Program-made: the position numbers and the translations under genes
The notes under the pieces: generated by a model
Told to the model about the DNA's origin: nothing
Seen by the model: the letters and a program-made list of their open reading frames with translations, nothing else
Databases searched by the model: none
Shown: positions 1 through 64,000 of the stretch, in pieces
Numbering within the stretch: the first letter of the stretch is position 1
How the letters are laid out: each line of letters starts with the position of its first letter
Assembly: GCF_003202235.1 (NCBI RefSeq)
Contig: NZ_MASU01000005.1
Span: 1,054,001-1,118,000, forward strand
Source of the DNA: Prauserella flavalba
Lineage (GTDB): Bacteria; Actinomycetota; Actinomycetes; Mycobacteriales; Pseudonocardiaceae
Length of the DNA stretch: 64,000 nucleotides
Direction of reading: 5' to 3'

Positions 1-1
1 C

Positions 2-1030
2 GACACCACGACGTACTCGTCCGAGCACGGCGTCGCGATCCTCGGCGGCGACAACCGTGCAGAGCCGCCGAAGAACGAGGGCCGGTTCCTGCCCGAGGAC
101 CTCGACCCGCCGGTGCAGACCGACTGGCGGAAGCTGATCGACCCGTACCTGACCACGAAACGTGTATCGGAGTACGAGCCCACGATCCGCGCGGTCACCG
201 ACGAGCTGCTCGACGCGGCACTGTCCGCCGGCCGCTTCCATGTGATGGCCGACTTCCTCCGGCCGCTGCAGCTGAAGGTCGTCTTCTCCGAGATCCTGCA
301 CCTGCCGGGCAGCGAGATCGACGACTGGATGCACTGGAGCCACGACCTATTCGTCGGTGAGACACCGGAGATCGCCGGTGCGGCGTTCGTGAGCATCAAC
401 AAGGCGGCCGAGGACCTGGTTCGCGAGCGCATGGCCAACCCGCTGCCCGACGACCTGGTGAGCGCGGTCTGCGCGGTCACCGAGATCGGTGGCAGGGAGC
501 CGACGCTGGCCGAGCGTACGGCCGTGGTGGTCCCGCTGGCCATCGCGGGCACCGAGTCGGTCGGCACCGTGCTCGGCGGCATCGTGCATCATCTCGCGAG
601 CCATCCGGACGACCTGGCCGAACTGGCCGGCGACCGGAGTCTCGTGCCGGCCGCCGTCGAGGAGGGCCTGCGCATGTTCGCGAACGTCACGGCGCTGCAG
701 CGAACGGCCACCGTGGACACCGAGCTGGCCGGGGTGCCGCTGGAGGCCGGGGCGAAGGTGTGGACGAGCTACAACGGCGCCAACCGCGACCCGGAGCGCT
801 TCCCCGACCCGCACACGTGGAACCTGCACCGCGACGAGGTGCGGCACGTCGCGTTCAGTGTCGGCCCGCACCGCTGCCTCGGCGCCAACCACGCGCGGCT
901 GATGATGCGCACCGCACTGGACCGGCTGCTGGAGCGGGCTCCGCGCTTCCGGCTCGCGCCCGGCCAGGACATCCAGCATTTCTCCATGCCGACCCGGGGC
1001 ATCCACGAGTTCTCGATCGAGGTGAGCTGA
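2..1030 (+). CDS. Cytochrome P450, 5' end outside window
   Basis: Heme monooxygenase, probably hydroxylating a lipophilic substrate with electrons from a ferredoxin system not seen here. The reading frame is open from base 2, so the N-terminus lies upstream. Visible signatures are the I-helix oxygen-activation segment AGTES (bases 545-559), an ExxR in EEGLR (about 660), and the heme loop FSVGPHRCLG with the thiolate Cys at 875-877. The C-terminal half is complete and ends at a TGA 3 bases before the SnoaL-like gene, so the two are probably co-transcribed. It lies at the edge of a cluster of flavin monooxygenases and acyl-CoA enzymes, suggesting a first oxidative step in catabolism rather than biosynthesis (inference). 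Family assignment is certain; substrate is unknown. Confidence 0.95.
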   Translation, partial: DTTTYSSEHGVAILGGDNRAEPPKNEGRFLPEDLDPPVQTDWRKLIDPYLTTKRVSEYEPTIRAVTDELLDAALSAGRFHVMADFLRPLQLKVVFSEILHLPGSEIDDWMHWSHDLFVGETPEIAGAAFVSINKAAEDLVRERMANPLPDDLVSAVCAVTEIGGREPTLAERTAVVVPLAIAGTESVGTVLGGIVHHLASHPDDLAELAGDRSLVPAAVEEGLRMFANVTALQRTATVDTELAGVPLEAGAKVWTSYNGANRDPERFPDPHTWNLHRDEVRHVAFSVGPHRCLGANHARLMMRTALDRLLERAPRFRLAPGQDIQHFSMPTRGIHEFSIEVS

Positions 1031-1033
1031 CCC

Positions 1034-1420
1034 ATGACAGCACCGGACCAGGCCCTGCTCGACCGCGCACACGCGGTGGTGGCCGCGTGGAACGCGCTCG
1101 ACTACGACGCCCTGCGGGAGCTCGTGCACGAGGACGTGACCGTCGTTCACCAGAACCGCGGCGTCGGCGCGCAGGGCCGCGAGAAGATGTTCGCGACGAT
1201 CGACGCGATGGGCAAGGCGTTTCCTGACCGCTCGATCGGCAAGACCACGCGCTGGGCGGTCAGCGGCCGCACGGTCTTCCGCGAGACCGTGTGGCAGGGC
1301 ACGGCGGCCGTCGACGTGCCCGGCTTCGGCAAGGCGGGCGAACACTGCTCGCTCAACGTCGCCTCGCTGATGACCTTCGGCGACGACGGCCGGCTCGTGG
1401 AGTGGTGCGACTACGGCTGA
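1034..1420 (+). CDS. SnoaL-like / NTF2-fold protein
   Basis: A 128-residue single-domain protein of the SnoaL/nuclear transport factor 2 fold, which includes ketosteroid isomerases, epoxide hydrolases and polyketide cyclases. The N-terminal helix (LLDRAHAVVAAWNALDYDALRELVHEDVT, split here) and the following HQNRGVGAQGRE strand are typical. It starts 3 bases after the P450 stop, so it is probably translated with it. No catalytic residues can be assigned with confidence. Role in the pathway is likely hydration, isomerisation or ring opening of the P450 product (inference). Confidence 0.75.
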   Translation: MTAPDQALLDRAHAVVAAWNALDYDALRELVHEDVTVVHQNRGVGAQGREKMFATIDAMGKAFPDRSIGKTTRWAVSGRTVFRETVWQGTAAVDVPGFGKAGEHCSLNVASLMTFGDDGRLVEWCDYG

Positions 1421-1424
1421 CGCA

Positions 1425-1460
1425 CCGGGCACTGGGCCGCTGCGGCGGCTCAGTGCCCGG
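1425..1460. terminator. Bidirectional hairpin between convergent genes
   Basis: Perfect 10-bp arms CCGGGCACTG (1425-1434) and CAGTGCCCGG (1451-1460) enclose a second small GC stem. It lies between the SnoaL-like gene and the convergent SDR and includes the SDR stop codon (1450-1452). No U-tract is visible, as is common in actinobacteria. Confidence 0.65.
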
Positions 1461-2217
1461 ACATGCCACCGTCCACGGCGAGCGTGACGCCGGTGATGTA
1501 GGACGACGCCGGGCTCGCCAGGAACACCACGGCCGCGTCCAGCTCGTGCTGCACCCCGAGCCTGCCCAGCGGACTGGTCTGCTTGAGGAAGGGCAGCAGG
1601 ACGTCGTCGGGGATCTCCTCCGTCATCTCGCTGGCGAAGTATCCCGGCGCGATGGCATTGACCCGGATTCCCTTACGGCCGGACCACTGCTGCGCGAGGT
1701 CGCGGGTGAGCCCGAGCACGCCCGCCTTGCTCGCGGCGTAGGCGGCCTGCGGCGCATACGACTTGACCAGTGCCAGCACACTGCTGATGTTCACGATGCT
1801 CGAACCGGGCCCCATCACCCGGCCGCAGGCCTGGGCGGCCCAGTAGGCACCATTGAGGTTGACGTCGATCACGCGGCGGAACTCGTCGGGAGACTCGCGC
1901 AGCGCCGGCACGGCGGTGCCCACCCCCGCGTTGTTCACGAGTACGTCGACGCGGCCGAACTCCGCGGTCGCCGCCTCGGCCAGCGCGGTGCAGCTGTCCG
2001 GGTCGGTGACGTCGGCGGCGACCGCCAGCGCACGCCTTCCCTCCGCGCGCACCTTCCCGGCGACCTCCGACAGCCGGTCGGTCCGCCGCGCCGCGAGCAC
2101 CACGTCGGCGCCCGCCTGGGCGAGCGCCACCGCGAACCCGGCGCCCAGTCCCGAGCTGGCACCCGTGACCACGGCGACCTTGCCGTCGAGGCGGAAGAGG
2201 TCGAGTACGTTCGGCAC
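1450..2217 (-). CDS. SDR family oxidoreductase (FabG-like)
   Basis: NAD(P)-dependent classical short-chain dehydrogenase of 255 residues. The cofactor motif TGASSGLG is at residues 18-25, NNAGVG at about 95, the catalytic Ser in NISSVLAL near 143 and the YAASK pair near 160. The C-terminus has the usual ITGVTLAVDGGMSGH ending. It follows the APH-like kinase gene by 10 bases on the same strand, giving the order dehydrogenase-kinase-SDR. That order recalls levulinate-type catabolic operons in which the SDR oxidises a 3-hydroxyacyl-CoA (inference). Substrate unknown. Confidence 0.88.
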   Translation of the reverse strand: MPNVLDLFRLDGKVAVVTGASSGLGAGFAVALAQAGADVVLAARRTDRLSEVAGKVRAEGRRALAVAADVTDPDSCTALAEAATAEFGRVDVLVNNAGVGTAVPALRESPDEFRRVIDVNLNGAYWAAQACGRVMGPGSSIVNISSVLALVKSYAPQAAYAASKAGVLGLTRDLAQQWSGRKGIRVNAIAPGYFASEMTEEIPDDVLLPFLKQTSPLGRLGVQHELDAAVVFLASPASSYITGVTLAVDGGMSGH

Positions 2218-2227
2218 GGCATCTCCT

Positions 2228-3259
2228 TCAGGAATTCGTTGCCAGCACGCGGAGTCCGGCGGCGGCCAGCGGGGCCACCGCCTCGCCCACGCGCTCGAAG
2301 CCCGACCCCCTGGTCAGGCCCTGCTGGAACCGGGCGTGGATACCCTCGGCGATCACGGCGATCTTGAAGTAGCCGAGCCCGAGGTAGAAGTCGAGGCGGC
2401 CGATGTCCCGTCCGGCCACCTCCGCGTACCGCTGCGCGAGCTGGTCCACCGGTGGCAGGCGGTCGCTCGTGGACGGTGCGGAGCCCGCGAGCACGGGCGC
2501 GAACGCGGGGTCGGCGTAGACGAGGTGCAGGCCGAGGTCGGCCAGCGGATCGCCGAGCGTCGCCATCTCCCAGTCCACGATCGCCAGCACGCGTCCCGGG
2601 TCACCGGGGTCGAGAATGGCGTTGTCGATCCGGAAGTCGCCGTGCACGATCGACGCGCCGCTCTCGGGCGGGCACCGGTCGGCGAGCCGGGCGTGGAGGG
2701 TCTCGATGTCGGCGAGCGGGCGAGTGCGCACGCGTTCCCACTGATCGCGCCAGCGCCGCACCTGGCGCCCCAGGTAGCCCTCCGGGCGCCCGAAGTCGCC
2801 GAGACCCACCTCGTCCGGCGCCACGGCGTGCAGGCGGGCCAGCGCGTCCACGAGACCATGTGCGCAGCGCGCGATGTCCGCATCGGAGAGTGCGTGCAGC
2901 TGCTCGGTGGTGCGCAGCACGGTGCCCTCGACGTACTCGACGATCGAGCACGGCACCCCGAGCACGTCCGCCTCGGCGAACGCGACGGCACGCGCGACCG
3001 GCACGTCGCTCGCCCCCAATGCGGCGACCACCCGGTACTCGCGGCCCATGTCGTGCGCCGACGGCGTGAGCCCGCCCAGCGGCGGGCGGCGCAGCACCCA
3101 GCGCCGCCGTCCGTCGGAGAGCAGGTAGGTGAGGTTCGACCGCCCGCCCTGCAGCAGCCGGCCGTTCAACGTGCCGCCGAAGCCGGGGACGTGCTCGGCG
3201 AAGAACGCCTCCAGCGCGGGCAGGTCGAGTCCGTCCAGTGTGGACTGGTCGGCGCTCAT
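2228..3259 (-). CDS. APH-type phosphotransferase (ACAD10/11 N-domain / LvaA-like)
   Basis: A 343-residue aminoglycoside-phosphotransferase-fold kinase. Brenner-type catalytic loop HGDFRIDNAI and the metal-binding IVDWEMATLGDP are clear. In mammals this domain is fused to acyl-CoA dehydrogenase in ACAD10/11, and in Pseudomonas levulinate catabolism LvaA phosphorylates a 4-hydroxyacyl-CoA. The ATG start at 3259 overlaps the stop of the preceding acyl-CoA dehydrogenase as ATGA, which supports this start over a longer frame that reads back through that gene. Coupled translation suggests that the two proteins act together: the kinase phosphorylates the hydroxyl and the dehydrogenase-fold partner removes phosphate (inference). 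Confidence 0.88.
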   Translation of the reverse strand: MSADQSTLDGLDLPALEAFFAEHVPGFGGTLNGRLLQGGRSNLTYLLSDGRRRWVLRRPPLGGLTPSAHDMGREYRVVAALGASDVPVARAVAFAEADVLGVPCSIVEYVEGTVLRTTEQLHALSDADIARCAHGLVDALARLHAVAPDEVGLGDFGRPEGYLGRQVRRWRDQWERVRTRPLADIETLHARLADRCPPESGASIVHGDFRIDNAILDPGDPGRVLAIVDWEMATLGDPLADLGLHLVYADPAFAPVLAGSAPSTSDRLPPVDQLAQRYAEVAGRDIGRLDFYLGLGYFKIAVIAEGIHARFQQGLTRGSGFERVGEAVAPLAAAGLRVLATNS

Positions 3260-4449
3260 CGGGCCGCCTTCGCGTCGTGGCGCCGCAGGACCCGCCGGGC
3301 GATGGCCCAGCGATGCGTCTCGGAAGGCCCGTCGTAGATCCGGAAGGGCCGCACCTCCCGCAGGAACCGGCCCAGCAGCAGGTCGCCCGAGATGCCCAGC
3401 GATCCGCAGATCTGCACCGCGCGGTCGACCACGCGCCAGATCGCCTCGGCACAGAACGTCTTGGCGATCGACGTGGACTGCGACGCCGAGCGACCCTGGT
3501 CCAACTCCCAGCAGGCCTGCAGGATGAGCCCCCTGCACGCGGCGATGTCGATCTCGCTGTCGGCGATCAGCTGCTGCACCATCCCCAGCTCACCGAGGCG
3601 GGAGCCGAACAGCTCGCGCTCCGCGGCGCGCGCGACCGCGATGTCCTGAGCGCGCCTGGCGATGCCCAGCCAGCGCATGCAGTGCGTCATCCGCGCGGGC
3701 CCGAGCCGCACCTGGGCGTAGCGGAAGCCTTCGTCGACCTCGCCGAGCACCGCCTCATCCGGCACCACGCAGTTGTCGAAGACGAGCTCGATGTGCCCGC
3801 CGTACAGGCTCTCGTCCAGCGTGTCGATGTGCCGCACCGACGTCATCCCGGGGTTGTCGGCGTCGACGAGGAACATGGTCGCTCCCCCAGTCTCGCCAGG
3901 CTCACCGGATGTCCTGGCCATGCAGATGGCGAACCCGGCGCCGTCCGCGCCGGTGATGAACCACTTGCGGCCGTCGATGCGCCAGCCACCCGGCACGCGG
4001 GTGGCGCGGGTGGTGAGGGCGCCCGGGTCGGAGCCCGCCCCGGGCGCGGGCTCGGTCATCGCGAAGCACGACCGGATGTCCCCCGTCGCGAGCGGCCGGA
4101 GGTAGCGCTCCTTCTGCTCGCCGGTCGCGATCGCCTCGAGCATGTGCATGTTGCCCTCGTCCGGCGCGGCGATGTTGAGGGCGAGCGGGCCCAGCAGCGA
4201 GTAGCCGGCTTCCTCGAACACGGCGGCCCGGCCACGCATGTCGAGCCCATGCCCGCCGTACTCGGTGCCGACGTGCGGGGCGAAGACCCCGGCGTCCTTC
4301 GCACCGGACTGCAGCGCCGCCCGGATCTCCTCCGACCGCGCGACGCCGTCGTTCGCCTCCTCGACGGGGATCACCACCTCGCGGACGAACTCGGCGGTGC
4401 GCCGCGCGAGCTCGGCGACGTCCGGGCTGGGGGTGAGGTCGACGGCCAT
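3256..4449 (-). CDS. Acyl-CoA dehydrogenase family protein (ACAD10/11 / LvaC-like)
   Basis: A 397-residue FAD-dependent acyl-CoA dehydrogenase fold protein. The FAD/substrate segment CFAMTEPAPGAGSDP and the C-terminal RIYDGPSETHR motif are visible; the latter has Asp where classical members carry the catalytic Glu, as in the ACAD10/11 branch. First gene of a minus-strand unit with the APH kinase (4-base overlap) and SDR. Divergent from the TetR gene across two matching operators at 4465-4480 and 4531-4546, so it is probably repressed by that TetR. Paired with the kinase it may process 4-phosphorylated acyl-CoAs rather than simple saturated ones (inference). Confidence 0.9.
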   Translation of the reverse strand: MAVDLTPSPDVAELARRTAEFVREVVIPVEEANDGVARSEEIRAALQSGAKDAGVFAPHVGTEYGGHGLDMRGRAAVFEEAGYSLLGPLALNIAAPDEGNMHMLEAIATGEQKERYLRPLATGDIRSCFAMTEPAPGAGSDPGALTTRATRVPGGWRIDGRKWFITGADGAGFAICMARTSGEPGETGGATMFLVDADNPGMTSVRHIDTLDESLYGGHIELVFDNCVVPDEAVLGEVDEGFRYAQVRLGPARMTHCMRWLGIARRAQDIAVARAAERELFGSRLGELGMVQQLIADSEIDIAACRGLILQACWELDQGRSASQSTSIAKTFCAEAIWRVVDRAVQICGSLGISGDLLLGRFLREVRPFRIYDGPSETHRWAIARRVLRRHDAKAAR

Positions 4450-4464
4450 GACGCCTCCACGCTA

Positions 4465-4480
4465 GCTAATGGATATTAGC
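4465..4480. promoter_or_regulatory. TetR operator candidate 1
   Basis: Inverted repeat GCTAAT-GGAT-ATTAGC. It shares GCTAA-N6-TTAGC with a second site 66 bases away, both in the divergent promoter region between the acyl-CoA dehydrogenase and tetR genes. Confidence 0.7.
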
Positions 4481-4530
4481 CGTGACGGTAGTGGCCTTCT
4501 CTGACGGAATCAAACACAGCTCCGGAGTCC

Positions 4531-4546
4531 GCTAACATGAATTAGC
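4531..4546. promoter_or_regulatory. TetR operator candidate 2
   Basis: Inverted repeat GCTAA-CATGAA-TTAGC, the same 16-bp layout as the site at 4465. It ends 19 bases before the tetR start, so it probably serves autoregulation. Confidence 0.7.
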
Positions 4547-4565
4547 TCGCGGAGAGGGAGATGAC

Positions 4566-5162
4566 GTGGACCGGTTCGCCGACATCCGGACGGCGGCGCT
4601 CGAGCTGTTCACCCGCAAGGGATACGAAGCCACGACGATGGCCGACATCGGCGCGGCGGTCGGGATGCGCGCCCCGAGCCTGTACAAGCACGTCGACTCC
4701 AAGCAGGACGTCCTCGCGCGGCTCATGACCGCCACGATGACGGAATTGCTCACCGCGCACCGCGCGGCCGTCGGCACCACCACCGACCCCGTGGAACGCC
4801 TGCGGCGCGCCACCGAGGCCCACGTCCGCTACCACGCGCGGCACCGGCTCGAGGCGTTCGTCGGCAACCGGGAGATCCGCGCGCTGGTGGAGCCCCATCG
4901 CGGCCGGGTGCTGGCCCTGCGTTCCGAGTACGAGGCCGCGTTCCGCGAGCTCGTCGAGGCGGGCGTCGCCACGGGTGCCTTCCAGGTCGCCTCGGTCAAG
5001 CTCGCCTCCTACGCGATCCTCGACCTCGGCATGGGCGTCGCCGTCTGGTACCGCGAAGACGGCGAATACAGCGAGGACACGCTGGTGTGGCAGTACAGCG
5101 CCTTCGCGCTGAGCATCGTCGGCGCTGCCGGCGCGGCAACCCGTCAGGTGGAACCTTCTTGA
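4566..5162 (+). CDS. TetR/AcrR family transcriptional regulator
   Basis: A 198-residue repressor with the N-terminal TetR helix-turn-helix at about residues 23-42 (TTMADIGAAVGMRAPSLYKH) and a helical ligand domain. The GTG start at 4566 follows GAGGGAG at good spacing. Divergent from the ACAD-APH-SDR unit; two GCTAA-N6-TTAGC palindromes lie between. By family analogy the ligand may be an acyl-CoA, so the local catabolic genes would be derepressed by substrate (inference). Confidence 0.92.
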   Translation: MDRFADIRTAALELFTRKGYEATTMADIGAAVGMRAPSLYKHVDSKQDVLARLMTATMTELLTAHRAAVGTTTDPVERLRRATEAHVRYHARHRLEAFVGNREIRALVEPHRGRVLALRSEYEAAFRELVEAGVATGAFQVASVKLASYAILDLGMGVAVWYREDGEYSEDTLVWQYSAFALSIVGAAGAATRQVEPS

Positions 5163-5179
5163 GTTCCCGCATGCGGCGA

Positions 5180-5195
5180 GTGACATTTAGGTCAC
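5180..5195. promoter_or_regulatory. Palindrome upstream of small Cys-rich gene
   Basis: Perfect inverted repeat GTGAC-ATTTAG-GTCAC, 33 bases ahead of the small ORF start. Spacing does not match the CRP/GlxR consensus (GTGA-N6-TCAC). Binder unknown. Confidence 0.4.
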
Positions 5196-5228
5196 GCAGT
5201 GTCGCCAGTCGCATGGAGGAGACCGGAG

Positions 5229-5432
5229 ATGGGAATCTGGGCCGGGGTCGCACGCGCGCTCGACAAGTCCGCCGACAAGGTCGCCACCCGCAAGGGCAAG
5301 GTGGTGCGGACGACGAAGAAGGTGGTCGACGGGCTCTGTGTGGGGTGCCTGCGCCCGACCGGCAAGCAGCAGTGCGGGGTTCCGTGCTGCGGCCGGACCC
5401 AGTGCATGCGCGTGGTGATCGAGCGCATCTGA
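5229..5432 (+). CDS. Small cysteine-rich hypothetical protein
   Basis: A 67-residue basic protein. The N-terminal half is Lys/Arg rich and amphipathic; the C-terminal half carries six Cys (37, 40, 49, 53, 54, 59) in a CxxC ... CxxxCC ... C pattern that could bind zinc or an Fe-S cluster. The ATG at 5229 is preceded by GGAGGAGACCGGAG, a strong ribosome site, which argues for this start over one 30 bases upstream. I do not recognise the family. It stands alone between tetR and the second acyl-CoA dehydrogenase. Confidence 0.6.
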   Translation: MGIWAGVARALDKSADKVATRKGKVVRTTKKVVDGLCVGCLRPTGKQQCGVPCCGRTQCMRVVIERI

Positions 5433-5436
5433 CCCC

Positions 5437-5503
5437 CGCTGTGGGAGTCCACAAAGCCCGCCACCGCGAGTGGTGGCCTCCGGGCCTGCGACGTTCCTAG
5501 CGT
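5437..5503 (+). promoter_or_regulatory. Promoter region of ACAD2-APH2 unit with PucR-type operator candidate
   Basis: At 5437-5456 lies CGCTGTGGGAGTCCACAAAG, a variant of CGTTGT-N8-ACAACG containing the perfect palindrome TGTGG-N4-CCACA. A TAGCGT -10-like hexamer starts at 5498, 61 bases downstream. The same geometry (60 bases) occurs ahead of the SnoaL gene at 13331. A further inverted repeat GATCCGC-N11-GCGGATC is at 5505-5529, and a short GCCACC/GGTGGC stem at 5460-5477. Confidence 0.45.
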
Positions 5504-5542
5504 TGATCCGCATTCATCGACAGCGGATCGAGAGGGCGGCAG

Positions 5543-6823
5543 ATGACCTGGGACTTCTCCACCGAACCGGAGTTCGCGGCGAAGCTGGACTGGGCGCGGG
5601 ACTTCGTGCGCGAGGAGATCTACCCGCTCGAGGTGCTCGACCTGGACCACGCCGGGTTCCGGAGGCTCGCCGCTCCGTTGCAGCAGCGGGTCAAGGAGCA
5701 CGGCCTGTGGGCCGCCCACCTCGGTCCCGAGCTCGGCGGCCAGGGGTACGGGCAGCTGAAGCTCGGTCTGCTGCACGAGATCCTGGGCACGAGCGAGCTG
5801 GCGCCGTACGTCTTCGGCTGCCAGGCGCCGGACTCGGGCAACGCCGAGCTGCTCGCGCTCGCCGGCACCGACGAGCAGCGTGCCCGCTGGATGCACCCGC
5901 TGCTCGACGGGACGCTGCTGAGCGCGTTCTCGATGACCGAGCAGGGCACCGGCTCGGACCCCCGGCAATTCACCACCTCGGCAAGGCTCGACGGTGACGA
6001 GTGGGTGCTGAACGGGCGCAAGTGGTTCGTCGGCAACGCCTCGCGCGCCGACTTCCACATCGTCATGGCGGTCACCGAGCCCGACGCGCCGCCGCACCAC
6101 CGCATGTCGATGCTCATCGTGCCGACCGGCGTTGCCGGCATCGAGACGCGCGAGCTCGGCCTCATGAACGACCCGGAGCATCGCAACCCCGTGTGGTCGC
6201 ACTGCGAGGTCGGCTACCACGACGTGCGGGTGCCCGCGGAGAACCTGCTCGGCGGGCGCGGCGAGGCGTTCGCGCTCGCCCAGAAGCGGCTCGGTCCCGG
6301 ACGCATCCACCACTGCATGCGCTGGATCGGCGTCTGCCGCAGGGCCTTCGACATGCTGTGCGAGCGTGCCGTGAGCATCGACGTGCACGGCAGCCTGCTC
6401 TCCGAGAAGCAGACCGTGCAGAACTGGGTGGCCGACTCGGCCGCGGCGATCGAGTCGGCCCGCCTGCTGACGCTGCGGACGGCGTGGAAGATCGACCAGG
6501 TCGGCGCCAAGGAGGCCCGCACCGACATCGCGATGATCAAGTATCACGGCGCGACCGTGCTGCACGACGTGATCGACCGGGCGATCCAGGTGCATGGATC
6601 ATTGGGCTTCTCGACAGACCTGCCGCTGGAGCAGATGTACCGCTGGGCGCGCGCGGCACGGATCTACGACGGTCCGGACGAAGTCCACCGCGTGACGGTC
6701 GCGAAACGGCTGCTCAAGAAATACTCGGCCCGCACAGTCCCGACCGAGCACGTCCCGACCCGGCGCGCCGCGGCGCTGGAGCGGTTCCGGGGGCAGCTCG
6801 ACCTCGCGCTGGCCGCGCAATGA
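5543..6823 (+). CDS. Acyl-CoA dehydrogenase family protein (second ACAD10/11-like copy)
   Basis: A 426-residue FAD-dependent acyl-CoA dehydrogenase fold protein with AFSMTEQGTGSDP and the C-terminal RIYDGPDEVHR motif (Asp at the position of the usual catalytic Glu). It mirrors the pair on the other side of tetR: here the order is ACAD then APH on the plus strand, joined by an ATGA overlap. Probably a second hydroxyacyl-CoA processing pair for a different chain or stereoisomer (inference). Confidence 0.9.
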   Translation: MTWDFSTEPEFAAKLDWARDFVREEIYPLEVLDLDHAGFRRLAAPLQQRVKEHGLWAAHLGPELGGQGYGQLKLGLLHEILGTSELAPYVFGCQAPDSGNAELLALAGTDEQRARWMHPLLDGTLLSAFSMTEQGTGSDPRQFTTSARLDGDEWVLNGRKWFVGNASRADFHIVMAVTEPDAPPHHRMSMLIVPTGVAGIETRELGLMNDPEHRNPVWSHCEVGYHDVRVPAENLLGGRGEAFALAQKRLGPGRIHHCMRWIGVCRRAFDMLCERAVSIDVHGSLLSEKQTVQNWVADSAAAIESARLLTLRTAWKIDQVGAKEARTDIAMIKYHGATVLHDVIDRAIQVHGSLGFSTDLPLEQMYRWARAARIYDGPDEVHRVTVAKRLLKKYSARTVPTEHVPTRRAAALERFRGQLDLALAAQ

Positions 6824-7839
6824 CCGCCACGGCATTGGACCGCCCGGTCGCGGACTGGCTCACCGGGCACACCGGCAGGCCGGGGCCGTGGGAGCTGCGC
6901 CGCCTCACCGGCGGCAACTCCAACGAAACCTGCCTCCTGACGTGCGCCGACACCGAGTACGTGCTGCGGAGGCCGCCCCGCCACGCGCTGTCGGCCTCCG
7001 CGCACAGCGTCGCCAGGGAACACCGGCTGCTCGCCGCGCTGGAGCACACCGCGGTCGCCGCGCCGCGCCCGGTCGCGCTGTGCGACGACGCGGGCGTGCC
7101 GATGGCGCCGTTCCTGGTCATGGAGCACGTACCCGGCGCGGTGTCGATCACCAGCGAGCTGCCGGAGGCCTACCGCGGACACCCGGACGCGCTCACGCGG
7201 CTGGCCGACGAGGTCGTGGACGTGCTCGCGGCGATCCACCTCGCGGACTGGCGGGCGGCGGGGCTCGGCGACTTCGGCCGCCCGGCGAACTTCCTCGAAC
7301 GGCAGGTGCCCCGCTGGTACCGGCAATGGGAGGGCATCGCCCGCCGCCCGCTGCCCATGCTGCCGCGCGTCGCCCGGTGGCTGGAGGAGAACCGTCCCGA
7401 CGAGGGCCCGCCCGCGCTGCTGCACGGGGACTTCCACCTCGACAACTGCCTGTTCTCGGTGGACGAGCCCCGGCTGCTCGCCGTGATCGACTGGGAGCTG
7501 GCCACGATCGGCGATCCGCTGCTCGACCTCGGGCTGCTGCTCGCGTTCTGGGGCGAACGGCCCCGCCCCGGCATGCCCGCCATTCAGGCCGTCTCGCGCC
7601 TGCCGGGCGCGCCCACCCGCGAGCATCTCCTCGCGCGCTACCGCGACGCGGTGGGCAGGCCCGTGGAGAACATCGGGTACTACGTCTGCCTGGCGCTGTT
7701 CAAGCTCGCGGCCATCGTCGAGGCGGCCTACTCGCAGTACCTCGCCGGCGAGCTGGACACCCCCTACGCCGCGGCGCTGGAGCACGACGTGCCCGCGCTG
7801 CTGGACGAGGCGGCCGCCGCGGCGGGCCTCGGCGCGTGA
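6820..7839 (+). CDS. APH-type phosphotransferase (second copy)
   Basis: A 339-residue kinase of the APH/choline-kinase fold. Catalytic loop HGDFHLDNCLF and metal site VIDWELATIGDPLLD are intact. Its ATG overlaps the stop of the acyl-CoA dehydrogenase gene (ATGA), a coupling seen also at 3256-3259. Like the first copy it resembles the kinase half of ACAD10/11 and LvaA and is expected to phosphorylate a hydroxyacyl-CoA (family knowledge; substrate inferred). Confidence 0.88.
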   Translation: MTATALDRPVADWLTGHTGRPGPWELRRLTGGNSNETCLLTCADTEYVLRRPPRHALSASAHSVAREHRLLAALEHTAVAAPRPVALCDDAGVPMAPFLVMEHVPGAVSITSELPEAYRGHPDALTRLADEVVDVLAAIHLADWRAAGLGDFGRPANFLERQVPRWYRQWEGIARRPLPMLPRVARWLEENRPDEGPPALLHGDFHLDNCLFSVDEPRLLAVIDWELATIGDPLLDLGLLLAFWGERPRPGMPAIQAVSRLPGAPTREHLLARYRDAVGRPVENIGYYVCLALFKLAAIVEAAYSQYLAGELDTPYAAALEHDVPALLDEAAAAAGLGA

Positions 7840-7940
7840 TTTGGAGTTCTCCACAACCACAGCCTCCGGTTCGCCTTGGGCACCCCGCGCCCGGCGGGGC
7901 ACGCTCGACGGGCACCGGCAACGTCGACAAAGGAGACGGC

Positions 7941-8972
7941 GTGAGCGAGCAGGACCGCACCTTCGGACTCTGGTACGACTTCCGCAACCCCGAGCGCTGG
8001 CATCGTCCGTTCAGCACCCTCTACCGGGAGGCGCTCGACCAGATCGCCTGGGCCGAGGGGCTCGGCCTGGGCTCCGTCTGGCTGACCGAGCACCACTTCT
8101 GCGACGACGGCTACACGCCGTCACCGTTCGCGCTGGCGGCGGCGATCGGTGAACGCACCTCCACGATGACGATCGGCACCAACCTCATCGTCGCTCCCCT
8201 GCACAATCCCGTGCGCCTCGCCGAGGACGCCGCCACGGTCTCGTTGCTCACCGGCGGCCGGTTCGAGCTCGGGGTCGGCCAGGGCTACTGGGCGCCGGAG
8301 TTCGCGGCGTTCGAGCGCGACCTGCGCCACCGGCCGAGCCTGCTCGAGGAGAGCGTCGCGCTGATCCGCCGGGCGTGGGACGGCGGCGACGAACCGTTCG
8401 AGGGCAAGCGGTTCCGGCTGCCCTCGGTGCGCGTCACCCCGGCGCCGGAGCGGACGCCGAAGCTGCTCGTCGGCGCGATGGCCGACCGCGCGATCGAGCG
8501 GGCCGCCCGCATCGGCGACGGCTTCCTCAGCACCCAGAACGCCCACCATCAGTCCTATGTGGATGCCCTGGAGCGCGTCGGGAAGTCGCCCGAGGACGGC
8601 GAGATCTACGCGGGCCAGTGGGCGGTGATCGCGGAGGACCCCGAACGCGAATGGTCCCGGATCGGCGAGCACGCGCTGTACCAGCTGAACAACTACATCT
8701 CCTGGGGCGCCTTCGGCCCGCCGGACGAGGTCCCCCGCTTCACCGACCCGGGACAGATCCTCGAGGCCGGTGCCTTCCAGCTGTGGGACCCGGCCACGGC
8801 GGTCGACGAGCTGACCACGCTGCTGCGGGACCGGCCGCAGATCAAGGACGTCCACTTCTGGGCCCAGCTGCCCGGTGAGCCGGTGGACAGCGGCTCTGCG
8901 CGCGTGGAGCTCCTGGCCACGAAGGTGGTGCCGCAGGTGCGGCAGCGACTCGCCGTCGAGGTGGCGGCGTGA
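7941..8972 (+). CDS. LLM class flavin-dependent oxidoreductase
   Basis: A 343-residue luciferase-like (bacterial luciferase/F420 reductase fold) monooxygenase. The start motif FGLWYDFRNP, the SVWLTEHHF strand and the GGRFELGVGQGY loop are typical. GTG start at 7941 follows AAGGAG. Its stop overlaps the next gene's GTG (GTGA), giving an operon LLM-ligase-LLM. A flavin reductase is encoded at 14941, so FMNH2 is the likely cofactor, although F420 cannot be excluded. The upstream gap (7840-7940) contains TTGGAGTTCTCCACAACC (7841-7858), a weak relative of the CGTTGT-N8-ACAACG motif. Confidence 0.9.
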   Translation: MSEQDRTFGLWYDFRNPERWHRPFSTLYREALDQIAWAEGLGLGSVWLTEHHFCDDGYTPSPFALAAAIGERTSTMTIGTNLIVAPLHNPVRLAEDAATVSLLTGGRFELGVGQGYWAPEFAAFERDLRHRPSLLEESVALIRRAWDGGDEPFEGKRFRLPSVRVTPAPERTPKLLVGAMADRAIERAARIGDGFLSTQNAHHQSYVDALERVGKSPEDGEIYAGQWAVIAEDPEREWSRIGEHALYQLNNYISWGAFGPPDEVPRFTDPGQILEAGAFQLWDPATAVDELTTLLRDRPQIKDVHFWAQLPGEPVDSGSARVELLATKVVPQVRQRLAVEVAA

Positions 8973-10549
8973 CCACTCCCCTGCTGCTCACCGACCTGCT
9001 CGATCGCTCGCGGGAACTGTTCCCCGGCAAGGAGATCGTGCAGTACGGCGACGGCGGGCTCAGGCGCCGCTACCGCTACCGCGACTACTACGACCGGGTC
9101 GCCCGGCTCGCCGGCGCGCTGCGGGAGCTGGGGGTTCGGCCCGGCGACCGGGTCGCCACCCTGGCGTGGAACCACGATCGCCACCTGGAGCTCTACCTGG
9201 CCGTGCCGCTGGCGGGCGCGGTGCTGCACACGGTGAACCTGCGGCTGGAACCCGGCGAGATCGCCTACATCCTCGACCACGCGGACGACCGGGTCGTGGT
9301 GGCCGACACGGCGCTGCTGCCCGCGCTCGAGCAGGCGCGCGCGGCCCGGCCCGGCATGTTCGTGGTCGGCACGGACGGCAGCGCGCCGGGCGTGCTGGAC
9401 TACGAGGACATGATCGAGACCGGTTCGCCGCTGTCCGGTCCGCCCGGCGTGGACGAGAACGACCTCGCCGCGCTCTGCTACACGTCGGGCACCACGGGCC
9501 CGCCCAAGGGCGTCGGCTACTCGCATCGCTCGCTGTACCTGCACACCTTCGCCGCGTGCCTCGCCGACGGGCACGCGATCAGCGAGCGCGACACCGTGTT
9601 GCACGTCGTGCCGATGTTCCACGCCAACGCCTGGGGCGTCCCGTTCGCCGCGCTGATGACCGGGGCGAACCAGGTGCTGCCAGGACCGCGCCCGGCGCCG
9701 CGGGACATCGCTCGGATCATCGAGGCGGAGCGGGTGACCTACACGGGCATGGTGCCGACCGTCGCCGTCGACCTGGCCCGGCACGCCCTCGCGCACGGCA
9801 CCGACCTGAGCAGTCTCCGCGCGCTCGTGCTCGGCGGCTCCCCGCCGAGCGACGCGCTCGTGCGCACCTTCACCGAGGACCTCGGCGTGCCCGTGTTCCA
9901 GGGCTGGGGCATGACCGAGATCAGCCCGATGGGTACCTTCGCCAGGCCGCTGCCGTCGGCCGACGACGACCCCGCGGCGCGGCGGCGGTTCGTCCGCACC
10001 CAGGGCAGGCTGCTGCCGGGCCTGCGCTGGCGGCTCGTCGACGACGAGGGCCGGGACCAGCCGCACGACGGCAAGACCCCGGGCGAGCTGCTGATCCGGG
10101 GGCCGTGGGTGGCGAGCTCGTACTTCCGCGCCGAGCACCCGGAGAGCTTCGCCGACGGCTGGCTGCGGACCGGTGACGTCGCCACGATCGACCCGGACGG
10201 CTATCTGGAGATCGTCGACCGCGCCAAGGACCTGATCAAGAGCGGCGGTGAGTGGATCAGCTCGGTGGCGCTGGAGCAGGCGCTGCTGGCCGATCCGGCC
10301 GTGGCCGAGGCCGCTGTGATCGCCGTGCCGCACGAGCGCTGGCAGGAACGCCCGCTCGCGTTCGTGGTGCTCGACCGCACGGCCGACGGCACCGAGCCCG
10401 CGGGCCTGCTCGCCGGTCTCCGCGAGCGGGTGCCCCGCTGGTGGTTGCCCGAGCAGGTGCTCGTGGTCGAAGCGCTGCCGAAGACCAGCGTCGGCAAGCT
10501 CGACAAGCGCGCACTGCGCGAGAAGGCCCGCGCCGGGAGGTCCACGTGA
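8969..10549 (+). CDS. Acyl-CoA ligase (AMP-binding, fatty-acid-CoA-ligase type)
   Basis: A 526-residue ANL-superfamily enzyme activating a carboxylic acid with ATP and CoA. P-loop YTSGTTGPPKG, the GWGMTEISPMG core and the C-terminal SGGEWISSVALE hinge with KTSVGKLDKR lysine region are all present. GTG start at 8969 overlaps the preceding LLM stop; its own stop overlaps the next LLM gene (GTGA). It likely makes the CoA ester that the ACAD/APH pairs then process (inference). Confidence 0.93.
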   Translation: MTTPLLLTDLLDRSRELFPGKEIVQYGDGGLRRRYRYRDYYDRVARLAGALRELGVRPGDRVATLAWNHDRHLELYLAVPLAGAVLHTVNLRLEPGEIAYILDHADDRVVVADTALLPALEQARAARPGMFVVGTDGSAPGVLDYEDMIETGSPLSGPPGVDENDLAALCYTSGTTGPPKGVGYSHRSLYLHTFAACLADGHAISERDTVLHVVPMFHANAWGVPFAALMTGANQVLPGPRPAPRDIARIIEAERVTYTGMVPTVAVDLARHALAHGTDLSSLRALVLGGSPPSDALVRTFTEDLGVPVFQGWGMTEISPMGTFARPLPSADDDPAARRRFVRTQGRLLPGLRWRLVDDEGRDQPHDGKTPGELLIRGPWVASSYFRAEHPESFADGWLRTGDVATIDPDGYLEIVDRAKDLIKSGGEWISSVALEQALLADPAVAEAAVIAVPHERWQERPLAFVVLDRTADGTEPAGLLAGLRERVPRWWLPEQVLVVEALPKTSVGKLDKRALREKARAGRST

Positions 10550-11664
10550 GGTTCGGCGTCTTCTACGTGCTGGAGTGTCCCGACCACGACTTCTCCCGGG
10601 CCTACCGCGAGATGCTGGCGCAGATCAGCTACGCCGAGCACCTCGGCTTCGACGAGGTGTGGCTGGCCGAGCACCACGGCAGCGACTACGGGTCGATGCC
10701 CTCTCCGCAGGTCGCCGCCGCGGCGGTCGCCGAGCGCACCGAGCGGATGCGGATCGGCATCGCGGTCAGCAACCTCACGTTCGACTGGCCGGTGCGCGTG
10801 GCCGAGGACTACGCGATGGTCGACGTGCTCTCCGGCGGGCGGCTGGACTTCGGAGCGGGCCGCGGATACCAGCCCGGGGAGTTCCACAACATGGGCGTCG
10901 GGGACCGGCAGGACGTCAGCCGCGAGGTGTTCGCCGAGGCGCTGGAGATCATCCGCGGGCTGTGGAGCCGGAAAACCGGTGAGCCGTTCTCCTTCCAGGG
11001 CGAGCATTTCGACATCGACGCCGTGGAGTGCAGGCCCACGCCGGTGCAGCGCCCGACCCCGCCGATGTACGTCGCGTCGATCAGCCCGCAGACGTTCGAC
11101 CTGGTCGCCTCGCAGGGCTACAACATGCTGATCACGCCGACCCTGATGACGCTGCCCGAGCTGAACCGGCTCGTGGTGGACATCAAACGCAAGCTCATCG
11201 CGGGTGGGCGCGACCCGCTGTCGCTGGACTTCCCGATGAACTGGCAGATCCATCTCGCGGGCAGCGCGGAGGAGGCCGTGGAGAACGTCGCGGAGCCGCT
11301 GGCCTGGTACTACCGCAACGTGCTCGACCTCGTGCCGAGCGGGCCAGACGTGCCCCGCACCTACGAGCGCTACGCCGAGCTGGTCGCCGCCTCGGAGGAG
11401 GCGGGCGGGCTGACGCTCGACGGCCTGCGGGAGAGCGGCGTGCTCTACGTCGGCGAGCCCGAAGGGCTGGTCGCCGAGATCGAGACGCTGCACCAGGAAA
11501 CCGGGTTGCAGCACCTGATCTGCTGGATGCGCTTCGGCGGGCTCGCACACGAGAAGGTGCTCAGCTCGCTGGAACTGTTCGCCGAGCACGTCCTGCCGCG
11601 GTTTCGTGACCGGCCGCCGGTCGTGCCGCGGGCACTGCGCGACGAGGTCGCCGCGATTCGCTGA
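10546..11664 (+). CDS. LLM class flavin-dependent oxidoreductase
   Basis: A 372-residue luciferase-like monooxygenase. VWLAEHHGSDYG, the GGRLDFGAGRGY loop and a C-terminal ICWMRFGGL segment match the class. GTG start at 10546 overlaps the ligase stop. Together with the LLM proteins at 7941 and 13795 it suggests several two-component flavin monooxygenations, for example Baeyer-Villiger-type oxygen insertions (inference). Confidence 0.9.
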   Translation: MRFGVFYVLECPDHDFSRAYREMLAQISYAEHLGFDEVWLAEHHGSDYGSMPSPQVAAAAVAERTERMRIGIAVSNLTFDWPVRVAEDYAMVDVLSGGRLDFGAGRGYQPGEFHNMGVGDRQDVSREVFAEALEIIRGLWSRKTGEPFSFQGEHFDIDAVECRPTPVQRPTPPMYVASISPQTFDLVASQGYNMLITPTLMTLPELNRLVVDIKRKLIAGGRDPLSLDFPMNWQIHLAGSAEEAVENVAEPLAWYYRNVLDLVPSGPDVPRTYERYAELVAASEEAGGLTLDGLRESGVLYVGEPEGLVAEIETLHQETGLQHLICWMRFGGLAHEKVLSSLELFAEHVLPRFRDRPPVVPRALRDEVAAIR

Positions 11665-11694
11665 GCCGGTCCGAGAGAGAGAAAGGCGGAAAAA

Positions 11695-12495
11695 ATGGCA
11701 CACCTAGAGGTCGAGGGAAGCAGGCGCGTCTACTTCGAGCACCACCGAGGATCGGGCCGCCCGGTGGTACTGGTCCACGGCTGGGGCGCGAACGCCCGCT
11801 GCTGGGACACCGTCGCGCCCGCGCTGCGGGCAGGCGGTCACGAGGTGGTGCTGCTGGACCTGCGCGCGTGCGGCCGGTCCGACAACGACTTCGAGGACGT
11901 CTCGATCAGCGCGCTCGGCGCCGACGTCGCACTGCTCTGCGAGCGGCTCGGCCTGCGCCAGCCGGTGATCAACGGCTGGTCGCTCGGCGGCGCGGTCGCG
12001 GTCGACGCCGCCGCAAGGCTCGGCAGCGACGCGGGCGGACTGGTGCTGTCGGGCGGCGCGACGCCGCGCTACACCTCGGCGCCGGACTGGCCGCACGGCG
12101 GGACGCTCGACGACGTGCGCGGCGTGCTCGGCGGGCTCGCCGCCGACCGCGCCACCACGTTCCAGGGTGTCGCCGACGCGGTCTGCGCCGCGCCCGTCAG
12201 CGCCGAGGTGGTCCGCTGGCTGTGGGGCATGTTCCTGGAGATGGGGCCGCGTGGCGACGACTCGCTGTGGGACCTGGCCGAGATGGACCAGCGCGAGACC
12301 CTGGCCGGCCTGGACCTTCCGGTGCTGTCCCTGCACGGCACCGACGACGCCTTCGTGCCGTTCTCCGGGGCCGAGGCCGCGGCCGGCCTGTGCGGCGACG
12401 CGAAGCTCGTGGCGTTCCCCGGCTGCGGGCACGCACCGTTCCTCGAGGACCGCGACACCTACCTCGCCGAACTCACGGGGTTTCTCGCCCGATGA
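11695..12495 (+). CDS. Alpha/beta hydrolase
   Basis: A 266-residue alpha/beta-fold hydrolase. The oxyanion segment VHGWGANARCW, nucleophile elbow GWSLGG (Ser), acid in HGTDDAFVPF and catalytic His in GCGHAPFLED are visible. The ATG follows AAAGGCGG. Its stop overlaps the ATG of the next SDR (ATGA). In a flavin monooxygenase operon it is a good candidate for lactone or ester hydrolysis after Baeyer-Villiger oxidation (inference). Confidence 0.9.
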   Translation: MAHLEVEGSRRVYFEHHRGSGRPVVLVHGWGANARCWDTVAPALRAGGHEVVLLDLRACGRSDNDFEDVSISALGADVALLCERLGLRQPVINGWSLGGAVAVDAAARLGSDAGGLVLSGGATPRYTSAPDWPHGGTLDDVRGVLGGLAADRATTFQGVADAVCAAPVSAEVVRWLWGMFLEMGPRGDDSLWDLAEMDQRETLAGLDLPVLSLHGTDDAFVPFSGAEAAAGLCGDAKLVAFPGCGHAPFLEDRDTYLAELTGFLAR

Positions 12496-13208
12496 GTACC
12501 TGGCTGGTGACCGGTGGCTCCCGCGGCATCGGCCGCGCGGTGGTCGAGCAGGCCGCCGCGGCGGGAGCGGACGTCGCGACGTTCTCGCGCTCCCCCGCCG
12601 CCGACCGGGCGGGCCTGCCGGAACGGGTGCTCGAGGTGAAGACAGACGTGACCGATCCCGAGTCGATCCGCCGCGGCGTGGAGACGGTGCGCGAGCAGTT
12701 CGGCGGGATCGACGTGGTGGTCAACAGCGCCGGGGTGCACCGGGGCGGCCGTATCGACGGGATCGACCGGGAGTCCTGGGACGAGGTGCTCGCCACCAAC
12801 CTCACCGGTGCCTTCGAGGTGTGCCGTGCCGTGACCCCCGTGCTGCGCGAAGGCGCGGCCGTGGTCAACGTGGGCGCGGTGGTGGGGCTGCGCGGCTTTC
12901 CCGGCGACGTCGCCTACGGCTCGGCCAAGGCGGGGCTGAGCGGGCTCACGCAGGTGCTGGCCGTGGAGCTCGCCCCGCGCGGGATCCGGGTGAACCTCGT
13001 CGTGCCCGGTTTCGTGGACACCGACATGACCGCGGGCCTCAACGAACGGGCCCGGCAGCGCGTGGTGGACACGATCCCGTTCGGACGGACGGGCACGGCT
13101 CGGGAGATCGCCGAGGTGATCGTGGCCGTGGCGCGCTCCACCTACATGACCGGCGCCACCGTGCCCGTGGACGGCGGTCTGCTCGCCACGTTCGGGGGAG
13201 GCAGGTGA
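12492..13208 (+). CDS. SDR family oxidoreductase
   Basis: A 238-residue classical short-chain dehydrogenase. TGGSRGIG near the N-terminus, NSAGVHRGG, and the catalytic YGSAK with upstream VNVGAVVGL are seen; the usual Ser before the Tyr is replaced by Gly/Ala in this segment, which may affect activity or indicate a different serine. The ATG overlaps the hydrolase stop. It may oxidise the alcohol released by the hydrolase (inference). Confidence 0.85.
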   Translation: MSTWLVTGGSRGIGRAVVEQAAAAGADVATFSRSPAADRAGLPERVLEVKTDVTDPESIRRGVETVREQFGGIDVVVNSAGVHRGGRIDGIDRESWDEVLATNLTGAFEVCRAVTPVLREGAAVVNVGAVVGLRGFPGDVAYGSAKAGLSGLTQVLAVELAPRGIRVNLVVPGFVDTDMTAGLNERARQRVVDTIPFGRTGTAREIAEVIVAVARSTYMTGATVPVDGGLLATFGGGR

Positions 13209-13213
13209 TGCGG

Positions 13214-13279
13214 CGTTGTGCCGACCTCCAACGGCCGTCCGAATCGGCTGTTCGCCGCGCCGGAAGCCGTGACTAGCGT
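13214..13279 (+). promoter_or_regulatory. Promoter of SnoaL-LLM unit with PucR-type operator candidate
   Basis: CGTTGTGCCGACCTCCAACG at 13214-13233 fits CGTTGT-N8-ACAACG with one arm mismatch. A TAGCGT -10-like hexamer starts at 13274, 60 bases downstream. No -35 hexamer is evident, consistent with an activated promoter. Downstream the leader carries two direct copies of ATCGTTCAA (13296-13304 and 13306-13314). Confidence 0.5.
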
Positions 13280-13330
13280 CCGAGCAAAGAGTTCGATCGT
13301 TCAATATCGTTCAACGAGGAGCGACTGCTG

Positions 13331-13756
13331 ATGACGACCGGCACCGAGACCAAGACCGTCGAGGAGCTCAACAAGGACACCGTCGCCTCGTTCATGGAGG
13401 TCTTCTCCACGGGCGACGTCGACAACATCCTGTCCTTCCTCTCCGAGTCCGCCACGTGGTGGGTGGCAGGCGGGTTGGACGGCATCTCCGGCACCAAGAG
13501 CAAGAAGGAGTTCGGGGAGATGCTCTCCGGGATCTCCGCGTCGACCGTCACCGGCGCCATCCGGCTCACGCCGCTGGCCTGGACCGCCGAGGGCGATCGG
13601 GTCGCCGTCGAGACCGAGTCCTATTCGGAGCTGAAGAACGGCCGCGTCTACAACAACCTCTACCACTTCGTGTTCGAGGTGCGCGACGGGAAGATCCAGA
13701 GCGTCAAGGAGTTCCTGGACACCGAGCACACCCGCGCGATCTTCCTGGCGCCCTGA
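13331..13756 (+). CDS. SnoaL-like / NTF2-fold protein
   Basis: A 141-residue SnoaL-like protein. VASFMEVFSTGDVDNILSF and the central SATWWVAGG strand resemble ketosteroid-isomerase/limonene-epoxide-hydrolase type folds. The ATG follows GAGGAGCG at suitable spacing. It heads a unit with an LLM monooxygenase 38 bases downstream. Function within the pathway unknown; hydration, isomerisation or simple ligand binding are possible. Confidence 0.75.
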   Translation: MTTGTETKTVEELNKDTVASFMEVFSTGDVDNILSFLSESATWWVAGGLDGISGTKSKKEFGEMLSGISASTVTGAIRLTPLAWTAEGDRVAVETESYSELKNGRVYNNLYHFVFEVRDGKIQSVKEFLDTEHTRAIFLAP

Positions 13757-13794
13757 GCGCGACGCCGAACACCTACCACAGAAAGGATTTCCCC

Positions 13795-14880
13795 ATGGAC
13801 GTCGGCATGCTGCTGGTCTTCCAGAACTGGTTCGAGAACGTCAGCGACGAAGAGGTCTTCACGCGCGAGCTGAAGATGGGCGTGCTCGCCGAGCAGTACG
13901 GCTTCGACTCGGTGTGGTCGGCCGAGCACCACTTCGACGACTACTCGATGTGCCCGGACAACCTGCAGATCATGGCCTACATAGCCGGCCAGACCTCCCG
14001 GATCAAGCTCGGCACGGGCGCGGTGATCCTGCCGTGGAACGACCCGCTGCGGGTGGTCGAGAAGGTCGTGATGCTCGACCACATGTCGAACGGCCGCGTG
14101 CTGTTCGGCATGGGCCGGGGCCTCGCGAAGATGGAGTACGAGGGTTTCCGGGTGGACATGAACGAGTCGCGCGGCCGGTTCGACGAGGCCGCCGCGATGA
14201 TCATCCGCGGCCTGCGGGACGGCTACGTGGAGAACGACGGCCCGTTCTACCCGCAGCCGAGGGTGAACGTCCGCCCCGGTGGGACCCGCTCGTGGGACGG
14301 CAGGCTGTTCGGCGTCGCGATGTCGCCCGACTCGATCCCGGCGGTCGCCGACCTGGGCGCGCAGATGATGACGTTCATGCAGTACGACTTCCCCACCCAC
14401 GTCGAGGCGCTGGAACGCTGGCGTGGCCTGCACCGGGAGAGGCACGGCACCGAGCCGGGACCCGCGCTGATCCAGGACTTCGTGTACTGCCACGAGGACC
14501 CCGAGGAAGCCAAGCGCATCGCGCACGAGCACATCTCGCGGTACTTCCTCTCCGTGATCAAGCACTACGACTTCGCGGGCTCCCACTGGCGGGAGACGAA
14601 GGGCTACGAGGCCTACCAGGTCGGCGCGGACATGATCCGCGAGGCCGGCATGGAGGCCGCGGCGAGCGCCTACGTCGACGCCAACGTCTGGGGGACCCCG
14701 GAGCAGATCGTGGAGAAGTACGCCGAGCGCGCCGAGATCGGCGGGGACTTCATGGCCAACGCCGCGTTCTGTTTCGGTGGCCTGCCGCTGGACAAGGCGG
14801 AGGCCAGCATGAAGCTCTTCGGCGAGAAGGTGGTGCCCGAGCTGCACAAGATGAAGGCCCGCACGCCCGCCGGAGTGTGA
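13795..14880 (+). CDS. LLM class flavin-dependent oxidoreductase
   Basis: A 361-residue luciferase-like monooxygenase. The start at ATG 13795 is preceded by GAAAGG and gives the typical N-terminal strand MDVGMLLVFQNWF. SVWSAEHHFDDYS, GAVILPWNDPLRVVE and the VLFGMGRGLAKME loop are class hallmarks. A strong hairpin follows the gene, then the flavin reductase that could supply its reduced flavin. Confidence 0.9.
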   Translation: MDVGMLLVFQNWFENVSDEEVFTRELKMGVLAEQYGFDSVWSAEHHFDDYSMCPDNLQIMAYIAGQTSRIKLGTGAVILPWNDPLRVVEKVVMLDHMSNGRVLFGMGRGLAKMEYEGFRVDMNESRGRFDEAAAMIIRGLRDGYVENDGPFYPQPRVNVRPGGTRSWDGRLFGVAMSPDSIPAVADLGAQMMTFMQYDFPTHVEALERWRGLHRERHGTEPGPALIQDFVYCHEDPEEAKRIAHEHISRYFLSVIKHYDFAGSHWRETKGYEAYQVGADMIREAGMEAAASAYVDANVWGTPEQIVEKYAERAEIGGDFMANAAFCFGGLPLDKAEASMKLFGEKVVPELHKMKARTPAGV

Positions 14881-14885
14881 GCCCC

Positions 14886-14918
14886 GCCGTGGCCCCGGAA
14901 GCGATCCGGGGCCACGGC
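14886..14918 (+). terminator. Strong hairpin after LLM gene
   Basis: Perfect 13-bp arms GCCGTGGCCCCGG (14886-14898) and CCGGGGCCACGGC (14906-14918) with a 7-base loop, 5 bases after the LLM stop. No T-tract. It may terminate or reduce read-through into the flavin reductase-RibBA-regulator unit. Confidence 0.6.
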
Positions 14919-14940
14919 CCTGACGACGCTGGAGCAGCAG

Positions 14941-15444
14941 ATGGAGACCGTGAGCCCGCCGTCGCTGGCGGACGACTTCCGCGACGTGATGTCCGGGGTG
15001 TGCACCCCGGTCGCCGTGGTGACCACAATGGACGGAGACCGTCCACACGGCACCACCGTGAGCGCGTTCGCCTCGCTGTCGCTGGAGCCCCCGATGGTGC
15101 TGGCGGCCCTGGACCGGCGCTCGGAGCTGCTGGCGCTGGTCCGCGCGCACGGCCGCTTCGGGCTCAACGTGCTCGCGAGCGGCCAGCAGGCGCTGGCGAC
15201 CCGGTTCGCGCGCAAGGGAGCCGACAAGTTCCAGGGCGTGCCCTGGCGGACCGAGCATGGGCTGCCCCGGCTGCCCGGCGTGGCCGGCTGGCTCGCCTGC
15301 CGGGTGCACCGGCTCGTCGACGGCGGCGACCACGTCATCGCGCTGGGCCTGGTGGACGCCGCGCAGCGGCTCGCCGTGTCACCGCTGACCTACCACGCGC
15401 GCGCCTTCGGCACGCACCTTCCGGTGACCGGTGAGCGATGCTGA
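14941..15444 (+). CDS. Flavin reductase family protein
   Basis: A 167-residue flavin reductase (HpaC-like split-barrel FMN-binding domain). FRDVMSGVCTPVAVVTTMDG, HGTTVSAFASLSLEPPMVL and the terminal SPLTYHARAFG are characteristic. It would reduce FMN or FAD with NAD(P)H for the LLM monooxygenases. The stop overlaps the ribBA start by 7 bases, so flavin synthesis and flavin reduction are translationally coupled. Confidence 0.92.
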   Translation: METVSPPSLADDFRDVMSGVCTPVAVVTTMDGDRPHGTTVSAFASLSLEPPMVLAALDRRSELLALVRAHGRFGLNVLASGQQALATRFARKGADKFQGVPWRTEHGLPRLPGVAGWLACRVHRLVDGGDHVIALGLVDAAQRLAVSPLTYHARAFGTHLPVTGERC

Positions 15445-16736
15445 CGCCCGGCACAACCGCGGTGCCGGTCTCGCCCGGTGAGGCCGTGCAGCACGCCGTC
15501 GCCGCGCTCGCCGAGGGCCGGATGATCGTGGTGCTCGACGACGCCGACCGGGAGGACGAGGGCGACCTGGTCGCCGCGGCGGCCACGATCACCCCGGAGC
15601 GGATGGCGTTCCTCGTCCGGCACAGCACCGGCATCGTGTGCGCGCCGATGACCGGCGAGCGGGCCGACGCGCTGCGCCTGCCGCAGATGGTCGCCGACAA
15701 CACAGACTCACACGCCACGGCGTTCACCGTGAGTGTCGACCACGCGCACACCGGGACAGGCGTGTCCGCGCACGACCGTGCCACGACGGTCCGTGCCCTG
15801 GCCGACCCCACCACGCACGCCGGTGACCTGCGCAGACCCGGCCACATCTTCCCGCTGCGGGCCCGCGAGGGTGGCGTGCTGGTCCGGGCCGGGCACACCG
15901 AGGCGGCCGTCGACCTGGTAGGCCTGGCCGGCGCCGGGGACGTCGGCGTGATCAGCGAGCTCGTGGCCGACGACGGCTCGATGCTGCGCGGCGCGGCGCT
16001 CACCGCGTTCGCCGAGCAGCACGACCTTCCCATGCTGCGGATCGCCGACCTCGTCCGCTACCGCGGGGCCACGGAACGGCTGGTGGAGCCGGTCGCGAAC
16101 GCCGCGATGCCCACCGAGTTCGGCGACTTCCGCGCCGTGGCCTACCGCTCGACGCTCGACGGCACGGAGCACCTGGCGCTGGTGCTCGGCGACGTCGCCG
16201 CCGCGGGCCACACCGAAGCGGGCGCGCTGGTGCGCGTGCACAGCGAGTGCCTCACCGGTGACATCCTCGGTTCCCTGCGCTGCGACTGCGGCGCCCAGCT
16301 CGAGCAGGCGCTGCGGGCCGTGGCCGAGGAGGGCTGTGGCGTGGTGGTCTACCTGCGCGGACACGAGGGCCGCGGCATCGGGCTCGCCCACAAGATCCGC
16401 GCGTACGCCCTGCAGGAGCAGGGCCTCGACACCGTGGACGCCAACCTCGCGCAGGGGCTGCCGGTGGACTCGCGCAGCTACGGCATCGGCGCCCAGATCC
16501 TCACCGACCTCGGCGTGCGGAGGCTGCGGCTCATCACCAACAACCCCGCGAAGTACGGCGGCCTCGACGGGCATGGCCTCGACATCGTCGGGCGCGTCCG
16601 GCTTCCGGTGACGCCGACGCCGCACAACGTCCGCTACCTGCGGACCAAGCGCGAGCGGATGGGCCATGAGCTGGCCGAACCGGATGGCACCGCCCGCTGG
16701 GGGCATGGACGTCAGGCGCACGGTAAGGCACAGTGA
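15438..16736 (+). CDS. ribBA: Bifunctional DHBP synthase / GTP cyclohydrolase II
   Basis: A 432-residue two-domain riboflavin enzyme. The N-terminal RibB domain has DDADREDEGDLV and PGHIFPLRA; the C-terminal RibA domain has the zinc cysteines in CLTGDILGSLRCDCG and the RGHEGRGIG loop. It makes 3,4-dihydroxy-2-butanone 4-phosphate from ribulose 5-phosphate and opens the GTP imidazole ring, the two entry reactions to riboflavin. Located between flavin reductase and a regulator instead of with ribE/ribH, it is probably an accessory copy that raises flavin supply when the monooxygenases are induced (inference). Confidence 0.96.
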   Translation: MLTPGTTAVPVSPGEAVQHAVAALAEGRMIVVLDDADREDEGDLVAAAATITPERMAFLVRHSTGIVCAPMTGERADALRLPQMVADNTDSHATAFTVSVDHAHTGTGVSAHDRATTVRALADPTTHAGDLRRPGHIFPLRAREGGVLVRAGHTEAAVDLVGLAGAGDVGVISELVADDGSMLRGAALTAFAEQHDLPMLRIADLVRYRGATERLVEPVANAAMPTEFGDFRAVAYRSTLDGTEHLALVLGDVAAAGHTEAGALVRVHSECLTGDILGSLRCDCGAQLEQALRAVAEEGCGVVVYLRGHEGRGIGLAHKIRAYALQEQGLDTVDANLAQGLPVDSRSYGIGAQILTDLGVRRLRLITNNPAKYGGLDGHGLDIVGRVRLPVTPTPHNVRYLRTKRERMGHELAEPDGTARWGHGRQAHGKAQ

Positions 16737-18628
16737 CGGCTGACCCGCACTCAATGGTGAAGGCGGTTTCGATGCGCGAAACGACTGCGAGCGCCGTCGC
16801 GCCGCGGCTGCGGGCGGTGCAGCCGCCCCGCTCCGCGGCCTCCCACCGCGAACGCGAGGTCATCGCCGCCTTCAGCGAGATCACCACCGAGGCCATCACC
16901 ACCACGCGGCTGGAGGACCTGCTCGGGCTGCTCGGCAAGCAGCTGTGCCACCTGCTCGGCGTCACCCGCTGCTCGGTGTACCTGCGCCACGAGGACGACC
17001 GGTTCCGCGGCGCCGCGGGCTACTGCGAGCACGAGGGCGACATCTCGGCCGCCGTGCAGACGCAGGAGGCCGGCATCCGGGGTGACCGGTTCAGCCGCGA
17101 GGTGATCGAGACGGCCGCCCCGGTGCTGATCGACGACGTGCGCAGGGACCCGCGCCCGCACCGCCGCACGATGGAGCACTGGCGGGTGCGCGCGATGCTC
17201 GGCGTGCCGCTCGTGTTCGACGGCAAGGTCATCGGTCTGATCTTCGTCGACAACGTCGAGCAGGAGCACGTCTACACCGACGAGGACGTGGCGCTCGCCG
17301 AACTGTTCGCCCGGCTCGGCGCGCTGTTCCTGCGGCAGGCGATGCTCAACGCGCACCTCAAGCGCAAGGCCGCCGAGGTGGTGCGGCAGAAGAACATGCT
17401 GGCCCACCTCGCGGACGTGCACCAGAAGCTCACCAACGCGGTGCTCGACGGCGCCAGCATCCAGACCGTGGTGACGCTGCTCGGCGAGCTGTCGGCCAAG
17501 CCGGTGGTGCTCTACAACGAGGACTTCCAGGTGCTGGCCTGGTCGGCGCCGCCGGGACTGAAGATGACGGAGCCGCCGGTGCTCGCGCCGCGGGTGCGGG
17601 AGCTGCCGTCGGTGCGCAGGACGCTCGCGGGGCTGAGCGCGAGCTGCCCCTCGGCGGTGGTGCCCAGGACGCTCGCCGTGGGGCTCGGCCGCAGGCACCT
17701 GATGTGCCGGCTCGTGATCGAGGGCCAGCCCAGCGGCTACGTCGGCATCGTGGAGGTCGGCCGCAGCCTGGAGCACCGGGACAGCAAGCTGGCCGAGCAC
17801 GGCGCGACGGTGCTCTCACTGCAGATTCTGTCCGAGCGCAGGCAGGCCGAGGCCGAGGGCCAGGCGCGCGAGGACTACCTGTCCGACCTCCTGCACAACA
17901 CGCGGGACGCCGAGCAGCTGGTGCGGCGCAGCCCGCAGTTCGGGATCGACCTCACGCGGCCCCACGTGCTCGTGCGGTTCTCGCTGGGCAAGGCCGACGG
18001 GCACGTGAGCGTGTCGGCGGGGCGCAGGCTCGTGATCCAGCAGCTCGCGGCGGCGCTGGGCGAGTCCGATCCCGCCGCGGTGAGCCTGCCCGGTGCGGTG
18101 ATCGCGCTCGTGCCGCTGGCACGCGACGCGGCGGTGCCGGAGTCGCTGCGGGACACCATCTCCGGTGTCCGCGAGGCGTTGTCGCCGGTGCTGAACATCC
18201 ACACCGCCGTGATCTCCGCCGTGTGCCGTGCTCCCGAGGACTTTCCGATGGCGCACAAGGAACTGCGCGAGGTGGAGGAGCTCGCGCGCTCGTTCGACTG
18301 GGCGGGTGGGGTGCTCACGGCCGACGAGCTCGGGCTGTTCCGCGTGGTCGCCGCGAGCGGGCGCGTCAAGGAGGCCGTGCACTTCGCCCACGGGTTCATC
18401 GGCCCGCTGCGCGCCGAGGACGACGGCACCCTGCTCAGCACCTGGCGCGCGTTCGTCCGCGCCGAGGGCAAGGTGCAGGCCACGGCCACGGAGCTGGGAG
18501 TGCACGAGAACACCATCCGCTACCGGCTGGGCAAGATCCGCAAGCTCGTGCAGCGGGACCCCGCGACGCTCGACTGCCTGTTGCAGGCGCGGCTGGCGTT
18601 CCAGATCCTGGATCTCGCCGGCTGGTAA
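16733..18628 (+). CDS. GAF-domain PucR/CdaR-type transcriptional regulator
   Basis: A 631-residue regulator with an N-terminal GAF domain (about residues 40-205, containing DVRRDPRPHRRTMEHW and MLGVPLVFDGKVIGLIFVDN), a middle CdaR/GGDEF-like domain, and a C-terminal PucR helix-turn-helix (HENTIRYRLGKIRKL, about 590-605). The GTG start overlaps the ribBA stop (GTGA). It is the probable pathway-specific activator; the palindrome CGTTGT-N8-ACAACG just after the gene and ahead of two other units in the cluster is its candidate binding site (inference). Confidence 0.92.
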   Translation: MTADPHSMVKAVSMRETTASAVAPRLRAVQPPRSAASHREREVIAAFSEITTEAITTTRLEDLLGLLGKQLCHLLGVTRCSVYLRHEDDRFRGAAGYCEHEGDISAAVQTQEAGIRGDRFSREVIETAAPVLIDDVRRDPRPHRRTMEHWRVRAMLGVPLVFDGKVIGLIFVDNVEQEHVYTDEDVALAELFARLGALFLRQAMLNAHLKRKAAEVVRQKNMLAHLADVHQKLTNAVLDGASIQTVVTLLGELSAKPVVLYNEDFQVLAWSAPPGLKMTEPPVLAPRVRELPSVRRTLAGLSASCPSAVVPRTLAVGLGRRHLMCRLVIEGQPSGYVGIVEVGRSLEHRDSKLAEHGATVLSLQILSERRQAEAEGQAREDYLSDLLHNTRDAEQLVRRSPQFGIDLTRPHVLVRFSLGKADGHVSVSAGRRLVIQQLAAALGESDPAAVSLPGAVIALVPLARDAAVPESLRDTISGVREALSPVLNIHTAVISAVCRAPEDFPMAHKELREVEELARSFDWAGGVLTADELGLFRVVAASGRVKEAVHFAHGFIGPLRAEDDGTLLSTWRAFVRAEGKVQATATELGVHENTIRYRLGKIRKLVQRDPATLDCLLQARLAFQILDLAGW

Positions 18629-18630
18629 GC

Positions 18631-18650
18631 CGTTGTGGCGGCCGACAACG
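18631..18650 (+). promoter_or_regulatory. PucR-type operator candidate ahead of SDR
   Basis: Perfect inverted repeat CGTTGT-GGCGGCCG-ACAACG, 3 bases after the regulator stop and 87 bases before the SDR start. It matches the site at 13214 in 17 of 21 positions. Distance from motif to start codon (107 bases) is close to that at 13214 (117). Confidence 0.55.
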
Positions 18651-18737
18651 GGCCGCCGCGCGGTCCCTGTACGGCCACCGCTCCACGGGATTGACTCGGG
18701 ACAGCACTGCACGGTCAGCCCCGCACGGAGGTCGAAG

Positions 18738-19487
18738 ATGCCCCTCGCCAACACCGCCATCGTCACCGGAGCCGCACAGGGAATCGGGCGCGCCACCGCC
18801 GAACGGCTCGCCGCGGACGGCCTCCACGTGGCCTGCGCGGACATCCAGGACACCGAGCGCACCGTCAAGAGCATCGAGGCGGCGGGCGGATCGGCCGAAG
18901 GCGTCACGCTGGACATCCGTTCCGCGCGGGATTGGTCGTCGGCCGTCGACGGGCTGCTGGAGCGGCACGGGCCGATCGGCTACCTCGCCAACGTCGCCGG
19001 TGTGGTCAACATGATCAGCGAGGACTCGGTCGTCGGGCTCACGGAGGAGGCGTGGGACCACGTCATCGACACCGACCTCAAAGGACCGTGGCTGGGCATG
19101 CGCGCGGTGATCCCCGGGATGATCGACAACGGCGGCGGGCGGATCGTGAACATCTCCTCGCTGGCCGCGCTGCGCGGCCTGCCGAACCTGGCGTCCTACA
19201 GCGCCGCCAAGGGTGGGGTCGCCGCGCTCACGCGGCAGGCCGCGTTCGAGTACGCCGACCGCAACATCCTCGTCAACGCCATCGCACCGGGCACGATCGA
19301 CACCCCGATCCTCGGCGACATCACTCCGGAGATGAAGCAGGCCAACGCCAACTCGCACCTCATCCGGAGGCTCGGCCGCCCCGAGGAGATCGCCTCGATG
19401 GTCGCCTACTTCTTCCGCGAGGGCTCGTTCCTGACCGGCCTGACGTACGCGGTGGACGGCGGCTGGTCGGCGAAGGGCAACTTCTAG
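18738..19487 (+). CDS. SDR family oxidoreductase
   Basis: A 249-residue classical short-chain dehydrogenase with TGAAQGIG at the cofactor site, NVAGVV, NISSLAAL and the YSAAK catalytic pair, and a C-terminal AVDGGWSAKG. The ATG at 18738 is preceded by GGAGGTCGAAG. The stop codon TAG is part of the CTAG at the left end of a 169-bp palindromic element. Likely an alcohol or 3-hydroxyacyl-CoA dehydrogenase of the upstream pathway (inference). Confidence 0.9.
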   Translation: MPLANTAIVTGAAQGIGRATAERLAADGLHVACADIQDTERTVKSIEAAGGSAEGVTLDIRSARDWSSAVDGLLERHGPIGYLANVAGVVNMISEDSVVGLTEEAWDHVIDTDLKGPWLGMRAVIPGMIDNGGGRIVNISSLAALRGLPNLASYSAAKGGVAALTRQAAFEYADRNILVNAIAPGTIDTPILGDITPEMKQANANSHLIRRLGRPEEIASMVAYFFREGSFLTGLTYAVDGGWSAKGNF

Positions 19488-19652
19488 GAGCGTGCTGAAC
19501 AACCCCGCCCGTAGCGAGCGGCGATCCAGGCGGCCGCCTCGCAAGGCGGAGGGAAGCCCTCGTACCGGGTCGTACTCGGGCTTTCCGACAACGCAGCGAG
19601 GCGCCGTCTGGGCGTCGCGCAGTAGGGCAGCGGTTGTTCAGTGCGCTCCTAG
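19484..19652. mobile_element. MITE-like palindromic element at CTAG
   Basis: A 169-bp segment bounded by CTAG on both sides. Terminal inverted repeats begin GGAGCGTGCTGAACAACC (from 19487) and, read inward from the right, GGAGCGCACTGAACAACC, differing at two positions. The whole element can fold back on itself, with a central hairpin near 19554-19590 (GGGAAGCCC against GGGCTTTCC). No coding capacity for a transposase. The CTAG bounds fit insertion at CTAG with TA duplication, as for IS630-type elements (inference). Both flanking convergent genes take their TAG stop codon from these bounds, so the element may also act as a bidirectional terminator. Confidence 0.7.
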
Positions 19653-21442
19653 CGCTCCACCACCTGCGGCGGGCACGGCTCCCGGCTCAGCAGCGCGACC
19701 TGCTCACGCCGTCGCTCGCGGACGGCCCGCTGGTTGACGTACCCCTTGTCCGTGATCTCACCGGCGTCGAGGGCCGGTGGCTCCCGCAGCACGGCCACCC
19801 GGTCGACCCGCTGCGACGCGCCACCGCCCTCGGCGGCGAGCCGGGCCAGTGCCCCGGCCAGCTCCGCGCGCAGGGCGTCGTCGGGCACGCCCTCGGGGTC
19901 GCAGCGGTGCGCGTGCTCGGCGTGCAGCCACACCAGTGCGGTCACCCGGTCGCCGTTCTCCCCGCAGATCACGGCGTCGCTGAGCAGGCCGCGTGCCGCG
20001 GAGAGCAACCGGGGCCGCAGCGTGCCCACGCTGACGAACGTGCCCGTGGAGAGCTTGAAGTCCTCCGCGATCCGGCCGCGGAACACCAGCCCCGCGGCGG
20101 GATCGTCGGGCTCGGCGAGCGCGACGGCGTCGCCCGTGCGGAAGAAGCCGAACTCGTCGAAGCACTCCTCGGCGAGTTCGGGCCGCCGGTGGTAGCCGGG
20201 CGTGACGTTCGGTCCCCGCAACCGGATCTCGCGCTTCTCCCCCACCGGCACCAGCGCCACCTCCACCCCGGGCAGCGGCACTCCGAGGCAGTCGCTGCGC
20301 GTGATCGGGAAGTGGGCGGAGGTGGCGGCGGGTGAGGATTCGGTGAGTCCCCACGACGTCGTCATCCGCATCGCCGAGCCGTGTGCCGTCGCCAGGTCGG
20401 TCAGGCGGTCCCACAGCTGCTGTGGCAGCGCGGCGGCGGCGAAGAACCCGAACCGGAGGCGGCTGAGGAACGCTCGCGCGGCGTCCCGGTCGCGTTCGAG
20501 GTGCGGCAGCAGCGCCGCATATCCGGCCGGCACGTTGAAGTACAGGGTCGGCCGGGCATCCGCGAGGTTGCGGACCGTGCGCTCGACGAGCCCCGGCGCG
20601 GGGCGGCCGTCGTCGATCCACAGCGTTCCGCCGTTGCACAGCACCAGGTTCACGTTGTGGTTGCCGCCGAAGGTGTGGCTCCACGGCAGCCAGTCCAGCA
20701 GCACCGGGGGCTCGTCGGCGAGGAACGGCCACACCTGCCGCAGCTGCTGCTGGTTGGCGGCCAGCATGCCGTGGGTGTTGAGCACTCCCTTGGGGGTGCC
20801 GGTGGAGCCGGAGGTGAAGAGGATCTTCGCGATGTCCGCCCGGCCGAGTGCCGCACACCGGGCCGCGACGTCACCCGTGGGTTCGGCCGACAGCTCCTCC
20901 GGCGTCACCGCACCCTCGATCTCGCCGCTGAGGACTGGGCGGTCACCGGCGACGGCCGCCACGGCGGGTGCGAACGCCGCCTCCTCGGCGACCACGAGGC
21001 CCGGCCCGGTCAGCTCCACCATCGCCCGCAGCTTCGCGAAGTCCTTGCTCTGCAACGAGTACGCGACACTCGTCGGCACCACGGGCGCGCCGACGGTCAT
21101 GGCCGCGAGCGTCACCGCCAGGTGCAGCGTGCTGTTTCCCGACAGGATCAGCACCGGGCGATCGGCCAGTCCGTGGTCGAGCAGCCCCTGTGCGAGCCGG
21201 TCGGCGCGGGCGCGAAGCTCGCCCCAGGTGGAGCGGACCCATTCGCCGTCGCGTCCGCGTTCGGCGACGAGCAAGCGCTCCGGGTGCGCCTCGCTCCGGG
21301 CGCGGAACTCGTGCACCACGCTGATCGGGTACGCGCCGAGCGGCTCCGCCGATCGCAGGAACAACCGCCCTTCGGGGCCGGGCTCGGCCTCGATCCGCGG
21401 CGGCGCGAAGGTCGGCGCGCCCACCGTCACCTCGTCGTGCAT
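19649..21442 (-). CDS. Feruloyl-CoA synthase-like AMP-dependent acyl-CoA ligase
   Basis: A 597-residue ANL-superfamily ligase. The P-loop LFTSGSTGTPKGV, TSWGLTESSPAAT and IRLRGPNVTPGYHRR are present. The N-terminal region (LGAYPISVVHEF, VPTSVAYSLQSKDFAKLR) matches the feruloyl-CoA synthase branch, which activates ferulate-like phenylpropenoates. The ATG at 21442 was chosen because upstream sequence has no coding character. The stop codon lies in the CTAG bounding the MITE-like element. No enoyl-CoA hydratase/vanillin dehydrogenase genes are beside it, so the real substrate may be another aryl or alicyclic acid of the neighbouring pathway. Confidence 0.85.
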   Translation of the reverse strand: MHDEVTVGAPTFAPPRIEAEPGPEGRLFLRSAEPLGAYPISVVHEFRARSEAHPERLLVAERGRDGEWVRSTWGELRARADRLAQGLLDHGLADRPVLILSGNSTLHLAVTLAAMTVGAPVVPTSVAYSLQSKDFAKLRAMVELTGPGLVVAEEAAFAPAVAAVAGDRPVLSGEIEGAVTPEELSAEPTGDVAARCAALGRADIAKILFTSGSTGTPKGVLNTHGMLAANQQQLRQVWPFLADEPPVLLDWLPWSHTFGGNHNVNLVLCNGGTLWIDDGRPAPGLVERTVRNLADARPTLYFNVPAGYAALLPHLERDRDAARAFLSRLRFGFFAAAALPQQLWDRLTDLATAHGSAMRMTTSWGLTESSPAATSAHFPITRSDCLGVPLPGVEVALVPVGEKREIRLRGPNVTPGYHRRPELAEECFDEFGFFRTGDAVALAEPDDPAAGLVFRGRIAEDFKLSTGTFVSVGTLRPRLLSAARGLLSDAVICGENGDRVTALVWLHAEHAHRCDPEGVPDDALRAELAGALARLAAEGGGASQRVDRVAVLREPPALDAGEITDKGYVNQRAVRERRREQVALLSREPCPPQVVER

Positions 21443-21536
21443 GGCCTCTCCCGCGCTGGTGGGCCGCCGACGACTCAGTATGACCGAATTTAGCCGACAC
21501 GAGAAGAACTTGTAGAGTTTTATGTCGCGGGAGCCG

Positions 21537-22778
21537 TCAGGTCGTCGAAACGTCCAGCACCGCGGCCGCGTCCGTCGAGGCCACCACCTCGAAGACCACC
21601 GTCGCCCCGGACACGCCGAACTGCGCCGTACCCGCACCCATGAGCCGGATGAGCCCGCTGCCGCTCGCCATCCACACGGTGCCGTCGCTCACCGCGATGG
21701 TGAAGACGTTGCCGCGCACGGTGACGTCCTTCGGCTCGGAGACCTCGATCTGGCACGTGCCGCCCTGGCACGCGGCGACGTTCGTGCCGTTCTTCGCCTT
21801 CGGCAGCGTGGTGGTGGTCGCCGGGGCCGGCGGCTCGGCCTCGCACCGCGGGGCGAGGTGGTAGGCGTCGGCGAGTGCGGGATGCCTGCGCGCGAGGCCC
21901 GGCAACTCCTCGCCCTTCGGCTCCAGTGCCGCGACGGTGGCGGCCGCCTGGTTCGCGCGTTCCCGCAGCTGTGCGAGCGGGACGTCGTAGAGGTCCAGCG
22001 TCGAGACATCCCCCGGCAGCCGCGATCCGGCGTCCCGCAGCGCACCGACCAGCTCGTCGCGGTAGGTGTCCGCCTGGGCGATCCGGGTGTCCTTCAGCCC
22101 GGCGATCGGGTCCACAATGGACGAGAGCTGACCCGGGACCGAGGTGAGGTACGACGAGAGCTCCATGCTCTCGAACTGCGCGAAGCTCGGGTGTTTCAGC
22201 AGCTCGTCGCCCGGGGCGGGCAGCTCCGCAATCGACGAGACACCCTCGCACAGCGTGTTCGCCCACGTCACCAGCGCCCGCGTCGCCCGGGTGTCCGACT
22301 CGGGCGGGCGCTTCAGCGGCCCGCACCCTGGGGCGAGGTGGTACGACGGCGCGAGAGCCCGCGTGCGCGCGGCGAGCCTGCGCAGCGCGGGCTGCTGCTT
22401 GCCGACCTCGCCGACGAGCGCGGTGATCCGGGCCGGGTCGGCTTCCTCGGCGGGCAGCTCGTCCCGCAGCCGCTCCAGGGCCTTGACCAGCCCGCCGACG
22501 TAGCTGTCGGCCTGCTTGATCCCCGACGCTTCGAGCGTCTTCAGGCTCTCCAGTGCGGCGACCACGTCGGTGGTCACCGCCGACGTGTAGTACCCGGAGC
22601 CGGCATGCGACCGCAGCCCGTCGACGAGCTCGACGTTCGTGCACACCGTGTCGGCCCAGGCGACGAGCTCCCGGCTCGGTTCGGGGAGTTCCGGGGCTGC
22701 CGTCGGCTGCCCGCCGGTGGAGCAGCCCGCGGCGAGCAGCAGGGCGGCGGCGAGCGCGGCGGCCGGGCGAGTGCGCAT
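21537..22778 (-). CDS. Lipoprotein with internal domain duplication
   Basis: A 413-residue probable secreted lipoprotein. Signal peptide ends in the lipobox LAAGC with Cys19; the ATG at 22778 gives this signal directly, whereas a frame extension upstream adds an implausible N-terminus. Two tandem repeats each start with a W-A-D/N-T-x-C segment (VAWADTVC, VTWANTLC) and end with YHLAPxC. A Thr-rich linker (PATTTTLPK) leads to a C-terminal beta-rich domain of about 95 residues containing the pair C-x4-C. Function unknown; cell-wall or ligand-binding role possible. Confidence 0.75.
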   Translation of the reverse strand: MRTRPAAALAAALLLAAGCSTGGQPTAAPELPEPSRELVAWADTVCTNVELVDGLRSHAGSGYYTSAVTTDVVAALESLKTLEASGIKQADSYVGGLVKALERLRDELPAEEADPARITALVGEVGKQQPALRRLAARTRALAPSYHLAPGCGPLKRPPESDTRATRALVTWANTLCEGVSSIAELPAPGDELLKHPSFAQFESMELSSYLTSVPGQLSSIVDPIAGLKDTRIAQADTYRDELVGALRDAGSRLPGDVSTLDLYDVPLAQLRERANQAAATVAALEPKGEELPGLARRHPALADAYHLAPRCEAEPPAPATTTTLPKAKNGTNVAACQGGTCQIEVSEPKDVTVRGNVFTIAVSDGTVWMASGSGLIRLMGAGTAQFGVSGATVVFEVVASTDAAAVLDVSTT

Positions 22779-22985
22779 GAGGGTGTCCTTTCCAAGATCC
22801 TGCCCGTCGAAGCTAGCCGGGCGGGACACCGGAAAAGCCCGCACTGACACCAACCTGCCACGGTTCGTCCGGTCAGGTCACGCGATCCGACGGCAACCGG
22901 TCAAACACCCACCACCGTGCCGACAGAAGGCGTTCACCGAGCGCTGCTTGGCTGTCGCAGCCAGCCACCCGTTCCTGGAGGTTCC
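22779..22985. promoter_or_regulatory. Divergent intergenic region, lipoprotein / phoD
   Basis: 207 bases without a gene. It contains GTTCACCGAGC (22932-22942), similar to one unit of the actinobacterial PHO box (GTTCACC repeats), and TCAAACACCC about 33 bases upstream that could be a degenerate partner. This would fit phosphate-starvation control of phoD but is weak on sequence alone. A TAGCTT hexamer on the minus strand (rc of 22812-22817) may serve the lipoprotein gene. Confidence 0.3.
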
Positions 22986-24581
22986 ATGACCCCGCCACGT
23001 GTCAGCTCCCCGAAATCGGTGAACAGACGAGGCTTCCTGGGGCTCGCGGGCGCCGCGGGCGCCGGTGCGGTACTGCTCGGAGCCGGGGTCGCGCCCGGCG
23101 CCGCCGCCATGCCCAGCCGTCGCCTGACCGACCCCTTCCAGCTCGGCGTCGCCTCGGGCGACCCGCTGCCGGACTCCGTCCTGCTGTGGACCCGCCTTGC
23201 CCCCAAACCGCTCGACTACGACGGTGGCATGCCCGGCCGCCCCGTGGCGGTGCAGTGGGAGATCGCGCTCGACGAGCGGTTCACGAAGGTCGTCCAGCGC
23301 GGCACCGAGACCGCCGTGCCCGAGGAAGCCCACACCGTACACGCCGACGTGCGCGGCCTGCGGCCCCACCACGAGTACTACTACCGCTTCCGCGTCGGTG
23401 ACGAGATCTCGCCCGCCGCCCGCACCCGCACCGCCCCGGCACCCGGCACCGCCCCCGCCGTCGACTTCGCGTTCGCGTCGTGCTCCAACTGGGAGATGGG
23501 CTACTTCACCGCCTACCGGCACATGGCCGAGGAGCGGCCGGACGTGGTCTTCCACCTCGGCGACTACCTCTACGAGTACGCGGCCGGGGTCAACGGCGAC
23601 GTGCGCACGCACATCGGCAACGAGATGAACACGCTCGACGAGTACCGCCAGCGCCACGCCCAGTACAAGACGGACGCGGACCTGCAGCTGGTGCACTCGG
23701 TGGCCCCGTTCATCGTCACCTGGGACGACCACGAGACCGACAACAACTACGCCGACCTGAGCCCGGAGAACCGCGACCCGGCGCAGGGCAACGACACCAC
23801 CGCGAACTTCGCGGCCCGGCGCAAAGCCGCCTACCAGGCGTACTGGGAGCACATGCCGCTGCGCCGGTTCCGCAAGCCCGTGGACACCCACCTGCCGCTG
23901 TACCGCCGCTTCGAGTTCGGCGCCACGGCGACGTTCAGCGTCCTGGACAGCCGCCAGTACCGCACCGACCAGCCGTACGGCGACCGCTGGCAGGTCTCCG
24001 GCCCGGACCAGTGGGATCCGAAGGCCACCATCCTCGGCGACGAGCAGCACGCCTGGCTGGAGCGGAGCCTCTCGCGGTCACGCTCCGCCTGGAACGTGGT
24101 GCCGCAGCAGATCTACTTCGCCAACTGGGACCAGGTCGCAGGCAACGACGACGGCGGGTACAACGACGGCTGGGACGGCTACCGCGTCTCGCGGGACCGC
24201 GTCCTCGGCTATGTCGAGGAGCGCGGCATCGACAACTTCGTGGTGCTGACCGGTGACGTGCACTCCAACTGGACCAACGATCTGCGCCGGGACTTCGAGC
24301 GCCCGGAGACCCCGTTGCTGGGCAGCGAGTTCGTGTGCACGTCGATCACGTCCAACGGCGACGGCACCGCCTCCACCGACCCCGGCCAGCTGGTGTGGGA
24401 CGAGAACCCGCACACGAAGTACTACAGCAACCGCAGGGGCTACGTGCACTGCCATGTGTCGAAGGACCGCTACGTCGCCGACTACCGCGTGGTCGACTAC
24501 GTCACGCGACCCGACGCCCCGCTCCGCACCGACCGCTCGTTCGCGATCGAGTCGGGCGTGCCAGGGGTCCAGCCGCTCTGA
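22986..24581 (+). CDS. phoD: Alkaline phosphatase D (PhoD family), Tat-exported
   Basis: A 531-residue secreted phosphodiesterase/phosphatase using Ca/Fe metals. The N-terminus has a twin-arginine signal (RRGFLGL, residues 14-20) followed by a hydrophobic Ala/Gly stretch. The PhoD N-domain FQLGVASGDP is followed by metal-site motifs FASCSNW, HLGDYLYEY, TWDDHETDNNY and LTGDVHSNW. It releases phosphate from organic phosphate or teichoic-acid-like polymers outside the cell. The strong TTCCTGGAGGTTCC leader gives the ribosome site for ATG 22986. Confidence 0.95.
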   Translation: MTPPRVSSPKSVNRRGFLGLAGAAGAGAVLLGAGVAPGAAAMPSRRLTDPFQLGVASGDPLPDSVLLWTRLAPKPLDYDGGMPGRPVAVQWEIALDERFTKVVQRGTETAVPEEAHTVHADVRGLRPHHEYYYRFRVGDEISPAARTRTAPAPGTAPAVDFAFASCSNWEMGYFTAYRHMAEERPDVVFHLGDYLYEYAAGVNGDVRTHIGNEMNTLDEYRQRHAQYKTDADLQLVHSVAPFIVTWDDHETDNNYADLSPENRDPAQGNDTTANFAARRKAAYQAYWEHMPLRRFRKPVDTHLPLYRRFEFGATATFSVLDSRQYRTDQPYGDRWQVSGPDQWDPKATILGDEQHAWLERSLSRSRSAWNVVPQQIYFANWDQVAGNDDGGYNDGWDGYRVSRDRVLGYVEERGIDNFVVLTGDVHSNWTNDLRRDFERPETPLLGSEFVCTSITSNGDGTASTDPGQLVWDENPHTKYYSNRRGYVHCHVSKDRYVADYRVVDYVTRPDAPLRTDRSFAIESGVPGVQPL

Positions 24582-24589
24582 CCGCACGC

Positions 24590-24632
24590 CCCGGCCGTGC
24601 CGTTCGGGTAGTCCTACTCAGGCGCGGCCGGG
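24590..24632 (+). terminator. Hairpin after phoD
   Basis: Arms CCCGGCCGTGC (24590-24600) and GCGCGGCCGGG (24622-24632) pair at 10 of 11 positions. The loop holds a second small palindrome GTAGTCCTAC (24608-24617), which could alternatively be part of the promoter of the next small gene. Confidence 0.45.
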
Positions 24633-24655
24633 ACCGGCCAGTGCACCCTGAGGGC

Positions 24656-24982
24656 ATGACCGAACCCGCAGGCGGCAGCGGGAGCCGCTTCGGCCCGGCC
24701 CTCGCGGGCTTCCTGGTGCCCCTCGTGCTGCTTGCCCTGGTGGTGCTCGGCTTCCAGCAGCGGCTGCTCTGGGACCTCGGCTGGCGCGGTGGCGAGTACG
24801 CACAGGTGTTCCTCGGCGTCGTGTTCGTCTCGGTCGTGGCGGGGACCGTGCTGCGAGCGGCCCGGCCTCGCCCGCCGTGGCGGTCGTTCGGCACCGGCCT
24901 GGTCCTGGCGGGCACGCTCGGCGCCGTGGGCGCCGCCGTGGTGATCGTGGCGATCCTGAACGCGCTGTCGCGGATGTACTGA
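24656..24982 (+). CDS. Small integral membrane protein
   Basis: A 108-residue protein with three predicted membrane segments (about residues 12-33, 45-63 and 78-103) and short polar loops (residues 34-44 QRLLWDLGWRG and 66-75 RAARPRPPWR). No domain recognised. The ATG at 24656 is preceded by CCTGAGGGC, a weak ribosome site. Same strand as phoD but separated by a hairpin. Confidence 0.6.
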   Translation: MTEPAGGSGSRFGPALAGFLVPLVLLALVVLGFQQRLLWDLGWRGGEYAQVFLGVVFVSVVAGTVLRAARPRPPWRSFGTGLVLAGTLGAVGAAVVIVAILNALSRMY

Positions 24983-25031
24983 CGCCTGTCCGGCACGCCC
25001 GGAATGTGCCGACGGCCACAACACTTGGATG

Positions 25032-25050
25032 TTAGGCAAGGCTGTCTTTA
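25032..25050 (+). promoter_or_regulatory. IdeR/DmdR1-like iron box
   Basis: TTAGGCAAGGCTGTCTTTA agrees with the IdeR/DmdR1 consensus (TTAGGTAAGGCTAACCTAA form) at about 14 of 19 positions and lies 11 bases before the GTG start of the siderophore ABC operon. Iron-dependent repression of uptake genes is the expected role. Confidence 0.55.
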
Positions 25051-25060
25051 CTGTGTGCCT

Positions 25061-25900
25061 GTGTCCGCGTCCCCCACAGCCTCCCCCGCCGGCGTCTCCG
25101 CACGAGAGATCGACGTCGCCTACGGCGACGACGTCGTCGTGCACGCCGCCTCGATCTCGCTCGACGCGGGCACCGTCACCGCGCTGATCGGCCCCAACGG
25201 CAGCGGGAAGTCGACGCTGCTGCGTGCGCTCGCCCGGCTCCACCCGCCCGTCGCGGGCGACGTGACGTTCGCCGACGGCGCCGAGCTGCGCGCACTGTCC
25301 GGCCGGGAGCTCGCGCGGCGGATCACGCTGCTGTCACAGCATCGGACCGCGCCGGGTGGCGTGTGTGTGCGTGAGCTGGTGGAGTTCGGCAGGCACCCGC
25401 ACCGCTCCCGCTGGGGCGGCCGCGACCCGGAAGGCCACTCGGCCGTGGCACGCGCGATGGAGCTGACCGGGCTCACCGCGCTCGCCGACCGGCCGGTGCA
25501 GGCGCTGTCCGGCGGGCAGGCGCAGCGGGTATGGCTCGCGAGCTGCCTCGCCCAGGACACCGCGCTGCTGCTGCTCGACGAGCCGACCAACCATCTCGAC
25601 CTCCGCTACCAGGTGGAGGTGCTCGACGTGCTGCGCGACCTCGCCGACGAGCACGGCGTCGGGGTCGGCGTGGTGCTGCACGACCTCGACCAGGCCGCCG
25701 CCGTCGCCGACCGGCTGCTCCTGCTGGAAAGCGGCCGGGTGACCGCCCACGGCGCCCCACGCGACGTGCTGACCGCCGAGAACCTCACCCGCGCGTACGG
25801 CATCCGGGTCGACGTCGACATCGATCCCGCCGACGGGCGCGTCCACACCCGCGCCGTCGGGCGCTTCAACGACACGGCCGTCCGGGCCGCCTCGGCCTGA
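25061..25900 (+). CDS. Iron-siderophore ABC transporter, ATP-binding protein
   Basis: A 279-residue FecE/FhuC-type ATPase. Walker A GPNGSGKST, Q-loop LLSQHRT, signature LSGGQAQRV, Walker B LLLLDEPTNHLD and H-loop VVLHDLDQ are intact. The GTG at 25061 (an in-frame GTG also lies at 25055) is only 10-11 bases from the iron box and lacks a clear ribosome site, suggesting a leaderless or very short-leader mRNA. First gene of ATPase-binding protein-permease; together these import a ferric siderophore. Confidence 0.93.
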   Translation: MSASPTASPAGVSAREIDVAYGDDVVVHAASISLDAGTVTALIGPNGSGKSTLLRALARLHPPVAGDVTFADGAELRALSGRELARRITLLSQHRTAPGGVCVRELVEFGRHPHRSRWGGRDPEGHSAVARAMELTGLTALADRPVQALSGGQAQRVWLASCLAQDTALLLLDEPTNHLDLRYQVEVLDVLRDLADEHGVGVGVVLHDLDQAAAVADRLLLLESGRVTAHGAPRDVLTAENLTRAYGIRVDVDIDPADGRVHTRAVGRFNDTAVRAASA

Positions 25901-25938
25901 CCGGCGCTTCCGGCCCCCCAGTGAAAAACAGGAGAAAA

Positions 25939-26916
25939 ATGCGCACCACCCGAGTGATCATCGGCCTGTCCGCGGCCGCCGCGTTGCTGTTGAGCGGCTG
26001 CGGCACCACGGAGGACGCGGGCGGCACCGACCAAGCCGCGAGCGGCGGTGACCCCATCACGGTCACCGACTCGCGAGGCAAGGAGGTGAAGCTCGACGGC
26101 CCGGCCAAGCGGGTCGCGGCCACCGAGTGGAACGGGGTGGAACACCTGGTGTCGCTCGGCGTCATGCCGGTCGGCGTGTCCGACATCGAGGGCTACGGCC
26201 AATGGGTGAGCGCCGCGCCGCTCGACGACACCCCGAAGGATCTCGGCACCCGTGGCGAGCCGAGCATCGACACCCTCGGTTCGCTGGACCTCGACCTCGT
26301 GGTGGTCACCGACAGCCTCGTCGAGGGCGCGCTGGAGCAGGTCGAGTCGAAGGTCCCGGTGCTCGTCATCGAGGGCGGCGACGCCAAGGACCCCATCGGC
26401 TCGATGTTCGAGAGCCTCGACATGATCGCCAAGGCCACGGGCACGGAGGACAGGGCCGCACAGCTGAAGACCGAGTTCGACGCGAAGATCACCGAGGGCA
26501 AGGCCGAGGTCGAGCGGCTCGGGGCCGCCGGTGAGCAGGTCGCGTTCTCCGACGCCTACGTGAGCTCCGGTTCGGTGAGCATCCGCCCGTTCACCAAGGG
26601 CTCGCTGGTCTCCGCCGTGTTCGAGCGCATCGGCCTCGCCAACGCGTGGTCGATGGAGGGCGACCCGGCCTACGGTCTGGCACAGGCCGATGTGGAGGGA
26701 CTGACCCGGCTGCCGGACGTGCGCTTCTGGTACATGGCCAACGACGCCTTCGGTGACCCGTACGCCGACGAGCTCGCGGGCAACACGATCTGGCAGAACC
26801 TGCCGTTCGTGAAGAGCGGCAAGGTCGAGCGCCTGCCCGACTCCCTGTGGATGTTCGGCGGCCCGAAGTCGATGGAGCAGTACGTCGACGCCGCCATCGC
26901 CGCGCTCGGCAACTGA
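25939..26916 (+). CDS. Iron-siderophore-binding lipoprotein
   Basis: A 325-residue periplasmic-binding-fold (FecB/BtuF type) lipoprotein. Signal peptide with lipobox LLSGC (Cys21). ITVTDSRGKEVKLDGPAKRVAATEWNGVEHLVSLG, split here by its natural loops, is the typical first lobe; the second begins near VVTDSLVEGALEQ. ATG follows CAGGAGAAAA. It captures the ferric siderophore and delivers it to the fused permease encoded 7 bases downstream. Confidence 0.93.
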   Translation: MRTTRVIIGLSAAAALLLSGCGTTEDAGGTDQAASGGDPITVTDSRGKEVKLDGPAKRVAATEWNGVEHLVSLGVMPVGVSDIEGYGQWVSAAPLDDTPKDLGTRGEPSIDTLGSLDLDLVVVTDSLVEGALEQVESKVPVLVIEGGDAKDPIGSMFESLDMIAKATGTEDRAAQLKTEFDAKITEGKAEVERLGAAGEQVAFSDAYVSSGSVSIRPFTKGSLVSAVFERIGLANAWSMEGDPAYGLAQADVEGLTRLPDVRFWYMANDAFGDPYADELAGNTIWQNLPFVKSGKVERLPDSLWMFGGPKSMEQYVDAAIAALGN

Positions 26917-26923
26917 CTCCACA

Positions 26924-29020
26924 GTGGACACCGACACCATCGCCGCTCCGCCCGCGGCGCCGCGCGAGGCTCCGGCCGGGCGGCGGCGCGGGCGGCTCGC
27001 GCTGCTGGCCGTGGGCCTCGGCGTGCTCATCGTGGTGGGCTCGGCGCTGCACCTGACGCAGGGCACGTCGGCCGTGAGCGCCCTCGACGTGCTCCGGCTC
27101 GTGTTCGGCGGCGGCACCGGCGACACCGCCGCCGTCGTGCTGGAGTCGAGACTGCCCCGGCTGCTCGCGGCGGTGGTGGTGGGCATCGCGCTCGGTGTGG
27201 CCGGCGCCGTGCTGCAGACGGTGGCGCGCAACATCATGGCGTCACCGGACACGCTCGCGGTCGACGCCGGTGCCCACCTCGCCATCGTGGCCGTCGCGGC
27301 GTTCGGCGTCTCGCTGCCGCTTGCGGGCGCGGCCGGCATCGCCTTCGCGGGCGGGATCGGCGCCGCGGCGCTGGTGCTCACATTGTCCGGCACCGGAGGC
27401 ACCGGCATCGTCCGGCTGGTGCTCGCGGGCACCGCCATCGCGCTCGCGATGAAGGCCGCGACCAGCATGCTGCTGCTGTTGTTCGCGCAGGAGACGAGGG
27501 GCCTGTTCGCGTGGGGATCCGGCTCACTCGGCCAGAACGGTCTCGACGGCCTGCTCACGCTCGGTCCCGTGATCGGCGTGGCGCTGGTGCTGTTGCTCGC
27601 GCTGTCCCGGCGGCTCGACCTCGTGTACCTCGGCGAGGACCACGCGAGGACCCTCGGCGTCCACGTGGGCCGGATCCGCTTCGCCGGCATCGGGCTCGCG
27701 GTGCTGATGTCGGCGGCGGCCGTGACGCTGGCCGGGCCGATCGGCTTCGTCGGACTCGCCGCGCCCGCACTGGCCCGCCTGCTCGCGAACGCCGTGCCCG
27801 GTCTGCACCGGCACGTCGTGCTGATCCCGGTGTCGGCCGCGCTCGGTGTCACGCTGCTGCTGGGTGCGGACCTGCTGCTGCGCGCGCTCATCGGCTCGCA
27901 GAACGCGCTGGAGGTGCCGACGGGCGTGGTGACGACCGTCCTCGGCGCCGTGTTCCTCGTGGTGCTGGCCCGCAACATCCGCGTCTCCTCGGCGACCACC
28001 GAGCCGCCCGCCGCCGGTACGCGCGGCACGCTCACCGCGCTGCGCTACCGGCTGATCCTCGGCGCGCTGATCGTCCTGGCGCTCGGCGCGGTCGTCGTCT
28101 CGGTCCTGCTCGGCGACATCGGCATCCTCCTGGGCGACGTCGTCAACTGGGTGAGCGGGCAGGCCGGCCCCATCGTCTCGAACGTCATGGAGAACCGCCT
28201 TCCCCGCGTGGTCGCCGCGCTGCTCGCGGGTGCCGCGCTCGCACTGGCGGGTGCGCTCGTGCAGGCGGTGGCGCGCAACCCGCTGGCGGAGCCGGGCATC
28301 ATCGGCGTCGCGGGCGGTGCCGGACTGGGCGCGGTCGCGGTGATCACGCTCGTACCCGGCGTCGGGTTCTGGACCCAGGCCGGCTTCGCGGGACTGGGCG
28401 CGGCGCTGGCGACGGTCGTGGTGTTCGCGATGGCCGCGCGGGGCGGCTTCGCGAGCGAGCGGCTGGTGCTGATCGGCTTCGGCGTGCAGGCGGGCACGCA
28501 GGCTCTGGTGATCCTGCTGATCACCCTGTCGGATCCGTGGAACGAGACGAAGGCGCTGACGTGGCTCGGCGGCTCCACCTACGGCCGCGCGTTCGAGCAC
28601 CTCGTGCCGATGGCGCTGGCGCTCGCCCTCGTGGTCCCCGTGCTGGTCCGCGCCCACCGCGACCTGGACCTGCTGTCGCTGGACGACGAGACGCCCAGGG
28701 TGCTGGGCGTGCCCGTGGCGGGGTCCCGGCTGCTGATGCTCGGCTGCGCCGTGCTGCTGACCGGTGCCGCGGTCGCTGGCGTCGGGGTGATCTCCTTCGT
28801 GGGCCTCGTGGCTCCGCACGCCGCCCGCGCGGTCGTGGGCAGGCGGCACAGCCGCGCCCTGCCGGTGGCGGCGCTGCTCGGCGGGCTCCTGGTGTGTGTC
28901 GCCGACACCATCGGGCGCACGGTGATCGCCCCGGACCAGCTCCCGGCGGGGCTCATGACCGCGGTGTTCGGTGCCCCGTACTTCGTCTGGCTCCTGTACC
29001 GCAGCCGCACCCGTACGTGA
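26924..29020 (+). CDS. Fused FecCD-type siderophore permease (FhuB-like)
   Basis: A 698-residue membrane protein made of two FecCD permease halves in tandem (about residues 15-345 and 370-698). Each half has the R-L-P-R-x-x-A/V-A motif (SRLPRLLAAVVVGIALG and NRLPRVVAALLAGAALA) and the GPIGFVGLAAP / GVISFVGLVAP coupling segment. Such fusions replace the usual heterodimer, as in FhuB. The GTG start at 26924 is inside the palindrome TCCACAGTGGA (26918-26928). With the ATPase and the lipoprotein it completes the importer. Confidence 0.94.
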   Translation: MDTDTIAAPPAAPREAPAGRRRGRLALLAVGLGVLIVVGSALHLTQGTSAVSALDVLRLVFGGGTGDTAAVVLESRLPRLLAAVVVGIALGVAGAVLQTVARNIMASPDTLAVDAGAHLAIVAVAAFGVSLPLAGAAGIAFAGGIGAAALVLTLSGTGGTGIVRLVLAGTAIALAMKAATSMLLLLFAQETRGLFAWGSGSLGQNGLDGLLTLGPVIGVALVLLLALSRRLDLVYLGEDHARTLGVHVGRIRFAGIGLAVLMSAAAVTLAGPIGFVGLAAPALARLLANAVPGLHRHVVLIPVSAALGVTLLLGADLLLRALIGSQNALEVPTGVVTTVLGAVFLVVLARNIRVSSATTEPPAAGTRGTLTALRYRLILGALIVLALGAVVVSVLLGDIGILLGDVVNWVSGQAGPIVSNVMENRLPRVVAALLAGAALALAGALVQAVARNPLAEPGIIGVAGGAGLGAVAVITLVPGVGFWTQAGFAGLGAALATVVVFAMAARGGFASERLVLIGFGVQAGTQALVILLITLSDPWNETKALTWLGGSTYGRAFEHLVPMALALALVVPVLVRAHRDLDLLSLDDETPRVLGVPVAGSRLLMLGCAVLLTGAAVAGVGVISFVGLVAPHAARAVVGRRHSRALPVAALLGGLLVCVADTIGRTVIAPDQLPAGLMTAVFGAPYFVWLLYRSRTRT

Positions 29021-29053
29021 GGTGTGGTGCGCGCCTCCCGCGCGCACCACACC
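29021..29053. terminator. Bidirectional terminator hairpin
   Basis: Perfect 14-bp stem: GGTGTGGTGCGCGC (29021-29034) and GCGCGCACCACACC (29040-29053), 5-base loop, directly after the permease stop and before the convergent MFS stop at 29058. Confidence 0.85.
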
Positions 29054-29057
29054 CCGG

Positions 29058-30419
29058 TCACGACCGCACCGAAGCCCGCGCCGCGTCCACTTCGGACTCC
29101 TCGGCCTCGGCGATCAGCCGGAGGTCCCGCTTGCGCACCGCGAAGGTGCACACGGCACTCACCACGGCCGCGACCACGAGGTAGGTCACGACGAGCGAGT
29201 AGCCGTCGCCGTCGAGACCGACCAGGTAGGACAGCACCAGCGGGGTGAGACCCGAGGCGAAGATGCCGGAGAACTGGTAGACGAACGAGATCCCGGTGCA
29301 CCGGACGCTGACCGGGAACATCTCCGAGTAGAACGCCGCCTGCGGGCCGTACAGCACCGGGTACAGCACGCCCAGCGCCAGCACGAGGCCGACGCCCGCG
29401 AGCAGCGGCGTTCCCGTGCCGAGCAGCGCGAAGGCCGGATACGCCACCACGCCCGTGAGCAGGGCGCCCCAGCCGAACAGCGTCCGGCGGCCGACGGTGT
29501 CGGAGAGCCGGCCGAACAGCGGGATGAACACCACCATCGTCACCGCGGCGATCATCACCGAGATCAGCAGTGTCTGCTGTGGCATGTCGAGCGTGCCGGT
29601 GCCGTAGGAGATCGAGAAGACGGCCCACGTGTTGAAGGCGACGCCCTCGACCCACCGGCTGCCCATGCCGAGCAGCACGTGGCGACGGGAGAGCTTGCTG
29701 CGCACCAGTTCCAGCGCGGGCACGCTCGCGCGCGCCTCGGCTTGCTGGAGCCTGCGGAACGCCGGTGTCTCCATCACCTTGAGCCGGATCACCATGCCCG
29801 CGATCACCAGCACGGCGGAGAGCAGGAACGCGATCCGCCAGCCCCACGAGAGGAACGCGCTCTCGTCCATCATCGCGCCGAGCCCCGCGAAGACACCGGT
29901 GCCGAGCACGAGCCCCAGTGCCAGGCCCAGCTGCGGGAAGCTGCCGTAGAGGCCGCGCCGGTTCCTCGGCGCGTACTCCACGGACATCAGCACGGCGCCA
30001 CCCCATTCGCCGCCGATCGCGATGCCCTGCGCGAGCCGCATGAGCACCAGGAGGATCGGCGCGGCGACGCCGATACTGGCGTAGGTGGGAATGAGCCCGA
30101 TGGCGCACGTGGCGATGCCCATGATGAGCATGGTGGCCACGAGTGTCCTCTTGCGACCGATGCGGTCACCGATGTGACCGAAGATCAGCCCGCCGATGGG
30201 CCGGGCGACGAAGCCCAGCGCGAAGGTCGCGAACGCCAGCAGTGTGCCGACCAGCGGGTCGTCGCTGGGGAAGTAGAACTTGTTGAACACGATGCCGGCG
30301 GCGGTGCCGTAGAGGAAGAAGTCGTACCACTCGACGGTGGTGCCGACGACGCTCGACGCCACGACGAGCCGGACCTCGCGGCGGCTCGGTTCGGCCTGGC
30401 CGGTTGCGGTGTCACGCAT
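29058..30419 (-). CDS. MFS transporter, metabolite:H+ symporter (MHS) family
   Basis: A 453-residue 12-helix carrier. The MHS family marks are RREVRLVVASSVVGTTVEWYDFF at the start (split over the first helix), GRKRTLVATML in loop 2-3 and GGEWGGAVLMSVEY in helix 5. The ATG at 30419 follows GGGAGGTGGGC. It is the last gene of the unit with the iron alcohol dehydrogenase 19 bases upstream, so it probably imports that enzyme's substrate. In the Xsc context a hydroxy-sulfonate such as isethionate is a candidate, with other organic acids possible (inference). Confidence 0.9.
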   Translation of the reverse strand: MRDTATGQAEPSRREVRLVVASSVVGTTVEWYDFFLYGTAAGIVFNKFYFPSDDPLVGTLLAFATFALGFVARPIGGLIFGHIGDRIGRKRTLVATMLIMGIATCAIGLIPTYASIGVAAPILLVLMRLAQGIAIGGEWGGAVLMSVEYAPRNRRGLYGSFPQLGLALGLVLGTGVFAGLGAMMDESAFLSWGWRIAFLLSAVLVIAGMVIRLKVMETPAFRRLQQAEARASVPALELVRSKLSRRHVLLGMGSRWVEGVAFNTWAVFSISYGTGTLDMPQQTLLISVMIAAVTMVVFIPLFGRLSDTVGRRTLFGWGALLTGVVAYPAFALLGTGTPLLAGVGLVLALGVLYPVLYGPQAAFYSEMFPVSVRCTGISFVYQFSGIFASGLTPLVLSYLVGLDGDGYSLVVTYLVVAAVVSAVCTFAVRKRDLRLIAEAEESEVDAARASVRS

Positions 30420-30438
30420 GGTTGCCCACCTCCCGGCA

Positions 30439-31713
30439 TCAGAGCGACTGCTCGAAGATCGCGGTCAGGGCCGGACGGTCGACCGGCCTCGGCACCACGG
30501 CGAGCTGCCTGGTCTGCTTGAGCGTGCCGTCGGTGAGGGTATCCAGGTCCGCCTCGGTGTAACCGAAGCTGCGCAGCCCGGAGGGCATGCCGATGTCGCG
30601 CATCAGCTCGGTGAGCACGTGCGGCAGCGCCTCCGCCCCGTCGGTGGCCGTGAACGTCTGCCCGGACAGCAGCTCCGCCGCGTGCAGGTGCCGCTGCGGG
30701 TCTGCGGGGTAGGTCCAGCGGAACACCGCCGCGGCCGTCGCCGACACCGCCTGGCCGTGCGGGACCATCGGCATCTCCGGGTAACCCTCGGCCCGGTAGT
30801 CGCGCACCGCGCCCGCCACCGGGTAGGCGTTGGCGTGCGGCAGATGCGTGCCCGCGTTGCCGAACCCGGTGCCCGCGTAGGTGGAGGCCAGCGCCATGTC
30901 GGTGCGGGCGGAGAGGTCCCGCCCGTTGCACACGGCCTTGCGCAGGCTACGGCCGACCAGGCGCAGCGCCATCTCGCACCACACGTCGCTGATCGGGTTG
31001 GAGCCGCAGAAGGCGGGCCTGCGCATCGGGTCCTGCGGTGCGGGTTTGGCGTCGTAACGCACGCTCGTGTAGCTCTCCAGCGCGTGGGACAGCACGTCCA
31101 TACCGCTGGCGGCCGTCACCTGCGGCGGCATGCTGACGGTGGCGAGCGGGTCCACCACGGCGAGCGAGGGACGCAGCTTCGGGTGGCTCACGCCCGCCTT
31201 GAGGTGCAGGTCCAGGAGGTCGACCACGCAGATCGTGGTGGACTCGGACCCGGTTCCCGCGGTCGTCGGCACCGCGATGAGCGGTTTGAGCGGCAGCCAC
31301 GGCGCCTTGCCCGCGCCGATCGGCGGCGTCACGAAGTCGAGCAGCTCGCCGGGGTGGGTGGTCAGCAGGTTGACCGCCTTGGCGGTGTCCAGCGCGGAGC
31401 CGCCGCCGACGGCGACGAAGCAGTCCCACGGCCGTTCGCGCGCGAACTCGACGGCCGAGGCGATGCTGCGGTCGGTCGGCTCGATGGCCACACCGTCGAA
31501 CACCTCGGTCTTGACCCCGGCCAGCAGCAGGCTTTCCCTGATGCGGTCGGGAAATCCGGTGTCCCGCACGCCGGGGTCGGTGATGACCAGCGCGGAGGCC
31601 GCGCCGGTCGCGGCCACCTCGGCGCCGATCTCGTCGACCGCGCCGGGGCCGAACTTGAGTGGCGGCGCGGCCCAGGTGAACACCTGCTCGTTGGGCTGGA
31701 TCTCCGGCAGCAT
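30439..31713 (-). CDS. Iron-containing alcohol dehydrogenase (hydroxyacid-oxoacid transhydrogenase-like)
   Basis: A 424-residue group III metal-dependent alcohol dehydrogenase. The NAD site GGGSALDTAK, VPTTAGTGSE, and the metal-site segments ASGMDVLSHALESY and VPHGQAVS are visible; CGSNPISDVW is typical of the ADHFE1/HOT branch. The ATG at 31713 has GGGAG 8 bases upstream; a longer frame to 31776 only adds a repetitive Met-Ser stretch from a tandem repeat. In this neighbourhood an alcohol such as isethionate could be oxidised to sulfoacetaldehyde, since iron alcohol dehydrogenases interconverting these are known (inference). Confidence 0.85.
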   Translation of the reverse strand: MLPEIQPNEQVFTWAAPPLKFGPGAVDEIGAEVAATGAASALVITDPGVRDTGFPDRIRESLLLAGVKTEVFDGVAIEPTDRSIASAVEFARERPWDCFVAVGGGSALDTAKAVNLLTTHPGELLDFVTPPIGAGKAPWLPLKPLIAVPTTAGTGSESTTICVVDLLDLHLKAGVSHPKLRPSLAVVDPLATVSMPPQVTAASGMDVLSHALESYTSVRYDAKPAPQDPMRRPAFCGSNPISDVWCEMALRLVGRSLRKAVCNGRDLSARTDMALASTYAGTGFGNAGTHLPHANAYPVAGAVRDYRAEGYPEMPMVPHGQAVSATAAAVFRWTYPADPQRHLHAAELLSGQTFTATDGAEALPHVLTELMRDIGMPSGLRSFGYTEADLDTLTDGTLKQTRQLAVVPRPVDRPALTAIFEQSL

Positions 31714-31744
31714 TGACGGCTCTCCCATCGTCGACATGGACATC

Positions 31745-31813
31745 GACATCACTGATATCGCTGACATCGCTGGCACTATGTGGGCGCTATCCCCACTATG
31801 TGAAACACCATAG
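31745..31813. promoter_or_regulatory. Repeat-rich leader ahead of iron alcohol dehydrogenase
   Basis: Three tandem 9-mers GACATCACT, GATATCGCT, GACATCGCT (31745-31771) are followed by two direct copies of CACTATGTG (31774-31782 and 31794-31802), spaced 20 bases, i.e. two helical turns. CTATG-N8-CATAG (31796-31813) is an inverted repeat. The 179-base gap between the iclR stop and this gene is otherwise featureless. Likely regulator binding region, possibly for the adjacent IclR protein. Confidence 0.4.
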
Positions 31814-31892
31814 GCGCGCGGCGCCGAATTGAGAAGGGGTCACCAGGACATCGAAGTGTCCACAACGGACATCCAGCGCGGGAATTACGTGG

Positions 31893-32678
31893 TCAGCGCG
31901 ACATCATCCGATCGACGGGAACGAACTGAGCGATCTCCTTGGCCGCCGTCACCGTGCGCGCGCCCAGCTCCCGCACCCGTCGTGCGGGCATGCGCACCGC
32001 GGGTACCTGGATCACGAGCGCCGCCTGCGCGCAGCGGTCGGCGTCGAGGATCGGCGCGCCGACACACCGCACCCCGGCGACGTTCTCCTCCTCGTCGATG
32101 CTGTACCCGCGCTCGCGGATCTCGTCCAGCTGGGCGGCCAGTTTCGCCGGGGAGCTCAGCGTGCGGCTGGTGATCTTCGGCAGCCGCTTGGGCAGGCCGG
32201 CCAGGTAGGTCTCGGCGTCCGGCGAGTACGCGAGGATCGCCTTGCCCGACGCGGTCGTGTACAGCGGGAACCGGGCGCCGGGGTGCTGTTCGAACCGCAG
32301 CGGCAGCGTCGACTGCACGCGCAGCATCACCACCGACTCGCCGCCCTCCCGCACGACGAGGTTCACCGACTCCTGCGTCTCGGCGTTGATCTGCTCCAGC
32401 ACCGGCAGCGCCTTGTCGAGCCCGAACCCGCGCTGCGCGGCCTGGCCGAGCAGGATCGTCCCGGTGCCGAGGTAGTAGGCATCCGTGCGCGGGTTGTGTG
32501 CCACCAGCCCCTCGGCGACGAGCGCGCGCACGATCCGGTGCGCCGTGCCCGACGACAGCCCGAGGTGCTCGGCGATGCGGGAGCTGCCCAGCTCACCGGC
32601 CTGCGCGGCGAGCAGCTTGAGCACCGCGAGGGCACGGCCGATGGCCTGGGTGCCGGTCGGCGCCTTCGCGTTCTCCAT
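31893..32678 (-). CDS. IclR family transcriptional regulator
   Basis: A 261-residue IclR regulator: winged helix in residues 10-70 (SSRIAEHLGLSSGTAHRIVRALVAEGLV) and an effector domain with ASGKAILAYSPD and GYSIDEEENVAGVRCVGAPI. It follows the VWA gene by 9 bases and precedes the iron alcohol dehydrogenase and MFS genes after a 179-base repeat-rich gap, which suggests it controls those two genes. Effector unknown. Confidence 0.93.
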   Translation of the reverse strand: MENAKAPTGTQAIGRALAVLKLLAAQAGELGSSRIAEHLGLSSGTAHRIVRALVAEGLVAHNPRTDAYYLGTGTILLGQAAQRGFGLDKALPVLEQINAETQESVNLVVREGGESVVMLRVQSTLPLRFEQHPGARFPLYTTASGKAILAYSPDAETYLAGLPKRLPKITSRTLSSPAKLAAQLDEIRERGYSIDEEENVAGVRCVGAPILDADRCAQAALVIQVPAVRMPARRVRELGARTVTAAKEIAQFVPVDRMMSR

Positions 32679-32687
32679 GCGCGGATA

Positions 32688-34364
32688 CTACTGGCGACGG
32701 GAGCCGGCGATGAGCCCGAGGATCTCGCGGAACACGCTGTACCCGGTGCCGTCGCCGGTGTCGAGCGCGAGGCAGCGACGGTAGTACGGGCTGAGGTCGA
32801 GCCCCACGCCGAGTCCGTAGACCTCCACGGCGCCCTCCTGTTCGAGCGCGGACACCACCTCCCGCAGGTGGTCGTCGAGGTAGTGCTCCCCGTTGGCCAG
32901 CGCGGTGGCGCCGTCCATCGGGCTGCCGTCGGACAGCACGAACAGCAGCGCACGGCGCCCCGCATCGCGGGCTCGCGCGGCCGCCCACGCGACGGCCTCC
33001 CCGTCGGCTCCCTCACGGAACAGGTCCGCTTTCAGCAGGCCCGCGATGTCCGGGCGGGCCCGCCGCCACGGAGTCTCCGCGTCCTTGAACACCAGGTGGG
33101 CACGTTCGTTGAGCCGTCCCGGCCTCGGTGGGCCGCCCGCGCGCAGCCAGTCCTTCCTCGCCCTGCCGCCGTGCCAGGCGCTGGTGGTGAACCCGAGGAT
33201 CTCGCTGCGCGCGCCCAGCAGGTCGAGCGCCCTGGCGAAGAGGTCGACGAGCACCGCTACCCGTTCCGCGTGCTGCTTCATGGATCCCGAGCAGTCGATC
33301 AGGAAGGTCACGTGCACGTCGGCCACCGGCCGCGTGCGCTCCGCCCGGAACAGCCTGCGCTCCTCCGGTGAGCTGATCAGGCGCGCGAGCGCGCGTCCAT
33401 CGATCAGGCCCTCCTCCTGCGCGCCGTCCCAGCCGTCGCGGGCCTGCTTCGCCAGCACGGCCTCCAGCTCGCGCGCCAGGCGGGCGACGTTCACGCCCTG
33501 CCGCTCGACCGCGCGGTCCAGCCGCTCGCGGTACCCGGCGAGCGCGGCGGGCCGCACCAGTGTGGCGATGCGGGCCTCGCGGTCGTAGGCGGTGGTGAAG
33601 ACGCGATAGCCCGCGTTCTCGTCTCCGACGGCGCGGTCGCGCAGGGCCACCGCCGCCCCGTCCCCCGGCTCGTCGTCGAAGTCGAGCAGCAGCGCGAGCG
33701 GAGAGTCCCGCTCGTCCGCCCGCTCCTCCGCCGGGTCCTCGGTGTCGTCCGACGTCAGCATCGCCGCGACCTCGGCGGCCAGCGAGCGCGCGTGCCTGGC
33801 GAACGCGGCCTGGTCGTGCCGGGTGCGCCGCAGGCCCGCCAGATCGGCGCCGAGCGCGGGCGCGATCGCCGCGCGGGTGGGCTCGATCAGGTCCTCGGTC
33901 TCGGCCAGCACGGGCTCGCCGGTGATCCGCGCCCGGCACACCTGCGTGACCGTGTACAGCAACAGGCCGCGCGCGGACTCGGTGTGGCCGTCGTGATGGT
34001 AGGCCAGCGACCATCGCTCGAAGCGCTCGCGGAGGTTGCGCCGCGCTCCCGGCCACGTCGCGGGCACGTGCGCCTCCGCGCGGAACTGCTCCAGCAGCTC
34101 GAACAGCAGGCGCTCCACACCGGACTCCGGACGCAGCCGCCGGTGCAGCTCGCGGTCGGTGCGCAGCAGGTGCAGCGCCATGCCGTCGGCCGCGCCCCGC
34201 CACGGCTCGCCTGCTTGGCGCAGGTGAGGCGCGTACAGCGGCACCGGCCTTCGCCCGTCGTGCAGCCTGCCGCCACGGAAGTGCAGGCCGGGTTCACCGG
34301 TCAGCGCCCTGGCCGCCGCCGCGCACAGCTCCTCGGCACGGCGGCGCTCCCGCTCGGCCCGCAC
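32688..34364 (-). CDS. VWA-domain protein, CobT-like
   Basis: A 558-residue protein with a C-terminal von Willebrand A domain carrying an intact MIDAS motif, DCSGS (in FLIDCSGSMKQHAERV), and a long helical, acidic N-terminal part (DDTEDPAEERADERD near the middle). It resembles CobT, the VWA partner of the CobS AAA+ ATPase. GTG start at 34364, 3 bases after the ATPase stop. No CobN is encoded nearby, so the pair may insert or remodel a metal cofactor in another enzyme, as MoxR-VWA pairs do for CO dehydrogenase or Rubisco (family knowledge; target inferred). Confidence 0.8.
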   Translation of the reverse strand: MRAERERRRAEELCAAAARALTGEPGLHFRGGRLHDGRRPVPLYAPHLRQAGEPWRGAADGMALHLLRTDRELHRRLRPESGVERLLFELLEQFRAEAHVPATWPGARRNLRERFERWSLAYHHDGHTESARGLLLYTVTQVCRARITGEPVLAETEDLIEPTRAAIAPALGADLAGLRRTRHDQAAFARHARSLAAEVAAMLTSDDTEDPAEERADERDSPLALLLDFDDEPGDGAAVALRDRAVGDENAGYRVFTTAYDREARIATLVRPAALAGYRERLDRAVERQGVNVARLARELEAVLAKQARDGWDGAQEEGLIDGRALARLISSPEERRLFRAERTRPVADVHVTFLIDCSGSMKQHAERVAVLVDLFARALDLLGARSEILGFTTSAWHGGRARKDWLRAGGPPRPGRLNERAHLVFKDAETPWRRARPDIAGLLKADLFREGADGEAVAWAAARARDAGRRALLFVLSDGSPMDGATALANGEHYLDDHLREVVSALEQEGAVEVYGLGVGLDLSPYYRRCLALDTGDGTGYSVFREILGLIAGSRRQ

Positions 34365-34367
34365 GGC

Positions 34368-35336
34368 TCAGGCCGTGGCCGCGAGCGGGACCGGCTGCTC
34401 CAGCTCGCGATCGAAGCAGCGCTGGAAGTACTCGGCGAGGACGGGGTGTTCGGCCTCGTCGCACTTGTTCGCGAAGGAGAGCCGGAAGGCCAGCGCGGGA
34501 TCGCCGAAGATGCCGCTGTTCTCGGCCCACGTGATCACCGTGCGCGGCGACATCACGGTGGACAGGTCACCGGCCCGGAAGCCCGCCCTCGTCAGCCCCG
34601 CGACGGCGACCATCGCGGCCACGAGCGCGCGGCCGGCGTCGTCGGCCAGCGCGGGAACCCGGGCCAGCACGATGGCGATCTCCTCCTCGGGCGGGAGGTA
34701 GTTCAGCGATGCGACCACGTCCCAGCGGTCGAGCTGAGCCTGGTTGAGCCGTTGCGTGCCGTGGTAGAGACCGTTGAGGTTGCCGAGCCCCACGGTGTTG
34801 GCGGTGGCGAACAGACGGAACGCCGGATGCGGCCGCAGCACGAGGTTGCGGTCCAGCAGCGTGAACCGGCCGTCGCGTTCGAGCAGGCGCTGGATCACGA
34901 ACATGACGTCGGGCCGTCCCGCGTCGTACTCGTCGAGCACCAGCGCCACCGGGCCGCGCAGAGCCCACGGCACGATGCCCTCGCAGAACTCGGTGACCTG
35001 CTTGCCCTCGCGCAGCACCACGGCGTCCTTGCCGACCAGGTCGAGCCTGCTGAGGTGACCGTCGAGGTTGACGCGCACGCAGGGCCAGTTGAGCCGCGCG
35101 GCGACCTGCTCGATGTGGCTGGACTTCCCGGTGCCGTGCAGGCCCTGGACCAGAATCCTGCGGTTGTGGGCGAAGCCGGCGAGCACCGCGAGCGTGACGT
35201 CGGGGTTGAACCGGTAGGACTCGTCGACGTCCGGCACGTGCTCGGTGCGCTCGCGGAACCCGTTCACGACGAGCGGCGAATCGATCCCGAAGGTGTCCCG
35301 GACGCTGATCCGCTCGCCCGGCAGGTCGGTGTCCAT
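34368..35336 (-). CDS. AAA+ ATPase, CobS/MoxR-like
   Basis: A 322-residue AAA+ protein. Walker A GLHGTGKSS, Walker B VALVLDEYD, sensor 1 FRLFATANT and an Arg-finger region near NQAQLDRWD are present. The N-terminal DTFGIDSPLVVNGF and overall length match CobS, the ATPase of aerobic cobaltochelatase. The ATG at 35336 follows an iclR gene by 17 bases and precedes the VWA gene by 3. See the VWA entry for the possible role. Confidence 0.85.
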   Translation of the reverse strand: MDTDLPGERISVRDTFGIDSPLVVNGFRERTEHVPDVDESYRFNPDVTLAVLAGFAHNRRILVQGLHGTGKSSHIEQVAARLNWPCVRVNLDGHLSRLDLVGKDAVVLREGKQVTEFCEGIVPWALRGPVALVLDEYDAGRPDVMFVIQRLLERDGRFTLLDRNLVLRPHPAFRLFATANTVGLGNLNGLYHGTQRLNQAQLDRWDVVASLNYLPPEEEIAIVLARVPALADDAGRALVAAMVAVAGLTRAGFRAGDLSTVMSPRTVITWAENSGIFGDPALAFRLSFANKCDEAEHPVLAEYFQRCFDRELEQPVPLAATA

Positions 35337-35353
35337 GCGTGCGGGTGCTCCCT

Positions 35354-36172
35354 TCACGACGTGGCGGTCCGGGTGTCGTCGGCGGCGCCCTCCGCCTCGA
35401 CCCTGCTGATCGCCTCGGCCGCGCGCTGGAGCGCGGGCAGCGTCTGCAGCGCCTTGTCGGCGGTGAGCCGCATGACGGGGGCCTGCACGGCGACGGCCAG
35501 GTTGGACCGCCCCGCCGGCGCGGGCACCAGCACCGCGACGCACACGAGACCGGGCAGGAACTCCTCGTCGTCGAGCGCGAAGCCGTCGCGCCGGATGCGG
35601 GTGAACTCCTCCTCGAGCACGCCGAGGTCGGTGACCGTCTTCGGCGTGTACGCCTTGAGCGGCGCGTGGGCGAGCAGCTTGGCGCGCTGTCCGGGGCTGA
35701 GCTGCGAGAGGATCATCTTGCCGCTCGCCGAGCAGTGCACCGGCACGCGCGACCCGGGCCGCAGGTAGAACCGCAGCGGCTCGGGTGTCTCGACGCGGTC
35801 GAGGTAGACGATCTCGTTGCCGGAGAGCGTGGTGATGTTGCAGCTCTCCCCCAGCTCCTCGACCAGGTTCTTGAGCACCGCGTGCCGCGCGCCGTAGTGG
35901 GTGGCGTTGAGCAGGAGGTTCTCGGCGAGTCGGCGCAGCCGGACGCCGGTGCCGTAGTGCCTGCCGTCGGCCTGCCGGATCAGCAGCCCGGCGCCCTCCA
36001 GCTGTTGCAGCATCCGGTGCAGGGTCGGCTTCGGCATGCCCGTCTCCGCGACCAGCCCCTGCAACGTGACCAGCTCGTCCTTGCTCGCGATCAGCTCGAG
36101 CAGGGAGAACAGGCGCATGGTCGGGGTGTCGCCGTTCAGGGCGGCCGGGTCCGGCTCACGGATGAGCTCCAC
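35354..36172 (-). CDS. IclR family transcriptional regulator, divergent from xsc
   Basis: A 272-residue IclR regulator with the winged helix at about residues 20-80 (LQGLVAETGMPKPTLHRMLQQLEGAGLL) and the effector domain HCSASGKMILSQLSP. The GTG start at 36172 is preceded by AAGGAGGTGTC, a near-perfect ribosome site. Divergently placed from xsc; the shared 150-base region holds two direct repeats ACATGCCGTC-Y-CG-R-TTT. It is the prime candidate for controlling xsc and the cobS/cobT-like genes behind it. Confidence 0.93.
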   Translation of the reverse strand: MELIREPDPAALNGDTPTMRLFSLLELIASKDELVTLQGLVAETGMPKPTLHRMLQQLEGAGLLIRQADGRHYGTGVRLRRLAENLLLNATHYGARHAVLKNLVEELGESCNITTLSGNEIVYLDRVETPEPLRFYLRPGSRVPVHCSASGKMILSQLSPGQRAKLLAHAPLKAYTPKTVTDLGVLEEEFTRIRRDGFALDDEEFLPGLVCVAVLVPAPAGRSNLAVAVQAPVMRLTADKALQTLPALQRAAEAISRVEAEGAADDTRTATS

Positions 36173-36209
36173 GACACCTCCTTCGGTTCGGCGTGTTCCA
36201 GAAACTAAC

Positions 36210-36307
36210 ACATGCCGTCTCGGTTTCTCGAAGATGACGTTGACCGCCCACCGTTGCTGACTTATGGTCGATTCGATTCCGGTTTCAGGAACATGCCGTC
36301 CCGATTT
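36210..36307. promoter_or_regulatory. iclR-xsc divergent regulatory region with direct repeats
   Basis: ACATGCCGTCTCGGTTT (36210-36226) and ACATGCCGTCCCGATTT (36291-36307) agree in 15 of 17 positions and lie 81 bases apart. GGTTTCAGGA sits just upstream of the second copy. The second copy ends 15 bases before the xsc ATG and would overlap its leader. A related ACATGCCGT occurs in the acnX promoter at 55148-55156 on the minus strand. Confidence 0.55.
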
Positions 36308-36322
36308 TTGTAGGAGTCCGCA

Positions 36323-38131
36323 ATGGCGCAGCGTAAGACCGGCGACGGCCGGACCGTGGTCGACGGCCCGGCAACCATGACCCCCTCCGAGGCCTTCGTC
36401 GAGACACTCGTGGCCAACGGGGTCACCGACATCTTCGGCATCATGGGCTCCGCGTTCATGGACGCGATGGACATCTTCGCCCCGGCCGGCATCCGGCTGG
36501 TCCCCGTCGTGCACGAGCAGGGCGCCGCGCACATGGCCGACGGTTACGCACGCGTCAGCGGCAGGCACGGCGTGGTGATCGGGCAGAACGGCCCTGGCAT
36601 CAGCAACTGCGTCACGGCGATCGCGGCGGCGTACTGGGCACACAGCCCCGTAGTGATCGTGACCCCCGAGGCGGGCACGATGGGCATGGGCCTCGGCGGC
36701 TTCCAGGAGGCCAACCAGCTGCCGATGTTCCAGGAGTTCACCAAGTACCAGGCGCACGTCAACAACCCGCGCCGCATGGCCGAGCTCACCGGCCGCGCCT
36801 TCGACCGCGCGATGTCGGAGATCGGCCCGACGCAGCTCAACATCCCGCGCGACTTCTTCTACGGCGAGATCGAGGCCGAGATCCCCGACCCGCAGCGCCT
36901 CGACCGGGGGCCCGGCGGCGACCAGAGCCTCAACGAGGCCGCCGAGCTGCTCGCCTCCGCCGAGTTCCCCGTGATCATCGCCGGCGGCGGCGTGGTGATG
37001 GCCGACGGCGTCGAGGAATGCAAGGCCCTGGCCGAACGGCTCGGCGCGCCGGTGGTGAACAGCTACCTGCACAACGACTCCTTCCCCGCCAGCCACCCGC
37101 AGTGGTGCGGACCGCTGGGCTACCAGGGGTCGAAAGCCGCTATGAAACTGATCTCCCAGGCCGACGTGGTGGTGGCGCTGGGCTCGCGGCTCGGGCCGTT
37201 CGGCACGCTGCCGCAGCACGGGATGGACTACTGGCCCAAGAACGCCAAGATCATCCAGATCGACGCCGACCACAAGATGCTCGGGCTGGTCAAGAAGATC
37301 ACCGTCGGGATCTGTGGTGACGCGAAGGCCGCCGCCGCCGCGCTCACCCAGCGCCTCGAGGGACGCACGCTCGCCTGCGACGCCACGCGGGAGCAGCGGG
37401 CCGCCACGACGAAGGCCGAGAAGGACGCGTGGGAGGCCGAGCTGACGGCGTGGACCCACGAGACCGACCCGTTCAGCCTCGACATGATCGCCGAGCAGGA
37501 GCAGGAGGAAGGCGGCTGGCTGCACCCGCGGCAGGTGCTGCGCGAGCTCGAGAAGGCCATGCCGCCGCGGGTGATGGTCTCCACTGACATCGGCAACATC
37601 AACTCGGTGGCCAACAGCTACCTGCGGTTCGAGGAACCGCGCAGCTTCCTGGCCCCGATGAGCTTCGGCAACTGCGGTTACGCGCTGCCGACCGTCATCG
37701 GCGCCAAGGCCGCGGCGCCCGACCGGCCCGCCATCGCCTACGCCGGTGACGGCGCGTGGGGCATGAGCATGGGCGAGATCATGACCGCCGTCCGCCACGA
37801 CATCCCGGTGACCGCCGTGGTGTTCCACAACCGGCAGTGGGGCGCGGAGAAGAAGAACCAGGTCGACTTCTACAACCGCCGGTTCGTCGCCGGAGAGCTG
37901 GACAACGAGAGCTTCGCCGGGATCGCCCGCGCGATGGGAGCGGACGGCGTGGTGGTGGACAAGCTCGAGGACGTCGGCCCTGCCCTGCGCAAGGCCGTCG
38001 ACGCGCAGATGAACGACGGGCGCACCACGGTCGTCGAGGTGATGTGCACCCGGGAGCTGGGCGACCCGTTCCGTCGCGACGCGCTGTCCAAGCCGGTGCG
38101 CTTCCTGCCGAAGTACCAGGACTACGTGTAA
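36323..38131 (+). CDS. xsc: Sulfoacetaldehyde acetyltransferase
   Basis: A 602-residue thiamine-diphosphate enzyme converting sulfoacetaldehyde and phosphate to acetyl phosphate and sulfite, the desulfonation step of taurine, isethionate and sulfoacetate breakdown. The N-terminus GVTDIFGIMGSAFMDAMD, the HEQGAAHMADGYARVSG segment with the catalytic Glu, GQNGPGISN, TPEAGTMGMGLGGFQE and the cofactor motif GDGAWGMSMGE are the pattern I know from characterised Xsc proteins, and the length matches. ATG 36323 follows TAGGAG. The product acetyl phosphate would go to the phosphate acetyltransferase at 50950, the sulfite to the molybdoenzyme module at 39217-46274. Confidence 0.95.
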   Translation: MAQRKTGDGRTVVDGPATMTPSEAFVETLVANGVTDIFGIMGSAFMDAMDIFAPAGIRLVPVVHEQGAAHMADGYARVSGRHGVVIGQNGPGISNCVTAIAAAYWAHSPVVIVTPEAGTMGMGLGGFQEANQLPMFQEFTKYQAHVNNPRRMAELTGRAFDRAMSEIGPTQLNIPRDFFYGEIEAEIPDPQRLDRGPGGDQSLNEAAELLASAEFPVIIAGGGVVMADGVEECKALAERLGAPVVNSYLHNDSFPASHPQWCGPLGYQGSKAAMKLISQADVVVALGSRLGPFGTLPQHGMDYWPKNAKIIQIDADHKMLGLVKKITVGICGDAKAAAAALTQRLEGRTLACDATREQRAATTKAEKDAWEAELTAWTHETDPFSLDMIAEQEQEEGGWLHPRQVLRELEKAMPPRVMVSTDIGNINSVANSYLRFEEPRSFLAPMSFGNCGYALPTVIGAKAAAPDRPAIAYAGDGAWGMSMGEIMTAVRHDIPVTAVVFHNRQWGAEKKNQVDFYNRRFVAGELDNESFAGIARAMGADGVVVDKLEDVGPALRKAVDAQMNDGRTTVVEVMCTRELGDPFRRDALSKPVRFLPKYQDYV

Positions 38132-38145
38132 CCGGTCCCGGTCCC

Positions 38146-38175
38146 GGAGCCGGGTGGCGAACGCCGCCCGGCTCC
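38146..38175. terminator. Terminator hairpin between xsc and lysR
   Basis: GGAGCCGGGTGGCG (38146-38159) pairs with CGCCGCCCGGCTCC (38162-38175) at 13 of 14 positions. It lies between convergent genes and may stop both. Confidence 0.7.
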
Positions 38176-38188
38176 GTCCCCTGTGGAC

Positions 38189-39109
38189 TCAGCGCCGGCC
38201 AGGACTCCCGCCCGCCGCCGCGACGACGTCCCGCAACGCCGGGGACAGCTGCTGCCCCCCGCGCAGCACCAGGCGCAGCGAGCGGTGCAGGTCGAGGCCC
38301 GACGTGGGCACCACCACGAGCTTGCCCTGCGCCACGTCCTCGGCCAGCGCGAGCGAGCTGAGCACCGCCGGGCCGAGTCCCGCCTCCACGGCGGCCTTGA
38401 TCGCCGTGGTGGACGACAGCTCCATGACGGGGTTGGGGCGGGTGCGGTAGCCCAGCCGGTCCAGCTCGCGGTCCAGCACGTAGCGCGTGCCCGAGCCCGG
38501 CTCGCGGCTGATCAGCGCCTCGGCGGCGAGTTCCGCCGCGCGCACGGGACGCCCCCGGCGTGCCCAGGGATGGTCGGGGTGCACCACGAGCAGCAGCTGA
38601 TCCTCGGCCACCACCTGGGAATCCAGTCCCTCCGCCGGTTCGGCGCCCTCCACGAAGCCGAGGTCCACCGCTCCGCCGAGCACCAGCTCCACGACCTTCG
38701 CGGAGTTCACCACCTGGAGCCCGATCGTCGTGTCGGGCCTGCGCCTGCGCAGCTCGCTCAGCCAGCCCGGCAACAGGTACTCCGCGATGGTCATGCTGCA
38801 CGCGAGCTGGATCCGGCTCGCCTGCTGGCCACGCAACGCCGCGATGCCGGCGTCCAGCGCGGAGGCGGCGTCGATCACCCGGCCCGCCCAGTCCGCGATC
38901 ACGGCACCCTCGTCGGTGAGCCGGGAACCGGTGGCGGAACGCACGATCAGCGGCACCCCCGTGAGCCGCTCCATGTTCCGGATCCGCGACGCCGCGGCCG
39001 GTTGCGAGATGCCGTGTTCCTTCGCCGCCTTCCCGAGGCTGCCCAGCCGCGCGACGCTCAGCAACAGGTCCAGTGCCCCGATCTCGGGCACGCGCGGTGG
39101 CAGTGGCAC
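38189..39109 (-). CDS. LysR family transcriptional regulator
   Basis: A 306-residue LysR regulator with N-terminal helix-turn-helix (SLGKAAKEHGISQPAAASRIRNMERLTG) and a periplasmic-binding-type effector domain (ISREPGSGTRYVLD is typical of the CysB/CysL/CbbR-like group). GTG start at 39109. Divergent from the Fe-S/NrfD gene across a palindrome at 39121-39143. LysR proteins of this group often respond to sulfur or redox metabolites, so a sulfite-related inducer for the downstream operon is plausible (inference). Confidence 0.92.
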   Translation of the reverse strand: MPLPPRVPEIGALDLLLSVARLGSLGKAAKEHGISQPAAASRIRNMERLTGVPLIVRSATGSRLTDEGAVIADWAGRVIDAASALDAGIAALRGQQASRIQLACSMTIAEYLLPGWLSELRRRRPDTTIGLQVVNSAKVVELVLGGAVDLGFVEGAEPAEGLDSQVVAEDQLLLVVHPDHPWARRGRPVRAAELAAEALISREPGSGTRYVLDRELDRLGYRTRPNPVMELSSTTAIKAAVEAGLGPAVLSSLALAEDVAQGKLVVVPTSGLDLHRSLRLVLRGGQQLSPALRDVVAAAGGSPGRR

Positions 39110-39120
39110 GCCGCCACGTT

Positions 39121-39143
39121 ACTCCAAAGTCTGCTTTGGGAGT
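39121..39143. promoter_or_regulatory. LysR-type operator candidate
   Basis: ACTCCAAAG-TCTG-CTTTGGGAGT is an inverted repeat with one base inserted in the right arm, in the lysR/Fe-S gene divergent region. It starts 12 bases from the lysR start codon and fits an autoregulatory LysR site. Confidence 0.55.
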
Positions 39144-39216
39144 ACCCAGGATCGACGTTGGTACCGGGGCCTCTTTTCCGGAGTTAGCGTCACTGTGCGT
39201 CAGCTTCGGAGGTGTC

Positions 39217-40761
39217 ATGCGCTACGGCTTCGCGATCGACCAGCGCACCTGCATCGGCTGCCACGCCTGCACAGTGGCGTGCAAGACCGAGCACGAGGTG
39301 CCGGTGGGACAGTTCCGCACGTGGGTGAAGTACGTGGAGTCCGGGGAGTTCCCCGCGACCACGCGCGACTTCGGTGTCATGCGGTGCAATCACTGCACCG
39401 ACGCGCCGTGCGTCAAGATCTGCCCCACGCAGGCACTGTTCACAAGGGACGATGGGATCGTCGACTTCGACAACGAGCGGTGCATCGGCTGCAAGGCGTG
39501 CATGCAGGCGTGTCCCTACGACGCGATCTATCTCGACGAGGACACCCACACCGCCGCCAAGTGCAACTTCTGCGCCCACCGCGTCGACGAGGGACTCGAA
39601 CCGGCCTGCGTGGTGGTGTGCCCGACCCATTCGATCTGGGTCGGCGACCTCGACGACCCGGGCAGCGGGATCGCCCGCCTGGTCAACGAGAACCCCACGC
39701 AGGTGCGCGCGCCCGAGCAGAACACCGGGCCCAACGTTTTCTACCTCGGCGCCGACCGGGCGGTGCTCGACCCGCTCGCGGCCCCCACCGGCGACACGTA
39801 CCTGTGGGCCCGCCCCGACGAGCACCGCCGCAGCGCGTCCACCGACCTGCCTACCGACCCGGTGACGCAGGCCCGCACCACGCTCAACACGGCACACCCC
39901 CGGCCGTGGGGCTGGCGGGTGACGACGTACCTCTGGACGAAGGCCGCCGGTGCAGGCGCGATGCTCATCGCCGCGCTCGCCCACCTGCTCGGCATCGAGC
40001 TGGGCGGGACCGGCGACGTCGTGGCCCCCGCGCTCGGCGTCGCGGGGCTCGCCGTCACCGGCGTGCTGCTCGTGTGGGACCTCAAGCGGCCCGAGCGGTT
40101 CCTGTTCATCTTCCTCAAGCCCAACCCGAGATCGTGGATGTTCTGGGGCGCCGTGGTGCTCGCCGCCGCGGCGGCCGTGTTCACCGCCTGGCTCGCCACG
40201 GGCATCCTCGCCGCGACCGGCGAGCTGGCCGCGGCCACGGCCGACGCCGTGCTCACCGGGCTCGCCGTGCCCGCTCTGCTCACCGGGGCGCTGACGGCGG
40301 GCTACACCGGCTTCCTGTTCGGCCAGGCCGAGGGCCGCGACCTGTGGCAGTCGCCGCTCTTGTTCTGGCACCTGATCGTGCAGGCGCTCATGGTGGGTGG
40401 CGGCGTGCTCACCCTCGCCGTCGCCGCGGGCGAGCCCTCCCCCGCCGCCCGCTCGCTGCTGCTCGCCGCGCTCACGCTCGGCGCGGGCGGTCACCTGGTG
40501 ATGACGCTGCTGGAATACCTGGGCAGGCACACCACCGCGCACGCGGCAGCCGCGGCGCACATGGTCACCTCCGGCCGCTACGCCCGCCTCTTCTGGACCG
40601 GCGGCGCCGGCCTCGCCGCGCTCGGCGCGCTGCTGGGCGGCGTGGGCTGGGCAGGCGGCCCGCTCGTGCTCGCCGCCGCGGGTGGCGTCGTCGTGCAGGC
40701 CGCGCTCCTCGCGTACGAGAGCGTCTTCGTCCGCGCCGGGCAAGACGTCCCGCTGTCCTAG
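39217..40761 (+). CDS. Fused four-cluster Fe-S protein / NrfD-type membrane subunit
   Basis: A 514-residue fusion. Residues 1-185 form a PsrB/DmsB-type ferredoxin with four cysteine clusters: CIGCHACTVACK, CNHCTDAPCVKICP, CIGCKACMQACP and CNFCAHR...CVVVCP. From about residue 230 to the end is an NrfD/PsrC-like quinone-reactive membrane domain with around eight hydrophobic segments. In most complexes (Psr, Phs, SoeABC) these are two proteins. ATG 39217 follows CGGAGGTGTC. With the molybdenum subunit encoded 30 bases downstream it forms a membrane-bound complex exchanging electrons with the quinone pool; oxidising sulfite from Xsc is the favoured role (inference). Confidence 0.88.
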   Translation: MRYGFAIDQRTCIGCHACTVACKTEHEVPVGQFRTWVKYVESGEFPATTRDFGVMRCNHCTDAPCVKICPTQALFTRDDGIVDFDNERCIGCKACMQACPYDAIYLDEDTHTAAKCNFCAHRVDEGLEPACVVVCPTHSIWVGDLDDPGSGIARLVNENPTQVRAPEQNTGPNVFYLGADRAVLDPLAAPTGDTYLWARPDEHRRSASTDLPTDPVTQARTTLNTAHPRPWGWRVTTYLWTKAAGAGAMLIAALAHLLGIELGGTGDVVAPALGVAGLAVTGVLLVWDLKRPERFLFIFLKPNPRSWMFWGAVVLAAAAAVFTAWLATGILAATGELAAATADAVLTGLAVPALLTGALTAGYTGFLFGQAEGRDLWQSPLLFWHLIVQALMVGGGVLTLAVAAGEPSPAARSLLLAALTLGAGGHLVMTLLEYLGRHTTAHAAAAAHMVTSGRYARLFWTGGAGLAALGALLGGVGWAGGPLVLAAAGGVVVQAALLAYESVFVRAGQDVPLS

Positions 40762-40791
40762 AACCCAGCACCGCCGAAAGGAGCCAGAGTC

Positions 40792-43626
40792 ATGAGCGGG
40801 ACCGACCCCGTCCTCCCCGGCTCACGCAGCCACGAGCACCTCCGCAACTTCCCGCCGGTGTCCGCGTGGGACCACCACGTCGAGTACGACGCCAAGGCGC
40901 ATCCGCGCAAGGTCGCGCATTCCTACCTGCTGGTGCCCACCACGTGCTTCAACTGCGAGAGCGCGTGCGGCCTGCTGGCCTACGTCGACAAGGACGACCT
41001 GTCGGTCAAGAAGCTCGAGGGCAACCCGGCGCATCCCGGCTCCCGTGGCCGCAACTGCGCCAAGGGTCCCGCGACGATCAACCAGATCAACGATCCCGAG
41101 CGGATCCTGTACCCGTTGCGCCGCACCGGCGAACGCGGCGGGGGCGGCTGGGAACAGGTCAGCTGGGACGAGGCACTCGACGACATCGCGGCCCGGATCC
41201 GGACCGCGATCGTCGAGGAGCGGCACGACGAGATCATGTACCACGTCGGCAGGCCCGGCGAGGACGGCTTCGCCGAACGGTTCCTCACCGCCTGGGGCGT
41301 GGACGGGCACAACACGCACACCAACATCTGCTCGGCCGGGGCGCGGTTCGGGATGTCGCTGTGGACCGGCTACGACCGGCCCTCGGCCGACCACGCCAAC
41401 GCCAAGGTGATCCTGCTGCTGTCGAGCCACCTGGAGACGGGGCACTACTTCAACCCGCACGCCCAGCGGATCATGGAGGGCAAGCAGTCCGGGGCGAAGC
41501 TCGTGGTGATGGACCCCCGCCTGTCCAACACGGCCTCGCACGCCGACGTGTGGCTGACGCCGTGGCCCGGCAGCGAGGCCGCGGTGCTGCTGGCCGTGGC
41601 GTCGTACCTGCTGCGCACCCGCCGCATCGACACCGAGTACGTGCGCCGGTGGTTCAACTGGGACACCTACCTCGCCGAGCTGCACCCGGACGCGCCCCGC
41701 GACTTCGAGACGTTCCTCGACCGCATCACCGACGACTACGCGGACTACACCTTCGAGTTCGCCGCGCAGGAGGCGCAGGTACCGGCCGACCGGATCGAGG
41801 AGATCGCCGAGCTGGTGGCCGACTGCGACGGGCGGCTGTCCGCGCACATCTGGCGGGCGGCGGCCGCGGGCAACCTCGGTGGCTGGCAGGTCGCCCGGGC
41901 GCTGTGGTTCGTGCTCGCGCTCACCGGCAGCATCGGGACCAGGGGCGGCACGAGCCCCAACGGCTGGCACAAGTTCATCCCGCACGGCCCCGCCAAGCCC
42001 GAGCCGCACGAGCGGTGGAACGAGCTGATCTGGCCGCGCGACTATCCGTTGTCCACCAACGAGATGTCGTTCCTGCTGCCCCATTTCCTCGCCGAGGGCC
42101 GGGGCAGGCTCGAGGTCTACTTCTCGCGCGTCTACAACCCCGTCTGGACCAACCCCGACGGGTTCACCTGGATCGAGCAGCTGTCCGATCCGGACAAGGT
42201 GGGCCTGCACGTGGCGCTCACGCCGACGTGGTCGGAGACCGCCGAGTTCGCCGACTACGTCCTGCCCATGGGGCACGCCAGCGAACGGCACGACACGCAT
42301 TCCTACGAGACCCACGCCGGGCGGTGGCTCGGCTTCCGGCAGCCGGTGCGCCGCGTGGCGATGGACAAGCTGGGCAGGCCCTACACCGACACCCGCGACG
42401 TCAACCCCGGCGAGGTGTGGGAGGAGAACGAGTTCTGGTTCGAGCTGTCCTGGCGCATCGACCCGGACGGCTCGCTGGGCATCCGCCGCTACTTCGAGTC
42501 CCCGTACCGGCCCGGCGAGAAGATCACCGTGGACGAGTACTACCGGTGGCTGTTCGAGAACCAGGTGCCGGGGCTGGCGAAGAAGGCCGCCGACGAGGGC
42601 ATGGAGCCGCTGGAGTACATGCGCCGCTACGGCGTCGTCGCGCTGGACGACGAGGTCTACCGCGTCGACGAGCGCGCCGTACCCGGCGAGCAGCTGGAGA
42701 ACGCGACCGCCGACGAGAACGGGGTGCTGCGCACCCCGGTGACCCCGGACTCCGTGGCGCCCGTCGTCGGCGAGGCCGGTGCGATCGGCCTCCGGCACGA
42801 GGACGGCACCGCGACCGTGGGCTGGCCGACGCCGTCGCGCAAGCTGGAGGTGTACTCCACGGCGATGCGCGACTGGGGCCGTCCCGAGAAGGCCACGCCC
42901 GGCTACCTGCGCTCGCACGTGGCCCGCAGCGAGATCGACGTCGAGGCGGGCGAGCTGGTGCTCGTGCCCACCTTCCGGCTGCCCACGCTGATCCACACGC
43001 GCTCCGGCAACGCCAAGTACCTCAACGAGATCTCCAACACCCACCCGCTCTGGCTCCACTCGCTGGACGCCGCGCGGCACGGCGTGGTGACCGACGACCT
43101 CGTGCGCATCAGCACCGAGATCGGTTACTTCGTCGCGCGGGTGTGGGTCACCGAGGGGATCCGGCCCGGTGTCTGCGCGCTGTCCCACCACATGGGCCGG
43201 TGGCGGCTGCACCCGGGCGAGGGCAGCCGCTGGACCACCGGCATGGTGGAGCTGTCCCATCCGGACGGTGAGCACACCTGGCTGCTGCGGCACCGCGGCG
43301 GGGTCGCGCCGTTCGACTCCTCCGACCCGGACTCGAGCCGGATCAACTGGGAGGACCCCGGCGTGCACCAGAACCTCGCGTTCGCCGTGCACCCGGACCC
43401 GGAGTCGGGCATGCACTGCTGGCTGCAGAAGATCAAGCTGGAGTACGCGCACCCCGGGGACCGCTACGGCGACGTCTACGTCGACACGCGGCGCTCCGCG
43501 GAGGTGTACCGGCAGTGGCTGGCGCGCACGAGCCCCGACCTCGGTCCCGGCGGGCGGCGGCGACCCGAGTTCATGATGCGCCCGCTCGCCCCGAAACTGC
43601 GCGGTTACCGGGTGCCGGAATGCTGA
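40792..43626 (+). CDS. Molybdopterin oxidoreductase, catalytic subunit (SoeA/PsrA-like)
   Basis: A 944-residue complex-iron-sulfur molybdoenzyme subunit. The N-terminal [4Fe-4S] site is CFNCESAC with Cys 52, 55, 59 and 89; Cys180 in NTHTNICSAGARFG is the probable Mo ligand. The C-terminal domain (about 760-900) has the molybdopterin dinucleotide-binding fold, with LPTLIHTRSGNAKYLNEI. There is no twin-arginine signal, so the enzyme faces the cytoplasm, as SoeA sulfite dehydrogenase does and unlike exported PsrA/PhsA. ATG follows AAAGGAGCC. Reaction is not proven by sequence; sulfite to sulfate fits the neighbours, polysulfide or another oxyanion is possible. Confidence 0.88.
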   Translation: MSGTDPVLPGSRSHEHLRNFPPVSAWDHHVEYDAKAHPRKVAHSYLLVPTTCFNCESACGLLAYVDKDDLSVKKLEGNPAHPGSRGRNCAKGPATINQINDPERILYPLRRTGERGGGGWEQVSWDEALDDIAARIRTAIVEERHDEIMYHVGRPGEDGFAERFLTAWGVDGHNTHTNICSAGARFGMSLWTGYDRPSADHANAKVILLLSSHLETGHYFNPHAQRIMEGKQSGAKLVVMDPRLSNTASHADVWLTPWPGSEAAVLLAVASYLLRTRRIDTEYVRRWFNWDTYLAELHPDAPRDFETFLDRITDDYADYTFEFAAQEAQVPADRIEEIAELVADCDGRLSAHIWRAAAAGNLGGWQVARALWFVLALTGSIGTRGGTSPNGWHKFIPHGPAKPEPHERWNELIWPRDYPLSTNEMSFLLPHFLAEGRGRLEVYFSRVYNPVWTNPDGFTWIEQLSDPDKVGLHVALTPTWSETAEFADYVLPMGHASERHDTHSYETHAGRWLGFRQPVRRVAMDKLGRPYTDTRDVNPGEVWEENEFWFELSWRIDPDGSLGIRRYFESPYRPGEKITVDEYYRWLFENQVPGLAKKAADEGMEPLEYMRRYGVVALDDEVYRVDERAVPGEQLENATADENGVLRTPVTPDSVAPVVGEAGAIGLRHEDGTATVGWPTPSRKLEVYSTAMRDWGRPEKATPGYLRSHVARSEIDVEAGELVLVPTFRLPTLIHTRSGNAKYLNEISNTHPLWLHSLDAARHGVVTDDLVRISTEIGYFVARVWVTEGIRPGVCALSHHMGRWRLHPGEGSRWTTGMVELSHPDGEHTWLLRHRGGVAPFDSSDPDSSRINWEDPGVHQNLAFAVHPDPESGMHCWLQKIKLEYAHPGDRYGDVYVDTRRSAEVYRQWLARTSPDLGPGGRRRPEFMMRPLAPKLRGYRVPEC

Positions 43627-44732
43627 CCCGGCGCGGCACCACGGTCGACCACGCGGCCCTGCGCGAGGCCGTGGGCGCGGTGGAGGACCCGGAGATCCAC
43701 CGGGGCCTCGGCGAGCTCGGCATGCTCCGCGACGTCACCACCGACCGGCGCGGCACCGCCCACGTCGCCGTCGCGCTGACCACGCCCACGTGCCCGTTGC
43801 GGGAGCAGCTGCAGGCCGACGTCACCGCCGCCGCGTCGGCGGTGCCGGGTGTGACCGGCGTGGAGGTGAGCTTCACGACGCTGTCGGACCGGGAGCGGCT
43901 GGCGCTGTCGCAGCGGCTGCGCGAACAGCAGCCGGTGCGCCTCGGCGCCGAGACGCTCGTCTACGCGGTCGCGAGCGGCAAGGGCGGGGTCGGGAAGTCC
44001 TCGGTCGCGGCGAACCTGGCCGTGGCACTGGCCCGCGACGGCAAGCGAGTCGGGCTGCTCGACGCCGACGTGTGGGGCTACTCGGTGCCGCAGCTGTTCG
44101 GTGTCCGGCGCAGCCCGGTGGCGTTGAAAGGGCTCATGCTGCCGGTCGACGCCCACGGCGTGCGGCTGATGTCGGTCGGGTTCCTCGTCGGCGACGGTGA
44201 GCCCGTGGTGTGGCGGGGACCGATGCTGCACAAGGCGCTGGAGCAGTTCCTCACCGACGTGCACTGGGGCGAGCTGGACGTGCTGCTCGTGGACCTCCCG
44301 CCGGGCACGGGCGACGTGACGCTCTCGCTGCTGGAGCTGCTGCCGAGGGCGGCGCTGCTCGCCGTCACCACCCCGCAGGTGAGCGCCCAGACGGTGGCGA
44401 CGCGGGCGGGGCGGATGGCGGCGGACCTGCGCATGCCGCTCGCGGGGGTGGTGGAGAACATGTCCACACTGGTCTGCGAGTGCTGCGGTGAACGCACGGC
44501 GCTGTTCGGTTCTGGTGGCGGGCAACGGCTCGCCGACGACCTCGGCACCGAGCTGCTCGCCCGCATCCCCCTGGACGCCGCGCTGCGGCACGCCGGGGAC
44601 ACCGGTGTGCCGGTGGTGGCCGGGGCTCCGGAGGCACCGTCGGCGCTCGCGCTGTCCGACCTCGCGGCGCGGCTGCCCGTGGTGCGCAGGAGCCTGTCCG
44701 GGCTCGCCCTGCCGCTGTCGGTGGTCCGCTGA
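43620..44732 (+). CDS. Mrp/NBP35 family Fe-S carrier ATPase
   Basis: A 370-residue Mrp-type P-loop ATPase. N-terminal DUF59/MIP18 domain (about residues 10-90, VEDPEIHRGLGELGM), then deviant Walker A SGKGGVGKSS, DADVWGYSVPQLFG, LPPGTGDVTLSL, and the metal-binding CxxC in VCECCGE. Such proteins carry or insert Fe-S clusters. ATG 43620 overlaps the stop of the molybdoenzyme gene by 7 bases, so it is probably a dedicated maturation factor for the Fe-S-rich complex. Confidence 0.92.
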   Translation: MLTRRGTTVDHAALREAVGAVEDPEIHRGLGELGMLRDVTTDRRGTAHVAVALTTPTCPLREQLQADVTAAASAVPGVTGVEVSFTTLSDRERLALSQRLREQQPVRLGAETLVYAVASGKGGVGKSSVAANLAVALARDGKRVGLLDADVWGYSVPQLFGVRRSPVALKGLMLPVDAHGVRLMSVGFLVGDGEPVVWRGPMLHKALEQFLTDVHWGELDVLLVDLPPGTGDVTLSLLELLPRAALLAVTTPQVSAQTVATRAGRMAADLRMPLAGVVENMSTLVCECCGERTALFGSGGGQRLADDLGTELLARIPLDAALRHAGDTGVPVVAGAPEAPSALALSDLAARLPVVRRSLSGLALPLSVVR

Positions 44733-44735
44733 GCC

Positions 44736-46274
44736 GTGCGCGTTCCCCGAATCGCGCGACCGCGCGGCAAGACACTCGTGTACGACGCCGTCGCGGGCGT
44801 GAGCGTCGCGATGGTCGGCATCCCGCAGTCGCTGGCCTACGCCGAGCTCGCCGGGATGCCGCCCGTCGCCGGTCTCTACGCCGGTGCGCTCCCGCCCGTG
44901 CTCGCCGCGATCTTCGCCTCGTCGCCGTACCTGCAAACCGGTCCGGTGGCGATCACCGCGCTGCTGACGTTCAGCACCCTGAGCACCGTCGCGACCCCGG
45001 CGAGCCCCGAGTACGTCGGTCTCGGCCTCGCGCTGGCGTTCGTGATCGGCGTGGTCCGGGTGCTGCTGGGCGTGCTGCGGGCGGGCTGGCTCGCGTACCT
45101 GATGTCCCAGCCGATGCTGCTGGGTTTCGTGCCGGCCGCGGCGGTGCTGATCGCCGCGTCGCAGGTGCCGAAGGCGCTGGGCGTGAACCCGCCGGAGGAG
45201 GGCAACGAGATCGTCGCCGCGGTCACGAGCCTCGCCGATCCCGGGGCGTGGAGTCTCGCGGCGCTGGCGGTCACGGCGCTCACGGCGCTGGTGATCGTCG
45301 GCGGGCGGCGCCTGCACACCCTCTTCCCCGGCGTGCTCGTGGCCGCCGCGCTCGGCGTCGCGGTCTCGGCGGCCGGGCTCTATCCCGGCGCCGTCGTGCA
45401 GTCCGTGCCGTCGGGCCTGCTGCCGTTCACGCTCGACGACATTCCGTGGGACCGCGTGCCCTCGCTCATCCTGCCCGGCGTCATCATCGCGCTGATCGGG
45501 TTCACCGAGGCCGCGTCGATCGCACGCCGGTTCGCCGCCGAGGACGGCGGCCGGTGGAACTCCAACCGCGAGTTCGTCGGCCAGGGCGTGGCGAATCTGG
45601 CGGCCGCGGCGGTCGGCGGGATGCCCTGTGGCGGCTCGTTCTCCCGCAGCTCGGTGAACCGGATGTCGGGAGCGCGCACACGGTGGTCGGGTGCGTTCAC
45701 CGGGTTGACCGTGCTGGCGTTCCTGCCGTTCGCCGCTGTGCTCGAACCACTGCCGCTGGCCGTGCTGGGCGCGATCGTGATCGTCGCGGTCACGGGTCTG
45801 CTGAAATTCCGCCCGCTCGTGCGGCTGTGGCGGGTGTCGCGGCCGCAGGCGATGATCGCCTGGGCGACGTTCCTGGCGACGCTGCTGCTGGCTCCGCGGC
45901 TCGACCTGGCCGTGCTGCTCGGCGTGGGGCTGTCGCTCGCGGTGTTCCTGTGGCGGCTGCTGCAGCTGGAGGTCGACGTCACCGCGCACGACGGCGAACT
46001 GACGCTCGCCCCTCGGGGCGTGCTGTGGTTCGGCACCGCGCAGCGGCTCGACTCGCTCCTGCACGACCTGCTCGCCGCGCACCCGGACACCGTGCGGCTC
46101 GTGCTCGACCTGACCCGGCTGGGCCGCATCGACACCACCGGCGCGCTCGTGCTGCGCTCGATCCTGGAGCAGGCGCGAGGCTCCCGGCTGGAGACCGAGG
46201 TGCGGGGTGTTCCGCCGCAGTCTCAGCAGCTGACCGACCGGGTCCTGACGCCGAGGACGAGCCCGCTGGAGTGA
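44736..46274 (+). CDS. SulP family anion transporter with STAS domain
   Basis: A 512-residue SulP/SLC26 permease. The signature region near the N-terminus is IPQSLAYAELAGMPPVAGLYAG; about ten to twelve membrane segments follow, then a cytoplasmic STAS domain (about 410-500) with VLDLTRLGRIDTTGALVLRS. GTG 44736 lies 3 bases after the Mrp stop. Sulfate, sulfite or bicarbonate are usual substrates; at the end of a sulfite-oxidising operon it may remove sulfate or move sulfite (inference). Confidence 0.92.
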   Translation: MRVPRIARPRGKTLVYDAVAGVSVAMVGIPQSLAYAELAGMPPVAGLYAGALPPVLAAIFASSPYLQTGPVAITALLTFSTLSTVATPASPEYVGLGLALAFVIGVVRVLLGVLRAGWLAYLMSQPMLLGFVPAAAVLIAASQVPKALGVNPPEEGNEIVAAVTSLADPGAWSLAALAVTALTALVIVGGRRLHTLFPGVLVAAALGVAVSAAGLYPGAVVQSVPSGLLPFTLDDIPWDRVPSLILPGVIIALIGFTEAASIARRFAAEDGGRWNSNREFVGQGVANLAAAAVGGMPCGGSFSRSSVNRMSGARTRWSGAFTGLTVLAFLPFAAVLEPLPLAVLGAIVIVAVTGLLKFRPLVRLWRVSRPQAMIAWATFLATLLLAPRLDLAVLLGVGLSLAVFLWRLLQLEVDVTAHDGELTLAPRGVLWFGTAQRLDSLLHDLLAAHPDTVRLVLDLTRLGRIDTTGALVLRSILEQARGSRLETEVRGVPPQSQQLTDRVLTPRTSPLE

Positions 46275-46288
46275 GCGGGCCCGTCCTC
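46253..46288. terminator. Terminator overlapping SulP stop codon
   Basis: GAGGACGAGCCCGCT (46253-46267) pairs with AGCGGGCCCGTCCTC (46274-46288) at 14 of 15 positions around a 6-base loop. It includes the SulP TGA and sits 7 bases before the convergent sucD-like stop. Confidence 0.75.
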
Positions 46289-46295
46289 TGGTGGT

Positions 46296-47177
46296 TCACG
46301 CCGCGGGCTTGACGCCCGCGGCCAGCAGGGCGTCGCCGATCCCGCTGGGCAGGTCCACCACGGTCGCGCCCGCCGAGGTGAGGGCGTCCACTTTGGAGGT
46401 ACCGCTGCCCTTGCCCGCGCTGACGATCGCGCCGGCGTGGCCCATGCGGCGGTCGGGCGGGGCCGAACGGCCCGCGATGAAGGCGACGACGGGCTTGCGC
46501 ATCGTCGCGATGTACTCGGCCGCGTCCTCCTCCATCGAGCCGCCGATCTCCCCGACGAGCACGACCGCCTCGGTCCGCTCGTCCTCGTCCAGCTCCCGCA
46601 CGGCGTCGAGTGTGGTGGTGCCGAGGATCGGGTCGCCGCCGATGCCGATGAACGCCGACTGCCCGTAGCCCGCGCTGACGAGGTTGAGCGCGACGAGCGT
46701 GCCGAGGCTGCCGCTGCGGGAGATCACGCCGATCGAGCCCGGCCGGAAGATGTTGTCCGCGAAGCCGGGCATGATGCCCACCGACGCCACCCCGGGCACC
46801 ACGAGGCCCGCGGTGTTGGGGCCGAGCACCCTGGCGCCGTGGTCCCTGGCGTCGGCGAGCACGTGCATGATGTCCTGGTAGGGCACGTGCTCGGTCAGCA
46901 GCACGATCTTGCGGACCCCGGCTGCGACGGCGTCACCCGCGGCCTTGCGCACCGCGAGCGGCGGCACGAACAGCACGGACACGTCCAGCTCGTGCTCCCG
47001 CGCCGCGTCCACGACCGAGTCGTACACCGGTACGCCGCCGACCTCCCGGCCGCCCTTCCCGGGGCTGGCGCCCGCGACGATGCGCGTGCCGCACTCCGCC
47101 ATCCGCTCGGCCCAGAAGGAACCCTGCCTGCCAGTGAGTCCCTGCACGACCACGTTGTCCTGCGCGGAAACCAGCAT
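46296..47177 (-). CDS. sucD: Succinyl-CoA ligase-type alpha subunit (ADP-forming CoA ligase)
   Basis: A 293-residue SucD-fold protein. CoA-binding GLTGRQGSFWAERM, GPNTAGLVVPG and the phosphorylated active-site His in MGHAGAIVSAGKGSG are present. Its ATG overlaps the beta-subunit stop by one base (TGATG). The pair follows an acylating aldehyde dehydrogenase gene, not TCA genes, and is under an IclR-type operator shared with pta. An ADP-forming sulfoacetate-CoA ligase made of SucCD-like subunits is a known solution in sulfonate-degrading anaerobes, so a sulfoacetate role is proposed; succinate or malate ligase activity cannot be excluded. Confidence 0.9.
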   Translation of the reverse strand: MLVSAQDNVVVQGLTGRQGSFWAERMAECGTRIVAGASPGKGGREVGGVPVYDSVVDAAREHELDVSVLFVPPLAVRKAAGDAVAAGVRKIVLLTEHVPYQDIMHVLADARDHGARVLGPNTAGLVVPGVASVGIMPGFADNIFRPGSIGVISRSGSLGTLVALNLVSAGYGQSAFIGIGGDPILGTTTLDAVRELDEDERTEAVVLVGEIGGSMEEDAAEYIATMRKPVVAFIAGRSAPPDRRMGHAGAIVSAGKGSGTSKVDALTSAGATVVDLPSGIGDALLAAGVKPAA

Positions 47178-48337
47178 CAGCCCGCCACCTTTCCCTCGCC
47201 CGCCGCCGCGGCGACCGCCGCGCGGACCGCGTCGTCCATCGTGTCGTACGGCTCAACACCGAGCCGCTCCCTCACCAGCCGGATCGCCTTCTCCTCACCC
47301 GTTCCGTGAATCGAGAAGAAGATCGGCAGCTCCGGCCTCAGCTCCTCGATCGCGGCGAGCACGCCCTCGGTCATCACGTCGGTCCGGGCGAACGCGCCGC
47401 AGAAGTTCACCACCAGGCTGCGCACCCGCGGGTTGTCGAGCACGAGCCGCAACGCGGGAGTGGCCTTGGTGTAGGCGTCGCCACCGATCTCCAGGAAGTT
47501 GGCGGGCTTGCCACCGTAGTGGGTCACCGCGTCGAGGGTCGTCATCGTCAGTCCCGCACCGTTGGCCAGCACCCCGACCTCGCCGTCGAGCTCCAGGTAC
47601 TGCAGGCCGAGCTCGCGCCCGCGCCGCTCCAGTTCCGTTCCGGTGTCATCCCGCTCGGGCACGAGGTCGGCGACCAGCTCGGCGTGCCTGCCGAGCGCGC
47701 CGGGGTCGAGCGAGATCTTGCTGTCCAGTGCCACGACCTCGCCCGCGCCGGTCACCACGAGCGGGTTGACCTCGACCAGCTCGGCCTCCACCGTGCGGTA
47801 CAGCCGGTACATCGTGAGCAGCGCCGAGGTCACCTGCTCCTCGACGTGCTCGCCCAGGCCGAGGCCGGTGACGAGCGAGCGCGCGGCGTCCGCGGTGAGG
47901 CCGGTGCGGATGTCCACGCCGAGCCTGCGGATCGACTCCGGGTCGCGGGCGGAGAGCTCCTCGATGTCCATGCCGCCGGCCGGGCAGAACAGCACCAGCG
48001 GTCCCTTGCCAGCCGGGTCGTTGAGCACCGAGGCGTACAGCTCCTGCGCGATGTCGGCGGCCTCCTCCACCAGCACCGCGTCCACGCGCGAACCGGCCAG
48101 CTCGCTGCCGAGCAGGCGCGCCGCCGCCCCCGCCGCGTCCTCGGGTGCGCCGGCGAAGCCGATGCCGCCGGCCTTGCCCCGCTTGCCCGCGGGGACCTGT
48201 GCCTTGAGCGCGACACGGCAGCCCAGCACCGCGGCCGCCTGCTGCGCGGCCTCGGGCGTGGTCACCACCCGGCCCCTCGGCACCGGCACGCCCGCCTGCG
48301 CGAGCAGCTGCTTTCCCTGGTGTTCCAGCAGTTTCAT
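47177..48337 (-). CDS. sucC: Succinyl-CoA ligase-type beta subunit
   Basis: A 386-residue SucC-fold protein with ATP-grasp domain. LLEHQGKQLLAQAGVPVPRG at the N-terminus, VALKAQVPAGKRGKAGGIGFA, VEVNPLVVTGAGEVVALDSKI and FLEIGGDAYTKATPALRLVL are typical. ATG 48337 lies 2 bases after the aldehyde dehydrogenase stop. Partner of the alpha subunit; together they activate a carboxylate with CoA and ATP. The operon order ALDH-beta-alpha favours production of the CoA thioester that the acylating dehydrogenase then reduces. Confidence 0.9.
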   Translation of the reverse strand: MKLLEHQGKQLLAQAGVPVPRGRVVTTPEAAQQAAAVLGCRVALKAQVPAGKRGKAGGIGFAGAPEDAAGAAARLLGSELAGSRVDAVLVEEAADIAQELYASVLNDPAGKGPLVLFCPAGGMDIEELSARDPESIRRLGVDIRTGLTADAARSLVTGLGLGEHVEEQVTSALLTMYRLYRTVEAELVEVNPLVVTGAGEVVALDSKISLDPGALGRHAELVADLVPERDDTGTELERRGRELGLQYLELDGEVGVLANGAGLTMTTLDAVTHYGGKPANFLEIGGDAYTKATPALRLVLDNPRVRSLVVNFCGAFARTDVMTEGVLAAIEELRPELPIFFSIHGTGEEKAIRLVRERLGVEPYDTMDDAVRAAVAAAAGEGKVAG

Positions 48338-48339
48338 GG

Positions 48340-49749
48340 TCACCGCCCGTAGGTCTCGTGGTAGCGGCCCCACAGCTGTTCCTCGGTCGGAACGCGGGGC
48401 GGGATGACCCGGGCCAGCCGGGTGATGTTGAGGAAATGCCGGTAGGACAGGTTGTCGCTGATGCTGTTGCCCGCCCACGTCCCCGCCCCCATCGTGAGCG
48501 TGAACCCGAGGCCGTTGTCGAAGCCGCCGCCCGTGCCGAAGCAGTGCGCCTGGTTGACGAGCACGCGGGCCACGCGCAGCCGTTCGGCGACCATCGTGGC
48601 GTGCACCTCGGTGGCGGTGTGGATGCCGCACGAGTGCCCGGCGCCCTGGAAGTCCAGCAGCCGCTGGATACGCTTGATCGCCGCGCCGAGATCGTCGAAC
48701 CGGTAGACCGTGAGCACGACGGAGAGTTTCTCGCCGCTGAACGGGAAACCCGGTCCGACGCCGTCCTCCTCGACGAGGAAGAAGCTCGCGGACCGCGCCT
48801 CCGGTGAGTCCAAACCGGCCAGTGCGGCGATCTTGCCGGGCGGCTGTGCGGTGATGGCCGAGCTGAGCTTGCCGTCCGGCCACATCACGGCGGCGAGGCG
48901 TTCCTTCTCTTCCGGGGTCAGCAGGTAGCCGCCCTGCTCGCCCAGCGCGCGCAGCGTCGCGTCGTAGACCGCCGAGTGAATGTGGACGGAGTTCTCCGAC
49001 GAGCAGCTGGTGGCGTAGTCGAAGGTCTTGCTGCGCTTGATCTTCTCGGCCGCGCCGGCGATGTCGGCGTCGGCGTCGACGATGACGGGCGCGTTGCCGG
49101 CACCGACCCCGATGGCGGGGGTTCCGCTGCTGTAGGCCTGCCGGACGTTGCGCTGCGAGCCGGTGACCACCACGAGGTCCGCCTGCCGCATGAGCTCGTT
49201 GGTGAGCGCCTTGCTCGGTTCGGCGATGAACTGCACGAGGTCGCGGGGTGCGCCGACCTTGTCGAGCTCGGCGTGGATGTACTCGACGAGGAGGCGGCAC
49301 GTGGAGGCGCCCTTGGGTGAGGGCGAGAGGATCACGGCGTTACCGCCCTTGAGCGCCATCATGGTCTTGTTCGCCGGGGTGGCGGCGGGGTTGGTGGACG
49401 GGCAGACGGCGGCCACCACGCCGACAGGTTTCGCGTACTCGGTGATGCCGCTGTCCGGGTCGTCGGCGATCACGCCCACCGACTTCGCGCCGGTGAGGTC
49501 GCGCAGCGTGCCGAGCGTCTTGCGCTGGTTCTTGGCGACCTTGTCCTCGACGTTGCCGAGGCCGGTGTCCCGCACGGCGAGCTCCGCGAGCTCCCTGGCC
49601 CGGTCGGGGCGGTAGATCGCCCACGCGGCTCCCGCGACGACGTCGTCCACCTGTTGCTGGTCGTAGTCGGCGAAGATCGCCTGCGCGGCTCTGGCCCTCG
49701 TCACCAGCGCGGCGACCGTGTCCGCTGCGGAGGTGTCCTGTGTCTGCAT
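48340..49749 (-). CDS. sauS: Acylating aldehyde dehydrogenase, probable sulfoacetaldehyde dehydrogenase (SauS-like)
   Basis: A 469-residue CoA-acylating aldehyde dehydrogenase of the EutE/AdhE branch. The catalytic Cys lies in YATSCSSENSV, the counterpart of the ICASEQS motif of AdhE; VGVVAAVCPSTNPAATPANK is the usual cofactor region. It would interconvert an acyl-CoA and an aldehyde. With xsc, pta and the SucCD-type ligase in the same island the fitting reaction is sulfoacetyl-CoA to sulfoacetaldehyde, as for SauS; length agrees. ATG 49749 follows AAGGGACGCGAGG. A plain acetaldehyde or succinate-semialdehyde dehydrogenase is the alternative. Confidence 0.82.
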   Translation of the reverse strand: MQTQDTSAADTVAALVTRARAAQAIFADYDQQQVDDVVAGAAWAIYRPDRARELAELAVRDTGLGNVEDKVAKNQRKTLGTLRDLTGAKSVGVIADDPDSGITEYAKPVGVVAAVCPSTNPAATPANKTMMALKGGNAVILSPSPKGASTCRLLVEYIHAELDKVGAPRDLVQFIAEPSKALTNELMRQADLVVVTGSQRNVRQAYSSGTPAIGVGAGNAPVIVDADADIAGAAEKIKRSKTFDYATSCSSENSVHIHSAVYDATLRALGEQGGYLLTPEEKERLAAVMWPDGKLSSAITAQPPGKIAALAGLDSPEARSASFFLVEEDGVGPGFPFSGEKLSVVLTVYRFDDLGAAIKRIQRLLDFQGAGHSCGIHTATEVHATMVAERLRVARVLVNQAHCFGTGGGFDNGLGFTLTMGAGTWAGNSISDNLSYRHFLNITRLARVIPPRVPTEEQLWGRYHETYGR

Positions 49750-49841
49750 GGCCTCGCGTCCCTTCTGACGTGGCCGCGCGTCGTCGCGACGCTGCGACTG
49801 ACTCACACATGACCGGCAGGGTTCCCGGCGTAGACCCGCCA

Positions 49842-49869
49842 GGAATTTCACAATATGGCAGGTAATTCC
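49842..49869 (-). promoter_or_regulatory. IclR operator candidate ahead of sauS-like operon
   Basis: On the minus strand TGCCATATTGTGAAAT (49845-49860) matches the pta site TGTCATATGTTGAAAT at 13 of 16 positions. It is enclosed by GGAATT-N16-AATTCC (49842-49869). Confidence 0.5.
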
Positions 49870-49947
49870 AAAACTACGAGGGAGCCACTACGGAGTCAAC
49901 GGCCCCACCTGCGTAGCAGGTGTGCGCTGAGTCACGCCGACCCGATC

Positions 49948-50000
49948 GCAGTGAAGGCCACCATGCCTGCGTTGAACGCAGTGAAGGTGGCCTTCACTGC
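49948..50000. repeat. REP-like nested palindrome
   Basis: Perfect 15-bp arms GCAGTGAAGGCCACC (49948-49962) and GGTGGCCTTCACTGC (49986-50000). The loop holds CTGCGT-TGA-ACGCAG (49967-49981), and the right side alone can fold as GTGAAGG-TGG-CCTTCAC (49981-49997). It lies 13 bases after the iclR stop in the 264-base gap before sauS, so it can end iclR transcription; the nested form looks like a repetitive extragenic palindrome. Confidence 0.7.
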
Positions 50001-50013
50001 CGATGGGGCACGC

Positions 50014-50817
50014 TCAGAAGGTGTGGCCGGGCGGCAGCAGTGCCGAGATCTCCTTGGCCGCCCGCATCGCCACGGGGCCCAGCTCGTCGAAGCGCTCGTC
50101 CGGAACCCGCACCGCGGGCGCCTGGATGGCGATGGCGGCGCGCGCGATACCGGCGCCGTCGCAGATGGGCGCACCGACACACCGCACGCCCTGCGTCAAC
50201 TCCTCGTTGTCGATGCTCCACCCCCGCGCGCGGGTGCGCTCCAGCTCCGAGCGGAGCTCCTTGGGAGTGCCGAAGGTGTTCGGCGTCAGCTGCTCAAGGC
50301 GCTTCACGCCGCGCAGCATGCGCTGCTCGGTCTCGGCGTTGAACGCGAGCAGCACCTTTCCCATGGACGACGCGTGCAGCGGCACGCGCGTGCCCGGCGG
50401 CTGCGTGAACCGCAGCGGCTTGGCCGACTCGATACGCTCCACCACCACGGCCGTGTCACCGGAAAGCACGCCGAGGTTCACCGATTCGCCCGTGCTGGCC
50501 GCGACCTGCTGCAGCACCGGGTACACGACGTCGAGCCCGAAGTTGCGGTGCGCCGCCTGCCCGAGCAGCAGCGCGCCCGTGCCCAGGTAGTACCGCTCGC
50601 TGTCCTCGTTCTGCGCGAGGTAGCCCTCGCTGACCAGCGCGCGCACGATGCGGTGGGTGGTGCTCACGTTGAGCCCGAGCTCCTTCGAGATCATCCCGAC
50701 GCCCAGATCGCCGCGATGTTCCCGGAACAGGCGTAGTACGGCGAACGCACGCGAGATGGTCTGCGCGCCGACCACCGGGCCGCCATTGGGCCGCCCCTCA
50801 CGATCCTCGGCCGACAT
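50014..50817 (-). CDS. IclR family transcriptional regulator
   Basis: A 267-residue IclR regulator: helix-turn-helix VGMISKELGLNVSTTHRIVRALVSEGYLAQ (residues about 40-70) and effector domain with ASSMGKVLLAFNAE and TQGVRCVGAPICDGAG. The ATG at 50817 has AGGAGGTGCC directly upstream, better than the GTG 15 bases earlier. Divergent from pta. The motif TGTCA-N4-TTGRAAT lies in front of this gene, pta, the acnX operon and the sauS operon, so this is the likely common regulator. Confidence 0.93.
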   Translation of the reverse strand: MSAEDREGRPNGGPVVGAQTISRAFAVLRLFREHRGDLGVGMISKELGLNVSTTHRIVRALVSEGYLAQNEDSERYYLGTGALLLGQAAHRNFGLDVVYPVLQQVAASTGESVNLGVLSGDTAVVVERIESAKPLRFTQPPGTRVPLHASSMGKVLLAFNAETEQRMLRGVKRLEQLTPNTFGTPKELRSELERTRARGWSIDNEELTQGVRCVGAPICDGAGIARAAIAIQAPAVRVPDERFDELGPVAMRAAKEISALLPPGHTF

Positions 50818-50826
50818 GGCACCTCC

Positions 50827-50842
50827 TGTCACATGTTGGAAT
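50827..50842. promoter_or_regulatory. IclR operator candidate, iclR leader
   Basis: TGTCACATGTTGGAAT, 10 bases upstream of the iclR start; matches the pta site at 14 of 16 positions. Suggests autoregulation. Confidence 0.55.
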
Positions 50843-50859
50843 CAGCGTACTCCGCCGCG

Positions 50860-50889
50860 TTGACAGAGGTCCTCAACCTCCCTTAACGT
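50860..50889 (+). promoter_or_regulatory. pta promoter
   Basis: TTGACA (50860-50865) and TAACGT (50884-50889) with an 18-base spacer give a sigma-70-like promoter with expected start near 50896, about 54 bases before the pta ATG. Confidence 0.6.
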
Positions 50890-50906
50890 CCAAACTTGGA
50901 ACTCTA

Positions 50907-50922
50907 TGTCATATGTTGAAAT
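50907..50922 (+). promoter_or_regulatory. IclR operator candidate ahead of pta
   Basis: TGTCATATGTTGAAAT, just downstream of the expected transcription start, a position suited to repression. A poorer copy, GTCCAAACTTGGAAC (50888-50902), overlaps the start region. Confidence 0.6.
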
Positions 50923-50949
50923 GATTCGGCAGCTGGAGAGGTAGGCACG

Positions 50950-51978
50950 ATGAGCGGTGCGCGGACGGTGCGAGCGGCCCCGGCCGAGAGCGAGCCCGTC
51001 CGCGAGCTGCTCGACCGCTGGCGCCGGGAGCTCGCCGGAGGGCCGACGCGCGTGCTGCTCGCCGACGGCGAGGACCCGAGGGCGGTCGAGGCCGCCGTCC
51101 GGCTGCACGAGCAGGGCCTGCACGGCGTGCGCCTGCTCGCCTCGCCCGCCCACCTGCCCGCGCACGCCGCGCGGCTCGCGCTCGACCCCGGTGAGCTGGC
51201 GGCCGACCCCCGGGTCACGGAGACCCTGCGCGCCGCCTTCGGCAAGCAGCCCGCGCCGAGGTTCGACAGCGCCCGCGAGGACCCGCTCTACCTGGGTGTG
51301 GCGGCGCTGCGCGCCGGTCTGCTCGACGCGTGCGTCGCCGGGGCGACCCGGCCCACCGCCGACGTGCTGCGCGCCGGGATGCGCGTGCTGGGCCCGGCTC
51401 CGGGCGTCCGGCACGTCAGCAGCGCGTTCCTGATGCTGCTCACCGACGGCAGGATGCTCGCCTTCGCCGACTGCGCCGTGCTGCCCGACCCGGACGCCCA
51501 CCAGCTCGCCGATATCGCCGTCGCCGCCGCCCACACCTACCGTGACCTCACCGACCGCGCACCCGTCGTCGCCATGCTGTCGTTCAGCACCCAGGGCAGC
51601 GCGCGTCACCAGTCGGTCGACAAGGTGCGCACGGCCACCGCGCTCGTGCGCGAGCGGCTGCCCGGTCTTCCCGTGGACGGCGAACTGCAGCTCGACGCGG
51701 CGCTCGTGTCCGCGGTGGGCCAGGCGAAGGCTCCGGGCTCCGCTGTGGCCGGCAACGCGAACGTGCTCGTGTTCCCCAACCTCGACGCGGGCAACATCGG
51801 CTACAAGATCGCCGAGCGGCTGGGCGGCGCGATCGCGCTCGGACCCATCGTGCAGGGCCTGCGCGCACCGCTCAACGACCTCTCGCGCGGTTGCGACAGC
51901 CGCGACATCGAGATCATGGCGATGATCAGCGGAGTGCAGGCCCTCGGTGCCCGGACCGGACACCGAGGGCCTGCCTGA
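50950..51978 (+). CDS. pta: Phosphate acetyltransferase
   Basis: A 342-residue single-domain Pta converting acetyl phosphate and CoA to acetyl-CoA. [16 protein letters not shown] at the start, [29 protein letters not shown] and [20 protein letters not shown] are the PTA_PTB family hallmarks. No acetate kinase is encoded beside it, so it does not belong to an ackA-pta pair; instead it fits the outlet of Xsc. Preceded by its own promoter and an IclR-type operator, and it starts after GGAGAGGTAGGC. Confidence 0.94.
51936..51974. terminator. Terminator hairpin at the pta 3' end
   Basis: Perfect 14-bp arms GCAGGCCCTCGGTG (51936-51949) and CACCGAGGGCCTGC (51961-51974) with an 11-base loop, inside the last codons of pta and 12 bases before the convergent permease stop. 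Confidence 0.75.
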
Positions 51979-51986
51979 CACCGGGG

Positions 51987-53351
51987 TCACAGGACCACGA
52001 AGATCAGCCAGCTCAGCAGCGGCGCGAAGGCGATCACCACCACGGACCACAGCAGCAGGCGCCGGAAGAACAGCCTCGGTTCCATGCTCTTCTGGTTGGC
52101 CACGAGCAGCGCGCCGTTCGTCGACAACGGACTCACGTCGACCACGCTGGAGGCGATGCCGATCGCGCTGATCGTGCCGAGCATCGGCAGCATGCCCTGC
52201 TCGAGCACCGGCACGGCAAGCGGGATCGACGCGCCGAGCACACCCGCGGTCGAGGCGAATGCCGAGATCACGCCACCGATGTAGCACGCGGCCAGCGCCG
52301 TGAGCAGCGGGTTGCCGCTCGAGGTGAGCAGGTTGCTCAGGTAGTCGATCGTGCCGATCTCCGACAGCACGCCGACGTAGGTGAGCACACCGCACACCAG
52401 CAGGACCGCAGACCACGGCAGGTTCTTGATGCACTCGCCGTACCGGCCCGGCGAGAGCAGGGTGAGCACCACACCGGCGGTCAGTGCCACGAACCCGACG
52501 TCCAGCCCGAAGATCATGGTGCTGAGCACGAGCCCGACGATGGCGATCGTCGTGGCCACCTGGTGCACGGTGTCCCGGCCATTCGGCTTCGCCGGCTCCT
52601 CGCACTCGGACTCGCCCGCGTCGCCCGTGGTGCCGCCGGTGGCGCCGCCCGTGGTGGCCTCGGGCGGCGCCGCCATCGCGCCCGGTCCGTCGCTCGCTCC
52701 GGCCATCGCGGGCACGCCGGACGCCACGGTGACGGTCTGGCGCCTGCGCACCAGTCGCAGGCCACCGAACACTACGAACACGACACACGCCACCACGACG
52801 TTGAACAGCAGGCTGTTGAGAAACAGCCCCATCGGCTCGCGCGGCAGGCCGTTGTCACCCAGCAGCCCGTTGGTGATGGCGCCGAACGGGCTCAGCGGCG
52901 AGAAGGAGCCCGCGGTCGCGCCTTGCACCACCATGAGACCCATCAGCAGCGGGTTCACCTTGTGCTGGCTGGCGAAGCGCAGCGCGATGGGAGCGACGAT
53001 CGCGACCGCCGCCGCGCTCAGCGCACCCGCCGCCGCGACGAACGCGGCGAGCAGGAACATCAGCCACGGGATCGCCGCGACCCGGTTTCCCACCAGCCGC
53101 ATGGATCCGTCGATGATCCGTTGCAGCGTGCCGTTCTCCTGCGCCAGCGCGAACAGGTAGGTCACGCCGACGATCAGGATGAACAGGCTGCCCGGGAACC
53201 CGCTGATGATCGAGTCGACCTCGAGCCCGCCGAACCCGGCACCGATCACGAACGCGGCCACCAGCGCCAGGATGCCCAGGTTGATGGAGAGAAATGACGC
53301 CAGTACGAACATGCACACGAGTACCAGCAAGGAGAGGATTTGCACATTCAC
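51987..53351 (-). CDS. SLC13/MatC-type (IT superfamily) permease
   Basis: A 454-residue membrane protein with about ten to twelve hydrophobic segments and a central hydrophilic loop rich in Gly, Thr and Glu (around residues 230-270). The N-terminal half (SINLGILALVAAFVIG, ISGFPGSLFILIVGVTYLFALA) resembles the MatC dicarboxylate-carrier N domain; ATAGSFSPLSPFGAITNGLL is a typical reentrant-loop motif. GTG start 53351. It lies in the acnX operon and is a candidate importer for an anionic organic acid; given the shared operator with sauS and pta, sulfoacetate or a hydroxy-sulfonate is possible (inference). Confidence 0.82.
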   Translation of the reverse strand: MNVQILSLLVLVCMFVLASFLSINLGILALVAAFVIGAGFGGLEVDSIISGFPGSLFILIVGVTYLFALAQENGTLQRIIDGSMRLVGNRVAAIPWLMFLLAAFVAAAGALSAAAVAIVAPIALRFASQHKVNPLLMGLMVVQGATAGSFSPLSPFGAITNGLLGDNGLPREPMGLFLNSLLFNVVVACVVFVVFGGLRLVRRRQTVTVASGVPAMAGASDGPGAMAAPPEATTGGATGGTTGDAGESECEEPAKPNGRDTVHQVATTIAIVGLVLSTMIFGLDVGFVALTAGVVLTLLSPGRYGECIKNLPWSAVLLVCGVLTYVGVLSEIGTIDYLSNLLTSSGNPLLTALAACYIGGVISAFASTAGVLGASIPLAVPVLEQGMLPMLGTISAIGIASSVVDVSPLSTNGALLVANQKSMEPRLFFRRLLLWSVVVIAFAPLLSWLIFVVL

Positions 53352-53432
53352 GATTCCACGACTCCGTCCTCATTGACCGGTCGGGTTTCTTCACCTGCCT
53401 GCCGTCTCCCCCTTGCCCCCCGCGGTGTCGGG

Positions 53433-53843
53433 TCAGCCTCCGCCGAGCGTCTCCACGCGCCCCTCGCCCGGGATCAGCCGCAGCAGCTGTCCCGTCTCGA
53501 TCGACGTCACGGGGTCGGGCTCGAGCTCGTGCATGATCGGAATGCCCGCGAACACGGCACCCTGCACGAGCACCGGGTTCGTCGTCCGCAACACCAGCCC
53601 GGCCGGTGCCAGCCCCCGGCTCTGCAGGTCCAGCAGCCGCCAGCCCGTCGCGGTGCCGCCCTTGGCGGTGGGCACCACGAGGATCCTGCCCGCGATCGAC
53701 TGCCCGCAGAGGTCGTGGGACTCGCGGCTGATCACGCCCGTGTCGTGGTCGAGGTCGTAGCGCGCGCTGAACGCGTCGTTCGACACCAGTGCCGGTGCCT
53801 CCACCACGTCGCCGAACCCGACGGCGCCGATGAGCTCTGTCAT
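53433..53843 (-). CDS. Aconitase X small (swivel) subunit, DUF126
   Basis: A 136-residue swivelling-domain protein of the AcnX small-subunit family. FSARYDLDHDTGVISRESHDLCGQSIAGRILVVPTAKGGTATGW, interrupted here by its natural turns, contains the family core with the SxxGR segment. ATG 53843 lies 5 bases after the large-subunit stop. In AcnX enzymes this subunit closes over an Fe-S cluster in the large subunit. Confidence 0.9.
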   Translation of the reverse strand: MTELIGAVGFGDVVEAPALVSNDAFSARYDLDHDTGVISRESHDLCGQSIAGRILVVPTAKGGTATGWRLLDLQSRGLAPAGLVLRTTNPVLVQGAVFAGIPIMHELEPDPVTSIETGQLLRLIPGEGRVETLGGG

Positions 53844-53848
53844 GGTCC

Positions 53849-55084
53849 TCACCCCGCGATCCGGCCGGTGACGGCGGCGTCGACACACACCTCGGTGGGC
53901 CGGAAGACGGGGTTGTACCCGTAGCCCTCGATGATGTTGGCGAGCTTCGCCGAGTTGGTGACGAGCGTGCGGAACCCGTTGCGCCGCCCCAGCTCCCGCG
54001 CGGTCATCAGGTAGTAGCAGACGCCGCTCAGCAGCCGGACCCCCGCGGCGCGCAGCGTCTCGGCGTAGCCGTACTCCTCCGCCGATCTCAGCACCGCGGC
54101 GCTCGTCGTCGCGTATACCGGGCCGGCGACCTGACGCCCCTCGAACAAGGCGGCCAGCTCCGCCAGCTCGAACACCGACAGCTGCGGGGTGCCGAACACC
54201 ACGACGTCGGGCCCCTCCCGCTCCGGCACGAAGCCGCGGTAGGCCCCGTCCAGCGCGGCGCGGTCGATCACCAGGCGCTCGCGGGGCTCGTTGTCCCCGA
54301 ACGCGTCCGCGCGGGTCCGTGCCTCCGGCGTGACGCCGACGAGGTGGAACATCGCGTGGGAGCCGTAGCTCGCGAGTGCCGCGCCCAGCTGCTTCACCTC
54401 GTCCGGCGAGGGACTCCGCTCGGCGCCGTCGATCACCGGCACTTCCCAGTAGCCGGGGAACCGGCGGCCGACCAGACAGCCGACGGCGCCCCAGTCGGCG
54501 CTGTCCCGCGGCTGGTCGGCCAGCTCGACGAGCACGGTGCCGCGCCGGTGTTCGTCGAGGTGGAAGCCGTACGCGGGAACCCGCCCGGTGAGCGCCGCCG
54601 CGAGTGCCGCGGGGCCGCCCTCGAAGTTGCTGCGCGCACCGGCGACGGCATTGGCGTAGATGACGGTGCCCGTGTCGCCCCAGGCCAGATGCTCGCCCCC
54701 GTGCGGGACGTCCACGGTCTGGTAGTTGATGCACGTGTTGGTGGTGAGCGCACCCATGCGCGCCATCGCGGCCAGGATGCGCCTTTCGGTATCCACAATG
54801 GATTGGGTCTGCCCGATGTCGAGCGCGCACGAGAAGTCGGTCGAGCGCGGATCGAGGGTCAGCGGGATGCGGGCGCGGGCGCCCTGGTCGGCGAGCTGCT
54901 CCAGGAAGCGGACGCCGGGCTCGCCCAGCGCCTCGCCATCGCAGTGAGCGTGGGCGCTGCGCACGGGAACGAGCCGGCGCGCCCCGAAGAAGCCACCGAC
55001 CGCCAGCTGGTAGTCCATCGCCCATTTCACGGCGGGACCGTCCGAGCCGGCGGCCATGGCCTCTTCGTCAGCAGTCAGATACAC
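53849..55084 (-). CDS. Aconitase X large subunit, DUF521
   Basis: A 411-residue AcnX catalytic subunit (dehydratases such as cis-3-hydroxyproline dehydratase and mevalonate-5-phosphate dehydratase). MGALTTNTCINYQTVDVP, GEHLAWGDTGTVIYANAVAGARSNFEGGP and the C-terminal TNSAKLANIIEGYG are typical. I place the start at GTG 55084, giving MYLTADEEAM, because GGAGG lies just upstream and the predicted transcription start (about 55122) is downstream of the alternative GTG at 55126. Substrate unknown; the operon shares an operator with sulfonate genes. Confidence 0.9.
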   Translation of the reverse strand: MYLTADEEAMAAGSDGPAVKWAMDYQLAVGGFFGARRLVPVRSAHAHCDGEALGEPGVRFLEQLADQGARARIPLTLDPRSTDFSCALDIGQTQSIVDTERRILAAMARMGALTTNTCINYQTVDVPHGGEHLAWGDTGTVIYANAVAGARSNFEGGPAALAAALTGRVPAYGFHLDEHRRGTVLVELADQPRDSADWGAVGCLVGRRFPGYWEVPVIDGAERSPSPDEVKQLGAALASYGSHAMFHLVGVTPEARTRADAFGDNEPRERLVIDRAALDGAYRGFVPEREGPDVVVFGTPQLSVFELAELAALFEGRQVAGPVYATTSAAVLRSAEEYGYAETLRAAGVRLLSGVCYYLMTARELGRRNGFRTLVTNSAKLANIIEGYGYNPVFRPTEVCVDAAVTGRIAG

Positions 55085-55128
55085 GTGACCTCCACCGGCG
55101 TCGGCCGAGACTGTGGTTTCGGTCACCC

Positions 55129-55167
55129 AAGCTAGATTCGTTGAAACGGCATGTCAATATTTGAAAT
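55129..55167 (-). promoter_or_regulatory. acnX promoter with IclR operator candidate
   Basis: On the minus strand TTGACA (rc of 55152-55157), a 17-base spacer and TAGCTT (rc of 55129-55134). The plus-strand motif TGTCAATATTTGAAAT (55152-55167) overlaps the -35 box and matches the pta site TGTCA-N4-TTGAAAT at all twelve fixed positions. Confidence 0.65.
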
Positions 55168-55180
55168 CGCTGAAACGATC

Positions 55181-56530
55181 TCAGCCGAGCTTCCTGCGCC
55201 GGGTCTCCGGCAGCAGGAGCACCGACAACGCCGTGATCGCGGCGATCCCGACGATGTAGGCGACCACCGGCCAGTACACCCCCTCACCTGCGACGTTCAG
55301 CAGCGACACGACGATGATCGGCGCGAGCGACCCACCGAGCACGCCGCCGAACTGCTGCCCGAGCGAGACACCGGAGTAGCGGATGTTCGTCGGGAACAGC
55401 TCGGAGAAGTACGCCGCCTGCGGACCGTACATGAGCGACATCGCGACGTAGGCGATGATCGTGCCGAGCCAGATCATCGGCGCACTGCCTGTCTTGACCA
55501 GCTCGAAGAAGATCAGCCCGTCCACCGCCATCACCGCGGCCCCTGCCAGGTACACCGGTTTGCGGCCGATCCGGTCCGACAGCGTGGCGCACGCGGGCAG
55601 CAGCGCCAGCGACAGCACCGCGCCGATGAGCGAGCCGGTGAGCACCACCGACTCCGGGTGCGGGATGTCGGTGAAGCTGCCGATGAACGTGGCCGGGAAC
55701 GTCGCGAAGATGAACAGGTTCGCGCTTTCGGCGATCCTGGCTCCCACCACCTTCAGCGAGGTGCCCCACCACTTCGTCACGACCTCGGCCATCGGCGCCC
55801 TCCGACTGGCGGCCGAGTCCCGGGCGGCGCGGAAGAACCGTGTCTCGTGCAGCTGTGAGCGGATGACGACCGCCGGAATGATGATCAGCGCGCTGAGCAG
55901 GAACGGAACCCGCCACGCCCACGACAGCAGCACGTCCTCGTCGAGCGAGGTCACCACGGCCATCGCGGCCGAGGACAGGATGATGCCGGCGGGCACGCCG
56001 ATCTGCACGAGGCTGCCGTAGAAGCCGCGACGCCGGTCCGGCGCGTTCTCGACCACCATCAGCACGGCACCGCCGTACTCGCCGCCGAGACCGAGGCCCT
56101 GCGCCACCCGCAGGACGATCAGCAGGATCGGGGCCGCCACGCCGATGGTGTCGTAACCGGGCAGGCAGCCGATCAGGAACGTGCCGCCGCCCATGATGGC
56201 CATCGTCCACACGAGCATCGACTTGCGGCCGACGCGGTCACCGAGGTTGCCGAACAGCAGCGCGCCGATCGGCCTGCTCACGAACCCGACGGCGTAGGTG
56301 GCGAGCGAGGCCAGCAGCCCGGCGGTGGGATCGAGGGAAGGAAAGAAGAGCTTGTCGAACACGATCGACGCGGCGGCCGCGTACAGGAAGAAGTCGTACC
56401 ACTCGACGATCGCGCCGGCGGAACTGGTGAGCGCCACCTTGCGCAGGTAGCGGCGGCGGTGCGGATCGTCGGCGACGGTCACACCCCCGCCGGTCGTGTC
56501 CGTTCCGGCGGGAGCAGGGGTGTCGGGCAT
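55181..56530 (-). CDS. MFS transporter, metabolite:H+ symporter (MHS) family
   Basis: A 449-residue 12-helix carrier with IVEWYDFFLYAAAA in helix 1, GDRVGRKSMLVWT in loop 2-3 and GLGGEYGGAVLMVVENAP in helix 5. It follows the transketolase C-half gene by 43 bases and is the last gene of the LacI-controlled operon. It probably imports the operon's unphosphorylated substrate; no sugar kinase accompanies it. Confidence 0.92.
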   Translation of the reverse strand: MPDTPAPAGTDTTGGGVTVADDPHRRRYLRKVALTSSAGAIVEWYDFFLYAAAASIVFDKLFFPSLDPTAGLLASLATYAVGFVSRPIGALLFGNLGDRVGRKSMLVWTMAIMGGGTFLIGCLPGYDTIGVAAPILLIVLRVAQGLGLGGEYGGAVLMVVENAPDRRRGFYGSLVQIGVPAGIILSSAAMAVVTSLDEDVLLSWAWRVPFLLSALIIIPAVVIRSQLHETRFFRAARDSAASRRAPMAEVVTKWWGTSLKVVGARIAESANLFIFATFPATFIGSFTDIPHPESVVLTGSLIGAVLSLALLPACATLSDRIGRKPVYLAGAAVMAVDGLIFFELVKTGSAPMIWLGTIIAYVAMSLMYGPQAAYFSELFPTNIRYSGVSLGQQFGGVLGGSLAPIIVVSLLNVAGEGVYWPVVAYIVGIAAITALSVLLLPETRRRKLG

Positions 56531-56573
56531 GTCGAGTCCTTTCTCCGTTGAAAGGGTCGGGCATGAGCAGGGT

Positions 56574-57581
56574 TCACGCGAGCAGGTTCCGCATCCGGCG
56601 GACGATCCCCGCGGTGTCGAGGTCGTAGTGCTCGTACAGCCGGGTGGGCGGGCCGATCAGGGCGTATTCATCGACGGGCAGGCCGAGCCGGTGCAGCCGC
56701 ACTCCGCCGACCCCGCCGTCGACCAGCGCGTCGGCGCAGGCCGAGGCGAGTCCGGTGTAGACGTTGTGTTCCTCGGCGACGAGGATCCTGGGCACCCGCG
56801 ACGCCAGCTCGCACAATCCCTCGGCGTCGAAGGGACGCAGCGTGTGGGCGTCGACCACCGCCACCGACACGCCTTCCCGGGCCAGTTCCTCCGCGGCCCG
56901 CAGGGCGGGCGCGAGCGTCACACCGGTCGCGACGATCGCCGCGTCGGTGCCCTCACGCAGGGTGGTGAGCCTGCCGAACTCGAACCGGGCGCCCGTGCGG
57001 CCGTAGACGTCCTCGTCCCGGCCCCGGCCGATGCGGAAGTAGACCGGGCCCTCGACGTCCACGGTCTGCCGCAGCACCTCACCGAGGGACACGGCGTCGG
57101 CGGGCCCCAGCACCGTGAGGTTGGCGATGGAGCGCGTGATGCCGATGTCCTCGGTGGCGTGGTGGCTCGTGCCGTAGAAGCCGAGCGAGATCCCGGTGTG
57201 GTGGGCGATGATCCGCACCGGCAGGTTCGGATACGCCAGGTCGGTGCGGATCTGCTCCGCGCACAGCAGCCCGATGAACGACGCGAACGTCGCGACGTAG
57301 GGAACGTAGCCGCACGTGGCCATCCCGGCGGCCATCGAGACCATGTTCTGTTCGCAGATCCCGGTGTTGACGAACCGGTCGGGATGCCGCAGCTCGAAGT
57401 CGCGGGTGCGGTTGGAGAACTTCAGGTCCGCGGTGAGCACGGCGATCCGGTCGTCGTGGTCGGCGAGGTCCGCGAGCACCTGGCCTGCCACGAAGGACTC
57501 GCACAGCCGGTACGAGGTGGCCAGATCCCAGGACCCGTCCTGCTCCGGAGTCCAGGCGCGTTCGGTGATGTCGCTCGTCAT
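56574..57581 (-). CDS. Transketolase C-terminal subunit (split transketolase)
   Basis: A 335-residue protein matching the pyrimidine-binding plus C-terminal domains of transketolase (DXS-like): DLKFSNRTRDFELRHPDRFVNTGICEQNMVSMAAGMA contains the catalytic Glu region, here split from the first half. One base separates it from the N-subunit gene upstream. Split enzymes of this kind act on unusual ketoses such as apulose 4-phosphate or sulfo-sugars, besides normal pentoses. Confidence 0.92.
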   Translation of the reverse strand: MTSDITERAWTPEQDGSWDLATSYRLCESFVAGQVLADLADHDDRIAVLTADLKFSNRTRDFELRHPDRFVNTGICEQNMVSMAAGMATCGYVPYVATFASFIGLLCAEQIRTDLAYPNLPVRIIAHHTGISLGFYGTSHHATEDIGITRSIANLTVLGPADAVSLGEVLRQTVDVEGPVYFRIGRGRDEDVYGRTGARFEFGRLTTLREGTDAAIVATGVTLAPALRAAEELAREGVSVAVVDAHTLRPFDAEGLCELASRVPRILVAEEHNVYTGLASACADALVDGGVGGVRLHRLGLPVDEYALIGPPTRLYEHYDLDTAGIVRRMRNLLA

Positions 57582-57582
57582 G

Positions 57583-58455
57583 TCAGACCCTCTCGATCAG
57601 GCTCAGCGTCTTCTCGGCGTCGGCGGGCTCCAGGTAGCCCAGATGCCAGGTGCGGGACAGGTCCATGTACGGCACTCCCCTGCCCTTGCGGGTGTTGGCG
57701 ATGACGCATTTCGGCCTGCCCTCGGGTTCGCTGCCCACGGCGGCGAAGGCCGACAGCACTCCCCGCGCGTCGTGCCCGTCGAGCTCGGTGACCTCCCAGC
57801 CGAAGCTCTCGAAGCGGCCCGCGATCGGCTCGACACTCATCACCTCCTCCGTGGTGCCGTCGAGGCCCATCTGGTTGCGGTCGACGACGGCGACGAGGTT
57901 GCCCAGCCGGTAGTGGCTCGCCGCCTGCGCCGCCTCCCAGATCTGTCCCTCGTTGAGCTCCTGGTCACCCGTCAGCACCCACACGCGGCTGTCGTCGCGG
58001 CCCGCCATGCGGTTGCCGAGCGCCATGCCCGCGCCGATGGAGAGGCCGTGGCCGAGCGAGCCGGAGGAGAAATCCGTCCCGGGCACCCTGCGCATGTCGG
58101 GGTGGTCGCCGAGCGGGCTGCCGACCCTGGTGTAGGTGTCGAGCCACTCGTGCGGGAAGTAGCCGAGGTTGGCCAGTACCGGATAGAGGCCGACGGCGCA
58201 GTGGCCCTTGGAGAGGATCAGCCGGTCGCGGTCGGGCCACGCCGGGTCCTCGCTCACGCGCAGCACGCCGGAGTAGAGCGCGGCGAGCAGCTCAGCGCAC
58301 GAGAAGACGCTCGTGAAGTGACCGCTCTTCGCGATGCCGATCAGGCGGACGGTCTCGCGCCGGATGAACAGGGCGAGGTCGCGGACCTCCTCGACGAGGT
58401 CGGCCGGTTCCTCCGCCGCGGGTTTCCAGGCGTCCACTGTGGCTCGGATCAGCAC
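57583..58455 (-). CDS. Transketolase N-terminal subunit (split transketolase)
   Basis: A 290-residue thiamine-diphosphate-binding subunit: KSGHFTSVFSCAELLAALY, LSKGHCAVGLYPVLA, GSLGHGLSIGAGMALG and the cofactor motif GDQELNEGQIWEAAQAASHYRLGN (broken here as GDQELNEGQ plus WEAAQ). GTG start 58455 overlaps the zinc dehydrogenase stop by 7 bases. Forms the active enzyme with the C-subunit. Confidence 0.92.
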   Translation of the reverse strand: MLIRATVDAWKPAAEEPADLVEEVRDLALFIRRETVRLIGIAKSGHFTSVFSCAELLAALYSGVLRVSEDPAWPDRDRLILSKGHCAVGLYPVLANLGYFPHEWLDTYTRVGSPLGDHPDMRRVPGTDFSSGSLGHGLSIGAGMALGNRMAGRDDSRVWVLTGDQELNEGQIWEAAQAASHYRLGNLVAVVDRNQMGLDGTTEEVMSVEPIAGRFESFGWEVTELDGHDARGVLSAFAAVGSEPEGRPKCVIANTRKGRGVPYMDLSRTWHLGYLEPADAEKTLSLIERV

Positions 58456-59504
58456 GGGTTCTCCTTTGCTGTGAACACGATCGTTTCCTTGAGGTGGGTG
58501 CTCGCGCCGCGGGCGAGCCGGTCGAAGACCTCGGCCACGTCACTCACCGCGTTGCGGCGGATCAGCGACTCCGGCAGGCCGGAGAACAGGGGCTCGTGCG
58601 CGAGCAGCCGCATGGACTCGGTGAAGTCGGCCAGGACGTAGAGCTGCACCCCGACCACGGCCCGCTCGCCGCGCTGGAGGCCCACACCGTCCAGCGCGAG
58701 CGCGCCGTGCTGCACACCGACGAGCACGACGGTGCCGCCGGGACGCACGGCGCCGAGCGCCTGGTCAGCCAGCGCGGCCGAGCCGACGCAGTCGAAGACC
58801 ACGTCCAGCTCGCCGTACTCGCCGCCGAGGAGCTCCGCGAGCGGGCGGCCGTCGCCGTGGTGCGCGGTGCCGGTGCCGACCAGCGAGAGCTTGTGTGCGT
58901 CGGTGTCGACGCGGTGCACCGCCTTGGCGCCGCGGTGCCGCAGCACCAGTGCGACGAGCGTGCCGATGGCACCCGCGCCGAGTACCGCGCACCGCTGCCC
59001 CGCGACCGGGCCTGCCCTGCTCACCGCGTGCAGGGCGACGGCGAGGGGTTCGATCAGCACGCGCAGCCCCGGCGGGGTCGCGGGGTCGATCGGCAGCACG
59101 CTCGCGGCGGGCACGGTGACCACCCCGGCGAGGGCGCCGGGGCGCTGCGCGCCGACGATGCCCATGTCCGGGCAGAGGTTGGTGGCTCCCCGCAGGCAGC
59201 TCACGCACCGGCCGCAGCTGAGCGCGGGGAACACCGCGACGGCGTCGCCGGGCCGGGCGCGGGTGCCCTCCCCCGCGCTGAGCAGCTCGCCGTGGAACTC
59301 GTGGCCGAGCGTCAGCGGCGGCCGGTTCACGGGGTGCCTGCCCAGGTACATCGTCACGTCCGAGCCGCAGAGCCCGGTCTCGGCGACCCGCACGAGCACG
59401 TCGCCGGAGGCAGGTCTCGACGGCACGGCCGGGGTCGTGGAGAACGTCGCCGGCGCGGTCAGCACGGTGGCGCGAAGCGACGGATCCGACTGCGTTGTCG
59501 TCAT
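58449..59504 (-). CDS. Zinc-dependent alcohol/polyol dehydrogenase
   Basis: A 351-residue medium-chain dehydrogenase. Catalytic zinc residues in GLCGSD and LGHEFHGE, structural zinc cysteines in CGRCVSCLRGATNLC, and the nucleotide-binding GAGAIGTLVALVL are visible. Sorbitol/threonine-dehydrogenase-like group. First gene of the operon dehydrogenase-TK-TK-MFS and divergent from lacI. It may oxidise a polyol or sugar to the ketose used by the transketolase (inference). Confidence 0.9.
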   Translation of the reverse strand: MTTTQSDPSLRATVLTAPATFSTTPAVPSRPASGDVLVRVAETGLCGSDVTMYLGRHPVNRPPLTLGHEFHGELLSAGEGTRARPGDAVAVFPALSCGRCVSCLRGATNLCPDMGIVGAQRPGALAGVVTVPAASVLPIDPATPPGLRVLIEPLAVALHAVSRAGPVAGQRCAVLGAGAIGTLVALVLRHRGAKAVHRVDTDAHKLSLVGTGTAHHGDGRPLAELLGGEYGELDVVFDCVGSAALADQALGAVRPGGTVVLVGVQHGALALDGVGLQRGERAVVGVQLYVLADFTESMRLLAHEPLFSGLPESLIRRNAVSDVAEVFDRLARGASTHLKETIVFTAKENPC

Positions 59505-59527
59505 GGAAAGTGTGTCCTCACCGATAG

Positions 59528-59554
59528 TGGAACGGTTTCCTAAGGGACCGGTCC
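59528..59554. promoter_or_regulatory. Tandem LacI operator candidates
   Basis: TGGAACGGTTTCCT (59528-59541) and the perfect palindrome GGACCGGTCC (59545-59554) are LacI-type central CG sites, 16 bases apart centre to centre. They are enclosed by the perfect repeat ATAGTGGA (59524-59531) / TCCACTAT (59552-59559). Located between the divergent dehydrogenase and lacI genes. Confidence 0.6.
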
Positions 59555-59607
59555 ACTATGCGTGCGTACAATCGTCGAGTCAAGGGTGAGATGTCGGGAG
59601 GCGCTTC

Positions 59608-60642
59608 GTGGCAAAGGATTCGGTCACCATCCGCGACGTGGCCGCGCGGGCGGGAGTGTCGAAGTCGACGGTGTCGAAGTACCTCACCTCCACGCCGTAC
59701 GTCTCGGCCGACGCCAGGGAACGCATCGAGCGCGCCGTGGCCGAGCTCGGCTACCGGCCGAACGGCTCGGCGCGCGCGCTCGTGGGCGGGCGGTCCCGGT
59801 TCGTCGGTGTGCTGGTCCCCTCGATCGCCAACCCCTACCAGGCGGACCTGCTCGCGGGTATCGAACGCGCTGCCGCCCCGCACCAGCTCGGCACGCTGCT
59901 CGCCATCGCCGACAACGACGAGCCGAGGGAACGCGAGCTCCTCCAGGGCCTGCTCAAGAGCGGCGCCGACGGCGTCATCGTCACGAGCGCGCACGCCGAG
60001 GACGCCGAGGTTCAGGCACTGCGCAGGGCAGGCATTCCGGTGGTGCTCGCCGGGCGGCACATCGCCGCACCGGAGATCGACTCCGTCGTCATCGACAACC
60101 GGCAGGGCGCACGGCTCGCGGTGGACCACCTCGTCGAGCTCGGGCACCGGCGGATCGCGCACATCCCCGGACCGCTCACGGTGCTCGACTTCGCCCAGCG
60201 CGCGGAAGGATACCGCGACGCGCTGCGCGCACACGGGCTCGAACCGCTGCCGCTGCTGGGCGGCGCACGGCTTCCCGACCCCGAACGCGGCCGGGAAGCC
60301 GTGCGCGCGCTCATGGAGCTGCCCGAGGCCGAACGGCCCACCGCGGTGTTCGCCGCCGTGGACTGGATCGCGGTCGGCGTGCTCGCCGAGGCGTCGAAGC
60401 GCGGCATCGAGGTACCGGGCGAGCTGTCCGTGATCGGTTTCGACAACGTCTCGTTCTGCGAGCTCACCGCACCTTCCTTGTCCACAGTGGACGCTCATCC
60501 CGAGCGGATCGGGCAGCGCGCGGTGGACCGGCTCGCCGATCGCATCGCCTCGGGTTACCGCGACGAGCCGGGATCGCGTGAGGTGCTGGCCCCGACGCTC
60601 GTGGTGCGCTCGTCCACCGGCGAGCCCAAAACCCGCGCCTGA
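59608..60642 (+). CDS. LacI family transcriptional regulator
   Basis: A 344-residue LacI repressor. The N-terminal helix-turn-helix and hinge (TIRDVAARAGVSKSTVSKYL, GYRPNGSARAL) and the sugar-binding-protein effector domain (LVPSIANPYQADLLAGIE, GELSVIGFDNVSFCELTAP) are intact. GTG start 59608 follows GGGAGG. Divergent from the split-transketolase operon, which it most likely represses through the tandem sites between them. Confidence 0.95.
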   Translation: MAKDSVTIRDVAARAGVSKSTVSKYLTSTPYVSADARERIERAVAELGYRPNGSARALVGGRSRFVGVLVPSIANPYQADLLAGIERAAAPHQLGTLLAIADNDEPRERELLQGLLKSGADGVIVTSAHAEDAEVQALRRAGIPVVLAGRHIAAPEIDSVVIDNRQGARLAVDHLVELGHRRIAHIPGPLTVLDFAQRAEGYRDALRAHGLEPLPLLGGARLPDPERGREAVRALMELPEAERPTAVFAAVDWIAVGVLAEASKRGIEVPGELSVIGFDNVSFCELTAPSLSTVDAHPERIGQRAVDRLADRIASGYRDEPGSREVLAPTLVVRSSTGEPKTRA

Positions 60643-60659
60643 ACCGAAGGGACCGACGC

Positions 60660-60992
60660 ATGCCCCAGATCGCCCTGCACACACAACTCAAGCCGGGCGC
60701 GGAGCCCGACTACGAGGCCGTGCACGCGAGCATCCCCGCCGACGTCGCCGCGGCACTGGCCGAGAACGGCGTCACGGACTGGCGGATCTGGCGCGACGGG
60801 ACCCACCTGTTCCACCTCATCGAGGTCGAGGACTATCGGGCGATGCGGCACGCCCTGCGTGAGCACCCGGCGAACGTGCGCTGGCAGGCCACCGTCGGGC
60901 CGCTGCACGCGAAGGCCGACGACTACTCCGGAGAGGACGACGGGCTACCGCTGCTGTGGAGCCTCGCCGATCAGCTCAAGAACGGCGCGTGA
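60660..60992 (+). CDS. L-rhamnose mutarotase-like protein (RhaM family)
   Basis: A 110-residue ferredoxin-like dimeric mutarotase fold: HTQLKPGAEPDYEAVHASI, GVTDWRIWRDGTHLFHLIEVEDY and HPANVRWQATVGPL match RhaM. Members speed anomer exchange of L-rhamnose, L-fucose-like or other sugars. It lies 17 bases after lacI, with GAAGGGACCGACGC as leader. Points to a sugar or deoxy-sugar as operon substrate, although the rest of a rhamnose pathway is absent. Confidence 0.9.
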   Translation: MPQIALHTQLKPGAEPDYEAVHASIPADVAAALAENGVTDWRIWRDGTHLFHLIEVEDYRAMRHALREHPANVRWQATVGPLHAKADDYSGEDDGLPLLWSLADQLKNGA

Positions 60993-61005
60993 GTCGCCCC
61001 CGGGC

Positions 61006-61848
61006 TCACTTCGCAGGCAACTCGCCGACCTGGCCGGCGGGCGGCGCCTCCACGGACACCGGTGCGCCCCAGTCGTAGTACTTCATCGAGAGGAGCGCGT
61101 CGCTCACGAACATCCCCGGTAGCTCCTCCCCTGCCGTCCGCGCCACGGCGTCGCGCATGTCGATCTCGATCAACAACGGCAGGTCGCGGCCGTCGATCCA
61201 CACTGAGACCGGCACCCTGCCCAGCTCGACACCGTCAGGGAGCATGGCCGGGTCCGCGGTCATGCCCTGCTGCTCCAGCAGCTGCTCGTAGTCGACGTCG
61301 ATGACGTACTTGGTGGTGTCCCGCCCGTCCACTTTCTGGTTGTGCTCGACATTGACGATCTCACCCGAGCCGGCGAGCAGCTCCAACTGCTTGGTGGGGT
61401 CGCTCGTCTCGATCATCCGGTCCATGTCGAGCCGCAGGCCGACGAAGTCCTCGTAGGACGCCGAGAGCCACGGCGTGTCGGTGGGCAGGCCCGCGGGGCC
61501 GGCCAGCTCCGGTGGCATCCGCAGGTAGAGGGTCTCGCCGAGCATGCGCATCTCGTAGCTGTAGGACTCGCCACCCATCGACGTCATGTCCATGGTGGAC
61601 ACCAGCTCCATGGCGATTTCCTTCCCCGCGAAGGTCCCCGAACCCTCGCCGGTCATGGAGATCGCACCCACGTCCATGTTCAGGAAGAACCTGGCCGACG
61701 CGAACTCGGCCGTGCTCCGCTCCGCCGCGCGGACCAGGCTCTGCACCCGGTCGTCCGCCACGCCGGGTGTGCCCCCGATGTCCTGGGCGCACCCGGTCAC
61801 GGTCAGCGCGAGCGCGCTGACACCGGCGGCGAACAGCCTTCTTCCCAT
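61006..61848 (-). CDS. LppX/LprG-like lipoprotein
   Basis: A 280-residue lipoprotein. Signal peptide with lipobox VTGC (Cys20). The body (RSTAEFASARFFLNMDVGAI, GEGSGTFAGKE, ETLYLRMP, VDVDYEQLLEQQGM) fits the LolA-like LppX_LprAFG fold that binds lipids in the actinobacterial envelope. The ATG at 61848 gives the signal peptide directly, preceded by AAGGGCACGTAC; the longer frame was rejected. Convergent with the mutarotase gene 13 bases away. Confidence 0.78.
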   Translation of the reverse strand: MGRRLFAAGVSALALTVTGCAQDIGGTPGVADDRVQSLVRAAERSTAEFASARFFLNMDVGAISMTGEGSGTFAGKEIAMELVSTMDMTSMGGESYSYEMRMLGETLYLRMPPELAGPAGLPTDTPWLSASYEDFVGLRLDMDRMIETSDPTKQLELLAGSGEIVNVEHNQKVDGRDTTKYVIDVDYEQLLEQQGMTADPAMLPDGVELGRVPVSVWIDGRDLPLLIEIDMRDAVARTAGEELPGMFVSDALLSMKYYDWGAPVSVEAPPAGQVGELPAK

Positions 61849-61922
61849 GTACGTGCCCTTCGTCAGTCCCCTCACGCAGACGCGCGACCAGGCCATCCTT
61901 CCGGACGAAATGCACGAACCGG

Positions 61923-63077
61923 TCACGATCTTGTCGCGGAGTACCCCGATCCGAGATCGGCGGCGGTCCACGCGAGCGCGATGGCCCCGTCGAGGACGGC
62001 ACGGTCGGCCGCCGGGGTGACGCAGGCGGCGGCGAACTCGGGCTGGTGGTTGACCGCGGGCAGGCAGTCGAGGCCCAGCATCGGATGGATGGCCGGGACG
62101 CGGTGCGAGACGTTGCCCAGGTCCGTCGCCGCCCCGGCAAGCGTGCCCCCGGCCGGGAAGCGCCGGCCCAGCGCCTCGGCGTTGGCCCGGTAGAGCGCCA
62201 CGATGGCCTCGTCGTGCACGACATCGGCGTAGTCGGGGCACGTGGGCTCCACCGTCAGCTCACAGCCCGAGCCCACCGCACCGGCCTCGAAGCACGCGAG
62301 CACCCGTTCCTTGAGCGAGGCCAGTTCCGCGACGCTGTCGGAGCGGACGATCCAGTTGCCGGTGGTGTGGTCCGGGATCACGTTCGCCGCCGCGCCGCCC
62401 TCGGTGATGATGCCGTGGACGCGGTCGCCGTCACGGGTCTGCTGGCGCAGCAGGCCGATGGCGACCTGCGCGATGGTCATCGCGTCCGCGGCGTTGACGC
62501 CCCGCTCGGGATGCGCGCCCGCGTGCGCGGGGCGGCCCCGGTAGGTCACGTCCAGCACCGAGACGGCGGACCCACGCCAGCTTGCCGCCTCCTGCGCGGC
62601 GGGGTGCACCATCAGCACGGCGTCGGCCTCGTCGAACGCGCCGCGGTCGAGCATCAGCACCTTGCCACCGCCGCCCTCCTCGGCAGGTGTGCCCAGGACG
62701 GTGACGGTGAGCCCCAGGTCGTCGGCCACGGGGGCGAGGCCGAGCCCGGCCCCGACGGCAGCCGCCGCGATGATGTTGTGGCCGCACGCGTGACCCATCC
62801 CGGGCAGGGCGTCGTACTCGGCGCACACGACGACGTGGCAGGGTCCGCTTCCCGCCGTGGCGCGGACCGCGGTGGGCAGGTCGTAGCACCCGTGCTCGAC
62901 CGTGAGACCACCGCGGCTCAGGGCCTCGGCGACCCAGCCGCTCGCGAGCGTCTCCTCGAACGCGAGCTCCGGGTTGGCGTGGATGCGATGGGACAGCGCG
63001 AGAAGATCGTCCTCCGCCGCCCGGACCCGCGCGGCGATGTCGCGCTTGGCGGCACCGGACGCCGTCGGTGGGGTCAC
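61923..63077 (-). CDS. M20 family metallo-amidohydrolase
   Basis: A 384-residue M20D peptidase/amidohydrolase (AbgB / indole-acetyl-amino-acid hydrolase type). Metal ligands in MGHACGHN, the catalytic Glu in PAEEGGGGK and later His residues in HPAAQEA and RPAHAGAHPERGVNA are present. GTG start 63077 overlaps the preceding aldehyde dehydrogenase stop (GTGA). It cleaves an N-acyl amino acid or similar amide. Confidence 0.9.
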   Translation of the reverse strand: MTPPTASGAAKRDIAARVRAAEDDLLALSHRIHANPELAFEETLASGWVAEALSRGGLTVEHGCYDLPTAVRATAGSGPCHVVVCAEYDALPGMGHACGHNIIAAAAVGAGLGLAPVADDLGLTVTVLGTPAEEGGGGKVLMLDRGAFDEADAVLMVHPAAQEAASWRGSAVSVLDVTYRGRPAHAGAHPERGVNAADAMTIAQVAIGLLRQQTRDGDRVHGIITEGGAAANVIPDHTTGNWIVRSDSVAELASLKERVLACFEAGAVGSGCELTVEPTCPDYADVVHDEAIVALYRANAEALGRRFPAGGTLAGAATDLGNVSHRVPAIHPMLGLDCLPAVNHQPEFAAACVTPAADRAVLDGAIALAWTAADLGSGYSATRS

Positions 63078-64000
63078 GACGCGGCCACGTGGACGGTCGC
63101 CGGACGCGTCGCGGCGTCGTAGGCCGCGTGCGCGCCGGTGGCGCCCATCCCGCTGTCCCGAGCGGGCTCGTACACGCGGCCGGGACCGCCGCCCTGCCAT
63201 TCGTTCACCCACGTCACCGCGGCCGGGATCGACGCGGCCCCGGCGACGTGCGCCGGATCGCGCGTGTAGACGGTCGCCGCGAGCCCGAACGACGACCGGC
63301 TCGCCTTCTCCACCGCCTCCTCCCACGAGGCGACGACCTGGACGGGAGCGACCGGCCCGAACGTCTCCTCCCGCAGCACGAGCATCGACTCGTCCACTCC
63401 GGTGAGCACGGTGGCGGGGTAGAAGAACCCCGGGCCCGGCGGGATCGCGCCGCCGACGCGCACGGTCGCGCCGCGCTCGACGGCATCGGTCACGTGCCGG
63501 TGCACGACGTCCCGCTGGCGGCCGTCGACAAGCGGGCCGAGGACGGTCTTGGCGTCGTGCCCGTCGCCGGTGGTGTAGGTGGCGGCCGCCTCGCAGAGTG
63601 CCGTGACGAACTCCTCGGCGACCTCGGCGTGCACGTAGATGCGTTCCATCGAGGTGCAGATCTGGCCGGAGTTGACGAACGCGCCGAACGCGACGGCCTG
63701 CGCGGTGGCGACCGGGTCGACGCCGGCGTCCACGATGACCGGGTCCTTGCCGCCCAGCTCGAGGATCGCCCGGTGCAGGCCACGGCCCGCTGCCGCACCG
63801 ACCTCTCTGCCCGCCGCGACCGAGCCGGTGAAGTGCACCAGCTCGACACCCGGGTGGGCCGCGAGCGGCGCCCCGGCACGGCCGTCGCCGTGGATGAGGT
63901 TGAGCACGCCGTCCGGCAGGGTGAGCAGCTCCACGAGCCTGGTCACTGACAGCGGGCACCGCTCCGAAGGCTTGAGCACCACGGTGTTTCCCGCGGCGAG
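63074..64000 (-). CDS. Aldehyde dehydrogenase, N-terminus beyond window end
   Basis: The C-terminal 308 residues of an NAD(P)-dependent aldehyde dehydrogenase. AAGNTVVLKPSE at the window edge, FTGSVAAGREVG, catalytic Glu in LELGGKDPVIV, catalytic Cys in NSGQICTSMER and EETFGPVAPVQVV are intact. Frame is open to base 64000. Overlaps the M20 gene, so the aldehyde and the amide substrate probably belong to one pathway, for example an N-acyl amino aldehyde. Confidence 0.93.
   Translation of the reverse strand, partial: LAAGNTVVLKPSERCPLSVTRLVELLTLPDGVLNLIHGDGRAGAPLAAHPGVELVHFTGSVAAGREVGAAAGRGLHRAILELGGKDPVIVDAGVDPVATAQAVAFGAFVNSGQICTSMERIYVHAEVAEEFVTALCEAAATYTTGDGHDAKTVLGPLVDGRQRDVVHRHVTDAVERGATVRVGGAIPPGPGFFYPATVLTGVDESMLVLREETFGPVAPVQVVASWEEAVEKASRSSFGLAATVYTRDPAHVAGAASIPAAVTWVNEWQGGGPGRVYEPARDSGMGATGAHAAYDAATRPATVHVAAS

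Follow-up and report, generated by a model that had tools for sequence, protein, structure and literature searches.

The cytoplasmic sulfite oxidoreductase SoeABC, as outlined in sections of PMC4334477 and PMC8076601 for Allochromatium vinosum, Aquifex aeolicus and Ruegeria pomeroyi, consists of a Mo-Fe4S4 catalytic subunit (A) without a Tat signal, a four-cluster subunit (B) and a quinone-site membrane anchor (C). The system described here has the same parts. However, SoeABC has three separate subunits, and here B and C are fused. In R. pomeroyi, soeCBA adjoins pta and tauR is close by, according to the account of that locus in PMC4334477. The part of an NrfD review that covers SoeC records it in Proteobacteria, Clostridia and Aquificae and treats its inverted orientation as hypothetical (PMC8076601). 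In contrast, the hosts of the fused system are Actinomycetota, haloarchaea and others.

The clade nearest to the catalytic subunit described here is that of the PsrABC and PhsABC complexes (e.g., Thermus PsrABC, 2VPW), which are Tat-exported and have B apart from A and C. The known substrates of Psr/Phs-type enzymes are polysulfide and thiosulfate.

Sulfite is a toxic branch point in sulfonate and sulfide breakdown. In the portion of a sediment survey that treats these genes, pdo expression was up in twenty phyla, including Actinobacteriota, while SoeABC was not detected and SorA/SUOX were scarce (PMC12345210). Some of the survey's gap in sulfite oxidation could be closed by a widespread enzyme that SoeABC models do not cover. 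Here we describe a gene pair, BC-A, that, judging by its genomic context, probably encodes a cytoplasmic sulfite:menaquinone oxidoreductase that functions as SoeABC does.

Gene organization of the locus

We analyzed a 64,000-nucleotide stretch of Prauserella flavalba DNA (the window). The BC-A-Mrp-SulP set sits inside a sulfoacetate-degradation cluster (SauS, SauCD-like ligase, Xsc and Pta). Gene order, the fusion and the surrounding sulfonate pathway were read directly from the sequence. The features, in coordinates of the window, are:

36323..38131, + strand: Xsc, sulfoacetaldehyde acetyltransferase (TIGR03457, 1078 bits; cut-off 676)
38189..39109, - strand: LysR regulator, divergent from BC (Pfam PF03466, PF00126)
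39217..40761, + strand: BC, one 514-aa protein with an N-terminal four-cluster ferredoxin domain (B) and an eight-helix NrfD/PsrC-type membrane anchor (C) (Pfam Fer4_11 at 55-144, NrfD at 224-468)
40792..43626, + strand: A, catalytic molybdopterin subunit, 944 aa, with a single [4Fe-4S] site near the N-terminus (Pfam Molybdop_Fe4S4 48-100, Molybdopterin 104-504, Molydop_binding 734-803)
43620..44732, + strand: Mrp/ApbC-type Fe-S carrier ATPase (Pfam FeS_assembly_P, PF01883, and NUBPL/ParA, PF10609, 292 bits)
44736..46274, + strand: SulP-family anion permease with STAS domain (Pfam PF00916, 261 bits; PF01740)
46296..47177, - strand: SucD-like subunit, probable ADP-forming sulfoacetate-CoA ligase, SauD-like (TIGR01019, 327 bits, below cut-off 353)
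47177..48337, - strand: SucC-like subunit, probable ADP-forming sulfoacetate-CoA ligase, SauC-like, putative role (NF001913, 348 bits, below cut-off 370)
48340..49749, - strand: SauS, acylating sulfoacetaldehyde dehydrogenase (NF047625, 808 bits; cut-off 600)
50014..50832, - strand: IclR-family regulator (NF045644, 194 bits, below cut-off 350)
50950..51978, + strand: Pta, phosphotransacetylase, converting Xsc-derived acetyl phosphate into acetyl-CoA (subfamily model NF007233, 320 bits, cut-off 310; TIGR00651, 281 bits, below cut-off 311)
51987..53351, - strand: MatC/CitMHS-type transporter, candidate sulfoacetate importer (Pfam PF07158, PF03600)

Sulfoacetate catabolism (Sau/Xsc) is represented by SauS and Xsc, both above curated NCBIfam cut-offs within one cluster. 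The Xsc reaction releases sulfite. As the initial annotation had noted, xsc is a neighbor of the set, with the divergent LysR gene separating xsc from BC. The SucCD-like pair is probably a sulfoacetate-CoA ligase, by likeness to SauCD as described in part of PMC12890257. Bilophila wadsworthia SauSCD, as presented in parts of PMC12890257 and PMC12625764, likewise combines SauS with an ADP-forming heterodimeric ligase. That system uses the isethionate radical route, whereas here Xsc-Pta and the putative sulfite oxidoreductase are found instead.

The BC stop and the A start are 30 nt apart, with AAAGGAG ahead of the A start. The reading frames of A and Mrp share 7 nt, and 3 nt separate Mrp from SulP. 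The locus bears out the earlier description of a single fused BC protein with Mrp and SulP coupled downstream, and the coupling is tight. Mrp scored below the NCBIfam ApbC cut-off (243 vs 348 bits) and SulP below that of TIGR00815 (270 vs 380 bits). The cargo of SulP is likely sulfate or sulfite, by export or exchange.

Catalytic subunit A

We found that the putative cofactor-binding residues of A were conserved. In an alignment of window A with 47 of 77 complete relatives (48 rows used of 78 available), the Fe-S cysteines C52, C55, C59 and C89 were invariant, as was C180. In PsrA (2vpw) and NapA (2jim) the residue aligned with C180 is also a cysteine and serves as Mo ligand, and Cys180 is the probable Mo ligand of A. 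A twin-arginine motif was absent from the first 40 residues of window A and the first 30 of BC. RR strings occurred in relatives (16/77 A rows and 7/74 BC rows, in-frame N-terminal extensions included); by inspection, none was seen with a hydrophobic stretch after it. The four Fe-S cysteines, the probable Cys ligand and the missing Tat signal had all been reported correctly in the initial annotation.

A scored under every NCBIfam cut-off. The best score was to PhsA (170 vs 694 bits), and the others included the DmsA/YnfE subfamily (144 vs 778 bits), TtrA (91 vs 1750 bits) and ArrA (79 vs 1600 bits). These bits are far below the cut-offs and rule out A as a member of ArrA, TtrA, PhsA or DmsA. 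We also compared a structure model of A (pLDDT 86.8, pTM 0.89) to known structures using Foldseek. ArrA was the best match and PsrA the next, and the comparison gave no separation of substrate groups.

The structural match to ArrA would fit a reductase that works in the opposite direction and passes electrons to tetrathionate, arsenate, an S-oxide or sulfite, or else an oxidoreductase for arsenite or another oxyanion; such activities occur among superfamily relatives. However, A is far below the cut-offs of ArrA (79/1600), TtrA (91/1750) and DmsA/YnfE (144/778), and no reductase-type partner was present among those neighbor clusters of the loci that could be assigned an identity; the clusters came from a mechanical ORF picker and are an undercount (BC in 62 loci vs 77 by tblastn). 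We consider a reductase or an oxyanion enzyme of this kind very improbable.

Phylogeny of A

We found that the fused A subunits formed their own clade (100/100 support), and that SoeA-type subunits formed a separate one (100/100). The tree took 16 of the 81 fused A subunits, with the starts of L134 and L142 trimmed; it omitted L137, L139, L141, L179, L182, L184 and L111, the A of Sulfurovum, which is recorded as two frames. Fused A grouped with exported Psr/Phs-type enzymes (support 100/99). The initial annotation had held that clear placement with a different substrate clade would refute sulfite oxidation. Such a placement was found by half: A lies beside the Psr/Phs-type group, not within it, on a long stem.

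The SoeA-type rows are proxies from the class of Salinisphaera (Gammaproteobacteria). They were recognized by their features and not from the A. vinosum sequence: a length of about 970 aa, the lack of a Tat motif and, in 8/9 loci, a B gene of its own. By inspection, a similar C frame was present in 8/9 of these loci. Pfam gave DmsC in the one checked, aprA lay beside one, and neither B nor C was seen at L178. Among the plasmid matches listed (60 of 632 records in one search), we recognized no A. vinosum, Aquifex or Ruegeria SoeA. Candidates for SoeA that were rejected include an Azoarcus plasmid relative (Tat motif present, third Fe-S cysteine missing), a Loktanella plasmid match (annotated neighbors point to an FDH3-type formate dehydrogenase) and a Deinococcus plasmid match (annotated neighbors point to a Rieske-linked MopB). 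L137 was set aside for a TGA inside the Fe-S motif of its A frame.

These results bear on the notion that BC-A is SoeABC proper, an ortholog of the proteobacterial enzyme whose B and C genes became fused in Actinobacteria. The cofactor layout is identical, there is no Tat signal, and the genomic niche resembles that of R. pomeroyi soeCBA. Against this, the two clades are separate, and a constraint joining fused A with the proteobacterial SoeA-type, itself identified by features, was rejected (p-AU 0.0013), at a cost of 26.7 lnL units. The anchors differ as well: that of BC is NrfD (PF03916), and the single SoeA-type locus examined has DmsC (PF04976). We consider orthology with SoeABC very improbable. 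The initial annotation had likened A to SoeA in facing the cytoplasm. The likeness is borne out in how the enzyme works but not in its ancestry, A being closer to the exported Psr/Phs-type than to the Tat-less gammaproteobacterial SoeA-type. Fused A looks to be outside the SoeA clade, as sampled by the proxy rows, and a lineage of its own by descent. It also looks as if the fused lineage was derived from exported Psr/Phs-type complexes and converged on SoeABC, perhaps as a second origin of a cytoplasmic sulfite oxidoreductase.

The BC fusion and membrane orientation

The AlphaFold2 model of BC (pLDDT 85.5, pTM 0.85) had eight long helices within residues 232-510. Using Foldseek, the top match was PsrB (2vpw_B), and PsrC (2vpw_C) was also matched. 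The anchor has an NrfD domain by Pfam and a PsrC fold by Foldseek, and the B domain is 47% identical to PsrB.

We found that the fusion was maintained. B and C were a single frame in 74/74 complete loci, which rules out a sequencing or frame artefact. BC was immediately upstream of A in 77/77 loci with room there, a pairing far above chance. The fusion, previously thought uncommon, is instead shared by the whole of the sampled clade, which is itself common in Actinomycetota: a relative was present in 18/296 genomes of the class and 26/198 of the phylum.

Loop charges indicated the likely orientation of the anchor. Across 75 fused BCs, Lys+Arg averaged 10.7 (8-15) on the B side and 0.57 (0-4) on the opposite side. 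All 75 anchors were positive-inside, with a B-side minimum of 8 and an opposite-side maximum of 4. In contrast, comparison anchors (nine exported-type and TtrC) had 2-5 on the B side and 1-7 opposite. Because of this bias (10.7 vs 0.6), the B domain is predicted to be in the cytoplasm. The charge pattern and the lack of a Tat signal together support a membrane complex in which both A and B face the cytoplasm, as the initial annotation had held for A. PsrABC and PhsABC are Tat-exported, whereas window A has no Tat motif, and by loop charge fused BC would have the opposite membrane orientation. The B-C fusion and loop charges offer natural evidence on the orientation of NrfD-type anchors.

An unfused homologue is present on a Sulfurovum mangrovi plasmid (NZ_CP087125.1). 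Its A (38% identity) likewise has no N-terminal Tat motif, and B and NrfD adjoin it. Unlike here, B and C are separate, TorD lies alongside and the anchor shows no charge bias (4 vs 4). The A gene of this homologue is two overlapping frames in the record.

Neighbor genes of A relatives

Relatives of A were also found in haloarchaea, Thermomicrobiota, Acidobacteriota and Salinisphaera. Mrp was directly 3' of A in 38/71 loci with room. SulP was in the examined flank of 16/80 loci by tblastn (15/80 by ORF cluster), and a LysR relative was found in 20/80. The Mrp and SulP arrangement had been proposed to be uncommon; for Mrp it is frequent, and SulP is scarcer.

Neighbors of A relatives often make or handle sulfite. 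Sulfonate genes were in the flank of 12/80 loci and MBL-rhodanese (persulfide-dioxygenase-like, PDO-like) genes in 29/80, with both together in none. The sulfonate set was completed by hand, ORF clustering having merged some frames, and counts L079 and L082 through an aminotransferase alone. DsrE2-like genes were found in 12/80 loci and TauE/SafE in 10/80. One or more genes from the PDO-like, DsrE2, TauE and sulfonate groups were present in 45/80 loci; the other 35/80 had none in the examined flank, some contigs being short. In R. jostii RHA1 the gene row is a DsrE-family gene, a TusA-family gene, BC, A and Mrp, with the BC-A pair at RHA1_RS43840-43835 on pRHL3, and in Halomicrococcus TauE/SafE adjoins BC-A. 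The PDO label rests on domain content, as no NCBIfam equivalog cut-off was reached; the same was true of the DsrE2 and TusA neighbors. Because of the sulfur and sulfonate neighbors in the window and across the 80 loci, sulfite is the likely substrate, as first proposed.

In 20 genomes (130.7 Mb) there were 90 PDO-like matches, many of them partial. A PDO-like gene was present at 8/20 loci of these genomes, compared to 0.016 per locus expected, in a set of related loci chosen after looking and with a query representing one of two domain orders. State changes on the A tree numbered 7 for sulfonate genes and 16 for PDO-like genes (gains plus losses), counts inflated by short contigs scored as absent. 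Xsc was near full length in only 4/80 loci, with 2 more partial. True xsc was found in 3/18 genomes with A and 1/278 without (Fisher p 0.0007; p 0.009 minus the window's own genome), an association that is co-occurrence, not co-location, with two of the three xsc genomes in one genus.

Some of these neighbors might also indicate an oxidoreductase that acts on thiosulfate, polysulfide or sulfane sulfur. In that case the enzyme, though cytoplasmic, would retain a Psr/Phs-type substrate and handle persulfide carried by TusA/DsrE2, or thiosulfate from sulfite plus persulfide. The DsrE2-like genes in 12/80 loci and the TusA-family gene directly 5' of BC-A in R. jostii RHA1 are consistent with this, as are the clade with Psr/Phs-type enzymes (100/99) and PhsA as top NCBIfam score (170 of 694 bits). 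However, sulfonate clusters, which lie near BC-A in 12/80 loci without PDO-like genes, yield sulfite and not persulfide, and TauE/SafE is within the examined flank of 10/80 loci. We regard such an oxidoreductase as unlikely.

Proposed function of BC-A

We infer the substrate, direction and electron acceptor of the proposed sulfite:menaquinone oxidoreductase, and the roles of Mrp and SulP; we found no activity data for any member of the fused family. BC and A would form a complex anchored in the membrane and facing the cytoplasm. Sulfite would arise in the cytoplasm, here from Xsc during sulfoacetate breakdown and in relatives from other sources, e.g., persulfide dioxygenases. The Mo-bisMGD of A, with Cys180 as ligand, would oxidize it to sulfate. 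Electrons would pass from the [4Fe-4S] site of A along the B-domain clusters and reach menaquinone bound in the NrfD domain, to which B is covalently joined. Mrp may supply Fe-S clusters to the complex, and SulP may carry sulfate out of the cell.

We give roughly even chances to a broader reading, in which a cytoplasmic Mo sulfite:menaquinone oxidoreductase evolved a second time, independently, as BC-A. Its ancestors would have been exported Psr/Phs-type reductases that lost the Tat signal, turned the NrfD anchor around in the membrane and joined the Fe-S subunit to this anchor in one protein. BC-A would serve many Actinomycetota, and some haloarchaea, Thermomicrobiota and Acidobacteriota, as a general sink for sulfite. 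If so, SoeABC-based annotation would miss a sulfite dehydrogenase in these hosts, and the B domain would be fixed at the inner face by the fusion, making the idea of an inverted NrfD directly testable. The window's genome also encodes three Oxidored_molyb (PF00174) proteins, possibly other sulfite oxidases.

The BC-A-Mrp-SulP genes and their neighbors

We found four coupled genes on the forward strand at 39217-46274, as the initial annotation had proposed. They encode, in order, a fusion (BC) of an Fe-S protein (B) and an NrfD membrane anchor (C), the catalytic molybdopterin subunit (A), Mrp, and SulP.

Coupled genes, in order
Within 39217-46274, +, BC, 514 aa
Within 39217-46274, +, A, 944 aa
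Within 39217-46274, +, Mrp, 370 aa
Within 39217-46274, +, SulP, 512 aa

A ribosome-binding-like AAAGGAG stands 5' of A, the start of Mrp overlaps the end of A by 7 nt, and 3 nt separate Mrp from SulP. The closest named relatives of A are from Prauserella (90-98%), and on this basis the class is taken as Actinomycetes; the genome carrying the window is 8.09 Mb.

One divergent LysR gene lies between xsc and this set. On the opposite strand 3' of SulP are SucD-like, SucC-like and SauS genes, followed by an IclR gene, pta (+), and a MatC-type transporter gene. Xsc (1078 vs 676 bits) and SauS (808 vs 600) passed their NCBIfam equivalog cut-offs. Pta passed the subfamily cut-off (320 vs 310 bits) and missed the equivalog cut-off (281 vs 311), and the SucCD-like pair fell below those for succinate-CoA ligase (327 vs 353 and 348 vs 370 bits). 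The set resembles SauSCD as portrayed in the accessible parts of PMC12890257, which describe it for Bilophila, and PMC12625764, but is joined to Xsc and Pta. We infer a pathway that takes in sulfoacetate and yields acetyl-CoA and sulfite. SauS and the SucCD-like ligase (46296-49749) probably serve to activate sulfoacetate, as an actinobacterial module linked to Xsc. ARAGORN called a tRNA-Ser (gct) at 51707-51795, within the pta frame, which is probably a false positive. Elsewhere, a VWA protein resembling CobT and an ATPase resembling CobS are encoded on the minus strand at 32688-35543; three of the relative loci (L027, L028, L031) also have relatives of the first gene.

The fusion is the rule in its lineage

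A contig scan of genomes gave 185 relatives, and the locus counts below use the best 80 of the 185. BC was immediately 5' of A in all 77 loci with room (the three remaining loci start at or inside A) and was one frame without a stop in 74/74 loci with a complete BC. Relatives were present in 18/296 genomes of the class (E up to 1e-60) and 26/198 of the phylum (E up to 1e-100), the window's genome included in each, and in Dormiibacterota, Thermomicrobium, an Acidobacteriota MAG, and Salinisphaera. Those of Rhodococcus jostii RHA1, Thermomicrobium roseum, and haloarchaea are plasmid-borne. Based on the constant order, the single frame and the broad occurrence, the fusion is the rule, not the uncommon arrangement it had been taken for. 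Where there was room for it (71 loci), Mrp was 3' of A in 38. SulP was in the flank (up to 10 kb) of 16/80 loci by tblastn and 15/80 by neighbor clustering. On one haloarchaeal plasmid (L110, 5742-15153), genes for a rhodanese, TauE/SafE, BC, A, a MobA-type guanylyltransferase, and an anion permease stand in a row. A GntR/UTRA-type regulator cluster (one representative scanned) is near BC-A in 20 loci (e.g., L092, 5615-6484) and differs from the window's LysR. In a search of largely open-access journal literature, we found no account of a sulfite dehydrogenase with fused B and C, and none of this lineage in Actinobacteria.

Descent of the A subunit

We placed A in a tree of 48 rows (IQ-TREE, LG+C20), including 16 fused, 12 exported-type, and 9 SoeA-type subunits, the last labeled by features rather than by comparison with the A. 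vinosum sequence. All 16 of the fused subunits fell into a single clade (100/100, stem 1.26). Their sister was the 12 enzymes with a twin-arginine motif, in which B, where seen, has its own frame; these 28 rows together had support of 100/99. The nine Tat-less SoeA-type rows formed a distinct clade (100/100), whose own position is unsure because long branches join it to TtrA. Constraining fused A with SoeA-type cost 26.7 lnL units (p-AU 0.0013, a test strict only where groups were named beforehand). These results suggest that the fused lineage, as far as sampled, differs from SoeA; the likeness drawn in the initial annotation would hold for working mode and not for descent. The available text of PMC10100899 treats SoeA and bacterial SreA as a lineage separate from PsrA/PhsA.

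In a Sulfurovum mangrovi plasmid set (L111, 8084-13169), B and NrfD are separate, and A, which the record splits into two overlapping frames, shows no visible Tat motif. This A is closer to the fused type than other unfused plasmid hits, and the set is possibly intermediate between exported and fused forms. Another locus (L137, G569) encodes, upstream of 5706, an A subunit of unfused MopB type; its frame reads TGA, possibly selenocysteine, at a position in the Fe-S motif that resembles a cysteine site.

The genes of Sulfurovum and Azoarcus have TorD-family neighbors. With tblastn, which detects proteins of this kind poorly, the one such gene seen across the 80 fused loci was 3' of the Acidobacteriota gene. 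Mrp is within ~6 kb of two exported-type loci, and the Mrp link may therefore be older than the fusion.

Predicted location and cofactor sites

The twin-arginine motif is absent at the N-termini of the window's A and BC. RR strings occurred in 16/77 A rows and 7/74 BC rows of relatives (in-frame extensions read too), none seen by inspection ahead of a hydrophobic stretch. Among 75 fused proteins, in an eight-helix layout, B-side loops had a mean of 10.7 Lys+Arg (8-15) vs 0.57 (0-4) opposite. Nine exported-type anchors and TtrC had 2-5 vs 1-7, and the unfused Sulfurovum anchor 4 vs 4, an approximate comparison because helix limits came from hydropathy on the fused family and were transferred by alignment. 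The loop charges are consistent with B lying in the cytoplasm and with an anchor whose orientation is the reverse of that of PsrC. In the accessible part of PMC8076601, such inversion is a proposal for SoeC, not demonstrated.

C52, C55, C59, and C89 of A, for a [4Fe-4S] cluster, and C180, aligned with a cysteine of PsrA and NapA, were invariant in 48 rows. The BC model (pLDDT 85.5, pTM 0.85, eight long helices) matches PsrB + PsrC of 2VPW. The A model (pLDDT 86.8) matches ArrA, then PsrA, predicted likenesses that leave substrates undistinguished; A passed no NCBIfam cut-off (top score PhsA, 170 vs 694 bits).

Sulfur genes near BC-A and a likely function

Neighbor genes were clustered and mapped onto a tree of 81 fused A subunits. 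Sulfonate genes were near 12/80 loci (SauS relatives at 7/80) and MBL-rhodanese genes, persulfide-dioxygenase-like (PDO-like) by domain content, near 29/80, with both together at none. Minimum state changes (gains plus losses) were 7 and 16, respectively, inflated where short contigs were scored as absence. DsrE2-like genes were near 12/80 loci and TauE/SafE near 10/80. Of the 80 loci, 45 had one or more of these four types (PDO-like, DsrE2, TauE, sulfonate) nearby, and 35 had none in the examined flank. As background, 20 of these genomes (130.7 Mb) gave 90 MBL-rhodanese-type matches, many of them partial (~0.016 per 23-kb stretch); such a gene was at 8 of the corresponding 20 loci (binomial p 4e-10, the test chosen after looking, with related loci and a query covering one domain order of the two). 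True xsc was in 3/18 genomes with A, two of the three from the same genus, vs 1/278 without (p 0.0007, or 0.009 minus the window's genome).

In the simplest account, the enzyme would carry out sulfite + H2O + menaquinone -> sulfate + menaquinol on the inner side of the membrane. If the MBL-rhodanese genes encode persulfide dioxygenases, two sulfite sources feed the same enzyme. The leading alternative is chemistry on persulfide or thiosulfate, because of the kinship of A with Psr/Phs and the DsrE- and TusA-family genes directly upstream in R. jostii; those genes score under their NCBIfam cut-offs (DsrE2 78 vs 210 bits, TusA 62 vs 78). We consider cytoplasmic sulfite oxidation, the mode originally proposed, quite probably right. 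Three PF00174 proteins encoded in the window's genome are further possible sulfite oxidizers. For Rhodococcus, the accessible text of PMC8557817 names a SorA/SoxC-like candidate, and that of PMC5218467 reports that, in its strain, SoeA was matched weakly and SoeB and SoeC were not matched. In R. pomeroyi, soeCBA adjoins pta, with tauR close by (PMC4334477, in the part available); there the other lineage, SoeABC, occupies a niche like that of the fused one.
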